Assembly (NCBI RefSeq): GCF_026151205.1
Contig: NC_087073.1
Span: 19,806,837-19,870,836, forward strand
DNA length: 64,000 nt
From: Bolinopsis microptera
Lineage: Eukaryota > Ctenophora > Tentaculata > Lobata > Bolinopsidae
Reading direction: 5' to 3'
Shown: piece after piece, positions 1 to 64,000 of the stretch
Layout: every line of letters starts with the position of its first letter
Numbering within the stretch: the stretch's first letter is position 1
Position numbers and translations under genes: made by a program
The notes under the pieces: generated by a model
The model's database searches: none
Seen by the model: only the letters and a program-made list of their open reading frames with translations
Told to the model about the DNA's origin: nothing

Positions 1-456
1 ATGAAGAAGAGATAATTGAGCGAGCGAACAATACTAACTTTGGCCTGGCAGCTGCTGTATTTACCAAGAACCTTGATAGGATGTACCATATCAGTACAGC
101 ACTTAAAGCCGGAACTGTTTGGGGCAACTGCTACAATGTGCTCGTTCCTCAGGTAAATGCATTTATACTTGTTTTATTTACAATTTGCGGTGGCTACTTT
201 GTCTTTCTACATGAAACTTAGATTCAGCAGAAATTAATTAACGTACAGTATTATAATAGTAGGTTTGTTGGTACCATTGTATCACTCTGTTTACATTTCG
301 TAGGAGTCGTAAAATAAAACTAATTTCATAATTTTTCAGTCACCGTTTGGTGGTTTCAAGGAATCTGGATTTGGACGTGACCTGGGAGAATATGCTCTGA
401 ACCACTACACTGAAGTCAAGTGTGTTACTCTGGCGGTCCCGCAGAAGAATTCTTAA
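1..456 (+). CDS. Aldehyde dehydrogenase (ALDH1/ALDH2-like), last two exons
   Basis: The C-terminal end of an NAD(P)-dependent aldehyde dehydrogenase that oxidises aldehydes to acids. Exon A runs from the window edge to 152 (read from base 3) and gives [20 protein letters not shown] followed by a WGNCYN stretch. A GT donor is at 153. Exon B is 340-456 after a TTTTTCAG acceptor and encodes [20 protein letters not shown], ending in VPQKNS and TAA. PFGGxKxSGxGRELGEY and a C-terminal QKNS are hallmarks of cytosolic ALDH1 (retinal dehydrogenase) and mitochondrial ALDH2. The catalytic Cys and Glu lie upstream of the window, so activity and subtype cannot be judged. The two exons join in phase 0. Confidence 0.93.
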
Positions 457-538
457 TCTATATATCTTGATAGAAATGAACACATGCATGCTGACTTATA
501 TTACTATTAAGTTACATTGGTTTTTTAAACCGATATAT

Positions 539-544
539 AATAAA
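539..544 (+). terminator. Polyadenylation signal of the ALDH gene
   Basis: AATAAA lies 83 bases after the ALDH stop codon, in AT-rich 3' UTR sequence. It is the first canonical hexamer downstream. Confidence 0.6.
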
Positions 545-852
545 GAAAACTTATAGTTTTCAGATAACCCAATTGAAGAGTGCATGATTAACCTCATAGT
601 TAAGCGTGCTGAAAACTAATTTCAAAGCTTATATTATATCAATCAATTTTAATCTTCATCAAACAATCTTGCAGTATACAAGGTTTTTTAACGATCCATA
701 AACTTCGTGTTTTATTTAGTTTTAATATGCCAACTTTCAATTACACTAATTTAGTACAGTGGTCTAGTGGGGAGTATAGGACCCAGTCGATGAACAGATT
801 CTGTCGCGTGATTAGAATAGACTATAGACTACTAATAGATGTGGATACTGGC
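545..852. other. AT-rich intergenic sequence, no gene seen
   Basis: No open frame with coding character, RNA gene or clear repeat is visible between the ALDH polyadenylation signal and the following tandem repeat. Confidence 0.5.
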
Positions 853-1003
853 GGGGAGGTGATAATTGTTTGTTTACATTAATAGTGAGCACATCTTTAG
901 GAGGCTGAGGAGGTGATAATTGTTTGTTTACATTTTAGGGCGAGCACATGTTCAGGAGGCTGATGAGGTGATAATTGTTTGTTTACATTTTAGGGCGAGC
1001 AAG
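853..1003 (+). repeat. Tandem repeat (about 55 bp, 3 copies), related copy at 11.3 kb
   Basis: Three imperfect copies of a unit containing GAGGTGATAATTGTTTGTTT and ending in AGGAGGCTGA start near 854, 908 and 965. A reverse-complement copy (ending CAAACAATTATCACCTC) is at 11270-11317, so the unit is dispersed as well as tandem. Confidence 0.8.
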
Positions 1004-2184
1004 CTTGTCGTTGACAAGCTTGAAAATTATTGTGTTCGATTAACCGTTCAAAAGTTGATAAGTGTGATTAAATTTGATAAAATTCCGATATTCTTCGGCG
1101 TTTAAAAAAATGTCGCATCTTATAGAAGTAAGAATTTCCGATGTGTCTTATCGAAAGTGAGTGAGAGAAACACTTTAATTTTAATTTACTGATCCTCCTA
1201 TTTGTAAAACTATCCTCGATACATATGCAGTTATAATGTGTGATAACCGTTTCAACAGGGGTCGAATTCACAAAAATAACGTAAACCATTGATTTAAAGC
1301 AACCGCCGCTCCTGTCTCTTGATTGCTGATGACGATCAGGAACACATGACGTATCATCACGACGATTATTGGTCACTCGAAATCGACCCGTTAAGAATGC
1401 AATGTAGGTGTGATGGTTGTTTCTGAGTATTTGTTACCTGTTACTAATTAATCAACAGGATCATAATGTTGATCGTATCGATAAAACACGTCACCTCAGG
1501 CTCATAATCACGTGACCTCAAATCCAATCAATTGGGTTCTGGCCTGGTCAGCCCCCTGTTACCCGATCTTGAGGTGACGTGCGATACCTCGTTGACCCAA
1601 TCAATGTCTGGAAGGCTGCAAATTTTCACATGCCAAATTCACAAGATTCTTAAAGAGTTGTGCGAGATGACGATACATAGAGGCCGCATAATTATGAGGA
1701 TACCAGATCCCGTTGGAACCTAAGCGATCCATGATATCACAACAGGCCCTAGCGGCTAGCAGAGGCTGTAGATGAAAATGAATAGAATCTCATAGCGTTA
1801 ATGTTGCTGTACCTGGAGCTGCCAAGAGGTTGAAGATATGTAACCTTCACCTTACAGAATCCAAAACTCTCTTATGTCTCACTTATTTGACACCACTTGT
1901 CGGCTTCGCTCAATTGAAATTGAACGAGTAGTCCTTTTCGTTCCCTTTGGAGACACCACTAGAAAGACTCCTTTGCGAGTTCAAAGACTCTGGCTACGTG
2001 ACTCGGTGGAGGCTCTTTCTATATGAAAGCTTCATTAAGAATAGTTGTATGCCTATAATTTCATTACCTGGCTACTAAATACACTATATCAGTATATCTG
2101 TCAAATGGGTTCAGTTCGTATTCAACCACTTTGAATTCCTTTTAAAACTTATAATGGACCATTAACAGATCGAAGTGTTTTTAT
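1004..2184. other. Intergenic sequence, no gene recognised
   Basis: Only short open frames with no recognisable domain are present (for example 1068-1376 minus and 1532-1723 plus). I cannot assign function to any of them. Confidence 0.4.
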
Positions 2185-3660
2185 ACTGCCTTATTTAACT
2201 TGAACAGTGACAAATTTTAATTTAATTTAAATTTATCACAGATCATAGTAACAGACTGAAGTGTAGCACAGTTTACCTACCATACTATAAGTTATATCTT
2301 GCTGCAAGCTAGTAAGGTATCTTGATGCACGCAAACTAAAGTGAAATTCTTTTTTGGACTGCCTTATTTAACTCGAACAGTGACAAATTTTAATTTAATT
2401 TAAATTTATCACAGATCATAGTAACAGACTGAAGTGTAGCACAGTTTACCTACCATACTATAAGGGGGGGGGGGTGGGGGGGGGTACCACTGTCCATTTT
2501 ATCCCTGCACAAAAAAACTGAAAAAAGACAAAGACAAAAGGGACAAAAGGGACAAAAAAAGAAAATAGGGACAAAAAAGACAAAAAAGACGGGGACAAAA
2601 AGACAGGGACAAACGAGACAAATAGACAGGGACAAAATGGACAATAAAGAAAATAAGGTCAATTATCCGTTGAAATGATTCGTCCTGGAGACACCATCAT
2701 GTTCAGGAAAAAGAGGAGGAATAAGAAAATCTTGATTAGAGGACGGGCATGCTTTTTCTCCTACTTCATAGGAAAACGCGAATACCCATTAGCTCGATAT
2801 TGTCGGCATATTGTTAATGGAAAAGTAATTGTGTGGGTCTGGGTATCTGCTTCTGGCCGCTATGAGCGTTATGATATTAAAAGATTATGACTTTTTTGAT
2901 ATCACCACTTGATTAATGGGATTAATGAAATATTGACTGAACCGTGTACACATTTATTTATGTGATGCCGTTGATGAATTCTGCTTATTTCAGTCCCTTC
3001 AGTGGTTTCAGTTGATTCTAAGTACAGCAAAACACTGACATGAAAATCTAAATTGTTGATGTCGAGTAGAATATATACATTCTCTACATTTGAGCTTGTC
3101 TAATTTTTTGTCTCATTTGTCCAAAATTTTTGTCCCTTTTGTCCCTTTTGTCCCTAGTATTGTCCATTTTGTCCCCAAAACACTGTCCTTCACAAAAAAA
3201 TGTAAAAAAGACAAAATGGATAAAATGGACAGTGGTACCCCCCCCCCCCCCCCCCCCCCCCCATAAGTTATATCTTGATGCAAGTTATAGTAAGGTATCT
3301 TGATGCACGCAAACTACAGTGAAATTATTTTTTGGACTGCCTTATTTAACTTGAACAGTGACAAATTTTAATTTAATTTAAATTTATCACAGATCATAGT
3401 AACAGACTGAAGTGTAGCACAGTTTACCAACCATACTATAAGTTATATCTTGATGCAAGCTAGTAAGGTATCTTGATGCACGCAAACTACAGTGAAATTA
3501 TTTTTTGGACTGCCTTATTTAACTTGAACAGTGACAAATTTAAATTTAATTTAAATTTATCACAGATCATAGTAACAGACTGAAGTGTAGCACAGTTTAC
3601 CAACCATACTATAAGTTATATCTTGATGCAAGCTAGTAAGCTATCTTGATGCACGCAATT
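2185..3660 (+). repeat. About 172-bp satellite-like tandem repeat, interrupted
   Basis: A unit carrying GACAAATTTTAATTTAATTT, then GAAGTGTAGCACAGTTTACC, then TTATATCTTGATGCAAG recurs at about 2211, 2382, 3360 and 3533. The period is 171-173 bp once the 799-bp inserted element is removed. Copies are very similar to one another, so amplification looks recent. A diverged relative of one unit and its 3' flank occurs at 5918-6200. Confidence 0.88.
2464..3262. mobile_element. Poly-G/poly-C-ended inverted-repeat element inside the satellite
   Basis: A 799-bp insertion. The left end is a G-run followed by GGTACCACTGTCCATTTTAT. The right end is the exact complement of that motif followed by 22 C residues. 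The satellite sequence is duplicated as ATAA on both sides (2460-2463 and 3263-3266), consistent with a 4-bp target-site duplication. Both arms contain many GGGACAAAA-type short repeats. One 71-codon open frame (2675-2890, plus; basic N-terminal half with KKRRNKK) lies in the middle and has no recognised domain; it is too short for a transposase, so the element is probably non-autonomous. The superfamily is unknown to me. Confidence 0.82.
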
Positions 3661-4129
3661 ATATACTATATATTATTAAAAATTATTTATTTTTTCATGA
3701 CTCTCGCCCAGACTATCAATTTAATGCACCCGATCGCTTCTTTGATTTACGATAATTATCGTGAACAAAGTTAGAGTCTGGTGTTCAACAAATTTTAGAT
3801 CTCTATTAACATGGTTTTTTAGACACCGAAATATGCCGATTTCCGAGTTTTTCCAGCGTTAAATTTTAGCAGCTGGTTGCTTTTTTCCTTTTTATCTTTA
3901 AAAATATAAAAGAATAGACTATTTTGATCTACCTTTTGAACGACTTCTGATACGACTGATATGATTAAGATTTCTCCTTAGAACAGGTATTTGCTTTATC
4001 AGGGCTTTAACTTTCAGTTCTGTTCCTTTTACCAGGTTTCAGTCTCACGTAACTCCGCATTTTTTTAAATCTTATTTTTATCTGATAGTGATATCGATTT
4101 ATATTTGTAAAAAACGTTGAACTATTTAA
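3661..4129. other. 3' flank of satellite, duplicated near 6.1 kb
   Basis: No gene is seen. The block starting ACTCTCGCCCAGACTAT (about 3703) recurs in diverged form at about 6091, and the following 90 bases stay alignable. This places related sequence on both sides of the neuropeptide gene. Confidence 0.55.
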
Positions 4130-4996
4130 GGGGGCATACACCAAAACAGTGGTTTAAGCCGTCCAACCCAAATGACCTCATAGGCTGTTCAGTGACCATC
4201 TAGCGCACCGTTTCCACATAAAAAAAAAATATTTTGAGAATACCCATTTTTGTAATCGAGTATTTCCTGGTTAGAGTGGAATTTTCGGAAAAACACAATT
4301 TGTTTCGTGGAGAGGCTATAAGTTACTCATTTCTTGCGGTATCGGGTATCTATTTCAAGGTGTGTGTAAAATCTTGATATCGTATCTAAAAAGGCTGGTG
4401 TGTTATACATTTTTAAAGTTACAAAAAGTTGAAATTGTCTTTTTCAGACTTATTTTAACCAAAAAGTCAGTCAGGAAAGATCGGATTGATTTGATGGTTG
4501 ACATGAACTTGTTCTCTGAATTCTGGCGCAGTTTTTAATGCCTTCAAACATGTTTTTCCTCATTTATCTTCAGATCTATTGGACTTCAAAGCCAAACAAC
4601 AAATTTAGGCACATTTTTCGTTTTTCATATTTACTGATTTTTCTTAAATTTTGATAGGAATGTACTAGTGACTTTTTGAAGGGCGCAAAATAACCGCAAC
4701 TAGCACATTTATATATGAGTTATGAACAACAAAACACCCTAAAATGCTTCCCTTTGAAGTTATGGGAGAAATGTGATTTTTTATCTGCAAAGCCAAGATA
4801 TTTTACGAGTATCACCCGTTAAAGCCTCTCCACGAAACAAATTGTGTTTTTCCGAAAATTCCACTCTAACCAGGAAATGCTCGATTACAAAAATGGGTAT
4901 TCTCAAAATATTTTTTTTATGTGGAAACGGTGCGCTAGATGGTCACTGAACTGCCTATGAGGTCATTTGGGTTGGACAGATTTGGTGTATGCCCCC
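4130..4996. mobile_element. MITE/foldback element with GGGGGCATACACC ends (TTAA-flanked)
   Basis: An 867-bp element with inverted repeats of roughly 190 bp. The left arm begins GGGGGCATACACCAAAAC and includes GTGACCATCTAGCGCACCG; the right arm is its complement. The left flank is TTAA (4126-4129) and the right flank TTAG, a one-base-decayed TTAA, as expected for piggyBac- or Kolobok-type insertion. No transposase frame is present. The right end lies only 68 bases before the neuropeptide start codon, so the element may contribute promoter or 5' UTR sequence to that gene. Confidence 0.85.
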
Positions 4997-5064
4997 TTAG
5001 GCTTAAGTATTGCCATATTCGTATCCTATTGTTTTAGCCTTAAAAAAACACCAGACCCGCAGCA

Positions 5065-5556
5065 ATGACGAAAGTATTCTGTTTTCTACTAGTGCTAGGA
5101 CTGATCGCTCTGACTCAGTGTCAGCCTCCAGGATTAGGAAGACGATCAGCTGAACCCCAGGAGAACGGTGGAGCATATTCTGATTATGGAAAACGATCAG
5201 CTGAACCCCAGGAGAACGGTGGAGCATATTCTGATTATGGAAAACGATCAGCTGAACCCCAGGAGAACGGTGGAGCATATTCTGATTATGGAAAACGATC
5301 AGCTGAACCCCAGGAGAACGGTGGAGCATATTCTGATTATGGAAAACGATCAGCTGAACCCCAGGAGAACGGTGGAGCATATTCTGATTATGGAAAACGA
5401 TCAGCTGAACCCCAGGAGAACGGTGGAGCATATTCTGATTATGGAAAACGATCAGCTGAACCCCAGGAGAACGGTGGAGCATATTCTGATTATGGAAAAC
5501 GATCAGCTGAACCCCAGCAGAACGGTGAAGAATTTGTTGATTTTGGAAAACGATAA
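5065..5556 (+). CDS. Multi-copy amidated neuropeptide precursor
   Basis: A 163-residue secreted preprohormone. Residues 1-19 form a classic signal peptide (MTKVFCFLLVLGLIALTQC). The mature chain then starts QPPGLGRR, predicted to give a pyroglutamyl QPPGL-amide. Seven identical 17-residue units follow, each SAEPQENGGAYSDYG-KR, and one variant, SAEPQQNGEEFVDFG-KR. Each unit ends in Gly-Lys-Arg, the signal for prohormone-convertase cleavage and C-terminal amidation, giving SDY-amide or VDF-amide ends. The Asp-Tyr context could permit tyrosine sulfation (inference). The 51-bp DNA units are essentially identical, implying recent expansion or gene conversion. The stop is a TAA where the repeat has TCA, and one more peptide-like unit follows it untranslated. 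I cannot match the peptides to a named family. Confidence 0.9.
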   Translation: MTKVFCFLLVLGLIALTQCQPPGLGRRSAEPQENGGAYSDYGKRSAEPQENGGAYSDYGKRSAEPQENGGAYSDYGKRSAEPQENGGAYSDYGKRSAEPQENGGAYSDYGKRSAEPQENGGAYSDYGKRSAEPQENGGAYSDYGKRSAEPQQNGEEFVDFGKR

Positions 5557-5640
5557 GCTGAACCCCAGCAGAACGGTGAAACATTTGTTGATTTTGGAAA
5601 ACGATCATCTGCTGAACCCCAGTAGAACCTTATGTGAAGG
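5557..5640 (+). pseudogene. Stranded extra neuropeptide repeat beyond the stop codon
   Basis: After the TAA the same frame continues as AEPQQNGETFVDFGKR, then SSAEPQ and TAG. This is a decayed ninth unit cut off by one C-to-A change (TCA to TAA). Translational readthrough would add one more VDF-amide peptide, but nothing in the sequence shows that it occurs. Confidence 0.75.
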
Positions 5641-5812
5641 TAATAATGCTAACTTGTATGAAACTGCACTGGGTAGTGGGTAACGCAGGGGTAAGGTGTG
5701 ATACGATCACGAGTGAATTTCGTTGAATGACCATAAATTTAAAAAGTTGCATTGAATATTGAGTTTTATTTCTCTTAGATGTGCAAAATATTGCAATTTA
5801 CTTTATATCAAA

Positions 5813-5818
5813 AATAAA
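5813..5818 (+). terminator. Polyadenylation signal, neuropeptide gene
   Basis: AATAAA lies about 257 bases after the stop, in AT-rich sequence on the coding strand and ahead of the palindrome. Confidence 0.5.
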
Positions 5819-5840
5819 ACATACTCCTATCTAATTCTAT

Positions 5841-5917
5841 GTACCTCTTATCGAGGTTCATAGATAAGATAATAGTTTATAAACTATTATCTTATCTATG
5901 TACCTCGATAAGAGTAC
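5841..5917. repeat. Near-perfect 77-bp palindrome
   Basis: The outer arm GTACCTCTTATCGAGG pairs with CCTCGATAAGAGTAC, and the inner ATAGATAAGATAATAGTTTA continues straight into its complement with no loop. There are one mismatch and one single-base indel. It can form a cruciform. It lies just after the neuropeptide 3' UTR and next to the diverged satellite copy. Confidence 0.88.
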
Positions 5918-6400
5918 AGTGTAGCACAGTTTAACTACGGGACTACTATATCTTGAGACAAGTAAGTAAACAAGGAGGAATGTTGAAACTAAATACGGTA
6001 AATTCAGCCATTTCTTACAGCTTCTCCGACCTCAAGTTCACTTAAACACTTAACAGTAACATTCAGTTCTCTTTAATAGTCTCTGGGACTCTCGCCCAGA
6101 CTATACCCATTGAAGGCATATCTGTGATCTGCTCATTTTTTAATTTAAGGTTATTATCGTTAACAAAACTACAGTTTGGTATTTTTATAAATACTGAGGC
6201 CATATTTCACTGCTTCATTGTTTTATCAGCAATCATGTATTTTTTTTGCCATTGCATGGTTAATAGAAATGGAGCAATGCAATACTGTTTAATATTTTAC
6301 CAAAACCCAAAAATAGGCATAGTTAATGGTTACTCAAATTATAAGATACAAATACAATGTAATATCAACTAAATATGCGAGGTAAAAGGTAAGGACAAGG
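5918..6400 (+). repeat. Diverged copy of satellite unit and its 3' flank
   Basis: The segment AGTGTAGCACAGTTTA followed by an ATATCTTGA motif matches the 172-bp unit. ACTCTCGCCCAGACTAT and the following TTATTATCG block match the satellite's 3' flank near 3703. The rest to 6400 holds no recognised gene; the small frame at 6124-6372 has no identifiable features. Confidence 0.6.
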
Positions 6401-6404
6401 TTAA

Positions 6405-8972
6405 GGGGGGGGGGGGGGGGGGGGGGAGGGGGGGTTCACCCTGATTTTTTGTGAAACTTGGTTTCGAGATAGCAGTTGACCAACAAACTAGGACCAGTGA
6501 CCGAACTTTTGAGGGGGTCCTGGACCCCAACCGCCAAACGGTACCGCCCGCGCCGCGGGGCAGCCACGCCCATATTTGGTCCAAATTATAGGCCCAATTT
6601 AGCCAAATACCCTGAACATGCCCAAAATCCAGATTTTAGGTGCTCTACTTGTAGCTAGTGGTCTCTTAAACTCGTATATGAATTTTCATCAAGATTGGAC
6701 AAAAATGACTGAGTTATGAGCCAAAAACCATATGACCATATTTGGGCATACGCACCAAATTTGATCGATTTTGGCCCATAAATTAGTCAAATATCAATAT
6801 TTTTGAATGAAACCAACTTTATATGTAAGGTAAGTCTATACTACACATTATCTATGATTATCAGCTCAGTATCTAAGCTACCTAAAGCTGTGGATTCTGT
6901 GTTCAAATAATCGCAAAAAATGAACAAAATTGCCCATATCTCAGTTCGCGATATTTGCAAAACTGACTTCGCTCAAAACAATAGAGCTCAATAGGGTTTC
7001 AATACTTTTACATGAAATTTTCAGAATGAACGTAGAATCGCATTTCGACTTTAAGTTTTGTATTGGTATTTTGAGTTAGGCCTTTAAAAAATTTTGGCGG
7101 CCAAATTCTGAATTTTAAGGGGGGGGGGGTTCACCCTGAATTTTTTGTGAAACTTGGTTTCGAGATAGCAATTGACCAACAAACTAGGACCGGTGACCGA
7201 ACTTTTGAGGGGGTCCCGGACCCCAACCGCCAAACGGTGCCCGCGGGGCAGCCACGCCCATATTTGGTCCAAATCAGGCCCAATTTAGCCAAATACCCTG
7301 AACATGCCCATAACCCAGATTTTAGGTGCTCTACTTGTAGCTAGTGGTCCCCTAAACTCGTATATTAATTTTCATCAAGATTGGACAAAAAATGACTGAG
7401 TAATGAGCCAAAAACCATATGACCATATTTGGGCATACGCACCAAATTTGATCGATTTTGGCCCATAAATTGGTCAAATATCAATATTTTTGAATGAAAC
7501 CAACTTTATATGGAAGGTAAGCCTATACTACACATTCTCTATGATTATCAGCTCAATATCTACCTAACTGTGGATTCTGTGTTCAAATAGTTGCAAAAAA
7601 TGAACAAAACCGCCAATATCTCAGTTAGCGATATTTGCAAAACTGACTTCGCTCAAAACAATAGAACTCAATAGGGTTTCAATATTTTTTTCATGAAATT
7701 TTCAAAATCGACGTAGAATCGCCTCATGACCTTAAGTTTTGTATTAGAATTTTGAGTTAGGCCTTTATGCTTTAAAAACATTTGGCGGCCAAATTCTGAA
7801 AAATGCCCGGCAAATTTCAGAATTTGGCCGCCAAATTTTTTAAAAGGCCTAACTCAAAATTCTAATACAAAACTTAAGGTCATGAGACGATTCTACGTTG
7901 ATGCTGAAAATTTCATGAAAAAATATTGAAACCCTATTGAGTTCTATTGTTTTGAGCGAAGTCAGTTTTGCAAATATCGCGAACTGAGATATGGGCGATT
8001 TTGTTCATTTTTTGCAACTATTTGAACACAGAATCCACAGTTAGGTAGATATTGAGCTGATAATCATAGAGAATGTGTAGTATAGGCTTACCTTCCATAT
8101 AAAGTTGATTTCATTCAACAATATTGATATTTGACCAATTTATGGGCCAAAATCGATCAAATTTGGTGCGTATGCCCAAATATGGTCATATGGTTTTTGG
8201 CTCATAACTCAGTCATTTTTTGTCCAATCTTGATGATAATTCATATACGAGTTTAGGGGACCACTAGCTACAAGAAGAGCACCTAAAATCTGGGTTTTGG
8301 GCATGTTCAGGGTATTTGGCTAAATTGGGCCTAATTTGGACCAAATATGGGCGTGGCTGTCCCGCGGGCACCGTTTGGCGGTTGGGGTCCGGGACCCCCT
8401 CAAAAGTTCGGTCACCGGTCCTAGTTTGTTGGTCAACAGCTATCTCGAAACTAAGTTTCACAAAAAAATCAGGGTGAACCCCCCCCCTTAAATTGCAAAT
8501 TTTGGAATTTAGCCGCCAAATTTTTTTTAAAGGACTAACTCAAAATTCCAATACAAAACTCAAGGTCGAAATGCGATTCTACTTTGATTTTGAAAATTTC
8601 ATGTAAAAATATTAAAACCTTATTGAGTTCTATTGTTTTGAGCGAAGTCTGTTTTGCAAATAATGAAATATCGCAAACTGAGATATGGGCAATTTTGTTC
8701 ATTTTTTGCGATTATTTGAACACAAAATCTGCACAGTTAGGTAGATACTGAGCTGATAATCATAGATAATGTGTAGTATAGGCTTACCTTCCATATAATA
8801 AAGTTGGTTTCATTCAAAAATGTTGATATTTGACCAATTTATGGGCCAAAATCGATCAAATTTGGTGCGTATGCCCAAATATGGTCATATGGTTTTTGGC
8901 TCGCATAACTCAGTCATTTTTTGTCCAATCTTGATGAAAATTCATATACGAGTTTAAGAGACCACTACCTAC
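6405..8972. mobile_element. Outer poly-G foldback element (about 700-bp arms), loop-invaded
   Basis: The left end is TTAA followed by a G-run and TTCACCCTGATTTTTTGTGA. The arm of about 700 bases ends near TTTGGCGGCCAAATT. The right arm, the complement, runs from 8492 to 8972, where it is cut by a rearrangement; its missing terminal 212 bases appear inverted at 9569-9780. A complete second copy occupies the loop (7119-8487). No coding capacity for a transposase is visible. Short frames such as 6476-6658 only reflect the repeat. Confidence 0.85.
7119..8487. mobile_element. Complete poly-G foldback element nested in the loop of another copy
   Basis: A 1369-bp palindromic element. The G-run plus TTCACCCTGAATTTTTTGTG at the left mirrors the end of the right arm, which finishes in a C-run. 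Both sides carry TTAA (7115-7118 and 8488-8491), giving a clean 4-bp target duplication. The arms of about 680 bp meet at about 7770-7860, where two copies of TTTGGCGGCCAAA-type sequence flank a short loop. Arm identity is high, so insertion looks recent. It is non-autonomous. Confidence 0.9.
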
Positions 8973-9062
8973 AATCTTGCTACACGTTGTATACCTCTCG
9001 TGCACGCGAAGCGTGCACGCCGGCCGGCGCGCGCTCAAAAGGGGTTACAGCGTGTGTCAACA
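8973..9062. repeat. Inverted repeat pair, left member
   Basis: TTGCTACACGTTGTATA through GGGGTTACAGCGTGTGTCAA is present here and as reverse complement at 9781-9846. The pair bounds an inverted segment that carries the missing end of the outer foldback element. The GC-rich interior contains GTGCACGCGAAGCGTGCAC, itself a hairpin. Confidence 0.8.
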
Positions 9063-9259
9063 TCAGGCCATCGGGCCATTTCGAGAAGAAAGCGGCGCGC
9101 GCTACTTCGAAGAAATTTAGACGAGTAACATCCGTCAACCTCATCACTCATGTTATGAAAATGGTCCCCTTCCGTCGCGTTGTACACTTCTCATTGACAT
9201 TACATTCTGCCTCAAGTTTAAAATTAACCGTACATTAGCATATGTAGTTTATATTATTA

Positions 9260-9347
9260 TTACCTGAGGACCCCAGGCTATTATGTTCATTAACATAATC
9301 CGAATAAAGATTTGGCGGAATGACAGGCTGAGCGCGCGGCCCAGTAA
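9260..9347 (+). mobile_element. Small MITE with TTACCTG...CCAGTAA ends
   Basis: It begins TTACCTGAGGACCCCAGGCT, contains GGCGGAATGACAGGCTGAG and ends CCCAGTAA. It is flanked by direct copies of about 8-9 bp (ATATTATTA). Relatives are at 10997, 24907, 25254, 54673 and about 54998. Confidence 0.78.
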
Positions 9348-9371
9348 ATATTATTATTACCTTGTATCTTA

Positions 9372-9472
9372 TTGTCATACGTTGTATGACCCGCTGCGCA
9401 CGAAGTGCGCGGCTCCCCCTGTATCGTCAGGACGATAAAGTAAACGACCGTGGGGGTCGCAACGTGATACAA
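9372..9472 (+). mobile_element. 101-bp GC-rich element, TTGTCATACG...CGTGATACAA, 8-bp TSD
   Basis: The imperfect terminal inverted repeats are TTGTCATACGTTGTATGACC and the complement of TTGTATCACGTTGCGACCCC. The flanking direct repeat GTATCTTA (8 bp, 9364-9371 and 9473-9480) is perfect. The interior GCGCACGAAGTGCGC forms a hairpin. Full copies are at 25381 and 58076, and a composite one at 51677. Confidence 0.85.
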
Positions 9473-9568
9473 GTATCTTACAATTAGAGTTAACCTAGCT
9501 TATCTTTTACCTAGCATATTTTGTTGATTATAAATAGAATATTACCTTGAATCTTACAATTAGAATTA

Positions 9569-9780
9569 GGGGGGGGGGGTCACTTTGATTTTTTTGTGAA
9601 ACTTGGTTTCGAGATAGCAGTTGACCAACAATGAACAAACTAGGACCAGTGACCGAACTTTTGAGGGGTCCCGGACCCCAACCGCCAAACGGTGCCCGCG
9701 GGGCAGCCACGCCCATATTTGGTCCAAATTAGGCCCAATTTAGCCAAATACCCTGAACATGCCCAAAATCCAGATTTTAG
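9569..9780 (+). repeat. Terminal 212 bp of a poly-G foldback arm (inverted fragment)
   Basis: A G-run plus CACTTTGATTTTTTTGTGAA through ATCCAGATTTTAG matches the first part of the foldback unit. It stops exactly at the right member of the 8973/9781 inverted-repeat pair. It equals the part missing from the outer foldback's right arm, in reversed orientation. Confidence 0.8.
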
Positions 9781-9846
9781 TTGACACACGCTGTAACCCC
9801 TTTTGAGCGCGCGCGTGCACGAGAGCTATACAACGTGTAGCAAGCC
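9781..9846 (-). repeat. Inverted repeat pair, right member
   Basis: The reverse complement of the 8973-9062 unit (GTTGACACACGCTGTAACCC onward), ending ACAACGTGTAGCAA. Confidence 0.8.
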
Positions 9847-10053
9847 TGATGAGTGATGGCCCGATGGCAAGTGCTACGAAGTAGCGCGCGCCGGGCCTGA
9901 TCATTAACAATGGTCAATTAAGCCCTAACACAATCCTAAAATACCGTTAGTTCATCCTAAAACAGCTATGAAGATTTGAAATACCGATATAGAAATCCCG
10001 ATACAATCCTTGGTAGTCCTTTTCGATATTCGTTGAAATCCGTATTCGTTAAT

Positions 10054-10424
10054 TTGACCAAAACCCATAATCATGTGTGGAACGCGCTGCCAGTGTCTCT
10101 CTTTCCCAAACAAAAGGATATGATATCAATTTGATTGACCGTTCTCAAATGCAAAATGAAACCGAGAATGAAATCGGTCGCTCGCTTTTCCCTTTTATTG
10201 AATCTTTGTTGCCGAGTACAGCTGCCTTCGGGTAGTTTTTCTTAATCTATTACAATTGTAAATGAATGGGAAAAGCGAGCGACCGATTTCATTCTCGGTA
10301 TCATTTTGCATTTGAGAACGGTCAATCAATTATTGATATTGATATCATATCCTTTTGTTTGGGAAAGAGAGACACTGGTGCATGACAGCGGTCTACTCTA
10401 CCCATGATTATGGGTTTTGGTCAA
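10054..10424. mobile_element. 371-bp foldback/MITE with TTGACCAAAACCCATAATCATG ends
   Basis: The outer inverted repeat TTGACCAAAACCCATAAT pairs with its complement at the right end. After a short unpaired stretch, a stem of about 100 bp (CCAGTGTCTCTCTTTCCCAA to TCGGTCGCTCGCTTTTCCC) pairs almost perfectly, and the loop is about 75 bases. No clear target duplication or coding capacity was found. Confidence 0.8.
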
Positions 10425-10996
10425 GTATCATCTCTTTTATATAAATGTCAGGGTACTTTTCAAAGTCAAAATTCATAACTTTATTAATAAGGTAAAGGAG
10501 GTAATTTCAACGCGATTTTGAAATTTTACCTGAAAACATTTCCTTGTGTTTAGGTAAGCATATCTGTCGATCACTGACTGAATATGCCACATTATACTCA
10601 TTCAAGTCGGCATTAAATTCATATATAATGCCATTTAACTGTCATGGAAAAGCATAATCTAATCGAAATCAAGATTGAGCAAAATTCTCACCTTTCGCAC
10701 GTGCAAACTTTGAGCGGACGTTGCGTGCGCATCCGATATTAAATCACCTTAAATTTTTGCAGATTCATTATTTATGTATAGTTTGATAAGCATGCAAAGT
10801 TTTAAAGTATTTCAAGAAGAACTGTACTCACAACGGCACTCCAAAGTTGACAGAAAATGGTAAAAACAGCAATTTTCAGTGATTTTTAATCAATTTGGGC
10901 GTGTCCCCACGTGTGCAACCTTTAGATTTTCAACTTTAAAACTAGCCTAATGCACAATTTATACCTATAGGAAGCAGAACTATAGGTTCTGAAACC
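10425..10996. other. Intergenic sequence, no gene seen
   Basis: AT-rich sequence with no recognisable coding frame, repeat or RNA. Confidence 0.4.
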
Positions 10997-11064
10997 TTAC
11001 TGGGCCGAGCTCAGCCTGTCATGTTTATAAACATGATCAATGATAGCCTGAGGTCCCCAGGTAA
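10997..11064 (-). mobile_element. TTAC...GTAA MITE, minus orientation
   Basis: TTACTGGGCCGAGCTCAGCC at the left and CCTGAGGTCCCCAGGTAA at the right match the ends of the copies at 9260 and 54673. CTGAAACC occurs on both sides, although 7 extra bases lie between the right end and that copy. Confidence 0.65.
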
Positions 11065-11203
11065 CACTAACTGAAACCTAGCTAAATCGATTTTTCGTGC
11101 AATTTTAGGTTAGAAACGGTCATCAAAATGAGTTAATCAGAAGGTCGATTTCTCGGTTATTTTTGAGCTTTCGTTCAGAAAATAATTCGGGGCCCTCAAA
11201 GGG

Positions 11204-11255
11204 GGGTTAGTAACAAGAAGGCGTTACAAGCGTAACGCCTTCTTGTTACTAACCC
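11204..11255. repeat. Perfect 24-bp-stem hairpin
   Basis: GGGTTAGTAACAAGAAGGCG and the next four bases pair without mismatch to the following arm across a 4-base loop (AAGC). The neighbouring bases are not otherwise repeated in the window. It is not part of a coding frame I recognise. Confidence 0.85.
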
Positions 11256-11269
11256 TTCAGCCTCCTGAA

Positions 11270-11317
11270 CATGTGCTCGCCCTAAAATGTAAACAAACAA
11301 TTATCACCTCTCCACAT
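11270..11317 (-). repeat. Inverted dispersed copy of the 853-1003 repeat unit
   Basis: CAGCCTCCTGAACATGTGCT through AACAATTATCACCTC is the reverse complement of the unit near 930-985. Confidence 0.8.
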
Positions 11318-11851
11318 CCATACAACAGCTAATTTTTACTGATAAATTGCCGTTTTGTGGTCATCATGAGACGCTTCAAATAAACCTTTTGTTGCTGATT
11401 TTCACTATTGAACTGCGAGGACTATCCGGCAAAATGTCAACGTATTTATCCAGTCGTTGCATCCCAATAAGATAAGACAAATTTTAACAAAGACTGCGTC
11501 CGACCCCATTCAGTAAAAATAAAACGATTCGGATAAAAATCTGATGATTCATATTAATACAAAATAAAAATTCCAGAATAAGTAGCCGACTAAAACCCTC
11601 TCAGCTGGATCTTCTCTTCAATTCGTCTCTTTCCTGTTTCGTCAGAGACTTTGAGTCGTACCCCTTCGTGGCAAGCTCCAATCTGACGAAAATATGTCTA
11701 TTAGGGTTAAATTATCTCCAAGTTAAGTCAAAAGTGATAAAATTGGACAATTTATATATCGCATTTTTGAGGATTAGTCTTGGCAACTACCATACACAAT
11801 ATTATAACACACTATGCACTCTAACCAAATTTGATAAATGGACAGGTCCAC
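11318..11851. other. Intergenic sequence, no gene recognised
   Basis: Short frames only (for example 11668-11901, which runs into the next MITE). No domain is recognised. Confidence 0.35.
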
Positions 11852-11855
11852 TTAA

Positions 11856-12664
11856 GGGGACATATACCAAAACCGTTTTAGCCGGGACCCGCGATTTATA
11901 ATAGTTAAAGACACAAAATTTGTATAAAAATGTGTACAACTTGTACAACATTTATACAAGGGGGGATCCTTGTGTTCGAGCTAGAAAATTATTTAAGACA
12001 ATATTTCTTCTAAAATCATCTATTTGGTACTTAAAAAGATTCGTCTTATCAAGCTGATTACGATTCTGTAAAATTTATTTTTTTTAAATGATACTTTTTG
12101 ACTTATAGGCATTTTAAGCCTTAAATCTGCCATTTTTGGCTTTTTTTACGATGAATTTTACTGAGGCCAGATTTCATACCTTAAAACTCAAAATTGAGAG
12201 AAATCGTGTTCCAAAAAGTTGGATATGATCATCAGCTACACTCACAAGAATTTTTGAAGCGATATCTTATGACCTGGGTGATAGGTAAAATATATAACTT
12301 TGATGGTAGGCAAAAATTTCAATTTTGCTTCTCTCGACCTTGTTTGGTCTGTAACTTCGTCATCTATTGTTTAATTATAAAATCCTTTGAAGGGCTTCTT
12401 GTACGGATTGTCAATTTTCAGTCAAAAAATCAGTGAAAAACTTTCAAAATGACTGATATGTCGGTGTTACAGTGACAGACTTCTCAAAATTGAAAAAAAC
12501 TTTCCAAAAAGAAATTTCTTTTCGAAAGTGCGTACCCTCAAAAAAAATTTCAATGTATCCAATCTTATTGTATATAATCTTATTGATTATATCTATACTT
12601 TCATAATAAGAAGTCAAGTCGCGGGTCCCGGCAAAAAAGGTTATAATTATGGTGTATGTCCCCT
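11856..12664. mobile_element. MITE with GGGGACATATACC ends, TTAA-flanked
   Basis: An 809-bp element whose left end GGGGACATATACCAAAACCG pairs with TATGGTGTATGTCCCC at the right; inner arms GCCGGGACCCGCGA and TCGCGGGTCCCGGC also pair. Flanks are TTAA (11852-11855 and 12665-12668). Its first 18 bases resemble those of the 4130-4996 element, so both belong to one TTAA-specific family. The frames inside (12194-12436, 12444-12680) show no transposase features. Confidence 0.82.
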
Positions 12665-12668
12665 TTAA

Positions 12669-13778
12669 TCGATTGAGCAAATTTAACTTAAGTCTTTCAG
12701 TGATATTGACCTTTTCTATGAATGAAAAATATTATTTGCGTCAGATTAATTATCCCAATCAAAAAATGATCTGTAGCCACGCAACCCACATATCAAGTAT
12801 GTAATTCACATTGCGTCAATCCTATCAGTCATACATTACAACGGTTGCTCATTGACGATGTTGACCCTTAGCAGATGAGATCTCTGCTTACGATCAGTTT
12901 ATGGTGAGAAGCAAGCATTCATGTGCAGTAAAGGTCGTACGTTGTACAGGCTCTGAAGAGGATTGTTAACAAAGGACCTAGTTGTGACAATCAATGATAT
13001 GATTTAACTTGGCCGACACTTCTTATTACCAATTAATGCCAAGGCTCAGCAGTTATATATTAGCTGTTATATATTAGCAGTTAGCTGACTCATGAGCAAA
13101 TATTACGACTTATAAATCTAGGTACGTACAATTTCATTAAAATGCATAAATGCGCGTTGGTGACGTACGTGCGCGGCACGAAGAATTTCACAAGTTTTTC
13201 AGCCTATTCTGCTAGTACATGAAGATGTTATAATTAAAATGTCCCTTTCAATGTGATTCTGTGTATGGCTGGCAACTATAATAAAAGCCGCTCATTTCAT
13301 GTGATATTACGAAACAACAAAAACACTGGTCATTTGACAGTTGACAGTTGACACATCAGGTGTCTGTAATTTAAACAAGAAATTACACCGTATTTTGTCA
13401 ACACAGGTGAAAGTTGACCGCAAGTTGACCGCAAGTTGACCTCATGATAAGAATAGGCGGTATAGAAAGAAGCTGTCAGCGATCCATTTTGTTGACTGCC
13501 AAATATTTATATTTTAGTTTTGACTTGAACTTAAGGAATGTCAATACAAGGTCAAGCAGAGACAAAAATGTTGCGTGATCGATCAGAAGGCTGTTACGCA
13601 TTTGCAATCAACCGAAATAGAAGAGGGAGTTAAAATATCAAGAATATCTTTCATCCTATTTTAAGTATCTAATTAAAGCATTACCATTTCAATTAAATAC
13701 ACATCAAATGATAAGATAGTAATCAAAAGAACAAGTTAATTACTTACAAGTTAATTAAAATCAACGCCCCGATCTCGG
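12669..13778. other. Intergenic region downstream of SFSWAP, no gene seen
   Basis: A short direct repeat of AAGTTGACCGC near 13418-13440 is the only structure noted. No coding frame or RNA was recognised. Confidence 0.4.
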
Positions 13779-16700
13779 TCAACTTTTCTTTTCTTTACTT
13801 CTCTCTGAAAAAAAAAACGTAGAATCAAGAATCAATAATGTAAGCCGCTACTTATTTCTCTAACAGACTTCAAATAAATTAAAAGACAGTGGAAAAAAGC
13901 AAAAACCAAATTCATGATACATGGTTAAGATGGAAACATTACATAACCGTACCTTTCTTATGTTTTTTATTCTTTGATTTCTCCGAGTGACCGTTAGCTT
14001 TATCGTTGACCTTCTTTTTCGTCTCGTCTACCACATCCTTGCTCTTTTTTAATTTCTTGGCTTGTAGTTTTGCTTCAATTTGCGCTAATTCTTTTTCCAT
14101 TGCAAGCCTTTTTTCTTCGTCAAACTTAGATTCTTTTTTCCCTTCCTTCGTATCAGCTTCTTTAGCAAAATGCGAACCGTTTTTGGTACTAGATTTTGTT
14201 TCTCTCGAGTGTTTATCAGAAGTTGATTCCACATCTTTCTTTTCGTGGTGTTTATCTCGCTTGTCCTTCTTGGAGCTTTTTTCAGAGCTTGCTATTTTGG
14301 GTTTCGGACTTTCCTCTTTTTGCTCTCGCAGTTTCTTCTTTTCTTCCAACTTGTCTTCAATCTCTTTTAACAACTCTATCTTGCTGAGCTTCTTCATCTT
14401 CTCAGACATCCACTCGTCTGTGTCACTTTTTCGAGGTGGAGTTGGCTTCTTCCGTTTGTGGTCTTCTTTATGCTCCATCTTTTGCTTTTTCCTGCTAGAT
14501 GACCTGGACTCCGAGCGGGAGGATTTGCCTTCTCTTTTACGTGATCTATCCTTCTTTTTCTTCTTGTGCTTTGATGGACTTTTTGATCGGCTTCGTCCTC
14601 GACTAGATACATGTTTTTTGTGTTTTCGCTTAGTACTACCGTCAGAGATTTCACCTTCTTCAGGCAATTCCTCTTCTTTCTTCTTTAGCAACTCTTCTTT
14701 CTTCCTCAGCAATTCTTCTCTTTGGTTAAGGCTTTCTTCTCTCTGTCGCAACTCTTCCTTTTCCTGTCGCTGTTTTTCAAACAACTCTTCGTTATCAGAC
14801 TTAAAGGCACTAGAGTTAGGTGTTTCAGACCCATGACGGCGAGATTGGCTTCGAGATCTGCTGTAAGATCGAGTTCGTGTTCTGGACCTCTTTGGAGATC
14901 TGCTTTTAGTTCTTGATCGTGGACGTTTTAGTGATACTGATCTACTTCTTGACTTTTTAGGAGATTGACTTTTAGTTTCAGAGTCTTTCTGGGATCTACT
15001 ATTGGTGTGATTAACAGGTGAGGTGACAGATTTGGAACCTTCGCCTTCCTTCTGGACGGACCTGGATCTGCTTCTTGACTTGGCAGGAGATTTAGAAGGA
15101 GATCTGCTTCTCTTCCCATCCAGATCATATCTGGAATCAAGTTCACTGTCATCATCACTGAAGTGTTGAACTAATGGCATCCCTTTCGTTTCCGAGTCAA
15201 CTGACTCTGCCTCACTATCAACTTCAGGCCTAACTGGGGTGCAGGGATATATTTTGATTTCAGGAGTCTGGGTGCGGTCGTCCTGTGGGGTACGGATAGG
15301 AGAGGGTGTCCTGTCTTCTGTCTCCTGGGTGTAAACAGGGGTTTTAGAGGGACTATTTTGTCTTTCCAGACGTGTATCAGAGCTAGGTGGAGGGGAGGAC
15401 TCATGGTCACTATCCAGGGGATGAGGGGACTGGAGGGGGCTGGACAGAGACTGGGGTCCTGTCTCCTGAGAGGTGAACACTGAGTCTGTGTCATGTGACT
15501 CTGTTTGAGAGGAACTCTGTGGAAGAGGAGACCGACTAGGACTGCGGGATATTTGTCCTGCACGTTGTGGGGAACTGGTGGTTAGATTAGAAGACTGAGT
15601 AAGTTCTTCGCTTTCTTCTTTGCTCTCTTCATCTTCACTGGAGGATTGGTTAAAGACTGTGCTGTCAACGTTTGCAGTTGGGTTCAACTGACTACTCTTA
15701 GTCCTGATCTTGATCGGAGCTACGTTGAGTTTGACGCGTTTATTCCTGAACTTTTGTATCAGGTACTGATAATAGTTGTGGTGCTCGTTTCCAGGATTGA
15801 CAAACGCGAATCTGGTGTCCTGCTTCTTCTGAACCTTCCTTTCGAAGGAGTCCCCGTTTTTTACGACATATTCCGCCAGTTTGGTGATGATTCCTTTTTG
15901 TTCTGTGTTTGGAGAGGCTGGACGTTCAATGTCGTGGCATTCTTCTGGTTCTTCTGTTGTTATCTGTACTCTGAAAAGTAAACACTCGTCAGTTCCTTTT
16001 ATTCAAACGATTAGAACGGAAAGAAGAAACACAACTGGCCTTAATTCATTTAAAATATATTTCTTGACAGATTTAAGTTTAATTCATGTGTAAGAAAATC
16101 GATAAAAGTTAAGAACAATGCATCCCTCCTACGCAATGAATCAAGGAAAAAGTAAAACTGTCTAATTTCCAACTTACTCTTCCTCGGGAGGGGGAGGCGG
16201 GGGCGCAGTGGGGATTGAGAAGCCCTCATATCCAGCAGGGGGTACCAGTAGCTGGGGGAGTCCCGGGGCTGGAGGTGGCAGTGCTACAAACCCTGACATA
16301 ATCAGGTACTGGATCACTTCTGGAATGTGATTTATTTGTAATAACACCTGTCAGCGTTCAATTAATAATATATTAGCTTAATTAAGTTTATGTTTAAGCA
16401 ACACTGAGTTACACCTGCACCCTCAACAATGCAAGTATTGTGTATTATAAATATAATAACCGCATGCTACGAAAATAAAACTACACTGTACAATATGTAG
16501 GTTTATATAACCTACACTATGGACGGAAATAAAGAGAGGAAAGTTCTAGATTTATTCCTCAAAGTGAACACTGACCCGGACTGGTGCCTGGAGGGACGGG
16601 TATGTTGTTGATCATGGAGTTAAGAGTGGAAGGATTCTTCTCTTCCTCGTCTTCAGAGGAACTGTTGTCTGAATCACTCGCTGCACCGTACGCAGACAAG

Positions 16701-19700
16701 GCTGCTAAGCTGCTTCCCACACCTAAGGGAGGAATTGTCAATATATATGTAGTTGGTAGCAGGGTGATTTCAATGGAAAAATTAAAAGTAATTATACATA
16801 AAAATCACAGATAGTTTTAAATACAGTAAAACCTCTCTATTCCGTATTTCACGGGGGAAATAGAGATCTGTAAATATCACAAAACGAACCTTTCTTTTCG
16901 CCCGAGTGAAGGAGCTCCCCACCTATCTTGTTCCATTGCGCGTGCCCGCTATTCTGTTGAAGCTCATTCTTCTGTCTTGCTAACAGCTGCTGGTGTGCTA
17001 ACTGCTGTTGGCGTTCGTATTCCTGCTGCTGCGCTATCAGCGCCTCTTGCTGCTGTTGCGCTTGCAGCTGCTGAGCTTGTAATTGCGCGCGCTGTTGTGC
17101 TTCTAGCGCTGCTTGCTGTTCTGCTGCAGAAGGGACCACTGGTTTCGGTTTAGCCTCACTTTGTACTACGATTATCTTGCGTTTAATTGCACTCAGTACA
17201 TGTTTGTAGAATGGGTTAAGTTCGTGATCGGGCTCCAGAAAACTGAAATATTGAAAATGTATAAATATCATGATATGTCATGTTATACAATATTAATATT
17301 TTATAGTTTTAACATTCATGCTAGAAACTTGAGGGCGAAGCTCATATCAAATACGATTTGAAGCTTTAATTCTGTCCATAAACAATAAAAATACAGTGTT
17401 TAAACTGATCAATTGGGCAGCTCAGTCTAAAACAGCAGCTAACAAGGTACCAACTTACTGGAAGATAGGGTTATCTTTCTGTTTTGTCCGGATTACTATC
17501 TCGGTTTGCAGGTTCTGTGTACTGAGAAAAGCAGCAGTTTTCTCCACTACTTTGTAATGTTTGTCCGTTTTCGGCTGAGGAATGTTACACGTTAGTTTAT
17601 ATTCTTCTAGCTAGGAATATAAATAGTTTTACAATTAGTATCATTATTTACAAGTAACTATATCCACATACCGAAGAAGGAAATATCTTAGTGGGTACCA
17701 CGTTTGAAAAATATCTAATTATGAAAATGTCGGGACAAACCGTTATCATTCCATCTGGGACAGCCAAGTTCTTATCAGGAACGTAAACCTCTTCCGAGAT
17801 AGAGGTTGGTTTGGAGACTGTTTGTGGAACATTTTCTGCACGGGGGATAAATTATGTTTTAAATGCGCAATGGGATATGTAATACGGGTAAAAGTGTTAT
17901 CCTAGATCATCTCAATGACCATGAGCCGATGAACTAGCTAAAACTTATTGGACCTGCTACGAATGCCTTAGTAGTATTTTGCCAATAAGAGCCTGCGATG
18001 AATGTATCTTAGATTCGCACAATACTTCAAAAAAATACAAGCAGCAATGTCACAGTTGTCTGGGCTGGTCTTACTCTTCAAGAAATGTGAGAGAGTGTGA
18101 TTGGTGTGAACTAGCAGTCCACAAGAAGTGTTATAGATATGAGCTAGGATGCGTCAAATGCTGCGTAGAAAACATACCTGGTTACAGCACTAGCAGTATA
18201 GATCTAAATGATGATTATAACTCCTCCTCAATCCGGCACACTTACAACCCTTACAATAAATCCAGCCTCATAAATTCAATTGGAAACCAAATAGAGGAAC
18301 TTGAGCACGACTCCATGTATTGGAAAGATCTTAGTGAAATGCTAACAAGATGTGAGTACATTCAACAAGTCCATATCTCACCATCAAAAACCAATGAACT
18401 AAAAGTATTTTCATTAAACGTACGATCTTTACACAAAAACATAACTCATTTCCGAGAAGAAATTCACACGTATCTAAATTACGATATACTGAGTTTCAAT
18501 GAAACAAACTGTGCTCTAAGTAAGCTACCTAACGGTATTAATGACATACTTCTAGAGGGATTTCATGAGCCGATATTACAGGAACCAGCACGTACATCTG
18601 GCCGTGGGGGTGGACTGGTGTTATACGTAAATAGACAGGTATGTACAGAGGAGCAAATAGAACAGTACAGGCCAAACTTCAGCTGTGAGGAAGAAACAAG
18701 TGGTGAATTCCAATTTATAAAAATCCACAACTGCAAAGGTTTTAACAAGACCAAGCTACTAATCAATGTTTACCGCTCACCATCGCGTAATGTTGATAAG
18801 TTCATGAAACTGCTAGATAATGTACTTAGAAGCCTAGACAGGCACTCACGTAAACACATTTTATTCACGGGTGACTTCAATATTGATCTAATAAAATACG
18901 ATAAGGACGTGCACAGTCAGAACCTTGTTGCAACTTTTGAAAACTACGGTTTCATTCAAATGATTTCAAGGCCCACCAGAATTACAGACCACAGTGCAAC
19001 ACTCATAGACCACGTGTATTCTAATGACATCAAGAACACGGCAAGTTGTCAGGTGCTTACTCTACACGTATCAGACCACCTAGCCACCCTTACTACGCTT
19101 CTACTTGGGGACAGAGAGGGGCCATGCGGGAGGGTTACAAGTAAAAAACCAAGTATCAAACAGGCACGGAGATTTGGCGAAGCTAACAATGCTAAATTTC
19201 AAAGTTTGATCGAAAGTGAGGACTGGAGTGAAGTGAGTTTACACGAAAATTGTGAAGTACAGTACGAAAAATTTTGTGAAATTTACACCAAACATTATGT
19301 TGAGGCATACCCCTTGAACAAATCCAGGCCGCGGCGTAAAAATGAACGAAGAGATCCAAAACCTTGGATTCTTCCCTGGCTAGAGGATGCGTGTGCGCGA
19401 AGGAATAAGCTCCACCACCTAAAAATCACAACTTCAACCAAGGCCAATGATGAAGCGTATGAAAAAATTGATAAATTCTGCAACAAGCACATTGACTTAG
19501 CTAAAGCAAAATATTATAAGAAATTTTTTGACGAGCATTGTGAGAACTCTAAAAAGCAATGGCAAATGATTAACACGCTGTTGAACAGGAAGTTGAAAGA
19601 AAAAAATTCTATAAAACTGAAAGGCGACGACGGATCTATTATCAGCAATGGCACCGATGTTGCAGCAAAATTTAACAACTACTTCTCAAATATAGCTTCA

Positions 19701-21845
19701 AACATTAAAGCACAGATTAGTGCTAGACAAACTTTTGATCCTGGGGGTTTTAGTAGATATCTTAGGAACCCAACATCGAATTCGATGTATCTTAGGCCGG
19801 TAACACCAACTGAGGTGAGTGAAGTGATTCTAAAATTTAAGAATAAGTCAACACTGGATACCAAAATTGGGCCGATGAAAGTCGCAAACCATGATAGCAA
19901 GTTCACCGGTGTGATTTCTACTATCATAAACTCATCATTTACACAGGGCATATTTCCAACTGCTCTTAAAACTGCACGCGTAATCCCTATCCACAAGGGA
20001 GGTAGTAAGACAGATGTCACTAACTATAGACCCATATCTCTTCTTAGCTCATTCTCAAAAATTTACGAAAAGTTAATGCACACTAGAGTCCTTGAATTTC
20101 TTGATAAAAACGGCTCTCTGTTCGAAAGCCAATACGGCTTTAGACCGGGGATGTCATGCGAGCATGCTCTTCTTAATGCACAGAACTCTATCCTTCATTA
20201 CCTTGGCAGGAAACAAATTGCGGTGCTCCTACTGTTAGACTACTCCAAAGCTTTCGACCTACTTGAACATAAAATTTTGCTTAAAAAACTGGAACACTAC
20301 GGAATTAGAGGTATAGCACTAAGCTGGTTCGACTCCTATCTTCACGATCGTCATCAGTTCGTCACAGTCAACGGGGTTGATTCCAGTCCCAAGACGATCA
20401 ATTATGGTATTCCTCAAGGCTCTATTCTGGGCCCCCTACTCTTCGTCATCTATATAAACGACCTCCCCGGAATCTCAGACCTGGCCAAGTTCATACTTTA
20501 CGCCGATGATGCAAATATTATAGTCACGGGCCATAACGAGGAAGAAATTCAAAGTAAGCTCTCTATGATTGCAACACTTCTAGTGAATTGGGTAAGTAGC
20601 AACGGGCTTTCTTTAAACCTGAAGAAGACCCACTATATGGTCTTCAGTAACCGTAAAGTAGATTATTCCAAAATAAGTCTCAACATATCTGGAACAAACA
20701 TTGAACGGGTTACTGAGGCACGGTTTCTGGGTGTTATAATTGATGAGAAACTAACATGGTGTAAACATATCACAGCGGTAAGATTAAAAATGAGTAGGTA
20801 CATAGGCATCATTTTCAAATTAAAACGACATCTGCCCCTAAAAGTGCGACTACAACTCTACCATAGTTTTATTGAGGCACATGTTAACTACTGCTCGTTA
20901 GCCTGGGGATTCGCGGCAAAATGTCACATTGAGACATTATTCCGTAAACAAAAGCAAGGAATGCGGATGGTTATGCCAGGATATGTAAATTACTTTTACA
21001 AAGACGGCAAATTGCCAGCTCACACCAGAGAAGCATTCTGCAAATTTGAGATTTTGACAATACACGGCATCATCGTAAAGAATGCGCTTACATTAATGCA
21101 CCGCATGAAGCACTTTCCTAACACAGTACCTGTATCAATTAGAAATTTGTTTCCAGATAACATACCCACGCATGGTTCAAATCATGAGAACAGTAGCGAA
21201 TGGCTAGATACGTACAATAACCGATGTTTCAAAGCATCCATCTTTTTTAAAGGACCTTTACTAGCTCTAACAGACACCAACAAGAACATCACGTCCCTAC
21301 CTAGCTTATTTTCAATAAATATTTACAAATCGAACGCAAAACGCGTGCTTCTTGAGCAACAGTCAACACTAGCTAACTCAGAGGACAGCTGGCCAGCATT
21401 TCTGCTACACAACGTACCTGGTTTGAGGAAGTCCAATAGATGAGGGATGATTGAGTAATACAGCGACCAATAATCGCTAAATCATGACATCATATCATAA
21501 CATAACATAACATAGGACGACAGCAAACACACAATAAACGAGCAGTAATAAACAACGTTCGCTTAATGGACTGACATATTTCAGCATATTTTTCACTGCC
21601 AAAGCGCTGATAACAGCAAGCCTTACCCCACTCCGCGCGGCTTTTTAATGCACAAAATCTTAAAGATAATTCTCGCGATAAAATTTTCATCGTCACGCTT
21701 GAAAATTTCTAGAAATTAGAATAGCCGTATATTATAACAAACTATAGCAAGCAGAATTAAAAGATAAAAGGTTCTGGGACTTAAGTGGTACAAATAAAAT
21801 GAAAGGCATGCTGATGCTAATCATGCTTACGTACTGTAATGTGTC

Positions 21846-21888
<43 letters not shown>

Positions 21889-23106
21889 TTACTATTTGAC
21901 AAAACAATTGATCTTTTTAGTGTGAGTGTGATTTCAACTTTGAGTTTGAAAATATTTTGAAACGACTTTCGATATTATTGATTATTATATTATATTTAAT
22001 AAACTGTCTCAAAGCCCTTAGAGGTGGCTCTATACGGGTCTTTACAACAACAACAACACTGCAGAGAACACTACCTTTCTTAGAATTTGTTTTAAACTGG
22101 GAGTTAAGTTTTAAAGCAGTTGCAGTGCCAACCCTGTCATAAATTATGGCAATTTGTATCACTCTTAGAAACTAAATTATTACCTGATGGTCCCTGGTAA
22201 CTGAAGTCAACTTGAAGGTACGGTCCTCCCGCTTTTTTCTTATTGTTGAATCTCTTCTCTTCTTCCTCTACACAGGAACCGTGATTATTAGCATGTTCAT
22301 TGTTCATTAATTATTGGAAGTGGAATTAAAAAAGGAAAGAAATAGAACTCCGACTTTAAACAGTGCATCATTCAGTGCAGTAAATATCCAAGCTCCGACC
22401 ATCTAATTAGAAACTCTGGAATGTAGAAAATAGCATGCAAACAAATATAACACAAAATCTGTATTTAACAGCATGTTTTGATATCTGCTTGAAATTTGAA
22501 TTTGACTTACCCAGATACGCCTCGAATTCCAGCTCATCGACAGTAAGAAACATAAACCTCTCCTTATCAAGCTCTTCCTCAAGTTTTGCCTCCTCTATAT
22601 CAACATCTGTGTCGTTTTTTCTCAGTCCAAATTCACTTTCAGAGTACAGATGACCTCTTACATCATACCTGAAGATAAATACAAATATCAGAGAAGAATT
22701 AGATATCCAGAAAACTTATATTAGATATTGAGAAAACTTAATAGATTTATTTAACAGCTCACTATGTTATTAGGGTGACAAGCTTGAAACTGACAGAAGG
22801 GGGTTCGTAGTCCCCCAAAATAGCAAACCTGCGTTTCATTTGTTAATGTTCTAAGAAATAAAATAGAATAAATTGACTTGAGAAATTTAATTTAATTTAA
22901 GATTACCACAGCAGTTAATTTGTTAAATTCCCTGACTGGAGAAAAATCCATTCAAGCTATGCAACATACCTGTCGATAAGGTTTGAACTATCACCCATCC
23001 ACGGTATCAAGGTGACCCCTTCGTTAACTGAGACAGCATTCTCTGGATCCGCAAACAAAGTGACAGCTGACCCATTGGCACCCAATTCATAGTTGGAATG
23101 GGACAT
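13779..23106 (-). CDS. SFSWAP: SFSWAP (suppressor-of-white-apricot) splicing regulator, 10 coding exons
   Basis: A nuclear RS-domain protein that regulates alternative splicing. Coding exons, high to low: 23106-22970, 22668-22511, 22267-22184, 17835-17672, 17610-17459, 17242-16890, 16722-16576, 16319-16178, 15970-13953, 13804-13779. Phases agree at every junction, giving about 1126 residues (human SFSWAP is about 950). Order: N-terminal SWAP domain (LIPWMGDSSNLIDRYDVRGH, then an acidic DKERF helix); SURP1 (FLEPDHELNPFYKHVL); a Q-rich coiled stretch; a proline-rich linker; SURP2 (KLAEYVVKNGDSFERKVQ, then FAFVNPGNEHHNYYQYLI); and a long RS/SP- and K/E-rich tail. If the last intron is retained, translation ends at 13939 instead (KGTVM). 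Start: the first ATG after a TTTTTTTCGGCTCAG acceptor (23121), so a 5' non-coding exon is likely. Intron 3 (4.3 kb) holds an antisense LINE. Confidence 0.93.
17925..21512 (+). mobile_element. Nearly complete non-LTR retrotransposon (CR1/Jockey-like) in an SFSWAP intron
   Basis: One open frame runs from 17925 to 21443 (no ATG near its start; TTG at 17979), more than 1150 residues. Order: a Cys/His-rich PHD-like zinc finger (CYEC, CDEC, CHSC, CDWC, then HKKCYRYELGCVKCC); an apurinic-type endonuclease (FSLNVRSLHKN, SGRGGGLVLYV, HILFTGDFNID, HVSDHLATL); reverse transcriptase (VIPIHKGGSKTDVTNYRPIS, SQYGFRPGMSCEHAL, LLDYSKAFD, GIPQGSILGPLLFVIYINDL, LYADD); and a C-terminal thumb region. The catalytic FxDD-type box reads YADD. 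The 3' end is an ATAAC microsatellite (about 21496-21512), typical of CR1/L2-like elements. No stop or frameshift was found, so insertion is recent. It is antisense to the host gene. The clade call is from motifs only. Confidence 0.9.
21850..21882 (+). repeat. Poly-T tract (about 33 bases)
   Basis: A homopolymer T-run within SFSWAP intron 3. On the minus strand it is an A-run, as left by retrotransposition or simple expansion. Confidence 0.9.
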
Positions 23107-24906
23107 AATATATCACATAGAATAAACCTGAGCCGAAAAAAAGGTATAAAGGTAGAGGGGATATAGCTGATTTGTTATTTTGATCTGATTATGCAGTAAT
23201 TTAAAACACTGAATTAACGTCACAATCTCATATATCTTCTTTCACTTTAAACTTTGAATATTCATTTATAGTATTTAACTTGAGTAGCTCTTCTGTGATT
23301 TGAATTTCTTTTGATTAGAATTTGTGAATTATTTAATTTTTCATAGATTACTAGATCTTTCGATTTAGCAAAATATTCACAGATTATAATGCAACTTACT
23401 GGATCATAGTGCGTACGGAAACTGAAATAATCTTCCATTTTTGGATGAGAAGTGTTGTTTTGGAAAACCCTTCTTTTAGTCAATCGAAGTTAAGGTTTGT
23501 TGGGGTTTGATCATATTTTGTTTCATTATTAGTTGACATTTTTTGCCATAATTTTAATAAAACAACAAAAAACCTTATCAATGCTTTATACTACAAGTTC
23601 ATTTTGTTATAAACGTCTCATAACATCTGAAATAATAAGCAAGTGTCCCAACATCATACCTAGTACTTACCTTATGTAAAATTCAGGAACAATATTTCAT
23701 TACATACAACATCTTAAATTAATCAAATTATAAGCTTACAGGAGAGCATATTTAGCAAAGCAAAACAAATTGAAATGTGTAAAGTAGAGGTGCATTCCAA
23801 ACACTCCATTACAATACAAACACATAAATCAAATTATACAGTCCTTAACAATAAATGTGAAAAATACATGAAATACTGCCATGCTTAGAGTGATGATAGT
23901 GAGTCGCCGTCGTCTCTGTGACTGATGCTTGGTCCTCAGCATCTCAAGTTTTTTCATCCTAAAGGTTGTATTGTCAAGGTGTGCACTAGTTCTAAGATAC
24001 AACTTTAAAATCAAAGATTCGGCGAAGAAATGGGAATGTGGGAGTGTGACTCATATAGTAGTACTATTCAAATTTGCTAATAGCGTAATCATATTTTATA
24101 CATTATTCATATTTTATACATTGTGTGCATATATTTATATTTGATTGTAATTAAAGATTTTAAGGCGTTAGTGCCGAGTAATGCCTCTGGGTAGTGCTCC
24201 TCAATCAATCATATCTTTTTTTGATTCGCAAATTTGGTGTATATGTCATTCTTTGTCACAATACTTCGAGAGATCTGCTAACAGAGCTCTTATAAACTAC
24301 TGGCTGCAAAGTTGCCCCAGAACCCCTTCTGTTTCCGGCAGAAGCCAAGGAAAGAAAATAAATAAAGAAATAGAAGCTAATATAAAGGATTAAATTGAAG
24401 CTGAATACGGAACATTTACACCAATAGTTCCATCCAGAACAGGTGGAATAGGAGGCAATATCTTTTTTTAAGCAGATGAGAAGATGTACAAAAAGTCTGA
24501 TTAAATAATGTCATGAGGCAATGACACTAATCATAAAAGGGGCCGGGCGAGATTTGACCTATTAAGAACAAAGGTCATTCAAGAAGACAAAAATTCCATT
24601 CTAGGGGGAAAGAGGAATATATTAAAAGCAGTAGTGATGTGAAAATGGCAGATCGAGAAATAATAAGGCTCTGCATAGAATTTTCATATAATAAAAGAGT
24701 TTCTAGTTTCTACTATGCTAGGATTTTAAAACTTTTTGATGTTTCATTTCAATTATTAATCTACTAATCTGTAGTATATTTTTGGGGATGTCTAACCTTG
24801 CATATAATAGCTGGACAATGTAGCTGGACAATGACCATTGCTACAATTATCTGTAGACTCTTTCTTTAGAAAATGTTGCATGCCATTCACATTTCATGAA
24901 ATTCTT
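23107..24906. other. Upstream region of SFSWAP, no clear gene
   Basis: A splice-donor-like GATCCA/GTAAGT (exon end 23400, minus) after an open stretch starting at 23483 may mark a 5' exon of SFSWAP. That frame does not join the coding frame, so it would be untranslated. Elsewhere only small unidentified frames are seen (23829-24014 minus, 23929-24144 plus, 24181-24393 plus). Confidence 0.35.
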
Positions 24907-24974
24907 TACCTGGAGAACCCAGGCTATGTTCATAATCATATAATAGAAATTTGGCGGAATGACAGGCTGAGCGC
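24907..24974 (+). mobile_element. TTAC-family MITE, 3'-degraded
   Basis: TTTACCTGGAGAACCCAGGC through GGCGGAATGACAGGCTGAGC matches the 54673 copy, but the CCCAGTAA end is missing. Confidence 0.65.
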
Positions 24975-25253
24975 CACACATTTTCGCTTTCCATTTATAT
25001 GTAACCGGCCGCAAAATAAAAATTTGATCACTATTTATATACTGTATATACTATACTATAAAATTATTCAAACAATATACACATAATATAGCAATGACCC
25101 TATATAAAATCACACAGTTACTTCTGGTGGCCACCAGAAGTCGAGAACACTAAAGGTGTGAAGCTTCCTTTCTCCACTTCAAGAACCCTTGCGTTGTAAC
25201 ATCGCTTTTTCTCATTTTCATGGGACTGGTACATTGCCGGGATTTCAATTTTC

Positions 25254-25333
25254 TTTACCTTGCAAGCCAGGCTTAATTTTTATAAAAATTTTTAAAGATA
25301 TGGCGGAATGACAAGCTGAGCCCAGCGCCAATT
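25254..25333 (+). mobile_element. TTAC-family MITE, diverged
   Basis: TTTACCTTGCAAGCCAGGCT and GGCGGAATGACAAGCTGAGC align with the other copies; the termini are decayed. Confidence 0.55.
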
Positions 25334-25380
25334 AAATCAAAAGCGAGCAAATGATCTAAATAAGCTAGCTAAAGTAGCAT

Positions 25381-25482
25381 TTGTCATACGTTGTATGACC
25401 CGCCGCGCACGAGTGCGGGGCTCCCCCTGTATCGTCGAAACTATACAGGTGAAGCGACCGTGGGGGTCACCACGTGATACAA
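25381..25482 (+). mobile_element. 102-bp GC-rich element with 8-bp TSD
   Basis: TTGTCATACGTTGTATGACC at the left and ACCACGTGATACAA at the right, flanked by perfect AGTAGCAT duplications (25373-25380 and 25483-25490). Same family as 9372-9472. Confidence 0.87.
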
Positions 25483-25490
25483 AGTAGCAT

Positions 25491-27307
25491 AGAGTTGGCA
25501 TAAAGTTGCACAAAAATTTTGTTTGTTCAGCATGAACAAAACAAAAATATAAAAACTTTTAGTGCGCGGCGCTAAAACATTTGGAGCAATTACAAATTAT
25601 TATTTAAATTTATACTATTAAAAGCGATTATTGACAATTAAATCAATTTCAAATTATATTAATACAAGCAATATACAAGCATATATTAAAAACTAATGCA
25701 CGTTTAAATCTAAATTTCATATTTAATCTAGTTTTTATGAATTTTACTGGTACGGTCTAAATTTCTTCAAAGTAGCGCGTGCCGCGCTTTTTTCCGAAAT
25801 ATTGGCCCGAGGCAAGTGCTACGAAGCTAATAGCGCGTCGGACAAGTCTCGGTCAGCAGTTAATTTAAATTTTATACATGTAATATGCTAATATGTATAC
25901 AAAATTGCAATTGATCGTTGTTGAAATATTAAAAAACAAAGTTTTCAATTTAATATCCATCCCTATGCAAAATGCAGCGATTTCATTGGACGAGAGCAAC
26001 TGTATTATGAGGTTAGTTGTGTTTGGCGACAAATGGCTACAAATGGCAGCGTTTGATCGAAAACCTGGTTTCAGCCCCCTGAAAAACCCTTGATCGTTAA
26101 ATTTTACAAATTTTAATGGATCAAACTGGAAAGATCCATAAAAAGTTTACCTTTTTCACTAGCTCTTTTTTAATAAGAACAATTCATTCTCCAGCCCTAC
26201 GATTGCAAATATAAACATCAATCCGAATCTTCAAAAAAGGGAGCAAGTATTTTGTGTGTCATGTGTATTATATATGTGTGACACAACTCAGTATCATGGT
26301 TTAAGCTTTATAAATTATCAATCTTCTGATGCTGTTTTCTAACCATTATAATTTACTATAGTTATTGTTATAAATTATTATGCTTATTGCTTATCCATAT
26401 ATATGTGCTCGTGTATTTTTCAGTACACCGTTAACTACTAAATTGTTATCAAGCAGCACACACAATCACCATCATTAGCAAACATTTTTGAATTTGTTTC
26501 CCCTTTTTCTGGTTCTGAAATTATCACAAAATCTAGTCGGTGTAATAAAGTTAAGTAAAGTAAGTAATATGGCAAGTGCCATATACAGTTTTCTAAGCTG
26601 CTGCCTAATCTTAGCATTTTCTTAAATATTTCTACTGGTAAGTGCATACTTATAAACAGGTTATTTAGTGTATCAAGTCTTAACAGTTTTCTAGTCACTC
26701 TCTAGCTACTCCAAGTCTCCTATTAAATTATCTGGTCTAAAGGTCTTGATTATTATATACAAAATATATTTCTGATTGTTTTAATTGAGTTTTTCATGGT
26801 TTAGAATCTAATTGTGATTGCTCTTTCAGGTTTTCTTGTGTCCTGAATTGTTTTTGTGGCAAACCTGTGCATTTAAGTTGTTGTAACATTATAATGTAAA
26901 AGTTTAAATTATTATTATTTTCATTGAATCAGATAATTTATTCATTGGTAGATTGGGGAGACCTAGAATGAACTTGTTATCGGTTTTAAGAAGGATTTAA
27001 GTAGTAGAAATTTGCAAATGGACAACTTGCATGAATTGAACGAAATTAGAGATATAGCTGCATGCAACAGATGTTGGGAAAATCTTTTTCAAGGGTACAG
27101 TTTACCGCATTAAGGTATTTTTAAGAATCATTTTTGTCGGTAAGATCCTGTTTTATAATAATAATAATTATTATTTTCATTATAGAGACAAGTGACTTAT
27201 ATTGAGATGTGTAACCTTAACTTGTAGTCCTATTTGAGTATTTGTAATTGTGTTGGTTTAACAGTATTTTCAATGTGTTTAAACAACCTTCATATTAATC
27301 TCGTAGG
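25491..27307. other. AT-rich intergenic region upstream of the acyltransferase cluster
   Basis: No gene recognised. Small unidentified frames are present (25893-26093 plus, 26438-26698 minus). A GC-rich island with GCTACGAAGCTAATAGCGCG near 25820 resembles sequence near 9880 (GCTACGAAGTAGCGCGC), a possible further dispersed repeat. Confidence 0.35.
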
Positions 27308-30300
27308 ATGGTACTCTGGGTGGCCTTGATAGTTTTAAGCTACATCCAGTCAGTACACAGCCAAAACTACGATCTCCATTTTAAAAATCCTGTTAATACA
27401 GTGTTTTCTACTCTTGGGATCAACAACGAGCTTCAGAACTTGATAAGAAGTCCAGTAAACTTTCTAAGGGACCAGTTGTTATCTTATTCTCAACAGTCTG
27501 TGGACTCTAAAGATGATGATTCCAAAGTTTGTGAAACAAAGGTCTTGTCGCTTGTTGAGTCCTTGAAAACTGAAGAAAGTCTCAAATGTAAGATATTTGT
27601 ACATGATATATATTTATGTTTAAAATGTTTCATGTCAGTTCAGGAATATAATAGGATGTGGGACGTGTGGGGGGCTAAAAATTTCTGTCAACTGTTTTCA
27701 AAATTATTACTAGTGTCTTTCAGTTGTTGATGCACTTGGTAAACCTCCAAGTGGTTTTCTCAATGGTAACACAGTTCTCATGGGAAGTTATGACACATGT
27801 ACATCTATGATCAAATCCGCGGGCTATGGTAGCAACTACAAACCCTGTAAAATAAAGGCTCTTATGACAATGGTAGGTAGTGCACCCCCTAACAATGGTA
27901 CTTAGTCTTACTTAATTTCTTGGAAACGTTTTATACTCGCTATTTATAAGTTATTGGATACTACTATCAAAATATATTTGATATCTTGAATCTCTGATGC
28001 TAGTTTGTAATTTTGGCAGTATCTAGATAGCCCGACCCCTGTCCGCGGACAACTGTCCACGGACAACTGTCCACGAACACCTGTCCACCAGATCATATTA
28101 CTGCATCAGAGGACATAGATGCGTTACACCCAGGACAGGACATGGAGCTCTTTAGGAGGCTTTTCTGGAATAGGAAGTCTCGAGCATTCTCTGGGGAGGT
28201 CGTGGGTCCATTCATTTCGTCTATTAGACGGAAGAGTACCATGTCAGGAATTGGAATAGTTTTTGTTGTTGTTATTGAGTTATTGATGATGGCAACTGAT
28301 AATACTTCACCAAAAACGAACGACTTATATGCCACATTTAAATCGTAATCATTTATTTCATTGAGCAATATACTACGCTACAATCAATCCGGGAGTTGAT
28401 GCACAGGACAAAGCTTTGTTATCTTTTTGTAGTGGTATGTAGAATCCCATCGAGGATCGATGATGTGAACCCTGCTTGATTCAGGGGATACTGTTATTAT
28501 GCAGTAATATGATCTGGTGGACAGGTGTTCGTGGACAGTTGTCCGCGGACAGGGGTCAGGCTATCTAGATACTGCCGTAATTTTCCATAAAACAGTTTGT
28601 AATATTACATTATTTCTTGCAGGGCAACAATTCAGTTGGTGGCACCCCACTTACATGGACAGTTTGTTTTCCACAAGAATGTCGTGGTGGCAACTTCACT
28701 TCCCTTAAGCAGGGTTTACTCAAAATAATAAACAGCCGGTGGGATCCAGTGCACATAGCTGAAAGTAGTGTAGTCACAACATGTGATACAGATTACAACT
28801 ATAGCGCTGGATCGTACTGTGCTATTGTCCTGATATCAGTGATTGCGTTCATGGTGCTAGTCGGAAGTATGTGGGACCCTGTAGTGATGCTCGTGACATC
28901 TCTGAAAGTAGCAGAGGAGAGGAAGGTTCTGGTTAACAGTGAAGAAGGTGGTGCAGTGGATGAGATTGTCCCAGATAGTCCTGCTGTCCAGTCAAAACCT
29001 GTCTTGGACCCATTTAAAAGCTCTACTTTAGGTAACAGTAATACAGTCTTACTTTTTCTACGATGGGGGTGAATATAAGTTAGGGTTGGATTGAAACATC
29101 TATTTATTAGTCTTCCTCAGTTATCCATGATGAATGATGATCAATGCATGATAAAATACTTTAACATTTTTCTATAGTTAAGATTATTATTACTAAAAGG
29201 TGTTTCTATTCCAGGCGAGGTGTTGAAGTGTTTCTCTGTGCAGCGAACAGTTGGAGCCCTTCTAAACACCACTACCAAGGAGGGACAAATCCTCTGCATG
29301 AACGGAATCAGAGTCCTGAGTATAAATTGGGTTGTTCTGGGCCATGTTTACTATATCGGACTTGGAGCTGCAGGTGATCTTAGCATACACTTACAGTTAG
29401 TTTAACAATTAATATACTGACAAGTCTAGTTGGTTCTAGAGTATCTTGCATGATTTGATTGATAATTTTTCTATCATCACTCATCAGTGAAAACCATAAA
29501 CTCCTTTAAATTTCAATCCATCGAGGTGATTTGGTCTATATTAACACGCTTTATCGACGAAACACATTTACCTTCACTTGGAATGGCTTGCCTTCTGTTG
29601 ACTCTTTTTTCTTAATGAGGTACCTTGGCATTGAGTAGTCTCTGCAGTGTTGTTCATGTTGATTCACCAAGCTGTACAGAAGGTGTTCTTAGCTTGTGTC
29701 AACTAAAATTGCGTCCACAATAATTATACATTATATCGATTTATTTTAAAATACGTGAGATTTATCGTTATTTGATATTTGCTTGATGTTAGTAATTTTA
29801 TTAATGTTTGTGTAATCGATAAATGTACGTATGGTAAACTTGATATTTTTGGAAGTAACACTGATTTAGTGTAAATTGAGTGTAATGTGTTTTCAGATTA
29901 CACTGACTACATATCCATGTGGCGTAAAATTCCAATGGCAATAATCTATAATGCATTACCAGCAGTCGATACTTTCTTCTTCATAAGGTTTGTTTATTGC
30001 TATTCTAGTTATTCAATATCGTGTCATATTAATTTGCAAATAACCCAGCTATAGGGTGATATAATCTATTCTGGGAAACTATTGAGCAGTATAATTGACT
30101 TCAAAAATTTACTTCTTTACTGGTGTAAGCGTAGCATGTAAGGTTTTAAAATCATTCGTTTTAGCGGTTTCCTTGTTTCTCTTCTCCTCTCAAAAGACCT
30201 GGCAAAAAGAGGAAAGTTTAACGCTGTTGGTTACTATCTACACAGATACTTACGGTTAACTGTACCGTTTCTTGTCGTGACTCTTGGACAAGGGTTTCTT

Positions 30301-33300
30301 GCTCAGATATTTATTAGGGGCCCGTTTGAGGACATCCTTACTAAAGTTAGTAGCAATGCCGAGTAGTTTGTTAAATTAACCTTTAAGTTTATTACAAATC
30401 AGGAATTTGATAGTTAAGTTCGCAGGCCTGATTCCTAGTTGTGGTTAATGGTAAAACCTGTGGCTTGAAAGTGCACAGTACCAAGCTTTATTGAGGATGA
30501 TTTAAATGTAATGTGTTCTGTGTACTATAACTGATAACACTAGGGTAGTGAAAACTGTAACAAGTGGTGGTGGACTAACATTCTCTACATCAACAACTTC
30601 GTCCCTTGGAACAAAGTGAGTGTTTTAGATTTATTACATTATTCAGTAACATTTTATTTTGGGATGGATCTATATTTTCCTCCTTATATTAATTGTTATT
30701 TACTTGAATTGTACCAGATTCTGATAAATTTCGTGAATAATGTAATAATTATATGCTATTTTTGTTCCTTCAGCTTCATCACCATTTAACTAACTATACA
30801 ATATGAAATTTCAGCTAGAAATATGCGTTGGACAGTCCTGGTATTTATCTAATGATTTCCAGTTCTTCATTGTAGCCCCACTCTTCATCTGGCTTCTTTA
30901 CAAATCACCTAGAACTGGTTGGTATTTAATTGAATAAGCACAGATTCAGTTTTATTCGTTTCAAAATGGAATCAAATCTGATATCACCAAAGCATTGCGT
31001 TCCATTGATTTACAGGAATTGCTCTAATTTCTGCTAAATAGAGTGTGAACTGCTTTGAAGGTGCGTGACTGCAAATATTGGATGACATCATATCTTATCA
31101 GTTCATTGAAATTTGAGCACTTAAAGAAATGCATGTACGTCAAGAGATAAGAACCTAGGATACTGTAAGCTTATACAAACAAAAAGCAATTCCCATTGTC
31201 ACGAGATTGAGATAAGAAGATAAGATACAGGAAGGTTGTAGCAAGCAAATGAATGCTATCACGCCTGGTGGTAACGTAGGGTTACCACTAGGTATTAGGA
31301 TACAACTGGAGTGCCCCTTATTATGGGTTACAGAACAGTGTCCTCCATATAGAATTAGGATACAACTGGAGTGTCCCTTATTATGGGTTACAGAACAGTG
31401 TCCTCTATATAGAATTAGGATACAACTGGAGTGTCCCTTATTATGGGTTACAAAATAGTGTCCTCTATATAGAATTAGGATACAACTGGAGTGTCCCTTA
31501 TTATGGGTTACAGAATAGTGTCCTCTATATAGAATTAGGATACAACTGGAGTGTCCCTTATTATGGGTTACAGAATAGTGGCCTCTATATAGAATTAGGA
31601 TACAACTGGAGTGTCCCTTATTATGAGCTACAGAATAGTGTCCTCTATAATTTCACAGTTTTAAATTACTGGAAAATCCACCACAACCCACAGAGTTAGA
31701 GGGATCCTTTAGACAATACAGTTGAAATTGTGCTTTGAGTAGTAGTGAGGCAAAATGTTAGGTCCTGAGAACATTATAACAGAAATCTGAGAACTTGGGA
31801 ACCTGATAACCTGAGAACATTATAACGGGAGATAAGATAATGTAAAGTTCAGATTATTTGAAGCAAAGTCAAACGTAAATTTTTAGAGACGTGCTTAGCC
31901 CCTTTACTATTCAATGCTATGACAAATGACAATATGCTGAATATGGACAGGATCAGGAATCAGTATTATTCCAGATGATGATAAATTCTGATATAACTAC
32001 TATTATTTCCCCCAGGAATTGCTGTAACAATGACTACGCTAGTCTGTAGTTGTGTGGCTGCGGGCGTCATTACTTACGGTTATAACCTGGGCCCTTCCAC
32101 TGTATTCGAGTAAGTTTCAACCACAAGTTTATTACAATTTACAATACTTGTAAAGTATTCCGGATAAATTCAATAATAAATCTGCCAAAATATACCTAAG
32201 GTTGGTTTTACACGATCAGCCTATCCTGGACCGATTGAAAAATTGAACAATGGAATTCTGGATTTCAATGCGTGGTTATGACATAACGCATGGGGTATTC
32301 AGTTTAGAGTTCGAAGTTTCAAGCAAAAATTAAGGCAGAATGTATCGACAAGTTTTGAGAGATCTTGTTACATGATGCAACTTGTCCAGTGTACTTTTAA
32401 CATAAAAATTAAGTAAGCTGCACTGCGGGCGCCACAAATAGCATTGAAACTCAATTCCATTGTTTGACCCTGCAACTATTTTCAGTCCGAATGCTGCCAA
32501 CTTCACAGACTTCAAGCTGCTGTACGATAAGCCGTGGATACGTTGCCCTCCCTATCTGATAGGACTGCTTGGAGGCTGGTTTTGCTTCAAGAACCTGGAC
32601 AGTCTCAAGTTGTATATCAGCCGACTCCGCTTCGTATGTGACGCTTCTTTTGCCTTTGTTATCAGTTCCAACTATAAATAAACTACCATAGTAGTGTTTA
32701 AGATTGTATATTTTTTAGTGAACTTGAGAATGTGCGCAAAAATATTGAGATGTAACCCTACTTTGTACTCAGCAGTGCAGATTGTAGTATAACTTGTTTA
32801 TAGATGAATACATACCACATGACGTACAACAACTAGTACTCATCACAAGATTATTTTACAAATGTATGGCCTCTCCGACTAGTACTAGTAATACATCACG
32901 TGATACTTGCTTACTTGTGATGCACCACGTGGGCACTAACTAACACGTGGGCACTAACTAACACGTGGGCACTAACTCCTTGTTACACGCAGATAACGAG
33001 GCTGCTACTCAGTGTGGTAATCTGGATAACTACCTGCACTGTCCAGTACTGGGTTACATTCGGTCTTCACAATGATATGCTCAAGAAGACATGTGGGTAA
33101 AATACTGTCTTGGTACTGTGCCAACTTATGGTACTACATTGTTATATCGAGTGCAGTAGTGTGGTCGAGTTAACGGTTATATAACCATGTGACCAGTAAT
33201 GATGTTGTCACATAAATGTCTAGTTTCCCGAATGTTGATATGAGTATATTGCTGACCCTAATATCCTACAGCTGGAGAAAATATAAGTCTGACAGGGAGT

Positions 33301-34668
33301 GTGATGTACGAGACATTTGCTAGATCTAGTTGGGGGATAGCTTTACTGGTTCAGATTGTCAGTTGTCAGTGTGGATTAGGAGGTAAGACATTTGCTAGAT
33401 CTAGTTGGGGGATAGCTTTACTGGTTCAGATTGTCAGTTGTCAGTGTGGATTAGGAGGTAAGACATTTGCTAGATCTAGTTGGGGGATAGCTTTACTGGT
33501 TCAGATTGTCAGTTGTCAGTGTGGATTAGGAGGTAAGACATTTGCTAGATCTAGTTGGGGGATAGCTTTACTGGTTCAGATTGTCAGTTGTCAGTGTGGG
33601 TTAGGAGGCAAGACATTTGCTAGATCTAGTTGGGGGATAGCTTTACTGGTTCAGATTGTTAGTTGTCAGTGTGGGTTAGGAGGCAAGACATTTGCTAGAT
33701 CTAGTTGGGGGATAGCTTTACTGGTTCAGATTGTCAGTTGTCAGTGTGGGTTAGGAGGTAAGACATTTGCTAGATCTAGTTGGGGGATAGCTTTACTGGT
33801 TCAGATTGTCAGTTGTCAGTGTGGGTTAGTAGGTAAGACATTTGCTAGATCTAGTTGGGGGATAGCTTTACTGGTTCAGATTGTCAGTTGTCAGTGTGGG
33901 TTAGGAGGTAAGACATTTGCTAGATCTAGTTGGGGGATAGCTTTACTGGTTCAGATTGTCAGTTGTCAGTGTGGATTAGGAGGTTAGGGATGGGCTCATT
34001 TTTAGTTCTTAACAGTGAACAATGAACATTCCTCATCGTGGTGTAAATCAACGGGTTAATTACAATCCGCATTTATTCTTTTCAACGAGAGCTAAAACTC
34101 CGGTTTGGAATAACACTCTATTCCCAGGAATAATAAATAAAGTATTGAGTTGGAAGGGTTGGATAGTTCTGTCCCGGTTAACGTTCGCAGTGTATCTTCT
34201 ACATTATATCATTATACAGTCCTTCATAGTTCAACTTAGACATCCTTTCTTCTACAAGCCGGATTATGAAATTGTGAGTGTAATAATTGCAGATATAATC
34301 TCAAATAGGTATTTAGTAATATCGATAATATGAGCTAATGGAATACTATTGTAATTAAAATTCGTTTAACCATGAACACCTTCGTGAGTATCAAATATCA
34401 TTTATCAAGCGAATGCTGTGCTAAAATTTACAAAGTCTATAACAAAATTACAAGAATTCACTTTATTAAAGGGACTCCTTGCTCGTTCAGATCATAGCGC
34501 AAAAGTTATCCACAATTTCTTTTTCTGTGCCACCCACGTTTAACCTCGTTATTTCAGGCCATTCTGTACTTTGGTTTCCTGGGAATGTCCTACCTTGCTG
34601 CAGCTCTCCTCTTTACTTGTGTGGAACAACCTCTTACTTTCCTTGAGAGAATGACTTATCGTAAATGA
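27308..34668 (+). CDS. NRF-6-like membrane acyltransferase, copy 1 (14 exons)
   Basis: A multi-pass acyltransferase-3 family protein with an N-terminal NRF domain; C. elegans NRF-6 relatives act in lipid and drug transport. Exons: 27308-27587, 27724-27872, 28623-29031, 29215-29373, 29897-29987, 30165-30345, 30544-30615, 30815-30917, 32016-32109, 32486-32633, 32993-33092, 33272-33382, 34128-34273, 34558-34668. All phases agree; the shortest form has 717 residues. Signs: a signal peptide (MVLWVALIVLSYIQSVHS), NRF motif VDALGKPPSG with GSYDTC, the acyltransferase start NGIRVLSINWVVLGH (Arg and His conserved in the family), HRYLRLTVPF, NILYINNFVPWN, GQSWYLSNDFQFF, DKPWIRCPPYLIGLLGG and VEQPL at the end. 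Exon 12 carries nine 75-bp tandem copies, so longer in-frame isoforms are possible. Exon 11 uses the donor at 33093 (GTGGGT) to keep phase. Confidence 0.92.
28015..28576. mobile_element. 562-bp inverted-repeat element in intron 2, 8-bp TSD
   Basis: The terminal inverted repeats of about 85 bp begin GGCAGTATCTAGATAGCC and contain GACCCCTGTCCGCGGACAAC, with an internal tandem of CTGTCCACGGACAA. Perfect 8-bp duplications GTAATTTT are at 28007-28014 and 28577-28584. A 91-codon minus frame (28093-28368) has no recognised domain. An 8-bp duplication fits hAT-like transposition, but the ends are not a standard hAT sequence. Confidence 0.88.
31296..31650 (+). repeat. 60-bp minisatellite, six copies, intron 8
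   Basis: A unit starting ATTAGGATACAACTGGAGTG and ending near CCTCTATATAGA repeats every 60 bases with few changes. The period is a multiple of three, so it stays open as a 20-residue repeat in one frame, but it sits between well-defined coding exons. Confidence 0.9.
32925..32977 (+). repeat. 18-bp direct repeat, three copies, before exon 11
   Basis: CACGTGGGCACTAACTAA is repeated three times and ends 15 bases before the exon 11 start at 32993, so it overlaps the usual branch-point window. Each copy contains an E-box (CACGTG) and a branch-point-like CACTAAC. Confidence 0.85.
33311..33985 (+). repeat. 75-bp coding tandem repeat (9 copies), each with its own splice donor
   Basis: Each unit encodes TFARSSWGIALLVQIVSCQC plus GLGGK, a predicted membrane helix. 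The unit aligns with one segment of the paralogue (SLARIAWSTALTAQILLCQS at about 46890). The exon/intron boundary AG/GTAAG is copied with the unit: GT donors follow 33382, 33457, 33532, 33757, 33832 and 33907; copies 4 and 5 have GC instead (after 33607 and 33682); copy 9 ends GGTTAGG and then a stop in frame. All donors share one phase. Confidence 0.95.
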
Positions 34669-35760
34669 TGAGACCTCTTTCCGGCTAGTTCAGTGTTTTT
34701 TTTTCTGATGGGAGAGAGGCATTTTTAGTTTAACTCAGACAGTTAGAATCAGAAGCTTGTAAACTGGACATTCACGCTAAAACGTTTTCTGTACGTATTG
34801 CTCTGATATTTTATTTGGTGACTGCCAAGGGTTTCATTTTGTGAAATCCAGTAGTCACCTTTTTGGAGCAAAAGTTTCAACTTTTTTACGGTTTTCGCTC
34901 ACTTTTAAAATTTGTGTCCGATTTTATTGTTTGTAATTGTCAGATATCACACTATGAAGCTTCCATATTAGTGGTGTTTCAAGTTTCGATTAATTTTTGT
35001 TAAACATTTGAGTGTATGTATTGTTTAGTTTGTTGGGTGTAAACTTTTTACAATTTGCTTTGGTGAATTTAATTGATTTTCTATTATTGTCCTCTTCTGT
35101 ATAAATTAAAATCGTTTTTATTGTTTTGCTATGTATTACACAAATTCCAGCCACCACAACATTATCATTTATATGAAAAAGTAACCTCTTTTTTCAACAG
35201 AAAGTAGGTAAATAAAGTTTGACCTCTGAACTTTGAAGTCGGTTTTCACTTTGGAGTTAATCATCATGTACTCTGGAGTAATATTACTATATAAAGCTCT
35301 ACTTATCCTCTGAATTGTAGTTCCAGAAAATAAAGTGATATGGTCTATTACGTAGTCTGGTGTAATTAAGAGAGCAAACTTTAGATATTTGAAGAAAGTA
35401 ACCTGGTTATATAAGATTATTTGATTATCCAATAAAATCATCAGTGAATATCGGGATGACCTTATGTAAAAAGTCACTGTCACAGCCTTATGTGCTCTAC
35501 CGTCAACTTGAATTCTAACTTTTATTAGAGTTAGTACCACAAAAAACTAACTGTTTGGACAAGATATACTTTTTTCTACGAATATGATTTCAATGATCAA
35601 CATCGTCAAGTGTTAAAAAACATTAAATTAGCTTAAATGCGTAACGTTAGATGTGTATTCAGAACATGGAGACAAGATGTAATGATAAATACTACAAAAT
35701 CACTATACTTCATGTATATAAACTATTTGAATAACTAAATGCACATTATCTAGATAGCTG
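34669..35760. other. Intergenic/3' UTR between the acyltransferase paralogues
   Basis: AT-rich; no gene recognised. AATAAAGTTTG near 35211 could serve as a distal polyadenylation signal. The minus frame 35169-35540 shows no known domain. Confidence 0.4.
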
Positions 35761-38700
35761 ATGTCATTAAAGAATGCCGTACTGTTTAGTGTCCTAACAG
35801 CCGTATGTTGTCAGATCCAAATACCTATTTCCTCCCAAGACCTTAACCCAATCTTTGGTGATTTCAACCCCGGTTTAACGAATTTCTCACTTCCGGGAAT
35901 AAATTTGGGAGAAGAACCCAAGTTGTCTGATGTGGCTGACTCGCTATGTTTGACAAAGATCAAGGGATTGTATAACGGGCTGACGACTTTCAACCAGGAA
36001 AGCATCGCTTGTGAGTATCCCCAGTTCCTAATACATGATTTCAGGCCCTCACTTAGCTTTCAGCATCATTTGGTTATTTAGTGGTGACTGTAAGATTGAA
36101 GTAAAGGATGCTTAATAGATATGATGATGGCCATGTCAAGTCTTTTAACGAGACTTGACACATGGTGACATATCATGTCTAAGTAGCTTTGCCACATTAT
36201 TTTCTCACGTGAGATGTTTTGCAGTTTTTGATGCGGCTGGGAAGCCAGGACCCGGACTGACTCAAGGGAACTTGCTTATGATGGGAGGATATGACATGTG
36301 CCTGAGTATCAAGAATGCTACAGCCGGCTACTACAACTTCTGTTATGTGGGTGCCCCGGGTAAACTTTTCGTAAGTCTGATTTTGCCTTCTCAATGGTTA
36401 ATTCTACATTTGAATCTTAGCCAGTAGATGGTAATGTCACTGCATCCAGTTCAAAGGAAACTGAATTTAGATGGCAAGTGTTGACTGTTTGTTCAGAATA
36501 AATTTTAGCATGGTGTCTGGTATCTAATCTAGTCTTCTACTTCATTTACTCCAGCGGTCAGCAATAGTGTTTTTTATCAAAGAAATGAAAATCAAACCGA
36601 AACAACTAAAAACACACTCAGTATTTATAATACAACTTACACAGAATAGAAGAGAAAATCTATAAATAGAATTTGAGCGATATACTCGGATATACAGCAA
36701 TGAAAAGATAATTGCTGGCCTTTAAAATGGAAAAGTGTAATCATTTTATGAACAAGATAAAATTAGCGATAAGGGATAAAGTGTATATAATATTAGTAAG
36801 TACAGACGTTCGGTTGAAAGTTAAAAGACATATTGTGGGGCCACTTTTCTGTCACACAAAAGCTGGTTACCAGTTCTTTACGGAGCGCGCGGAGTGTTAA
36901 ATGACATTTTATCGCGCGTCACGTACGTACGTACGCGCGTGCGCGCGCATGTTTGTTAGAAATTGTACTTGCCAGTACGTACGATGACATGATGTGAGAG
37001 TCAGGTCAGCCATGAGCCATGTGATTAAGTAATAAATATAGTGACTGCCAACTGGTAGCTATTTAAGATACATTTAAAATGAACAACCGTTTTGGTTAAT
37101 AAATAGCTAGCTTATTGCGGCACGATTGCACAGATTTCCGGTTAATTATCTACTTAAATTAATCTGTTATCTTACTCAGGGATATCCGATAAGAATTGAC
37201 TGGACGGGGTGTCTACCTGTAGAATGTCGTAATGGTAGCAACACAGACGTTGAGAAATGGATAAGTTCGTTCATACCATTTGGGCAGCTAGTCTTGGAGC
37301 CTGGGACCATGAATTGCGAGACTGATGTAGAGCTCGGTACTGGTGCTATTTTGGGATACGTCTACCTTGGCATTGTCGCTTTTCTTGTTGTTTTAGGTAA
37401 GAATAATATTATAATAATCATTTTAACATGGCACATCACGACAAAAGATCAATTTGTTTTAATCAACCAAATTTGAAGAAGCTACAGCATATTTATTTTG
37501 TGAATATAATACGAGTGTGACAAGGATGATGATTAATCAATCTACACTCGACTGTCACGTGACTTTTTCAACTCGTTCTGTAGCTGGTCCTGAACGAATA
37601 TTCGAAACCCTAACCCTCTAATCTGATCCCAACCCTAACCCTAACCCAATCCTTAACAAAAGCATATGCTGAAACACTAACCCTAACGATTATAAATTGG
37701 ACTAACTTCCTTATACGGTCATATCACGTGATCGAGACAGTTTTTCGCCAATATCTCGTCAGCATTTTAACGCTATGTCATAGGGGGTGATTCGGAATCA
37801 GCGTCCGAAAATACATCGATTGAAGTTGGTTTCAACTGTCGGGGGCCCTTATAGAACAATCTCGAAGATCGACTGTAGAGTGATTTAGCACGCTCGGTGT
37901 GACAAAGACAAAATATCGACCCTTTATAATTACGCCGGCCTCTCATCAACAACCCACTATTTTCAGGGACACTGTGGTACACATGTCATCCTGTAATCAA
38001 GAGTATCATCACCTCTGGACCTCCTGAAGACAGACAAGTTCTGGTGGATTGTGAGGAGAATAACGAGATCATTCCAGACACACCGCAGGAGGGTGAAAGT
38101 GCTGGCAAACCAGCCCAACCTCGGTCAGTGGCTCAGCCTGAACAACAGACGGAATCTTTGCTCAGCAGATTCTGGAAATGTTTTGCGTTGCAACGCTCGT
38201 TTGGGAGCCTCACCAGCACAACCACCAAGCCAGGACAGGTGCTCTGTTTGAACGGAATCAGGGTACTTAGCATAAACTGGGTGGTTTTGGGACACACTTA
38301 TCTCAACTACATGGGACTTCTCGGCGACAAGATGTATCTGGGGACTCTGCTGAACCGGAGGAATAGTCCCATTATTATAAACGCAAATCCGTCAGTGGAC
38401 AGCTTCTTCGCGTTGAGTGGTTTCTTAGTTGCGTATTTGTTGCTGAAACAGTTAGCTAAAAGTGGTGGTCCTAGAAAGATGGGAGTAGCTAAGTGGGTAG
38501 CTTATTATCTTCATCGTTATCTGAGACTGACAGCTCCTTATCTAATGGTCGTGTTACTAGAGGTTGGTTTCAATCACTGAAAGTCGGGTGTCCTGAGATA
38601 ACCCAGCACAGAGAAACTGCTTTTTTGGTTTTATCCTGCACTAAGGGGGGGGGGGGGGGGGTTCACCCTGATTTTTTTGTGAAACTTGGTTTCGAGATAG

Positions 38701-41700
38701 TAGTTGACCAACAAACTAGGACCAGTGACCGAACTTTTGAGGGGGTCCCGGACCCCAACCGCCAAACGGTGCCCGCGGGGCAGCCACGCCCATATTTGGT
38801 CCAAATTAGGCCCAATTTAGCCAAATACCCTGAACATGCCGAAAATCCAGATTTTAGGTGCTCTACTTGTAGCTAGTGGTCCCCTGAACTCGTATATGAA
38901 TTTTCATCAAGATTGGACAAAAAATGACTGAGTTCTTTCTGTCGGACCGTCATCAACATGTTGTTCTGAACGGGGTGTCTTCCTTCGCAGCCTTGGTTCT
39001 CAGTGGAGTCCCCCAAGGAACCGTTCTTGGACCCCTCCTTTTCATACTCTTCATAAATGACATGAAGCTTTGTGTGACTGGTTCAATTATAAGATTCTTT
39101 GCTGATGACACCCGTTTACTGAAGCACATATATACAGAACAGGATGTTATCGTTCTTCAGCAAGATCTCGACCATGTCATTGCATGGGCCAAACGTAATA
39201 ACATGGTTTTACATGAGGATAAGTTTGAGCTCCTAGTTCACCGGGGAAATCCTAATGAGAGTCTGTATGAGCTGCCTTTTGTATGTCAAACACAAACATA
39301 CAAGGTGTCAGGCGGTAATATGCTCTATCCTACATACCAAGTTAAGGATCTTGGAGTTATAGTGTCTTCGGATTTGTCGTGGTCACATCATGTCAGTTCT
39401 ATGGCATCTCGAGCTAGAAAAGTGGCAGCCTGGGTGCTCAGTGCGTTCAAGTGCAGAAATAGAACCACAATGTTGACACTTTACAAGTCACTTATCCGAA
39501 GTCATTTAGAGTACTGCTGCCCTCTGTGGAATACCAGTAAAATTTCAGACATCCAACAGATTGAAGGAGTACAGCGTACTTTCACCTCAAGGATTTGGGG
39601 TGTTCAACATCTTGACTATTGGCAGCGGCTCAAAGCACTAAATCTAATGTCGATGCAAAGGAGGAGAGAGCGTTATATTATCATCCACATGTGGAAAATC
39701 TTACATCAACGCTGCCCAAATGACCTTGGGATTCTTTTTTCTACTCCATCAAGACACGGAATCAAGGCCACCATTCCAAGTCTCAGCAAGAGCAGTACTC
39801 AACGTCAACAGTCATTGTATGATGGTTCATTTGCAGTAATGGGGCCACGTTTATGGAACACCATTCCATCAGATCTTCACCTCATTGAAGACCCACTGCA
39901 GTTCAAAGCAAAACTATCAGCATTTCTTAAACCGTTTCCAGATAACCCACCTGTGAGCAATTACAGCTGCCCTAATGGAAATTCTTTGCTGGACTGGAGT
40001 ATGAATAAGGCAGCAGCGATGCTGCAAGGGCGGTCGAACTATTCGATGACCCAGTAGAGGAATCTGCGAATCTCTCCAAAGTATCCAAAGTAAGTAAGTT
40101 ATGAGCAAAAAACCATATGACCATATTTGGGCATACGCACCAAATTTGATCGAATTTGGCCCATAAATTGGTCAAATATCAATATTTTTGAATGAAACCA
40201 ACTTTATATGAAAGGTAAGCCTATACTACACATTATCTATGATTATCAGCTCAGTATCTACCTAACTGTGGATTCTGTGTTCAAATAATCGCAAAAAATG
40301 AACAAAATTGCCCATATCTCCAAGGATGGTAAATGCGTTTTGGGGAGACTACGCGTAGGTACTACGCATACGTATTTCCCGATGATAAATTACGTATTTC
40401 AAATTAAGTTGCAGTAACGCGCGAACATCTATATATAAATATTACATTACAGTATATGGAATCGTGGCCTAATTGGTTAATACGCTAGCTCCATATCAGC
40501 AGATTGCGAGTTCGAGACTTGGATAGGATAATTTTTTCCCATACTTTTTGGCAATTATGAATAACTAATGAATAACTAAAAATACCTCTGTAATATAACT
40601 AGCAAGGTGAAATGAAATCGTCATCCGGCCGAAAAATTTATTATAGCCGTTTTAAAAGTTTATTATAGCCGTTTTTTCTTTCCAGGCTGGATTCCTAGTC
40701 ACTTTTTAAACTTATGCCACTGGGAAGTCCGTGTTAATCCGGTAACCGGTTTCAAAATTCAAGCAAGAGAGACTTGTGATCTTAGTCTGCGAATATTGCA
40801 ATAGATAAAAATGCACTGGAACTGGGTCTCGGTTGAAAGTCTATTCCTCGAGGGAGGCATAACTGCTTTATAACCTGAGAAGCTCTGCTCTGCAGCAGAC
40901 TGACTGATTGGTTGGTTCAGCATAAGAATAGCAAGTCGCTGCAGCGTTTTCATTCGAGCACCGTGAAGTCTCCAAAACGACTATCAGTATTGCTATATTA
41001 ATATACCACTGGGCCAGCGACGCACGCGCAAATATCACTAATCTGTAATCACGTATTTCGAAAGAGATACGCGCGTATTTTGAAAAATTTTACCATCAAA
41101 GAATTTAAGCGCCAAATTTTGCCGTATTTCACGTATTTCTTAGAATTTTTGAATACGGCGTATTTACAGGCGATTTTTTGACGTATTTACCATCGATGCA
41201 TATCTCAGTTCGCGATATTTGCAAAACTGATTTCGCTCAAAACAATAGAACTCAATAGGGTTTCAATATTTTTACATGAAAATTTCAGAATCAACGTAGA
41301 ATCGCATTTCGACCTTAAGTTTTGTATTGGAATTTTGAGTTAGGCCTTTAAAAAATTTGGCGGCCAAAATTTGCAATGCGAAATTCAGAATTTGGCCGCC
41401 AAATTTTTTTAAAGGCCTAACTCAAAATTCCAATACAAAACAAAAGGTCGAAATGCGATTCTACGTTGATTCTGAAAATTTCATGTAAAAATATTGAAAC
41501 CCTATTGAGTTCTATTGTTTTGAGCGAAAACAGTTTTGCAAATATCGCGAACTGAGATATGGGCAATTTTGTTCATTTTTTGCGATTATTTGAACACAGA
41601 ATCCACAGTTAGGTAGATACTGAGCTGATAATCATAGATAATGTGTAGTATAGGCTTACCTTTTATATAAAGTTGGTTTCATTCAAAAATATTGATATTT

Positions 41701-44700
41701 GACCAATTTATGGGCCAAATTCGATCAAATTTGGTGCGTATGCCCAAATATGGTCATACGGTTTTTTGCTCATAACTCAGTCATTTTTTGTCCAATGTTG
41801 ATGAAAATCCATATACGAGTTCAGGGGACCACTAGCTACAAGTAGAGCACCTAAAATCTGGATTTTGATTATGTTCAGGGTATTTGGCTAAATTGGGCCT
41901 AATTTGGACCAAATATGGGCGTGGCTGCCCCGCGGACACCGTTTGGCGGTTGGGGTCCGGGACCCCCTCAAAAGTTCGGTCACTGGTCCTAGTTTGTTGG
42001 TCAACTGCTATCTCGAAACCAAGTTTCACAAAAAAATCAGGGTGAACCCCCCCCCCCAAACCCCCCCCCCCCCCCCCCCCCCCCCCGTTTTCTCCTTACT
42101 GATTATTTAAATAGATTATAGAGGAGTGAGAACATGATTAATTCTTAATCTCCCCATACATCGGGCACCTTAATTTTTAACTTTTTAATCATTTACGTCA
42201 CCTCTATTCTTTACCCGTATTTTCCCTTATTTTCTATTTACTCTATGTAATGTTTTAATTCAGGGATTTCTGTACAGACAGTGGGTGACTGGACCGCTAA
42301 CCTTTGCCATGGACGGCCCGGATAAAGCATGTCAAGACTACTGGTGGGCAAATATCTTGTATATCAACAACCTGGTCCCCTGGAAAGCGACGGAAGTATG
42401 TGTGGGACAGACCTGGTACCTGTCAAATGATATGCAGTTCTACCTTATCGCACCTGTCTTCGTCGTGCTTCTCTTTTGGAAACCGTTAACAGGTTTGAAA
42501 TTGTTGATGTTTTCGATTTGTTATCCTGGGGCGATTACAGTTTTTATTTCGTGTGAAGTTGGAAGTTTTGACCGAATTTATGTTGGGAATTAAATTTGTT
42601 AATTATGGTTGACTATTCATGTTTTCTGACACAACGGTAGAATCATTATTAACTATCCAAGCAACGAAGTAACTTCTCAGGGATATTAACCAGTGTTGCT
42701 GTTATTTTATCCAGTACAGTAGCAACTGCTATAATTACCTATCACTACAGACTGGGCCCTGCTTCAGCAGCTGAGTGAGTTACCGTATCCATGATCCATC
42801 TGTTACCAAACTTGACGAAATCTCCCCGGCAACGGCATAAAAACACACAAAAAATGACCAAAAACTGACCCTTATATCGCATAACGTATTGATACGCATG
42901 GCTTCGTGCGGTCGAAAGAATCTAAATATAACCAAATCTCTTTATAGTTTGAACGATGATAACTTTTGGCTCGTGTACAACAAACCTTGGATACGTATAA
43001 AGGCTTACTTAGTCGGAATTCTTGGCGGTTGGATCTATTGGAAATACGGACAGACTTTGCAAGACCGTGTTAACAAGATGCCTGAGGTGGGATATATTTG
43101 TATCTGAACCACTTGATCTGATCATGATACTTACTCCAATGTAAAAAGTTAAGCAAAAAGTATTTTCGAAATGAGACTTAAGTGTGAAAACTTAAGCCAT
43201 ATTTCGCACATAAGTCTTTTCACTTAATTCGAGAATTTTGGTCTAGTGGTTACTTAAGTGCCTAAATTGTAGTACTAACTCAAAAATATTAAAAGGAAAA
43301 CAAGTTGGAAGGGTGCAAATTAAAAGTAAAATTACAGAATTGCCTACGAATAGTACGAATAATAATATAACAAAATAAATTTAACATTTTATGACACGAA
43401 AAATTGTCTAACAATTTCATTTCGCTGATTTTTTCCTTTCCTTAAAAGAACTCGAGCTTGCTCATTTTCGTCGTGGTCAGTGTCATCCTGACTCACTGAA
43501 TTGTCTCTGTCATTGAGATGAGGCAATATTTGACATGGTTTAATCTCCTCCTTATGCAGTAATTGTGTTATATGATACACTGGAGATTAAAAGGCATGTG
43601 TTGAAAATGAAATTAAAAACATTTAGTTGACATTTAGAACATGAAACTGTAAACGAAAACGAAAGGTTGGCGGATAAATTTTGTGTCTCTATTCCTAACT
43701 GGACAGAGAAACAATGATTCCTGCACAAGAGATCCTTAAAAGATATTTACCATCAACAATATCACAGTTTCTTTTCACAATCTCGTAAACATCTCTTCTA
43801 GCTTCCCCGCTTAAATCCTGGTACTCAGCCTGCAAGAGGAAGGATACACCGTCAGTGTCATCGTTTATCATCGACCCACCCTGCTCTCGAATAAATTCGT
43901 CTACGTGTAAGTAGGTATTATCCTCCAGCACAGAAACTATCAATTCCGGATGTTTAACTCGGATGTAAGACGTTATCTTCAGTGCCGTGAGAGCGTGGTC
44001 TCCGTGTGTCAGACTGGAGCTAAAGATGTTCGGATCACTCCGGTTTATCATGTAGGTGTATAACTCAGAACTTACAGATTCTCCTTCAAGGAATATGATA
44101 ATTTTGCCATGGGGTTTCAGAAACTTTACTGCGTAAGAAACCGCTTCAAATGGGTCTTCGACAGTGTACAAGCACTGTGATAGCATTATGATGTCAAATA
44201 GAGGACTCCCGTATTTCTCATCGAACTCAAACTCTTTGCTAAAGAATGATGTATCGATATCGTACTCGGCACCAAGACTTTTCAGTTCAGCCTCCAAAAG
44301 TGGAACATGGGCAGGATTCGGCTCGATAGCATAGAGATACTCCAACTTCAGCCCCTGTTTCTGAACCAACATTCTCTCAAAATTTCCTATACCGGCACCA
44401 ATGCTCAACATATGCACCGGCTCCTTGTCAAAGTTGTTCTCTAAAATGAACTTCTTGGCAATACTAGCCATAATATCGTATTGATTGGAGTGAGAAACGA
44501 ACCTGGCGAATGTTCTCGCATATCCCTCCATAGTGAGGGGAGTAGTAGTTTCGAGTGGTAGGTCTCTTTCAGTCATTATTCAAACTGTAAGTTCTCCTGT
44601 AAAATGGTGAATAAGGTGAGTTTAGTAGGAGGTATCAAATAAGGTGAGTTTAGTAGGAGGTATCAAATAAGGTGAGTTAAGTAGGAGGTATCAAATAAGG

Positions 44701-47399
44701 TCCCTCTCCCTCTCCCTCTCCCTCTCCCTCTCCCTCTCCCTCTCCCTCTCCCTCTCCCTCTCCCTCTCCCTCTCCCTCTCCCTCTCCCTCTCCCTCTCCC
44801 TCTCCCTCTCCCTCTCCCTCTCCCTCTCCCTCTCCCTCTCCCTCTCCCTCTCCCTCTCCCTCTCCCTCTCCCTCTCCCTCTCCCTCTCCCTCTCCCTCTC
44901 CCTCTCCCTCTCCCTCTCCCTCTCCCTCTCCATCTCCCTCTCCCTCTCCCTCTCCCTCTGATCCCTCTCCCTCTGATCCCTCTCCCTAGAGGTATCAAAT
45001 AGGGTAACTTTAGTAGGAGGTATCAAATAAGGTGACTTTAGTAAGAGGTATCAAATAAGGTGAGTTTAGTAGGAGGTATCAAATAAGGTGAGTTTAGTGG
45101 AAGGTATCAAATAAGGTGAGTTTATTAAGAGGTATCAAATAAGGTGACTTTAGTAAGAGGTATCAAATAAGGTTAGTTTAGTAGAAGGTATCAAATAAGG
45201 TGAGTTTAGTAGGAGGTATCAAATAAGGTGACTTTAGTAAGAGGTATCAAATAAGGTGAGTTAAGTAGAAGGTATCAAATAAAGTGAGTTTAGTAAGAGT
45301 GAGTTTAGTAGGAGGTATCAAATAAGGTGAGTTTAGTAAGAGGTATCAAATAAGGTGAGTTTAGTAGGAGGTATCAAATAAGGTGAGTTTAGTATGAGGT
45401 ATCAAATAAGGTGACTTTAGTAAGAGGTATCAAATAAGGTGAGTTTAGTAGGAGGTATCAAATAAGGTGACTTTAGTAAGAGGTATCAAATAAGGTGAGT
45501 TAAGTAGAAGGTATCAAATAAGGTGAGTTTAGTAAGAGTGAGTTTAGTAGGAGGTATCAAATAAGGTGAGTTTAGTAAGAGGTATCAAATAAGGTGAGTT
45601 TAGTAGGAGGCATCAAATAAGGTGAGTTTAGTAGGTGGTGTCAAATAAGGTGAGTTTAGTATGAGGTATCAAATAAGGTGACTTTAGTAAGAGGTATCAA
45701 ATAAGGTGAGTTTAGTAGAAGGTATCAAATAAGGTGAGTTTAGTAAGAGGTATCAAATAAGGTGAGTTTAGTAGAAGGTATCAAATAAGGTGAGTTTAGT
45801 AATAGGTATCAAATAAGGTGAGTTCAGTAAGAGGTACAAGTAGTAATGTAGGGACCGTTCGACCACCATTTGAAGAGAACCGGGGCAGGGAGTGATTATA
45901 ACCCTAACAGGAAGAATTAACCCTGATTATACCCCAATTAGACATCAATTAGCCCAATCATGACGCAAAACTGGAAACTAACCCTGTCTCTTAAAATAAC
46001 TGTCACCAGAAACGGTAATAACCATAGTACAGATAGTATTATAGAGGGAAGTACTTATCAGTTGCTCTCATCTTGTCCGACAGCGACTCTTGTCCTATTC
46101 CGAAATTAAGTTTTCCGGACAACAGTCGCTGTCGGAGTCCTTTGAATCAGCGACTGTAGTCTAAATTTCGGATCAGATTTGTTTTTCAGTACAAGCTGGG
46201 AGTATAAGATCCGATATCACATGACAATCAGAAAGTGAAAATTTAGATCAGGTCTCAAATTCGGAAAACAGTCGGTCTTTTCACAAGTACGCACAATGTG
46301 TTGGAATCTAATGTTGGAAAGGTACAATATTTAATACTCTGCCTCAATCGTGCTCATGACCAGTGTAACAAGCCCCAAAATAACTATAACACCTTCTATA
46401 AGGATAATTCTAGATTTATACATCTTGATGTTTTCGGAGACTCGGTGTTAAACATTGAACATTTATCGAAGTATAAAGATTAATCTTACGGTATTATATT
46501 TCCAAATTGATTATAATTGTAGAATGAAGATCTTACTATTGTTTGCACCCGCAGTGGAGGAAGGTTCTTGTAGCATGTCCCATTTGGGCTGCCACGTGCG
46601 CTATACAGTGGGCTGTTGTCTTCGGGCTATACGACGACATAAAGAACGCTAGGCTAGGTAAATGTATAATAAAAGAAATTTACATATCGATGTTGAAATA
46701 CCACGAAAAATAAACTGCGTCTTCAAAGATATTACAGTTACTACGTATTACTCTATTAATTGATGAAACCAAATATTTCTCAATTCAATTATCGACGCGT
46801 ATTCTAAAATGATAAAGTCTAACCCACTCTTGAAACTCGCAGAGAACAAACAACCTGGTGAAGCAGACAGCATATCCTACAGCAGTTTGGCTCGTATAGC
46901 CTGGTCCACCGCTCTCACGGCACAGATCTTACTGTGTCAGAGCGGTCTGGGCGGCTTCATCAACTCTATTCTCAGCTGGAATGGTTGGCTGGTATTGGCT
47001 AGGCTCACTTACTCGGTTTACCTTTTACATTTGGGCTTGATGAGAGTGCTGGCGGTTATAATCAGGCATCCTTTCTACTTCAATCCTGACTTTGAACTGG
47101 TACGACCTCTTTCACGTCAAACAGCTTCATTTTAGTTTTGTTCCATTTCTTTTTAATTCTCTGAGATATAAATAAAAATAGGTTTCTGTCACTAGCAAAA
47201 ATCTAACGAATCGGTACTTTATATTTTGTCAGAATCTACCGCAAATCACTACAGCTCCAGGTATAAATTTAACAGCATTCTCTTACAGGGTGTGAAGTAT
47301 CTGGGTATCTTGATGATGTCCTACCTGGCAGCAATAATTCTCTATGTGTGTGTCGAGCAACCCCTTGCTTTTCTTGAGGCTCTAACATACAGAAGATAA
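35761..47399 (+). CDS. NRF-6-like membrane acyltransferase, copy 2 (10 exons)
   Basis: A tandem paralogue of the gene at 27308. Exons: 35761-36010, 36225-36370, 37180-37396, 37967-38562, 42264-42492, 42681-42774, 42948-43086, 46555-46657, 46843-47099, 47289-47399; phases agree throughout, giving 713 residues. Signal peptide MSLKNAVLFSVLTAVCC; NRF motif FDAAGKPGPG and GGYDMC; acyltransferase start NGIRVLSINWVVLGH; HRYLRLTAPY; NILYINNLVPW; GQTWYLSNDMQFY; NKPWIRIKAYLVGILGG; C-terminal VEQPLAFLEAL. Intron positions differ from copy 1: exon 4 here corresponds to copy-1 exons 4-6 plus part of exon 3, exon 5 covers copy-1 exons 7-8, and exon 9 covers copy-1 exons 12-13. Intron 4 (3.7 kb) contains nested transposons; intron 7 (3.5 kb) contains an antisense gene. 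The substrate is unknown. Confidence 0.92.
36912..36951. repeat. Alternating purine-pyrimidine tract (Z-DNA-prone)
   Basis: GCGCGTCACGTACGTACGTA runs into further CG/TG steps up to GCGCGCATG, about 35 bases of nearly uninterrupted alternation within intron 2 of copy 2. Confidence 0.7.
37500..37893 (+). repeat. Dispersed repeat with interstitial telomere-like CCCTAA motifs
   Basis: About 390 bp in intron 3 of copy 2. It contains ACCCTAACCCTAACCC near 37630 and unique flanks (CGACTGTCACGTGACTTTTT; CAATCTCGAAGATCGACTGT). The same unit is at 50998-51400 in reverse, and a partial one at 62316-62423. Confidence 0.85.
38935..40096 (+). mobile_element. 5'-truncated LINE (RT C-terminal half) inside the foldback arm
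   Basis: The open frame 38924-40057 enters from host repeat sequence. It contains LSGVPQGTVLGPLLFILFIN, FFADDTRLLKH (the YADD/FADD catalytic box), KDLGVIVSSDLSWSHHV and RSHLEYCCPLWN, and ends near 40057. The 3' tail is AAGTAAGTAAGT. A 4-bp AGTT duplication (38931-38934 and 40097-40100) flanks it. The N-terminal endonuclease and finger region are missing, so it is dead. The CR1-like affiliation is from motifs only. It differs from the LINE at 17925. Confidence 0.88.
40321..41198. mobile_element. hAT transposon remnant with 8-bp TSD
   Basis: An 878-bp insertion. The ends CAAGGATGGTAAATGCGT and CATCGATGGTAAATACGT (right end, complement) are hAT-type terminal inverted repeats. The perfect 8-bp duplication CATATCTC is at 40313-40320 and 41199-41206. 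On the minus strand, 40953-40759 encodes LAILMLNQPISQSAAEQSFS and RNRLSTETQ, the hAT C-terminal dimerisation domain. The rest of the transposase is gone, so it is non-autonomous. Confidence 0.93.
40456..40526 (+). other. tRNA-like sequence inside the hAT remnant
   Basis: GTGGCCTAATTGGTTAATAC resembles a tRNA D-arm (A box) and GCGAGTTCGAGAC a T-arm (B box) at normal spacing. The anticodon stem has a mismatch and the acceptor ends do not pair well, so this is a captured tRNA pseudogene or SINE head rather than a working gene. Confidence 0.4.
43389..44576 (-). CDS. Histamine N-methyltransferase-like SAM methyltransferase, nested antisense gene
   Basis: Two exons, 44576-43751 and 43579-43389 (joined in phase, 338 residues), inside intron 7 of acyltransferase copy 2 on the opposite strand. 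A class I Rossmann methyltransferase: motif I is HMLSIGAGIGNFE (residues about 55-67), an acidic strand-2 end IEPNPAHV, and motif IV DIIMLSQCLYTVEDPFEA. The N-terminal YARTFARFVSHSNQYDIM helix resembles HNMT. The second exon adds a charged, low-complexity C-terminus (QDDTDHDENEQ) not typical of HNMT (about 290 residues). Substrate is uncertain; small amines are an inference from family. Its upstream region is the 28-bp minisatellite with a (CCCTCT)n block. A truncated copy is at 49915. Confidence 0.85.
44597..45836 (+). repeat. 28-bp minisatellite upstream of the methyltransferase
   Basis: The unit GGTATCAAATAAGGTGAGTT plus TAGTAAGA recurs about 30 times with alternating variants (GGTGACTTTAGTAAGA; GGTGAGTTAAGTAGAA) in higher-order blocks. 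It is split by the hexanucleotide array at 44701-44987. It begins about 20 bases before the start codon, so transcription of the minus-strand gene must start within or beyond it. Confidence 0.93.
44701..44987 (+). repeat. (CCCTCT)n microsatellite, about 47 units
   Basis: Almost pure TCCCTC hexamers, with one CATCTC and two GATCCCTCT variants near the right end. The purine-rich strand GAGGGA is on the coding strand of the methyltransferase gene. It can adopt triplex (H-DNA) or G-rich structure. The long RG- and RE-repeat frames here are artefacts of the repeat. Confidence 0.95.
46072..46138. repeat. Hairpin around GTCCGACAGCGACT / AGTCGCTGTCGGA
   Basis: TTGTCCGACAGCGACTCTTG pairs with the later ACAGTCGCTGTCGGAGTC across about 30 bases, in intron 7 of copy 2. 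AGCGACTGTAGTC follows near 46148 as a third related motif. Confidence 0.7.
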
Positions 47400-48660
47400 A
47401 GATATTTGTATATTTTAGTATGGTTTATCGTTACTCTTTATTGTTAATGTTATGTACAATGTATATTGTATAATGTACATATTGTATACGCCTACAGTGT
47501 GTTCTATTGAACTTGATTGACAACGACTGAACTTGGTTTGACTGTTCATTTTATAGTTCAAATTTGTATTTTTAAGTTGCAAGTTTGAGTAACTTTGATG
47601 CTTTACAGTTTGAATTTTAGTTAAGAAATTATTATATTCAGATGAGCTTAGAATGGTTCATAAACCACCCAGGAGATTTGGGTGAGCGTACCTTTCAGTG
47701 TTTTTTAATAGTGTCACAGCGTCCGTGAAATTAATATGGATGAAATGTGTTTTATTGTAAATACAGTATCAGTATGTACTATTATATCTATAAATATATT
47801 AATAGCAGCTATTTTTAATCTTATCCATTTATCGCAACTTGTAATTGTAATAGGCTTAACAGATTTTGTTTCATGTTATGATTGATGGATTTTTGATTCA
47901 TTACTGTTACACTGTTGAATTTTAGTGTGGGTTCAATTTGGTTCTAGGTTTGATTTGATTGCATGGTCCCTGGGCACTTATGGTAGATTTCCCCCTGATT
48001 TTAGTGTTAATTTAAAGAACGCAAACCAGCTAAAGTTTAGCAGTTTTATTTTTAGCTTTTTTTAGTTGAATGTTTACAATGATTAGTTGCAATTACGTAA
48101 CTGAAACTACATGGTCAAGTTTCAGTTTTTTATTTAGTTTAGGTTTTTAAGTTAGTACTTTAATAACCGTTTCAGAGCCAAATTTCATAAATCAATTGGT
48201 ACGTCCAGATTCCAGAATGTATTTATATTATTGAAATTCGATACTAAGTGCTTAGTGTATATTACTTGTGCAATGATTTTGTTCTTTAGAAAATCGTTTC
48301 ACTCGATTCATACAAAATTGCACACCCAATATTTTACAGTAAAACAAGAAATTAGGAACGGCTACATTCTAAATCTAAACGGAACAGCGCCGAAACTTAT
48401 ATTGACGATTAATTAAAACATACATATTTATAAAGATTGATAGCATATTATTAAATACTTTTCAAACTTTACAGAGTACAGCAATTACAACGAATGAAAT
48501 AAACTCGAATAAAATATTGCCCCCGTCTGTAAAATCTGTCGGGAGACCAAACACGGTACTGCACAGTAAAACGTGCCCGCAATTACATGGCCCCGATATG
48601 ATTTTTTAAAATGTGAAACAAAATTGTGATAAAATAAATGTGTGAAGAATGTGAAACAGT
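47400..48660. other. Intergenic/3' UTR sequence, no gene seen
   Basis: AT-rich. The small frame 48231-48416 has no recognisable features. On the minus strand AATCTTTATAAATATG and similar runs lie downstream of the 48661 ORF. Confidence 0.35.
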
Positions 48661-49572
48661 TCAAATTTCTTCAGACGAGGCTGATACACTGTTCTTATCA
48701 GAGCTGACAATCTTATTGTTCCTTATGAAATGAATTCTGTTAGGCTCTGCTTTCCTCTTCTCTTTCAATTCCTCCCAGAGCTTCTTGTAAGCTCTCCTTT
48801 CTTCCACTGATCTGTCTGGGCAAATGTAGATACTTTTATAGCCCTCTTTTGTGCGTAGTAGTTTCGCTTTTCGCAGCACCTGAGTAACCATGTCAGAGCT
48901 ATTTAGAGATAGTTTAGTTGGTCGTATTAATGTGCCCACTCTCTTCAGACCAACTCTACAACAGTCACGAAAAGAAGGTTTCTCGTTTATCTCACCAAGA
49001 ACTTCGGCAACTTTGTTTTCTAACTTCTCGCCGTCGGATTCACTTATTCCGTAGATTACGACGTTTCTGCTTCTTTCATCCTTTTCAGCTATTGTCTTAA
49101 CTGCAGTACAGATCTTCTTTGGCGTAAGAGCAGCTGCACAAGTCTTTTTCAGGGCAGAAGAATATGATTTCATTTCTGTCTGCACAGTTGTTTGAACAGA
49201 CTTGAGTTCTTCGTCCTTCTTTTCAATGAGCTGCTTCTGCAAATCAATGACAGTTTTCTGCTCCGCGATTACTGAAATGTTCTGTTTATCTACTCTCTCC
49301 GCAGCCATTTGCAAATGAGGAGCCGCATAACGATTCAAAATGAAACAAACAGTTTGCAGCCAATCACACAGTTTTTCTTTCGAAACTGATCGCTTGTTCA
49401 GGTTTTTCAATACTAGATCTCCGTATTCCTTAACATCCAGTTCATGGCACATTTCATTAAAAACACTGTTTGTAGCTCTCGCTACCTGATCTGCATGTCT
49501 GGCACTAAACAGATCATCATTATCGGGGTCATCGACCAAATGCTTCGTATGTTCATGGTATGAGTACTGCAT
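48661..49572 (-). CDS. LINE ORF1-like RNA-binding protein (intact 303-residue frame)
   Basis: N-terminal helical region, then a coiled coil (about residues 100-150, AEQKTVIDLQKQLIEKKDEE), then an RRM-like core (RSRNVVIYGISESDGEKLEN at about 168-187, followed by RVGTLIRPTKLSL), and a basic C-terminal domain (ERRAYKKLWEELKEKRK). This order of coiled coil, RRM and C-terminal domain is that of non-LTR retrotransposon ORF1 proteins. No reverse transcriptase follows within 1.2 kb downstream on the same strand, so it is a truncated element or a retained ORF1-derived gene. The frame has no stops or shifts. I cannot tell from sequence alone whether it is expressed. Confidence 0.7.
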   Translation of the reverse strand: MQYSYHEHTKHLVDDPDNDDLFSARHADQVARATNSVFNEMCHELDVKEYGDLVLKNLNKRSVSKEKLCDWLQTVCFILNRYAAPHLQMAAERVDKQNISVIAEQKTVIDLQKQLIEKKDEELKSVQTTVQTEMKSYSSALKKTCAAALTPKKICTAVKTIAEKDERSRNVVIYGISESDGEKLENKVAEVLGEINEKPSFRDCCRVGLKRVGTLIRPTKLSLNSSDMVTQVLRKAKLLRTKEGYKSIYICPDRSVEERRAYKKLWEELKEKRKAEPNRIHFIRNNKIVSSDKNSVSASSEEI

Positions 49573-49914
49573 CGTGTATATTCCAATGTACAGTTCTTGT
49601 ATACAGGCTACACAACGATCACACTAAAAGACAAGCACTTCTTATCGCAAGTTACAACAGCTGATAACAGAGCTCGCTATTTGCAACCAAATGTAAAACG
49701 ACTACACATTAAATTAGAGCAAAATGGCACACAGTTTCGAACTCTCTCCAAACCATTATCAGATCAGTTTGTCTAAATGTTTCATATTTTTACAACCTGG
49801 GATATTGGCTAGGGCTTCGAATACGATGACAATCAGGCATTAATATTTGTCTTGTTATAACTTCGGTAAAATATAACTCTAAAACTAAGGCATGCAAGGT
49901 CTATGAAATGATAC
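49573..49914. other. Sequence between ORF1-like gene and methyltransferase fragment
   Basis: No gene or repeat recognised. Confidence 0.35.
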
Positions 49915-50175
49915 TTACTCTAATGTATAAACTATAAATGTGTCTTTATCAGGAAAATTTATCTCAAAATTTCCTATGGCTATAGCGGCACCAATGCTCA
50001 ACATATGCACCGGCTCCTTGTCAAAGTTGTTCTCTAAAAGGAAATTCCGAGAGATACTAGCCCGAATATCGTATTGATTGGACTGAGACATAAACCTGGC
50101 GAATGCTTTTGCATGTCCCTCAAAGTCTATAGTGAGGGGAGTAGCAGTTTCGAGTGGTAGGTCTCTTTCAGTCAT
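49915..50175 (-). pseudogene. Truncated duplicate of the methyltransferase 5' coding region
   Basis: Starts MTERDLPLETATPLT as in the 44576 gene and keeps NQYDI, LLENNFDKEPVHMLSIGA and IGNFE. It then loses similarity (INFPDKDTF) and stops at 86 residues. Small in-frame changes (an added IDF near residue 16 and AIAI within motif I) disrupt the SAM-binding loop. It covers about 70 of 275 exon-1 residues, so it cannot be an active enzyme. Confidence 0.85.
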
Positions 50176-50325
50176 TATTCAAACTGTAAGTTCTCCTGTA
50201 AAATGGTGAATAAGGTGAGTTTAGTAGGACTAGGAGGTATCAAATATGAAATAAGGTCCCTCTCCCTCTCCCTTTCCTTCTCCCTCTCTCTGATCCCTCT
50301 CCCTCTCCCTCTCCCTGGAATAATT
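50176..50325 (+). repeat. Duplicated upstream flank of the methyltransferase (minisatellite remnant)
   Basis: AAACTGTAAGTTCTCCTGTA, one copy of the GGTATCAAAT minisatellite unit and a short degenerate CCCTCTCCCT block appear in the same order as at 44581-44990. The duplication therefore included the promoter side. Confidence 0.85.
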
Positions 50326-50997
50326 GTGGTCACTAATTTCATTTTGACATGACGTACCATTTCTAACGAATTCCTAACAGAATAAATAACTTTCAGTTTC
50401 CCATGAAAAATCCGCCAAGTCAAGATCGAATATTCCCAGAGTAGAAAGAATTGTCACCAAAGAAGAATTTGAGGTACAAAAATCTAACTTGCAAGGATAA
50501 GCCTCGCAAGGATAAACCGACAAAATTAGAAGCAGAAGGGCGTTTTATCGTGATTGGAAATGGAAGCATGTAGAAGATAATAAATTGTAATCCTAATAGG
50601 CTAATAGTGCAAGTCCTATCGACTTCGTCGCGTTCAAATAACGAGAACTAACTTTAAACCCAAACCGAAACCCTCTAAGTCTATACTCTATATGCAGTTA
50701 TACTCGATATAATATGAGGCAGAAGGCGATCTCCTTTCCAAATAAAAGACTGCGGATTTCCTGCGTTTTCTTTCCATACTGTTTAGGAGCTTTACTTTGA
50801 TAACAAGCTCGCGAAACATAGGAAAGGCAGGGGATTTGCAGAAACGATACGATTTGTAGCAAACGAAAATTTAACTTGTGAATTGTGATTGTGGGAAGAA
50901 TAGGATCTGCGGATGGTGGTTGTGTTAATTTAACTGCTGTTTCGTTGAGATACGGGATTGTGTGACGATGTTATATTTCACTATAGCAGATTCCGAT
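50326..50997. other. Intergenic, no gene seen
   Basis: No coding frame, RNA or repeat recognised. Confidence 0.35.
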
Positions 50998-51400
50998 TAC
51001 GATAACGAGCCTGCTAAATCACTCTACAGTCGATCTTCGAGATTGTTCTAAAAGGGCCCCCGACAGTTGAATTTGTAACCAACTTCAATCGATGTATTTT
51101 CGGACGCTGATTCTGAATCACCCCCATGACATAGGGTTAAAATGCTCCCCTGACGAGATATAATTGGCGAAAAACTGTCACGATCACGTGATATGACCCT
51201 ATAAAGATTAGTTTAATTTCTCGTTAGGGTTAGGGTTTTAGCATATGCTTTTGTTAAGGATTGGGTTACTGTTAGTGTTAGGGTTGAGGGTTAGATTAGA
51301 GGGTTAGGGTTTCGAATAGTCGTTCAGGACCAGCTAGAGAACGGGTTGAAAAAGTCACGTGACAGTCGAGTGTAGCTGAATGATTAATCATCATCCTTAC
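50998..51400 (-). repeat. Dispersed telomere-motif repeat, reverse copy
   Basis: The reverse complement of the 37500-37893 unit, including GTTAGGGTTAGGGTTTT and CGATCTTCGAGATTGTTCTA. The telomere-like block is shorter and more degenerate here. Confidence 0.85.
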
Positions 51401-51676
51401 GATAAACCTAACAAGAAACATAACCCCTTCTAGTTCTATCATGATCAGTATCTGCAAAATTGAAATTTATGATTATGAATATGATAACACCGCAGATATT
51501 GCTAAATTATATTTATAAAGGTTTGTGTATCACGAGAAAATATTTATATAGTTCAATCCATGACTGACATTGAATCTCAAAAAAATTTTCCAAATCGAAA
51601 AATTTTTAACTTTTATCTAAAAACTACTTTTCTCCACGTTTCGTGTTATTTTGATCATTCTAAGCAAACGTATTTT

Positions 51677-51875
51677 TGTATCATGTATCACGTTGCGACC
51701 CCCACGGTCGTCCTGACGATACAGGGGAGCCGCGCACTTCGTGCGCGGCGGGTCATACAACGTATGACAACGTTGACATACGTTGCATGCCACTTTTCGC
51801 GCGCGAAGCGCGCGCCGCCGAAGGAAACATGTATCAATGACAACGTGTATCAATGACAACATGTATCAATGACAA
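51677..51875 (-). mobile_element. Composite GC-rich 8-bp-TSD element
   Basis: The core is a reverse copy of the 101-bp family (ATCACGTTGCGACCCCCACG to CATACAACGTATGACAA). It is extended by a GCGCGCGAAGCGCGCGC hairpin and three copies of ATGTATCAATGACAAC. Perfect CGTATTTT duplications lie at 51669-51676 and 51876-51883, so the extended unit moved as a whole. Confidence 0.8.
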
Positions 51876-51883
51876 CGTATTTT

Positions 51884-52981
51884 TGAGTTTTTTAAAATAA
51901 TTAGCTAATTATGAAATTAGCCAACTAACTAATTATCTGACAAGAAAACTTTCGCAGCTTTCGAAGAAACAATTGTTCTCCTTCAGGCTCATGATATTAC
52001 AAACACTGGGGTTCAATTTAGAACCGTCTACGATGTCCAGAACGCTAGATATTTGACATACGAGAAAAGTGGTAAAAAGTCGTAAAAAGTCGTAAAAAGT
52101 GGCCTTAAGACACGTGGAAAAGTTTGGAAAAGTTGGTCAGCCATAAAGGGCACCTATTAGAACTGAAAAACGTCAAAAATCCTTTGTAATATATAAGCTT
52201 CTTGTGTCGGCAGATCGATTTTTTCAGACGGATCTGTTTGTACTATTACACGGCTGCCAGACAGTTGCGCCCAATCTAGATCTAGCCACCATGGGAAGAT
52301 GACGAATCAAAACCATGAATTAAAAATCTGCTTGATCAGATACGACAGTTGCGCCCAATCGATATTGAAATCCCCCGAATTGTAATAAAAGTTTATTTTA
52401 TCCGATCAAAAATCGTACGATCATAACAATAGACGCACAGCTACGAAGAATTAAAAGTTTTGAGGATGAGAAAATTTTAGGAGGGTCTGTACTCGGTGGC
52501 CTTCATGCCAGAGCTTAGACGTAGCATCCTGGGTAGTGGGTGTTTTCCGAACAGTTTATGATGTCCGTGTATTAAACAATTATTTGTCACAATCTGTCAA
52601 AATATGAGGATAGCTTTTTTTTGAGTCAGTTAACTGGTCCTTTAAATTTGATAGTTTTCTTATCAGTACTTCATCACAGCATTTATATTTTAAAATTAAA
52701 AATTGTCCAAAAGTTCTCAGTTTCGTGACGGATTACCCATATCACTTATCTCTGACCGCAACTTTTCTTCGCATTATATAATATTGAAAATTAAAGCTGC
52801 TAATTGGACGGACAAATTGATAACCCAGAATTTATCTTGGGTAATCCATTTATTGTTGTTACAGAGCCGAGAGATAATAATGGCACAAAGATAATTGAAA
52901 GATTCTCGATAGAACTATAACTACGACAAATTTCGTCAACGAAATATTTTCGCCAACTGTTTTAAAAATATCGTAAAGTTT
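51884..52981. other. Intergenic, no gene recognised
   Basis: CAGTTGCGCCCAATC occurs twice (52262 and 52346), and a short GTCGTAAAAA triplication is near 52080. Nothing else is supported. Confidence 0.4.
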
Positions 52982-54323
52982 TTAAAATCGTTCCTTCATG
53001 AAGCAGATGACAACGAGTTCAACACACACTATCACCAAGGTGGATGCTACTGCAGTATAAGGATCCAGGAAGGCAGCCAGAGAAGTTCCCACCACGCTCC
53101 CAATCATACCCGAGGCGATCGTCACGCTGCTCCCCAGCTCTAATTTTGACTTTCCGTAGTAATCGTAATCGAATATCAGTAGAGAAGCTTCCACTGCCTG
53201 CATTGAGTAACACAACTTTGCCAGCCCTAACAGAACCACTGAGGCTATCAGGCCAGGATTTGCCAGAATAACACCAAAACACACAGCCATTATTATGGTG
53301 ATTGTAGGTTGCAGTATCAGGAACTTTACACGACTCCACAGAAAATACCCCAGTGGTCTCCCTATCATGTTTGCTGCACCAGTGACTACTGCCAAAATGA
53401 GGAAATCGTTACCTTGCACCACTTCTTCACATTTACCACCTTCACTGTTGTGAACAAGACCTCTCTTGTACTTTCTCAGCAGCCATGGAAGAAGAATTAT
53501 GCTTCCATATCCAACACAAAGATTGCAGAAGAAAAACAAGCTTGATTTGAGGACCCTTTGGACAAAATTCGGTACACTTTGTGATTTGTTGTCAACCAGT
53601 TTCGTCAGTTTCAGTCGGATTAGTATTTCTTTCTACCTTTGGCTCACGTGCTTCTTCTGTAACATCCACTGGCGTTCCATCAATGCAAAAGTGGATCATG
53701 ATGATTAGAGGAACAAATAGTGGGATGGAAGTCAGCAGAATGAAGATTCTCCAGTTCACAAGGTCTAGAATCAGCCATCCCAGTATGGACACCCAAGTTC
53801 CTCCAGCTGCAAACCCAAGCGCTTCTGAGAGAAATACGCTTTGAGTAAAGACTTCTTTGGAGGAAACAAGCTTGGCTAGAAAAATCCCAGTTGTACATCC
53901 GTTCAATCCAACGCAGATACCGGTTAAGGCTCTGGAGAGAAGAAGGGTGTAGTAATTAGGAACCACCGCACACAAGATAGCGAACCCAATGGACAGATAA
54001 AGTGACAAAAGCAATGTGAATCTTTCCCCCAGCAGTTTTGAAATCGAGATGGAAATAATGAGTGCGATTGCCCAAAACGCATACATATTCGCTGCTAGGA
54101 TTCCTTCTTGAAAGTTCGATACACCGAGTTCACAAGAAGCTTTCTGACTGATAACTCCAGGAAGGTAAGCCTCAACACCATCGCCAATCTTTATCAGGAC
54201 CACCAGTGAAGCGATGAGGTAATCCTGTCTAGTCCACGAGTGGGATCCGGAGGAATCACAAGCGGACTCAGCGGAGGAAGAAGATGGTTTAGTGATTAGC
54301 TTCGTATCGTCGGACATTTTCAC
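52982..54323 (-). CDS. MFS transporter (SV2/SVOP/SLC22-like) with a frame break
   Basis: An integral membrane secondary transporter of about 446 residues in two abutting frames. 54323-53592 encodes an N-terminal six-helix half: GDGVEAYLPGVI, then TM pairs with KLLGERFTLLLSLYLS and SRALTGICVGLNGCTTGIFL, the helix 4/5 region typical of SV2/SLC22 proteins. The other frame, open through at least 53620 down to 52982, encodes the second half (GRPLGYFLWSRVK, EASLLIFDYDYYGKS). The frames differ by one base at about 53590-53625, in the cytoplasmic loop after VERNTNPTETDE. No usable intron spans the site, so a one-base indel (mutation or assembly error) is the simplest reading. Single exon, no downstream stops. 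Start: the first ATG, with TATAAAG about 18 bases upstream. Substrate unknown. Confidence 0.8.
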
Positions 54324-54537
54324 AGGTTGCCTTTATAGCTATTCTATCACCGACTGAACGAACTTGATCTTTGAATAATAATTATTAGAAATCAATCAGA
54401 AATTTTACACAAAAATGAAATTAACATATGCAATTTGAATTATAAATTCTTCCTTTATAGTTTATACTCTAGTACTAGTAGCAGAGTGTAACTGTAAACT
54501 GTATTTGAGTATGCAAGCTTCGGTCTGCAATGAACTT
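54324..54537. other. Upstream region of the MFS gene
   Basis: AT-rich, no additional gene. TATAAAG (minus) lies just upstream of the ATG but is unusually close to it for a promoter TATA box. Confidence 0.3.
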
Positions 54538-54640
54538 AACGGGTGATACTCGTAAAATATCTCACTATCTGTTCCATCGACGAGTCCTGCAACTCGGCGC
54601 GCGTCCTGGTAGTGGTAGGTTATAAACCTACAACAATGAA
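54538..54640 (+). repeat. Dispersed repeat TTAACGGGTGATACTCGTAA, copy 1
   Basis: Starts TTAACGGGTGATACTCGTAA and contains CTCGGCGCGCGTCCTGGTAG and TTATAAACCTACAA. Further copies are at 55073-55145 and 58976-59080. The first 16 bases also occur in reverse at about 4800 in the 4130 MITE and, one base changed, near 55668. Confidence 0.8.
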
Positions 54641-54672
54641 CACAATGTTTGACTACAAGTACACAGGGTCCT

Positions 54673-54739
54673 TTACCTGGGGACCCCAGGCTATATCGTT
54701 CATTTAGCGGAATTTGACAGGCTGAGCGCCGCCCAGTAA
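54673..54739 (+). mobile_element. TTAC...GTAA MITE with perfect 8-bp TSD
   Basis: 67 bp: TTACCTGGGGACCCCAGGCT to GCCGCCCAGTAA, flanked by AGGGTCCT at 54665-54672 and 54740-54747. It is the best-preserved copy of this small family. Confidence 0.85.
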
Positions 54740-54747
54740 AGGGTCCT

Positions 54748-55072
54748 TAGTATAAACTATAGTCATTGACATTATGCATCGAGATCTATATAGATACGCA
54801 TTATGTCTCGCGCCGCTAATCCGAGGCTTACATATTAATATACAGGGCAAAACTTTGAAATACCTCCCAAGCGCATATTTTGAAGATATGTATTTCGTTT
54901 CCTGGACGCTATAGTTATACTTATACTTATACTTATAGTTATACTTATAGGCTAGGTGTTTGAATGGAAATTCAAATAGCCGGGAATTTCTATTCGGTAT
55001 AGCCTGAGGTCCCCAAGTAAAATTTCACCGCGCACTGAAAGTGAATAAAACTCGAAAATGCATCAATATGGT
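54748..55072. other. Intergenic; TTATAC microsatellite and MITE fragment
   Basis: A TTATAC/TTATAG run is at about 54912-54952. A 3' part of the TTAC-family (TATAGCCTGAGGTCCCCAAG) is at 54997-55020. No gene. Confidence 0.5.
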
Positions 55073-55145
55073 TAACGGGTGATACTCGTAAAATATTTGT
55101 TCCAACTCGGCGCGCGTCCTGGTTGGTTATAAACGGAAACCTACA
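55073..55145 (+). repeat. Dispersed repeat TTAACGGGTGATACTCGTAA, copy 2
   Basis: Shorter than copy 1; retains the CTCGGCGCGCGTCCTGGTTG core and a TATAAAC end. Confidence 0.75.
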
Positions 55146-55161
55146 ATTACAATATCAATAT

Positions 55162-55342
55162 GGGGTCGTTCACATATTAGTATTACGTATTTACTGTTTG
55201 GAAATATTTTACCCCCACCACACCCACCCCTCCGTAATCAGTTTTACACATATAACTATTAGTATTGTGTCAAAATTACACTAGCGTAATCATTTGAAAA
55301 CCCCCCTCCCCCCTCGGCTGATTACATAATGTGAACGACCCC
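55162..55342. mobile_element. Small inverted-repeat element GGGGTCGTTCACAT
   Basis: GGGGTCGTTCACATATTAG at the left pairs with ATGTGAACGACCCC at the right; the interior is C-rich on this strand. No clear target duplication. Confidence 0.6.
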
Positions 55343-55395
55343 TGCATATTAGAGATACATCAATCGAAACTATTATTTTGTTGATATTCAAGTTA

Positions 55396-55642
55396 AGAGT
55401 GCCGCGAATTGGTGCCTCGAGTGCCTCAGTGCCCCAAAATGGTGTCCCAAGTGTCTCAAAGTGGTGCCTCAACTTCAAGTGCTGCAAATTGGTGCCTCAG
55501 TGCCTAAAAACCGGTGCCATAAGGGCCTCAAAGTGGTGCCTCAAGGGTCTCATAAAGCTATGCCTCAAGGGCCTCAGTGACTCAAAGTGGCGCCTCAATA
55601 AGGGCCTCAAAGTTGTGCCTCAAGGGCCTCAGTGCCTCAATA
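55396..55642 (+). repeat. GTGCCTCA-rich degenerate minisatellite
   Basis: About 20 imperfect copies of GTGCCTCA / AAGTGGTGCCTCA / GGGCCTCA with irregular spacing. The open frame across it (55378-55647) is a by-product of the repeat. Confidence 0.8.
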
Positions 55643-56254
55643 CGTAACACTAACAAGGTCGTCTCCCTCTGAAGAGTATCACTCGTTAACCTTTACATTA
55701 CGATCATCAGGTTAAAAAACAATTAATCACAGCTGTTACTGTGCTGCTGAAGAGTAACCATCCGCATCCCGAAAGTGCTCTTTATAAATTAGATTTCATA
55801 TCAAACAGTGAGTGTTACGTGACCGACTATGCATGGTAAAAGAATTAAAAAACTTAAACTTAAAGTTAAAGATAATAACATTAACGATTAGCTGCGAAGC
55901 AGAGTCAAAATTTACGCAACACACAACTGAATGCTGAATGATAGTGTAAGCAAAGTTCCAGGTGTCGTCCTGAAACGGTACACTCTGTCTCTAGTTGAAT
56001 GTAGAAAGCACATTAGTCATTATTTTACTTTATCAGGCAGCACACTTTACAAAGGTCGCCGCGTGTCAGATGTTAACATTGTTGATACTTGGTGTTTCAT
56101 GTTTATATCTAGAGACTATCTGAATAGAATACGAATCATCAAATTAAATAAATGTACAGCTTCATCTTCAACTACACAAGTTACGCGACTATATAAGTCA
56201 TGTGACAGGTGAAGATGATTACATGAAACCGCTGCACCAATAAAACAGAAAAGA
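55643..56254. other. Intergenic, no gene recognised
   Basis: AAACTTAAACTTAAAGTTAAAG near 55850 is a local simple repeat. The small frame 55931-56212 is unassigned. Confidence 0.35.
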
Positions 56255-56336
56255 ATGGCTTCGACTGGGATTCGAACTTGTAATCTCCGGCTAAAAAATC
56301 TGGCAGATTAGTCAACTGTGTCTGTGCTAAAGCTAA
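56255..56336 (-). other. tRNA-like (SINE-type) fragment
   Basis: On the minus strand, CAAGTTCGAATCCCAG is a tRNA T-arm/B-box and GCTTTAGCACAGACACAG a weak A-box-like start. The arms pair poorly and an internal T-run is present, so I read it as a tRNA-derived repeat fragment. Confidence 0.35.
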
Positions 56337-56385
56337 ATGTACCCCAATTTTTTCCATCGCCTAAAAAGGCAATAGATGGTTAGAA

Positions 56386-57857
56386 GTGGTAGGATTTGAG
56401 AATGGGTATAGTTTTTTCGTGGTGTCACAAAGCAAAACATGCATTAACCTCCGCAAACACGTGCTCCTTTACAAATTATCACAAGCTGCGAAAGAGATGT
56501 TTCCTGATGTCAACATCAGAACGGTTGGGAAAGGGTATTTAGGCAGATTTATTGGGTCAATAGAAGGGCATCACAGCTTTATAGACCAGAAAGTGGAGGA
56601 ATGGTGTCGTGACGTGAAGCAATTAGCAGGAATCGCATCAAGAGAGCCTCAAGTTGCATACTCTGCATTTGTATACATGGACTTTCGAAAAGATGGAACT
56701 ATGTCAATGTGTGTAGGAATACACTTGAGAGGTGTTCATTCACATTCCAGCAATCCTTGATAGATCATTTAGTTGCACTGACACTCTTAGAGAGATCTTT
56801 TCTCTACCACCAAGGTATGAAGGGCAGGGTATCCCTATAATAACAGAACTATATGGCCAACTCAGATGTCAGAGTTCCTGTATTCAGTCAAAGCTACAGC
56901 TTTGCTACAAACGGCTATACTAAGGCCAAGAGGTAAACTATCTTGAAGACAAGGATAAAAGCCATGAAATCAAGACATCCATCAGTAAAGATCGCAATGA
57001 GTATTACACCAGAAGACAGGAGGCAATTCAGGAGTCTCTGCCACAAACATCTAAACTTATGTTACAGCTAGCAGCGGAGAAGGGTGCCAGTTCCTGGCTA
57101 ACCACATTACCACTCAAAAGCTATGGTTATCTCCTGAATAAGCAACAGTTTTCAAATGCTATAGCTTTAAGATATAACCTGAAGCTGAAAGATTGTCCAA
57201 AACTTTGTACTAGTGGTGATTCCTAACCGCAAACCATGCCCTCACGTGTAAACTTGGGGGTTATGTGAACTTGAGGCATAACTCACTTCGATATACAATA
57301 GCTAATATCATGCGGACAGTCAAATGCAAAGACGTTCAGACAGAGCCCCCTCTTCTTCCAGTCAGCGGCATGCAGTTACCACGAGGTACAGTAACTGGAG
57401 ATCAAGCCTGACTAGATATATCAGCAAGATCAGTTTGGAATGCGTTGGAAAGAGCATTTTTTATGTAAGAGTGTTTCACGCTCCTGCTCCGACCAACGCA
57501 GCTAAACCAATTCCTATGATTATTTGGCTCACGAGACTGAGAAGAAAATAGCATATAATGCAAGGGTCCTAGAAGTGGAAAAAGCTTCCTTTACACCTTT
57601 ACTTTTAGTTTTCTCCACAACAGGAGGCATGGGAGTCGAAGCGCAACGCTTGGCCTTGATTAAAAAGCTTGCACAAAAGTTGGAATCTCCAACGGGTCAT
57701 CGATATTCAGACTCAGTATCTTAGAAAGCGCTTGCGCTTTGAGGTATTAAAGGCAACAGTTATTTCGATAAGGGGGGACAAAGGGCCCAAGTTGCGACAT
57801 AAACCAGACAATATTGAACTTGAAGATTTATATTTAAATATTGAGCCCTTTGGCTAG
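56386..57857 (+). pseudogene. Degenerate retroelement polyprotein (RT-linked C-terminal region)
   Basis: Successive pieces in changing frames spell one protein: GRFIGSIEGHHSFIDQKVEE and REPQVAYSAFVY (56386-56760), EKGASSWLTTLPLKSYGYLL (about 57079), AFFDVRVFHAPAP-type and HETEKKIAYNARVLEVEKAS (about 57450-57590), then FSTTGGMGVEA (57524-57724) and an arginine-rich end. This motif series is familiar from reverse-transcriptase-containing repeats abundant in cnidarian and mollusc genomes; the family name is not certain to me. At least several frameshifts and stops break it, so it is inactive. The RT catalytic core is not in the window. Confidence 0.75.
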
Positions 57858-58075
57858 AGAATACTTTTTTGGATATTTTAGACAGTTTTTAATATTGGTA
57901 ATGTTAATGAATTGTAATTGATTGATATGTAATATTTAGGCCCGTGGCCATTTTTACTAACGACAATGGGGACGTCACGACGTGATACAAAGCTAAAGTA
58001 GTGTAAAAGAAAACTACCACGTGCTGCTGCAGCTGCACCGGTCTTTTTAGATGCACTGATAGTGCGCAGATTACC
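57858..58075. other. Short spacer with a GACGTGATACAA fragment
   Basis: GTCACGACGTGATACAA at about 57974-57990 is an isolated end of the GC-rich 8-bp-TSD family. No gene. Confidence 0.45.
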
Positions 58076-58184
58076 TTGTATCACGTGGTGACCCCCACGG
58101 TCGCTTCACTATACCCCTGTAGAGTTTCGACGATACAGGGGGAGCCGCGCACTCGTGCGCGGCGGGTCATACAACGTATGACAA
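58076..58184 (-). mobile_element. 109-bp GC-rich element with perfect 8-bp TSD
   Basis: TTGTATCACGTGGTGACCCC to GTATGACAA, flanked by AGATTACC at 58068-58075 and 58185-58192. Reverse orientation relative to the 9372 and 25381 copies. The internal GCGCACTCGTGCGC hairpin is conserved. Confidence 0.9.
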
Positions 58185-58514
58185 AGATTACCGTGGATAT
58201 ATACAAATTTCTTTTTACTACAAATATACAGACAGACTAAATATAGACAATCGAAGAAAAGTGATCAGCTGAACTGGAACACGATCCATTGCGCGGCGTA
58301 GTTTTAAACTTTATTAGTTCACACACGTCACACGTGCAGTAATCTGGGAAGCTCAAGCGACGCACTGTGCACTGATTAAGATTTGTTAGAAATGGAAACA
58401 AATTTAATAGTGCGTTTTTATTTTTCGTGCGTAAATAGTGTGTTCGGTTTTAAAAGTGCGTTTAGTGCGCACGAACCAATTATGTTCGCAAATACTGGCA
58501 GCAAGCAAATATCG
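58185..58514. other. Intergenic, no gene recognised
   Basis: Nothing supported beyond local GTGCG motifs. Confidence 0.3.
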
Positions 58515-58835
58515 CAACTACAGAGGGAAAAATAAAATTTACACCTTGTTAGTTGCAGAACTCGCTGTTTCAGTTTATGCAGTTTGTTTGTTTGCTTTCC
58601 ACTTATCTCATGCGGTTCAAGTATAATCATTTGCACATCATATAATCACATGATCATAATGAGATATAATTGAAATCAATTATCACTAAGACAGTAAGAC
58701 TAAGAGTTGCGGTGCTTAAGTTTAACTCACCTCACAAGATCGAAACTACAAAGGAAAAATTTAATCTTCGCCTTGTTAGATGCGAAACTCTTTGTTCGTT
58801 CGTTTGCTTTCCATTTTATTTATCTCATGCGGCGC
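58515..58835 (+). repeat. Diverged direct duplication of about 100 bp
   Basis: CGCAACTACAGAGGGAAAAA to CTTATCTCATGCGG (58514-58617) aligns with CGAAACTACAAAGGAAAAAT to TTTATCTCATGCGG (58741-58832). The order of short blocks is the same with several substitutions and indels. Confidence 0.7.
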
Positions 58836-58975
58836 ACCGGGTGACTGATCCATGATCGTACTGATCCATTTTATTAATCTACATTTTAGGCACGCTATAA
58901 GTATATATTGACCACATACAGAACAGACCACATTTCATAAAATCACATACGACAATTATAATTATACCTCATATT

Positions 58976-59080
58976 AACGGGTGATACTCGTAAAATATTT
59001 GTTCCATATATACAGGACCGCGTCGGCGAGTCCAACTCCAACTCGGCGCGCGTCCTGGTACGGTAGGTTGTAAACCTACA
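58976..59080 (+). repeat. Dispersed repeat TTAACGGGTGATACTCGTAA, copy 3
   Basis: Longest copy, with an extra ACAGGACCGCGTCGGCGAGT insertion relative to copy 2, and GTAGGTTGTAAACCTACAA at the end, itself a short hairpin. Confidence 0.8.
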
Positions 59081-59482
59081 AACGTCATCCGACATACGAG
59101 TTACGAGTACGACTTGGAATCGAGTACTAGTAAACTAGTTTAGGGATTTAGCTAAGCCTAAAATTTCCAACCGCAGAGGTTGTTAGACTTACATATTAGA
59201 ATGATAGATATAATATCAAAAAGTTTGTTTGAAAATATCCTAAACATTTTTTAAATTTTAATTAGTACATAATATGTCATTTAAATCTCAAGGTTAGAGC
59301 TCGTGTTCTTCCGTTTTGGAACGATCAGCAAGTCCAACAGCCAGACGATCGAGATGAAAATCAGGAGTAGAGAAGACTTTTAGTCTTGATCCATCGCTTG
59401 ATCTTCGTCTGTCTCGTGATCTTTAGACAACTAGCTAGAACTCATGTACTGTCAATGATAATATCAATGTCATATTTAATTG
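59081..59482. other. Intergenic, no gene recognised
   Basis: No coding or repeat signal beyond AT-rich runs. Confidence 0.3.
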
Positions 59483-59488
59483 ACAATT

Positions 59489-59578
59489 TTAATGCTTCGC
59501 AGCTGATCGGCGAGGCCCAGTGGTGCATCTCGCCGATCTAACTCATAACTGCTAACGAAGGTTGCGAGAAGCATTAGG
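59489..59578. repeat. Stem-loop pair (GATCGGCGAG stem inside TAATGCTTC stem)
   Basis: The inner GATCGGCGAG/CTCGCCGATC stem has a 14-base loop (GCCCAGTGGTGCAT). The outer TAATGCTTC/GAAGCATTA arms enclose it. No associated gene is recognised. Confidence 0.6.
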
Positions 59579-59944
59579 TATTAATTATTGGATACGTGGA
59601 ACGGTTCTGCGGTTTAGCATTGCATGATCGCGCTATGCAAATCACAAATGTCATATCATTATCAAAGCCTTTCTAGTTTCTTCGCCTTCGGTAATTTAGC
59701 TCTCAGTACCTCAATGGTGTCGCGTGTGCCATCCACAGTGCACTCACTAATTGGTCATTGATAAAAATCAGTCAAAACATAACATTGCAGAAAAGAAATT
59801 AAATGCCTTACATACAACAAATAACACTGCATATCATTTTATCAATGCTTGTGAAAAATCGCCTGACCACTAACTGTACCTCAAACAATATTTCATATCC
59901 AGTTTAGTACTGCTTGTAGTTGTATCTCAAAAATGTCATATCTT

Positions 59945-60290
59945 ATCGGTCATAATTATCACGGACAACTTTTTCACAGACCGAATTTTTCACGGACATA
60001 ATTATTACCGCCCAAAAATTTCCAAAATTGTGAAAATTTTTGGCGATTTTTTGATAAGTGTTTTACACTTTGTCTGAACTCTAGAATGTGACTGAAGAGT
60101 GATTATATTTGTCCTAGTATACTAATAACAAATAAGCTAATATAGCAATCGGCTACACACATATCTACGCATATGTAGGGACACACTGACACACTAAAAT
60201 TAATGGAAATAATCACGGACATAATTATTCACGCTAAGGCCTTCAGCGTGAAAGTAGTGTCCGTGATAATTAATTAATTAATGACCGACA
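59945..60290. mobile_element. Inverted-repeat MITE with ATAATTATCACGGACA ends
   Basis: TCGGTCATAATTATCACGGA at the left corresponds to the complement of TCCGTGATAATTAATTAATT and ATGACCGACA at the right. Internal subterminal copies of CACGGACATAATTATT occur in both arms. No coding frame. Confidence 0.7.
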
Positions 60291-60511
60291 AAGTAGTCTG
60301 TTGTATTATGTTGTATCAATAATTATTATGTTGTATATAATTATGTTTGATGTTGTATCAATAATTATAGTTGTTCATACTCCATTACTTCGTGAATCCA
60401 ACAGTTATCCGACTAGTACTACACAGTTATACTGGCTGCAATTACAGTAAGCCTAGGGCTAGACTGGCTGATCCGGATCGGAGTAGCATAATGGAGTCCT
60501 TACTCCTGAGC

Positions 60512-61573
60512 TCACCCCAGAGATTGACGGTACATGATGGAGCTAGAGATCGAACCTTCAGCCTTCCGCTCTCGAGCAGGTGTACGAGCTGCTTCTACAC
60601 CAGACATGGCGATATGTACGACCCTTTCCTTGGTTCTCCCAATCTTTAGACTCTTAGCTACATGCTCACTGAAACTTTTGTACAAGAGTGTGTAGATGAC
60701 CGGATTTGCCACGATATTCAGGGTGACTAGCTGCTCTGAAGCAAACTTCACAATCTCCGACTCGGCGTGGATATTGAGATGTTTGCTTATGAGAAGAAAT
60801 GGGAGATATGATATCATGAAGATCCAGCAAACTGTTGAGACCACAGCGATTGCTTTCATTCCACCTTTTTTGCCAGGAAATGGAGTACCAGCTGGCCGTT
60901 CACGTTGTGCTTTCCAAACGAAGAAAAGGATGGCAAGGTTGGTGAGAATAAGAAGACCCATCACAATCAATCCGTAGATTATTTTGAGTAAGCCACCAAA
61001 TCGGTCGTCCGTTTTGAAGGAACATCTCAGAAGGTTTGGTTTGTAGTAGGAGTAGCACGTGGTGTTTTCATTAAAGAAGCATCTGAAGATCTTTGAGTAG
61101 TCGATAATCAGAAAGAAGAGGAAAATCAAAGGAGAAATGATCTTTGTAGCCAGGAGCATGTCGGAGTGGCAGTTGCATGGGCGCAGGATCATAACCAGCT
61201 TAGCCAGAGACAAACCCAGGACCAAACTCATCTCCATCATGAAGAGAGGATACCTCACAAAAGCAATGATGATTCCAACTTCTTTTAGGATCCAGGAATC
61301 AGCAAACAGACTGATGCTTTGGGGTAGGATGTGGAAAATGGTCAGACCTGCATCTGTCATTGCAAGATATCGAAGAAGAGTGATGAGTGTTTCGTCAAAT
61401 TTCCAGACATTGACACTGAAGGTGCTTCTTATAACGATACCGTTTCCTAGAAGTCCTAAGACAACCGCGCTGAACAAATACGGGATCAAAATCAGTTTTA
61501 TGGCTGGAGCTGGGATCCCATAGTCAGAGTCACTTATCGAGGTGGAGAAGGAGGAAGTGTTGAACGTTAGCAT
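60512..61573 (-). CDS. Class A (rhodopsin-like) GPCR, single exon, non-canonical DRY
   Basis: 353 residues with seven hydrophobic segments. TM1 has the GN pair (VLGLLGNGIVI, residues about 38-48). TM6 has CWIFMISYLPFL with the CW and Pro signature (about 249-260). TM7 ends NPVIY (290-294), the NPxxY switch. The usual DRY at the end of TM3 is replaced: the segment reads LGLSLAKLVMILRP (about 119-132), so Asp and Arg are absent. The conserved Cys at the top of TM3 is also not evident, although ECL2 has Cys173 and Cys184. Two N-glycosylation sequons lie in the N-terminus (residues 5 and 169 are in exposed regions). The ligand cannot be assigned; a peptide or amine is possible. Intron-less, which fits lineage-expanded receptors. 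The start is the only ATG ahead of TM1 in frame. Confidence 0.88.
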   Translation of the reverse strand: MLTFNTSSFSTSISDSDYGIPAPAIKLILIPYLFSAVVLGLLGNGIVIRSTFSVNVWKFDETLITLLRYLAMTDAGLTIFHILPQSISLFADSWILKEVGIIIAFVRYPLFMMEMSLVLGLSLAKLVMILRPCNCHSDMLLATKIISPLIFLFFLIIDYSKIFRCFFNENTTCYSYYKPNLLRCSFKTDDRFGGLLKIIYGLIVMGLLILTNLAILFFVWKAQRERPAGTPFPGKKGGMKAIAVVSTVCWIFMISYLPFLLISKHLNIHAESEIVKFASEQLVTLNIVANPVIYTLLYKSFSEHVAKSLKIGRTKERVVHIAMSGVEAARTPARERKAEGSISSSIMYRQSLG

Positions 61574-62315
61574 GGGGTCCTTCTAAAATATTATTGTGAG
61601 ATCTAAAGATTAAAATAGAAATTCTCGGACTGAAGTTATATACTTTCAAATCCACATAATAATTAATATGCAATTCTTAACAATCCTATTATTGAAATTA
61701 CTCCCTTCAAAAACCAAATAAACCTTAACAAAACATAACATTCCAAAATTTAAAAAATAGATATTCAGGGAAACATCAGGCAAATGATAGGTATGACATA
61801 AGTTCTTCGGTGCAGGACAACGACTATAAAAGTAAGTAAGTTTTAATAATAAAAAAGTAAATACCTTAAAACAGTAATATAATATTTAAAAAAAAACAGC
61901 AATATAAAATTAAAAACAATAAATATAATAGAAAAACTATAAGTATAAGTTATAACTTTATTGAGTTAAACTTTTTCTCCAATCGACCTCACGAGATGAT
62001 GGCTGTCTTGTAAAATATGCAAACTATTTCAAACATGCTACCTTTCTGTTACTTAGCATCAAAATAACACAACTTTTCCCGGATTGTGTTTCGTTTTTCG
62101 GACTGACATATTTTTAATAGTCTTGTCATGTTTTTTCCATGTTTTTGAGTCTTCTTCTTAATGCTATTAGATTTAAACAAATAAACCTCATGAGATAAAC
62201 TATAGCATTGCAAATGTTTACCGATCATTGATCGGTTCTTTTGCGATGCCGATAGTGTAAACGCGACAACTAGCGCTGGATGGCGACAACTAGCCATCCA
62301 GTTGTTTTGGTTAAA
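61574..62315. other. Intergenic, AT-rich, no gene seen
   Basis: GACAACTAGCGCTGGATGG and the later CCATCCAGTTG near 62265-62303 form a local imperfect hairpin. Otherwise nothing is supported. Confidence 0.35.
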
Positions 62316-62423
62316 AATAATCACTCTACTGTGTACTGGTCTACATTCGATCGACTGTCACGAGAATTTTTCAACCTGTTCTCTAGCAGTAGCTGGCCCT
62401 AAACGACTATTCGAAACCATAAC
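62316..62423 (+). repeat. Partial copy of the telomere-motif dispersed repeat
   Basis: CGATCGACTGTCACGAGAAT to CGACTATTCGAAACCATAAC matches one end of the 37500 and 50998 units; it stops exactly where a G-run element begins. Confidence 0.75.
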
Positions 62424-62762
62424 GGGGGGGTACCAATGGCATAGAATGGAGACAAATGGCATAAAATTCATCAAATGGCATAGAAATTTCATGGCATAAA
62501 TGGAAATTTTGTTTGGCCAATTCTCCATTTATGCCAATTTATGCCATGAATTTAGGTCTTCATATTTGACCTTTAGGATGACTTTAAATTCGCAAATATT
62601 ATTAGTACTTGAATAAGAGACATGTTTCATGACAAATAAAGAAAATAGAAATGTATTATATCAAATATATACCAAACATTTCACTATTCAAGAAAAGCAA
62701 ATTGTGAGATGTTTAAAATGTACAGAATACAAACATTGACAACACAACGATTTTGAATGTCA

Positions 62763-63719
62763 TCAAGGAACAATGCATCTGATGTATTTGTCTTCGACGA
62801 GTAGCCAAACATTAGGAGATCCATTGATTAGGCTATGTTCCTGGCAGTAGTACTTCATGGGGCATGACTTATAAGAAATAAATCTAACCACTCCTGTTGC
62901 AAAGTCCTGCTGAGATTTGAAGACTTTAAGAGTTTCTGTACTGCCAGCTTTCAAAACTGTTGAACATCCGCATTCAGGTTGATTGTATATGCGAACATCA
63001 GAAGACACTCCAAACGCGTCCCCCTTGAATCTTGAAAGACGAGATTTTGTTGATAAAGTGCTTCTTCCTCCATTGAGCGTGAGTGTCTCAAAAGACCGGA
63101 AGGATAGTGTTCCATATTTATCTGTTGATATCGTTTCTCCATCATCACAATCATCAACTCCAGGTTCTACCTCATAAGCTAAGTCGTCCTCATCCTCGAG
63201 GCATCCAGCTTCATCATCTACAGCTTCCCAAGAAAGTTCTTGGCCATGGACGATTGGCTTCCCACTCCGTTCTTCAGGATCTGCGACTGCGGCGAACACA
63301 GGGAAATTGTTTCTTTTCCCTTCTCGAATGCAGTCCCTCGATGCCCTGTCCAGCGTTTTTGCCAACTTGCCTAGGCTTATCATACCACCAGTCCATTTCA
63401 CTCGTTCTGCTTTCTGGCCTGTAGATTTAACCTTTTTGAGGTGAACTGTAGGATGCAAAACTGTACTTCCACGTGCATGTGCAATTGCAGATGTGTCTTC
63501 ATGTAATGATAAAGCACTGTACACATTCTTTCTCTCCATTCCATGGGCCATAGTTATCGCATCCATATTTCTTGAGCGACCAGATGAAAAAGAAACCCGA
63601 ATAAATGCAAACAGCTGCTCATTCTGATCACTTCCAAGGTAATAAGTGACGATTTCAGCATTAGGGAATTGCTTCTTCAGCAGAGTTAAATACAAAACAA
63701 GACCGTCACAATTGTACAT
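62763..63719 (-). CDS. Candidate transposase fragment (318 residues)
   Basis: N-terminal MYNCDGLVLYLTLLKKQFPN, then LGSDQNEQLFAFIR (a GSDxNExxFxxIR string that resembles the Glu-containing end of RNase-H-fold transposases), an acidic middle (EDEDDLAYEVEPGVDD) and a Cys-containing tail (PECGCS, SCPMKYYCQEH). It probably continues upstream of 63719 through splicing. It lies beside a G-run-type element end, so I infer it belongs to the element. The superfamily is unknown. A cellular gene cannot be excluded. Confidence 0.45.
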   Translation of the reverse strand: MYNCDGLVLYLTLLKKQFPNAEIVTYYLGSDQNEQLFAFIRVSFSSGRSRNMDAITMAHGMERKNVYSALSLHEDTSAIAHARGSTVLHPTVHLKKVKSTGQKAERVKWTGGMISLGKLAKTLDRASRDCIREGKRNNFPVFAAVADPEERSGKPIVHGQELSWEAVDDEAGCLEDEDDLAYEVEPGVDDCDDGETISTDKYGTLSFRSFETLTLNGGRSTLSTKSRLSRFKGDAFGVSSDVRIYNQPECGCSTVLKAGSTETLKVFKSQQDFATGVVRFISYKSCPMKYYCQEHSLINGSPNVWLLVEDKYIRCIVP

Positions 63720-64000
63720 ATAAGATCAAGGTACGTCTGATTCGATATGCTGACAGCTGAGTAAGTATTCTCTTTCCAAGTAACGAAAAATGTTTTTTCT
63801 CAAACAGTTCCATTTTTATAATACTTTTATAGTTTAGAGTCTAATTTGGCATGAATATGATATCAGATCATGTGATATTACATGGCCCCATGGAGAGCAT
63901 TGCCAGAGCAATTGGCCAGAGAGCTCCATAGAAGTAAGGGGCCTACTCTAGCCAACAGCTCTAATACATTTCCTTCCTCAACTTCATTTTCTTCATCTAA
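63720..64000. other. Window edge, no gene recognised
   Basis: No feature could be supported in the last 281 bases. Confidence 0.3.

Follow-up and report, generated by a model that had tools for sequence, protein, structure and literature searches.

The locus described here raises the question of what a gene produces when the end of one of its exons, together with the splice donor, is present nine times over. The gene, referred to below as gene A, occupies ~27308..34668 of the forward strand in a 64,000-nucleotide window of the Bolinopsis microptera genome (C2:19806837-19870836; all positions count from the first base of the window, and the features of genes A and B lie on the forward strand). 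An earlier note had proposed that selection among the repeated donors yields an acyltransferase of variable membrane topology.

Anatomy of the array

Tandem Repeats Finder placed the array at 33311-33984, with a period of 75, 9.0 copies, 98% matches and no indels, and its score of 1292 was the highest among the 45 rows for the window. The 75-nt spacing was confirmed, and nine head-to-tail units were read out individually, bearing out the nine-fold amplification of exon end plus donor that the earlier note had described. Each unit consists of the end of the exon (72 exonic bases, coding TFARSSWGIALLVQIVSCQCGLGG) followed by the opening bases of the next intron, such that every copy closes with a 5' splice site for the same intron. 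Searching the whole genome (264.65 Mb, 232 contigs) with a single unit gave 9 matches among the best candidates scored, all of them inside the array. When read through, the array is open across all nine copies, within a 241-aa open frame (33262-33987) that is closed by a TAG immediately after copy 9. That the array is in frame is weak evidence: one period in 3 would be divisible by three a priori, and a unit copied from coding DNA stays open in that frame unless its junction creates a stop.

The copies are not identical. The first Gly codon of GLGG is GGA in the outer copies (1-3 and 9) and GGG in the inner copies (4-8), which suggests that the array grew from within. The ancestral codon is uncertain, since paralogues carry GGA in one case (on C12) but GGT in two others (on C9 and in gene B, see below). 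Copies 5 and 7 bear unique changes, and the two copies with GC donors adjoin one another. These differences bear on the reading that the copy number, or the array as a whole, is an assembly artefact. According to the available part of the source, the B. microptera assembly came from wtdbg, with short-read polishing (PMC10232365), so the number of repeats may be misjudged. However, the differences between copies are ordered (the adjoining GC donors, the changes private to copies 5 and 7, and the outer and inner variants), and the 674-bp array is far below the length of a long read; we therefore regard an artefact as very unlikely.

This genome readily forms minisatellites. Within gene A itself there is an intronic array of 5.9 copies of 60 bp at 31294; elsewhere in the window, 30 copies of a 28-bp unit were found at 44989, while a 51-bp array at 5132-5628 is an example of a coding minisatellite, or exonic VNTR.

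Gene A and its paralogues

Spliced alignment to intronless paralogues, with the ATG and TGA read directly, gave a gene A model of ~13 introns that extends from a signal peptide to the stop. In the spliced one-copy model, an NRF N-terminal domain (PF20146, 41.3 bits, cut-off 27) is followed by an Acyl_transf_3 domain (PF01757, 79.4 bits, cut-off 31), the arrangement of NRF-6-type proteins; the model scored was 644 aa long, started after the first coding residues and contained a few machine-made exon edges. Gene A is accordingly a predicted membrane acyltransferase-like protein, the family to which the earlier note had assigned it. The unit encodes the third-last membrane segment, with two more after it. 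No internal stop interrupts the spliced model, and gene A was thus probably functional until recently. A sequence search of the PDB for a solved relative returned none at E <= 1. An apparent MGS_GT domain in the read-through array (28.2 bits, cut-off 27) was rejected as a repeat artefact, as no stretch passes alone.

Ten other loci each gave a single match to the amplified segment, namely those on C13, C6, C8, C9 and C12, at three sites on C1, at C2:20.52 Mb and in a paralogue farther along the window, gene B; the C12 match was weak (E 0.097), and the single copy there was read by eye. Pfam searching gave 19 matches in the genome, those outside the 10 loci being more distant, and the single-copy count covers these 10 only. 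Seven members of the family are intronless (six are 710-733 aa long and the seventh 531 aa, with 48-55% identity to the query), and those on C9 and C12 bear introns; gene B is a further member.

The gene B exon at 46843..47099, identified by homology search and spliced alignment, has one copy of the unit and lacks an intron at the site of the array intron. The earlier note had reported both features correctly. Its single copy does place the array after the split between genes A and B, as had been claimed; the absence of the intron, however, gives no date for the intron, since the C12 paralogue has the same intron and only the array is new. In the C12 gene a single copy precedes an intron at the identical codon and phase (GGAG/GTTCGAGG...TTGACAG/GTCC, where the slash marks the splice boundary). 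Neither gene B nor the C9 gene has an intron at this position, and in a tree these two and the intronless genes stood apart from gene A and the C12 gene with support of 94/97, just under the tool's mark of 95; the order of gene A and the C12 gene is unsure because both branches are long. The array intron most likely predates the array, chiefly because position and phase are shared with the C12 gene. Birth of the intron together with the array was rejected in view of that same array-free intron in C12 and of the tree. A recent retrocopy, which would reveal the mRNA of gene A, was also sought without success: genome-wide, the array locus was the only hit for the unit, among the best candidates scored, and for the intron tail, and the seven intronless paralogues stand at 48-55% identity to the query.

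Nine donors and one acceptor

In its one-copy form the exon containing the unit is 111 nt long (33272..33382) and ends GGAG/GTAAG; the next exon, beginning GIINKVLSWKGWIVLSRLTFAVYLLH..., lies at 34128..34273. Both were defined by direct reading and spliced alignment. The remainder of the intron outside the array (33985..34127) occurs once in the genome and ends in the acceptor.

Direct reading of the donors gave GAG/GTAAGA in copies 1, 2, 3, 6 and 8, TAG/GTAAGA in copy 7, GAG/GCAAGA in copies 4 and 5, and GAG/GTTAGG in copy 9. The counts of six GT and two GC donors and the stop after the last copy are as previously noted. We scored these sites with a matrix of 32 curated donors. Spliced alignment of four paralogous genes had yielded 44 introns, and the matrix took 29 of them, including the C12 intron at the array-intron position (a GTT donor); the 15 omitted comprised doubtful or replaced ones, that of an alternative exon at 29620 and the array's own at 33383, and 3 more donors were placed by eye (29032, 29988, 30616). 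The copy 1 donor (GTAAGA, 33383..33384) scored 9.3 against a leave-one-out median of 6.27, and the near-identical donors of copies 2, 3, 6, 7 and 8 (33458, 33533, 33758, 33833 and 33908) were equally strong at 9.3-9.7, with copy 7 at 9.7. The GCAAGA donors of copies 4 and 5 (33608..33609 and 33683) scored 3.58 (12th percentile), a value that understates GC donors because the matrix was built from GT donors only. The copy 9 donor (GTTAGG, 33983..33984), possibly the original one, scored 6.87 (72nd percentile) and places the TAG in frame if left unspliced. The earlier note had called this last donor broken; it is changed only, and since 11/32 curated donors are likewise GTT, it is an ordinary one. 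Overall, 7/9 array donors exceeded the median of the curated set.

All nine donors join the acceptor CCCAG/GAATAATAAAT at 34127/34128 in a single codon phase (GGA G/GA ATA), in accordance with the earlier claim. The locus thus has several competent donors, one acceptor and one phase, as expected of alternative 5' splice sites. The acceptor is strong. It scored 11.24, its own site being part of the matrix, where 35 acceptors gave a leave-one-out median of 6.69; 34 of these came from spliced alignment, the array intron's own included, and 1 was placed by eye (29896). Splicing from donor n would leave an exon of 111 + 75(n-1) nt followed by an intron measuring 745 - 75(n-1) nt, that is, 745 nt for donor 1, 220 nt for donor 8 and 145 nt for donor 9. 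This span of 145-745 nt fits within the 136-1098 nt range of the 11 curated gene A introns (median 199 nt).

The AG/GT repeat ends could in principle serve as both donor and acceptor, with units spliced out of the array in the manner of intron gain by tandem duplication. Units that follow a GT donor are indeed bounded by GT...AG, and removal of any number of whole units keeps the frame. Several findings argue against splicing of this kind, which we consider highly improbable: the GGAG/GT sites rank no higher than the 6th percentile among the 35 real acceptors, and the best other AG in the array only reaches the 26th; a single unit (75 nt) falls short of the smallest curated gene A intron (136 nt, n=11), although two units would not; and the intron most likely predates the array.

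Origin of the array and expected splicing

Our preferred reading, to which we assign a probability of about 0.62, is that a recent coding minisatellite crossed the exon-intron boundary and created a ladder of competing donors, with the one-copy mRNA as the functional form and the longer forms as by-products. A 75-bp tandem duplication with its ends in the 3' part of the exon and just inside the intron would have copied 72 exonic bases along with the 5' splice site, and slippage or unequal exchange within the array would then have raised the number of copies to the nine now seen. The base at the GTAAG junction may reflect either one inserted base or a subsequent A-to-T substitution in copy 9. 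The outcome is a single acceptor opposite nine same-phase donors, of which seven score above the curated median. Use of donor 1 would give the family's one-copy protein, with the other eight copies left in the intron. Since donors 1-3 and 6-9 are all good, a mixture of isoforms is expected, in which the one-copy mRNA is probably the functional form, and longer isoforms, if made, are probably tolerated by-products rather than regulated topology variants.

Which donors prevail is less readily predicted. In the available text of a study of human donor pairs, two short flanking introns (< ~250 nt) favour the downstream donor, whereas a short upstream and a long downstream intron, or two long introns, favour the upstream donor; where minigenes had 365-nt introns and a pair of identical donors, only the upstream donor was used (PMC9225289). 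With an upstream intron of 179 nt and a downstream intron of 745-145 nt, depending on the donor, long isoforms may dominate, which counts against our preferred reading. Because the human proximity rules are ambiguous here, we expect a mixture and make no claim that the first donor alone is used.

Carried further, the same rules lead to a reading in which the intron-proximal donors, of copy 8 or 9, dominate, so that the main protein has eight or nine segments and the array is damaging the gene. The short introns of gene A (median 199 nt, with 220 and 145 nt left by donors 8 and 9), the downstream preference that goes with two short flanking introns among near-equal human donors in the part of PMC9225289 at hand, and the above-median scores of both donors are consistent with it. 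On the other hand, seven or eight added segments should destroy the function of a compact acyltransferase bundle, yet the gene A model has no stop, and the proximity rules derive from human data. We consider such dominance unlikely.

Changes inside the copies bear on whether the longer forms are made. Of the four seen, three were synonymous (3/4), an outcome that random changes would produce with a probability of 4.1-7.6%, depending on transition bias; when the copy 9 difference, which creates the stop, is counted, the figure is 3/5, or ~11% by chance (kappa 2, by hand). This is at most a weak hint that extra copies may be translated and constrained, the changes being too few to decide.

Membrane topology

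The earlier note had gone further, suggesting that choosing donor n gives a protein with n helices and that odd and even choices would flip the topology of everything downstream. In its fullest form, the idea is of a stable, regulated series of proteins with anything from one to nine segments, whose odd and even members would hold the C-terminal membrane segments in opposite orientations. That the nine donors share one phase, and that 3/4 of the within-copy changes are synonymous, are in keeping with this idea. The hydropathy of the unit is less so. A mean of 1.6 is the usual Kyte-Doolittle threshold for a membrane segment. The best 19-residue mean of the unit was 1.85 in its native place and 1.31 when another copy follows, such that a unit lying between copies is a marginal membrane segment, below 1.6; this topology reading uses Kyte-Doolittle values only, Hessa-type values having been weighted ad hoc. 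Moreover, the inner copies have the identical loop GLGGKTFARSS on either side, and therefore no charge difference orients one copy relative to the next, odd versus even. With an even copy number, the final two membrane segments would also end up on the side opposite to that expected for the family. Single-sequence structure models, to which we gave little weight, rendered the read-through array as all strand, with no helix, and the one-copy exon of gene B as one long helix; perfect repeats are known to lead models of this kind astray.

Given the marginal hydropathy and the identical loops, a flip of everything downstream is possible but unsupported. Regulated variable topology is in our estimation extremely unlikely, and the claim is not needed to explain the array. 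Were it true, a DNA repeat would set a splicing ladder, and the splicing ladder would set membrane topology.

Comparison with known systems

Coding minisatellites, or exonic VNTRs, are in-frame tandem arrays with a period divisible by three and high identity. The gene A array is like them in period, frame and identity. It differs in that its unit contains a splice donor, and therefore the genomic copy number leaves the protein copy number unfixed. Compared with other NRF-6-type Acyl_transf_3 proteins, gene A has the same two Pfam domains, but its nine copies set it apart from the ten other loci that match the segment once. A literature search, in which few subscription papers were covered, found no published precedent for a donor-bearing repeat array. 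The MSY2 repeat of DDX3Y was considered as a precedent and rejected, since it is described, in the portion of the source available, as a promoter repeat and has no donor array.

Regardless of which donors prevail, the locus is a natural experiment in splice-site choice, with many near-identical donors spaced evenly every 75 nt, and, as every donor choice is in frame, that choice should be readable in stable mRNA. The rules published for donor choice come, in the text available, from human donor pairs (PMC9225289) and can be read either way for this array. A repeat that crosses an exon-intron boundary may also represent a precursor step to intron lengthening or exon growth, as once across the boundary the array would be exon or intron by donor choice alone.

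Two further systems bear comparison. Intron gain by tandem duplication, as described in the accessible part of PMC3629103, likewise begins with tandem duplication of a stretch that holds a proto-splice site, which is AGGT in the model and AGGC in the fission yeast genes; splicing may remove the copies and leave the protein unchanged, and the fission yeast genes SPOG_01682 and SOCG_00815 carry several tandem 24-nt units. The gene A array is similarly a duplicated exonic segment with AG/GT. In contrast to that model, the array duplicates the real donor of an older intron, one that the C12 paralogue has at the same position and phase without an array, and its splice sites do not both come from the repeat, the strong acceptor at 34127 lying outside and those within being poor; there are, moreover, nine 75-bp copies, each encoding one complete membrane segment. 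Competing alternative 5' splice sites, in the portions of PMC9225289 and PMC10228655 available, resemble the array in that near-equal donors vie for one acceptor. They are donor pairs, however, while gene A has up to nine donors, made by a repeat, spaced in 75-nt steps and all in one phase. We conclude that the array is a real, recent and unusual variant of processes already known, namely tandem duplication over a splice site and competition among alternative donors.

A possible pair of exon versions in gene A

Two exons of gene A, the NRF-6-type acyltransferase gene, seem to be alternative versions of a single exon. The first (29526-29619, 94 nt) codes GDLVYINTLYRRNTFTFTWNGLPSVDSFFLM and the second (29897-29987, 91 nt) codes DYTDYISMWRKIPMAIIYNALPAVDTFFFI; their phases are identical, and each version encodes the first part of the SGF membrane segment. 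It is possible that they form a mutually exclusive pair. The donor of the first version scored lower than that of the second (4.15 vs 6.95), and the acceptor of the first ends in GAG. Another intron of gene A, distinct from that of the nine-copy array, holds a 60-bp minisatellite (31294-31649, 5.9 copies).

Elsewhere in the genome, seven members of the same acyltransferase family were found to lack introns, six of which are 710-733 aa long and one 531 aa. These are candidate retrogenes. Two of them lie ~5 kb from each other on contig C1 and are nearly identical in sequence.

Repeats and other coding sequences

An intron of gene B, the paralogue of gene A, contains a 3.4-kb element (38651-42057) with inverted arms (284 nt, 97%); the element also includes nested inverted repeats, as well as part of a reverse transcriptase. 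Within gene B intron sequence there is also a 28-bp minisatellite (44610-45836), in which ~3 copies of the unit are followed by a TCCCTC array and then by ~30 copies; it is adjoined by a methyltransferase-like gene on the opposite strand to gene B (43695-44579). An uninterrupted frame of 1172 aa at 17925-21443, bearing endonuclease and reverse transcriptase domains, is a non-LTR retrotransposon.

An open frame at 5068-5556, whose start resembles a signal peptide, contains a 51-bp array with the repeat SAEPQENGGAYSDYGKR. Pfam returned a borderline Gastrin match to this frame, with no stretch passing. The frame looks like a neuropeptide precursor carrying numerous copies of one peptide.
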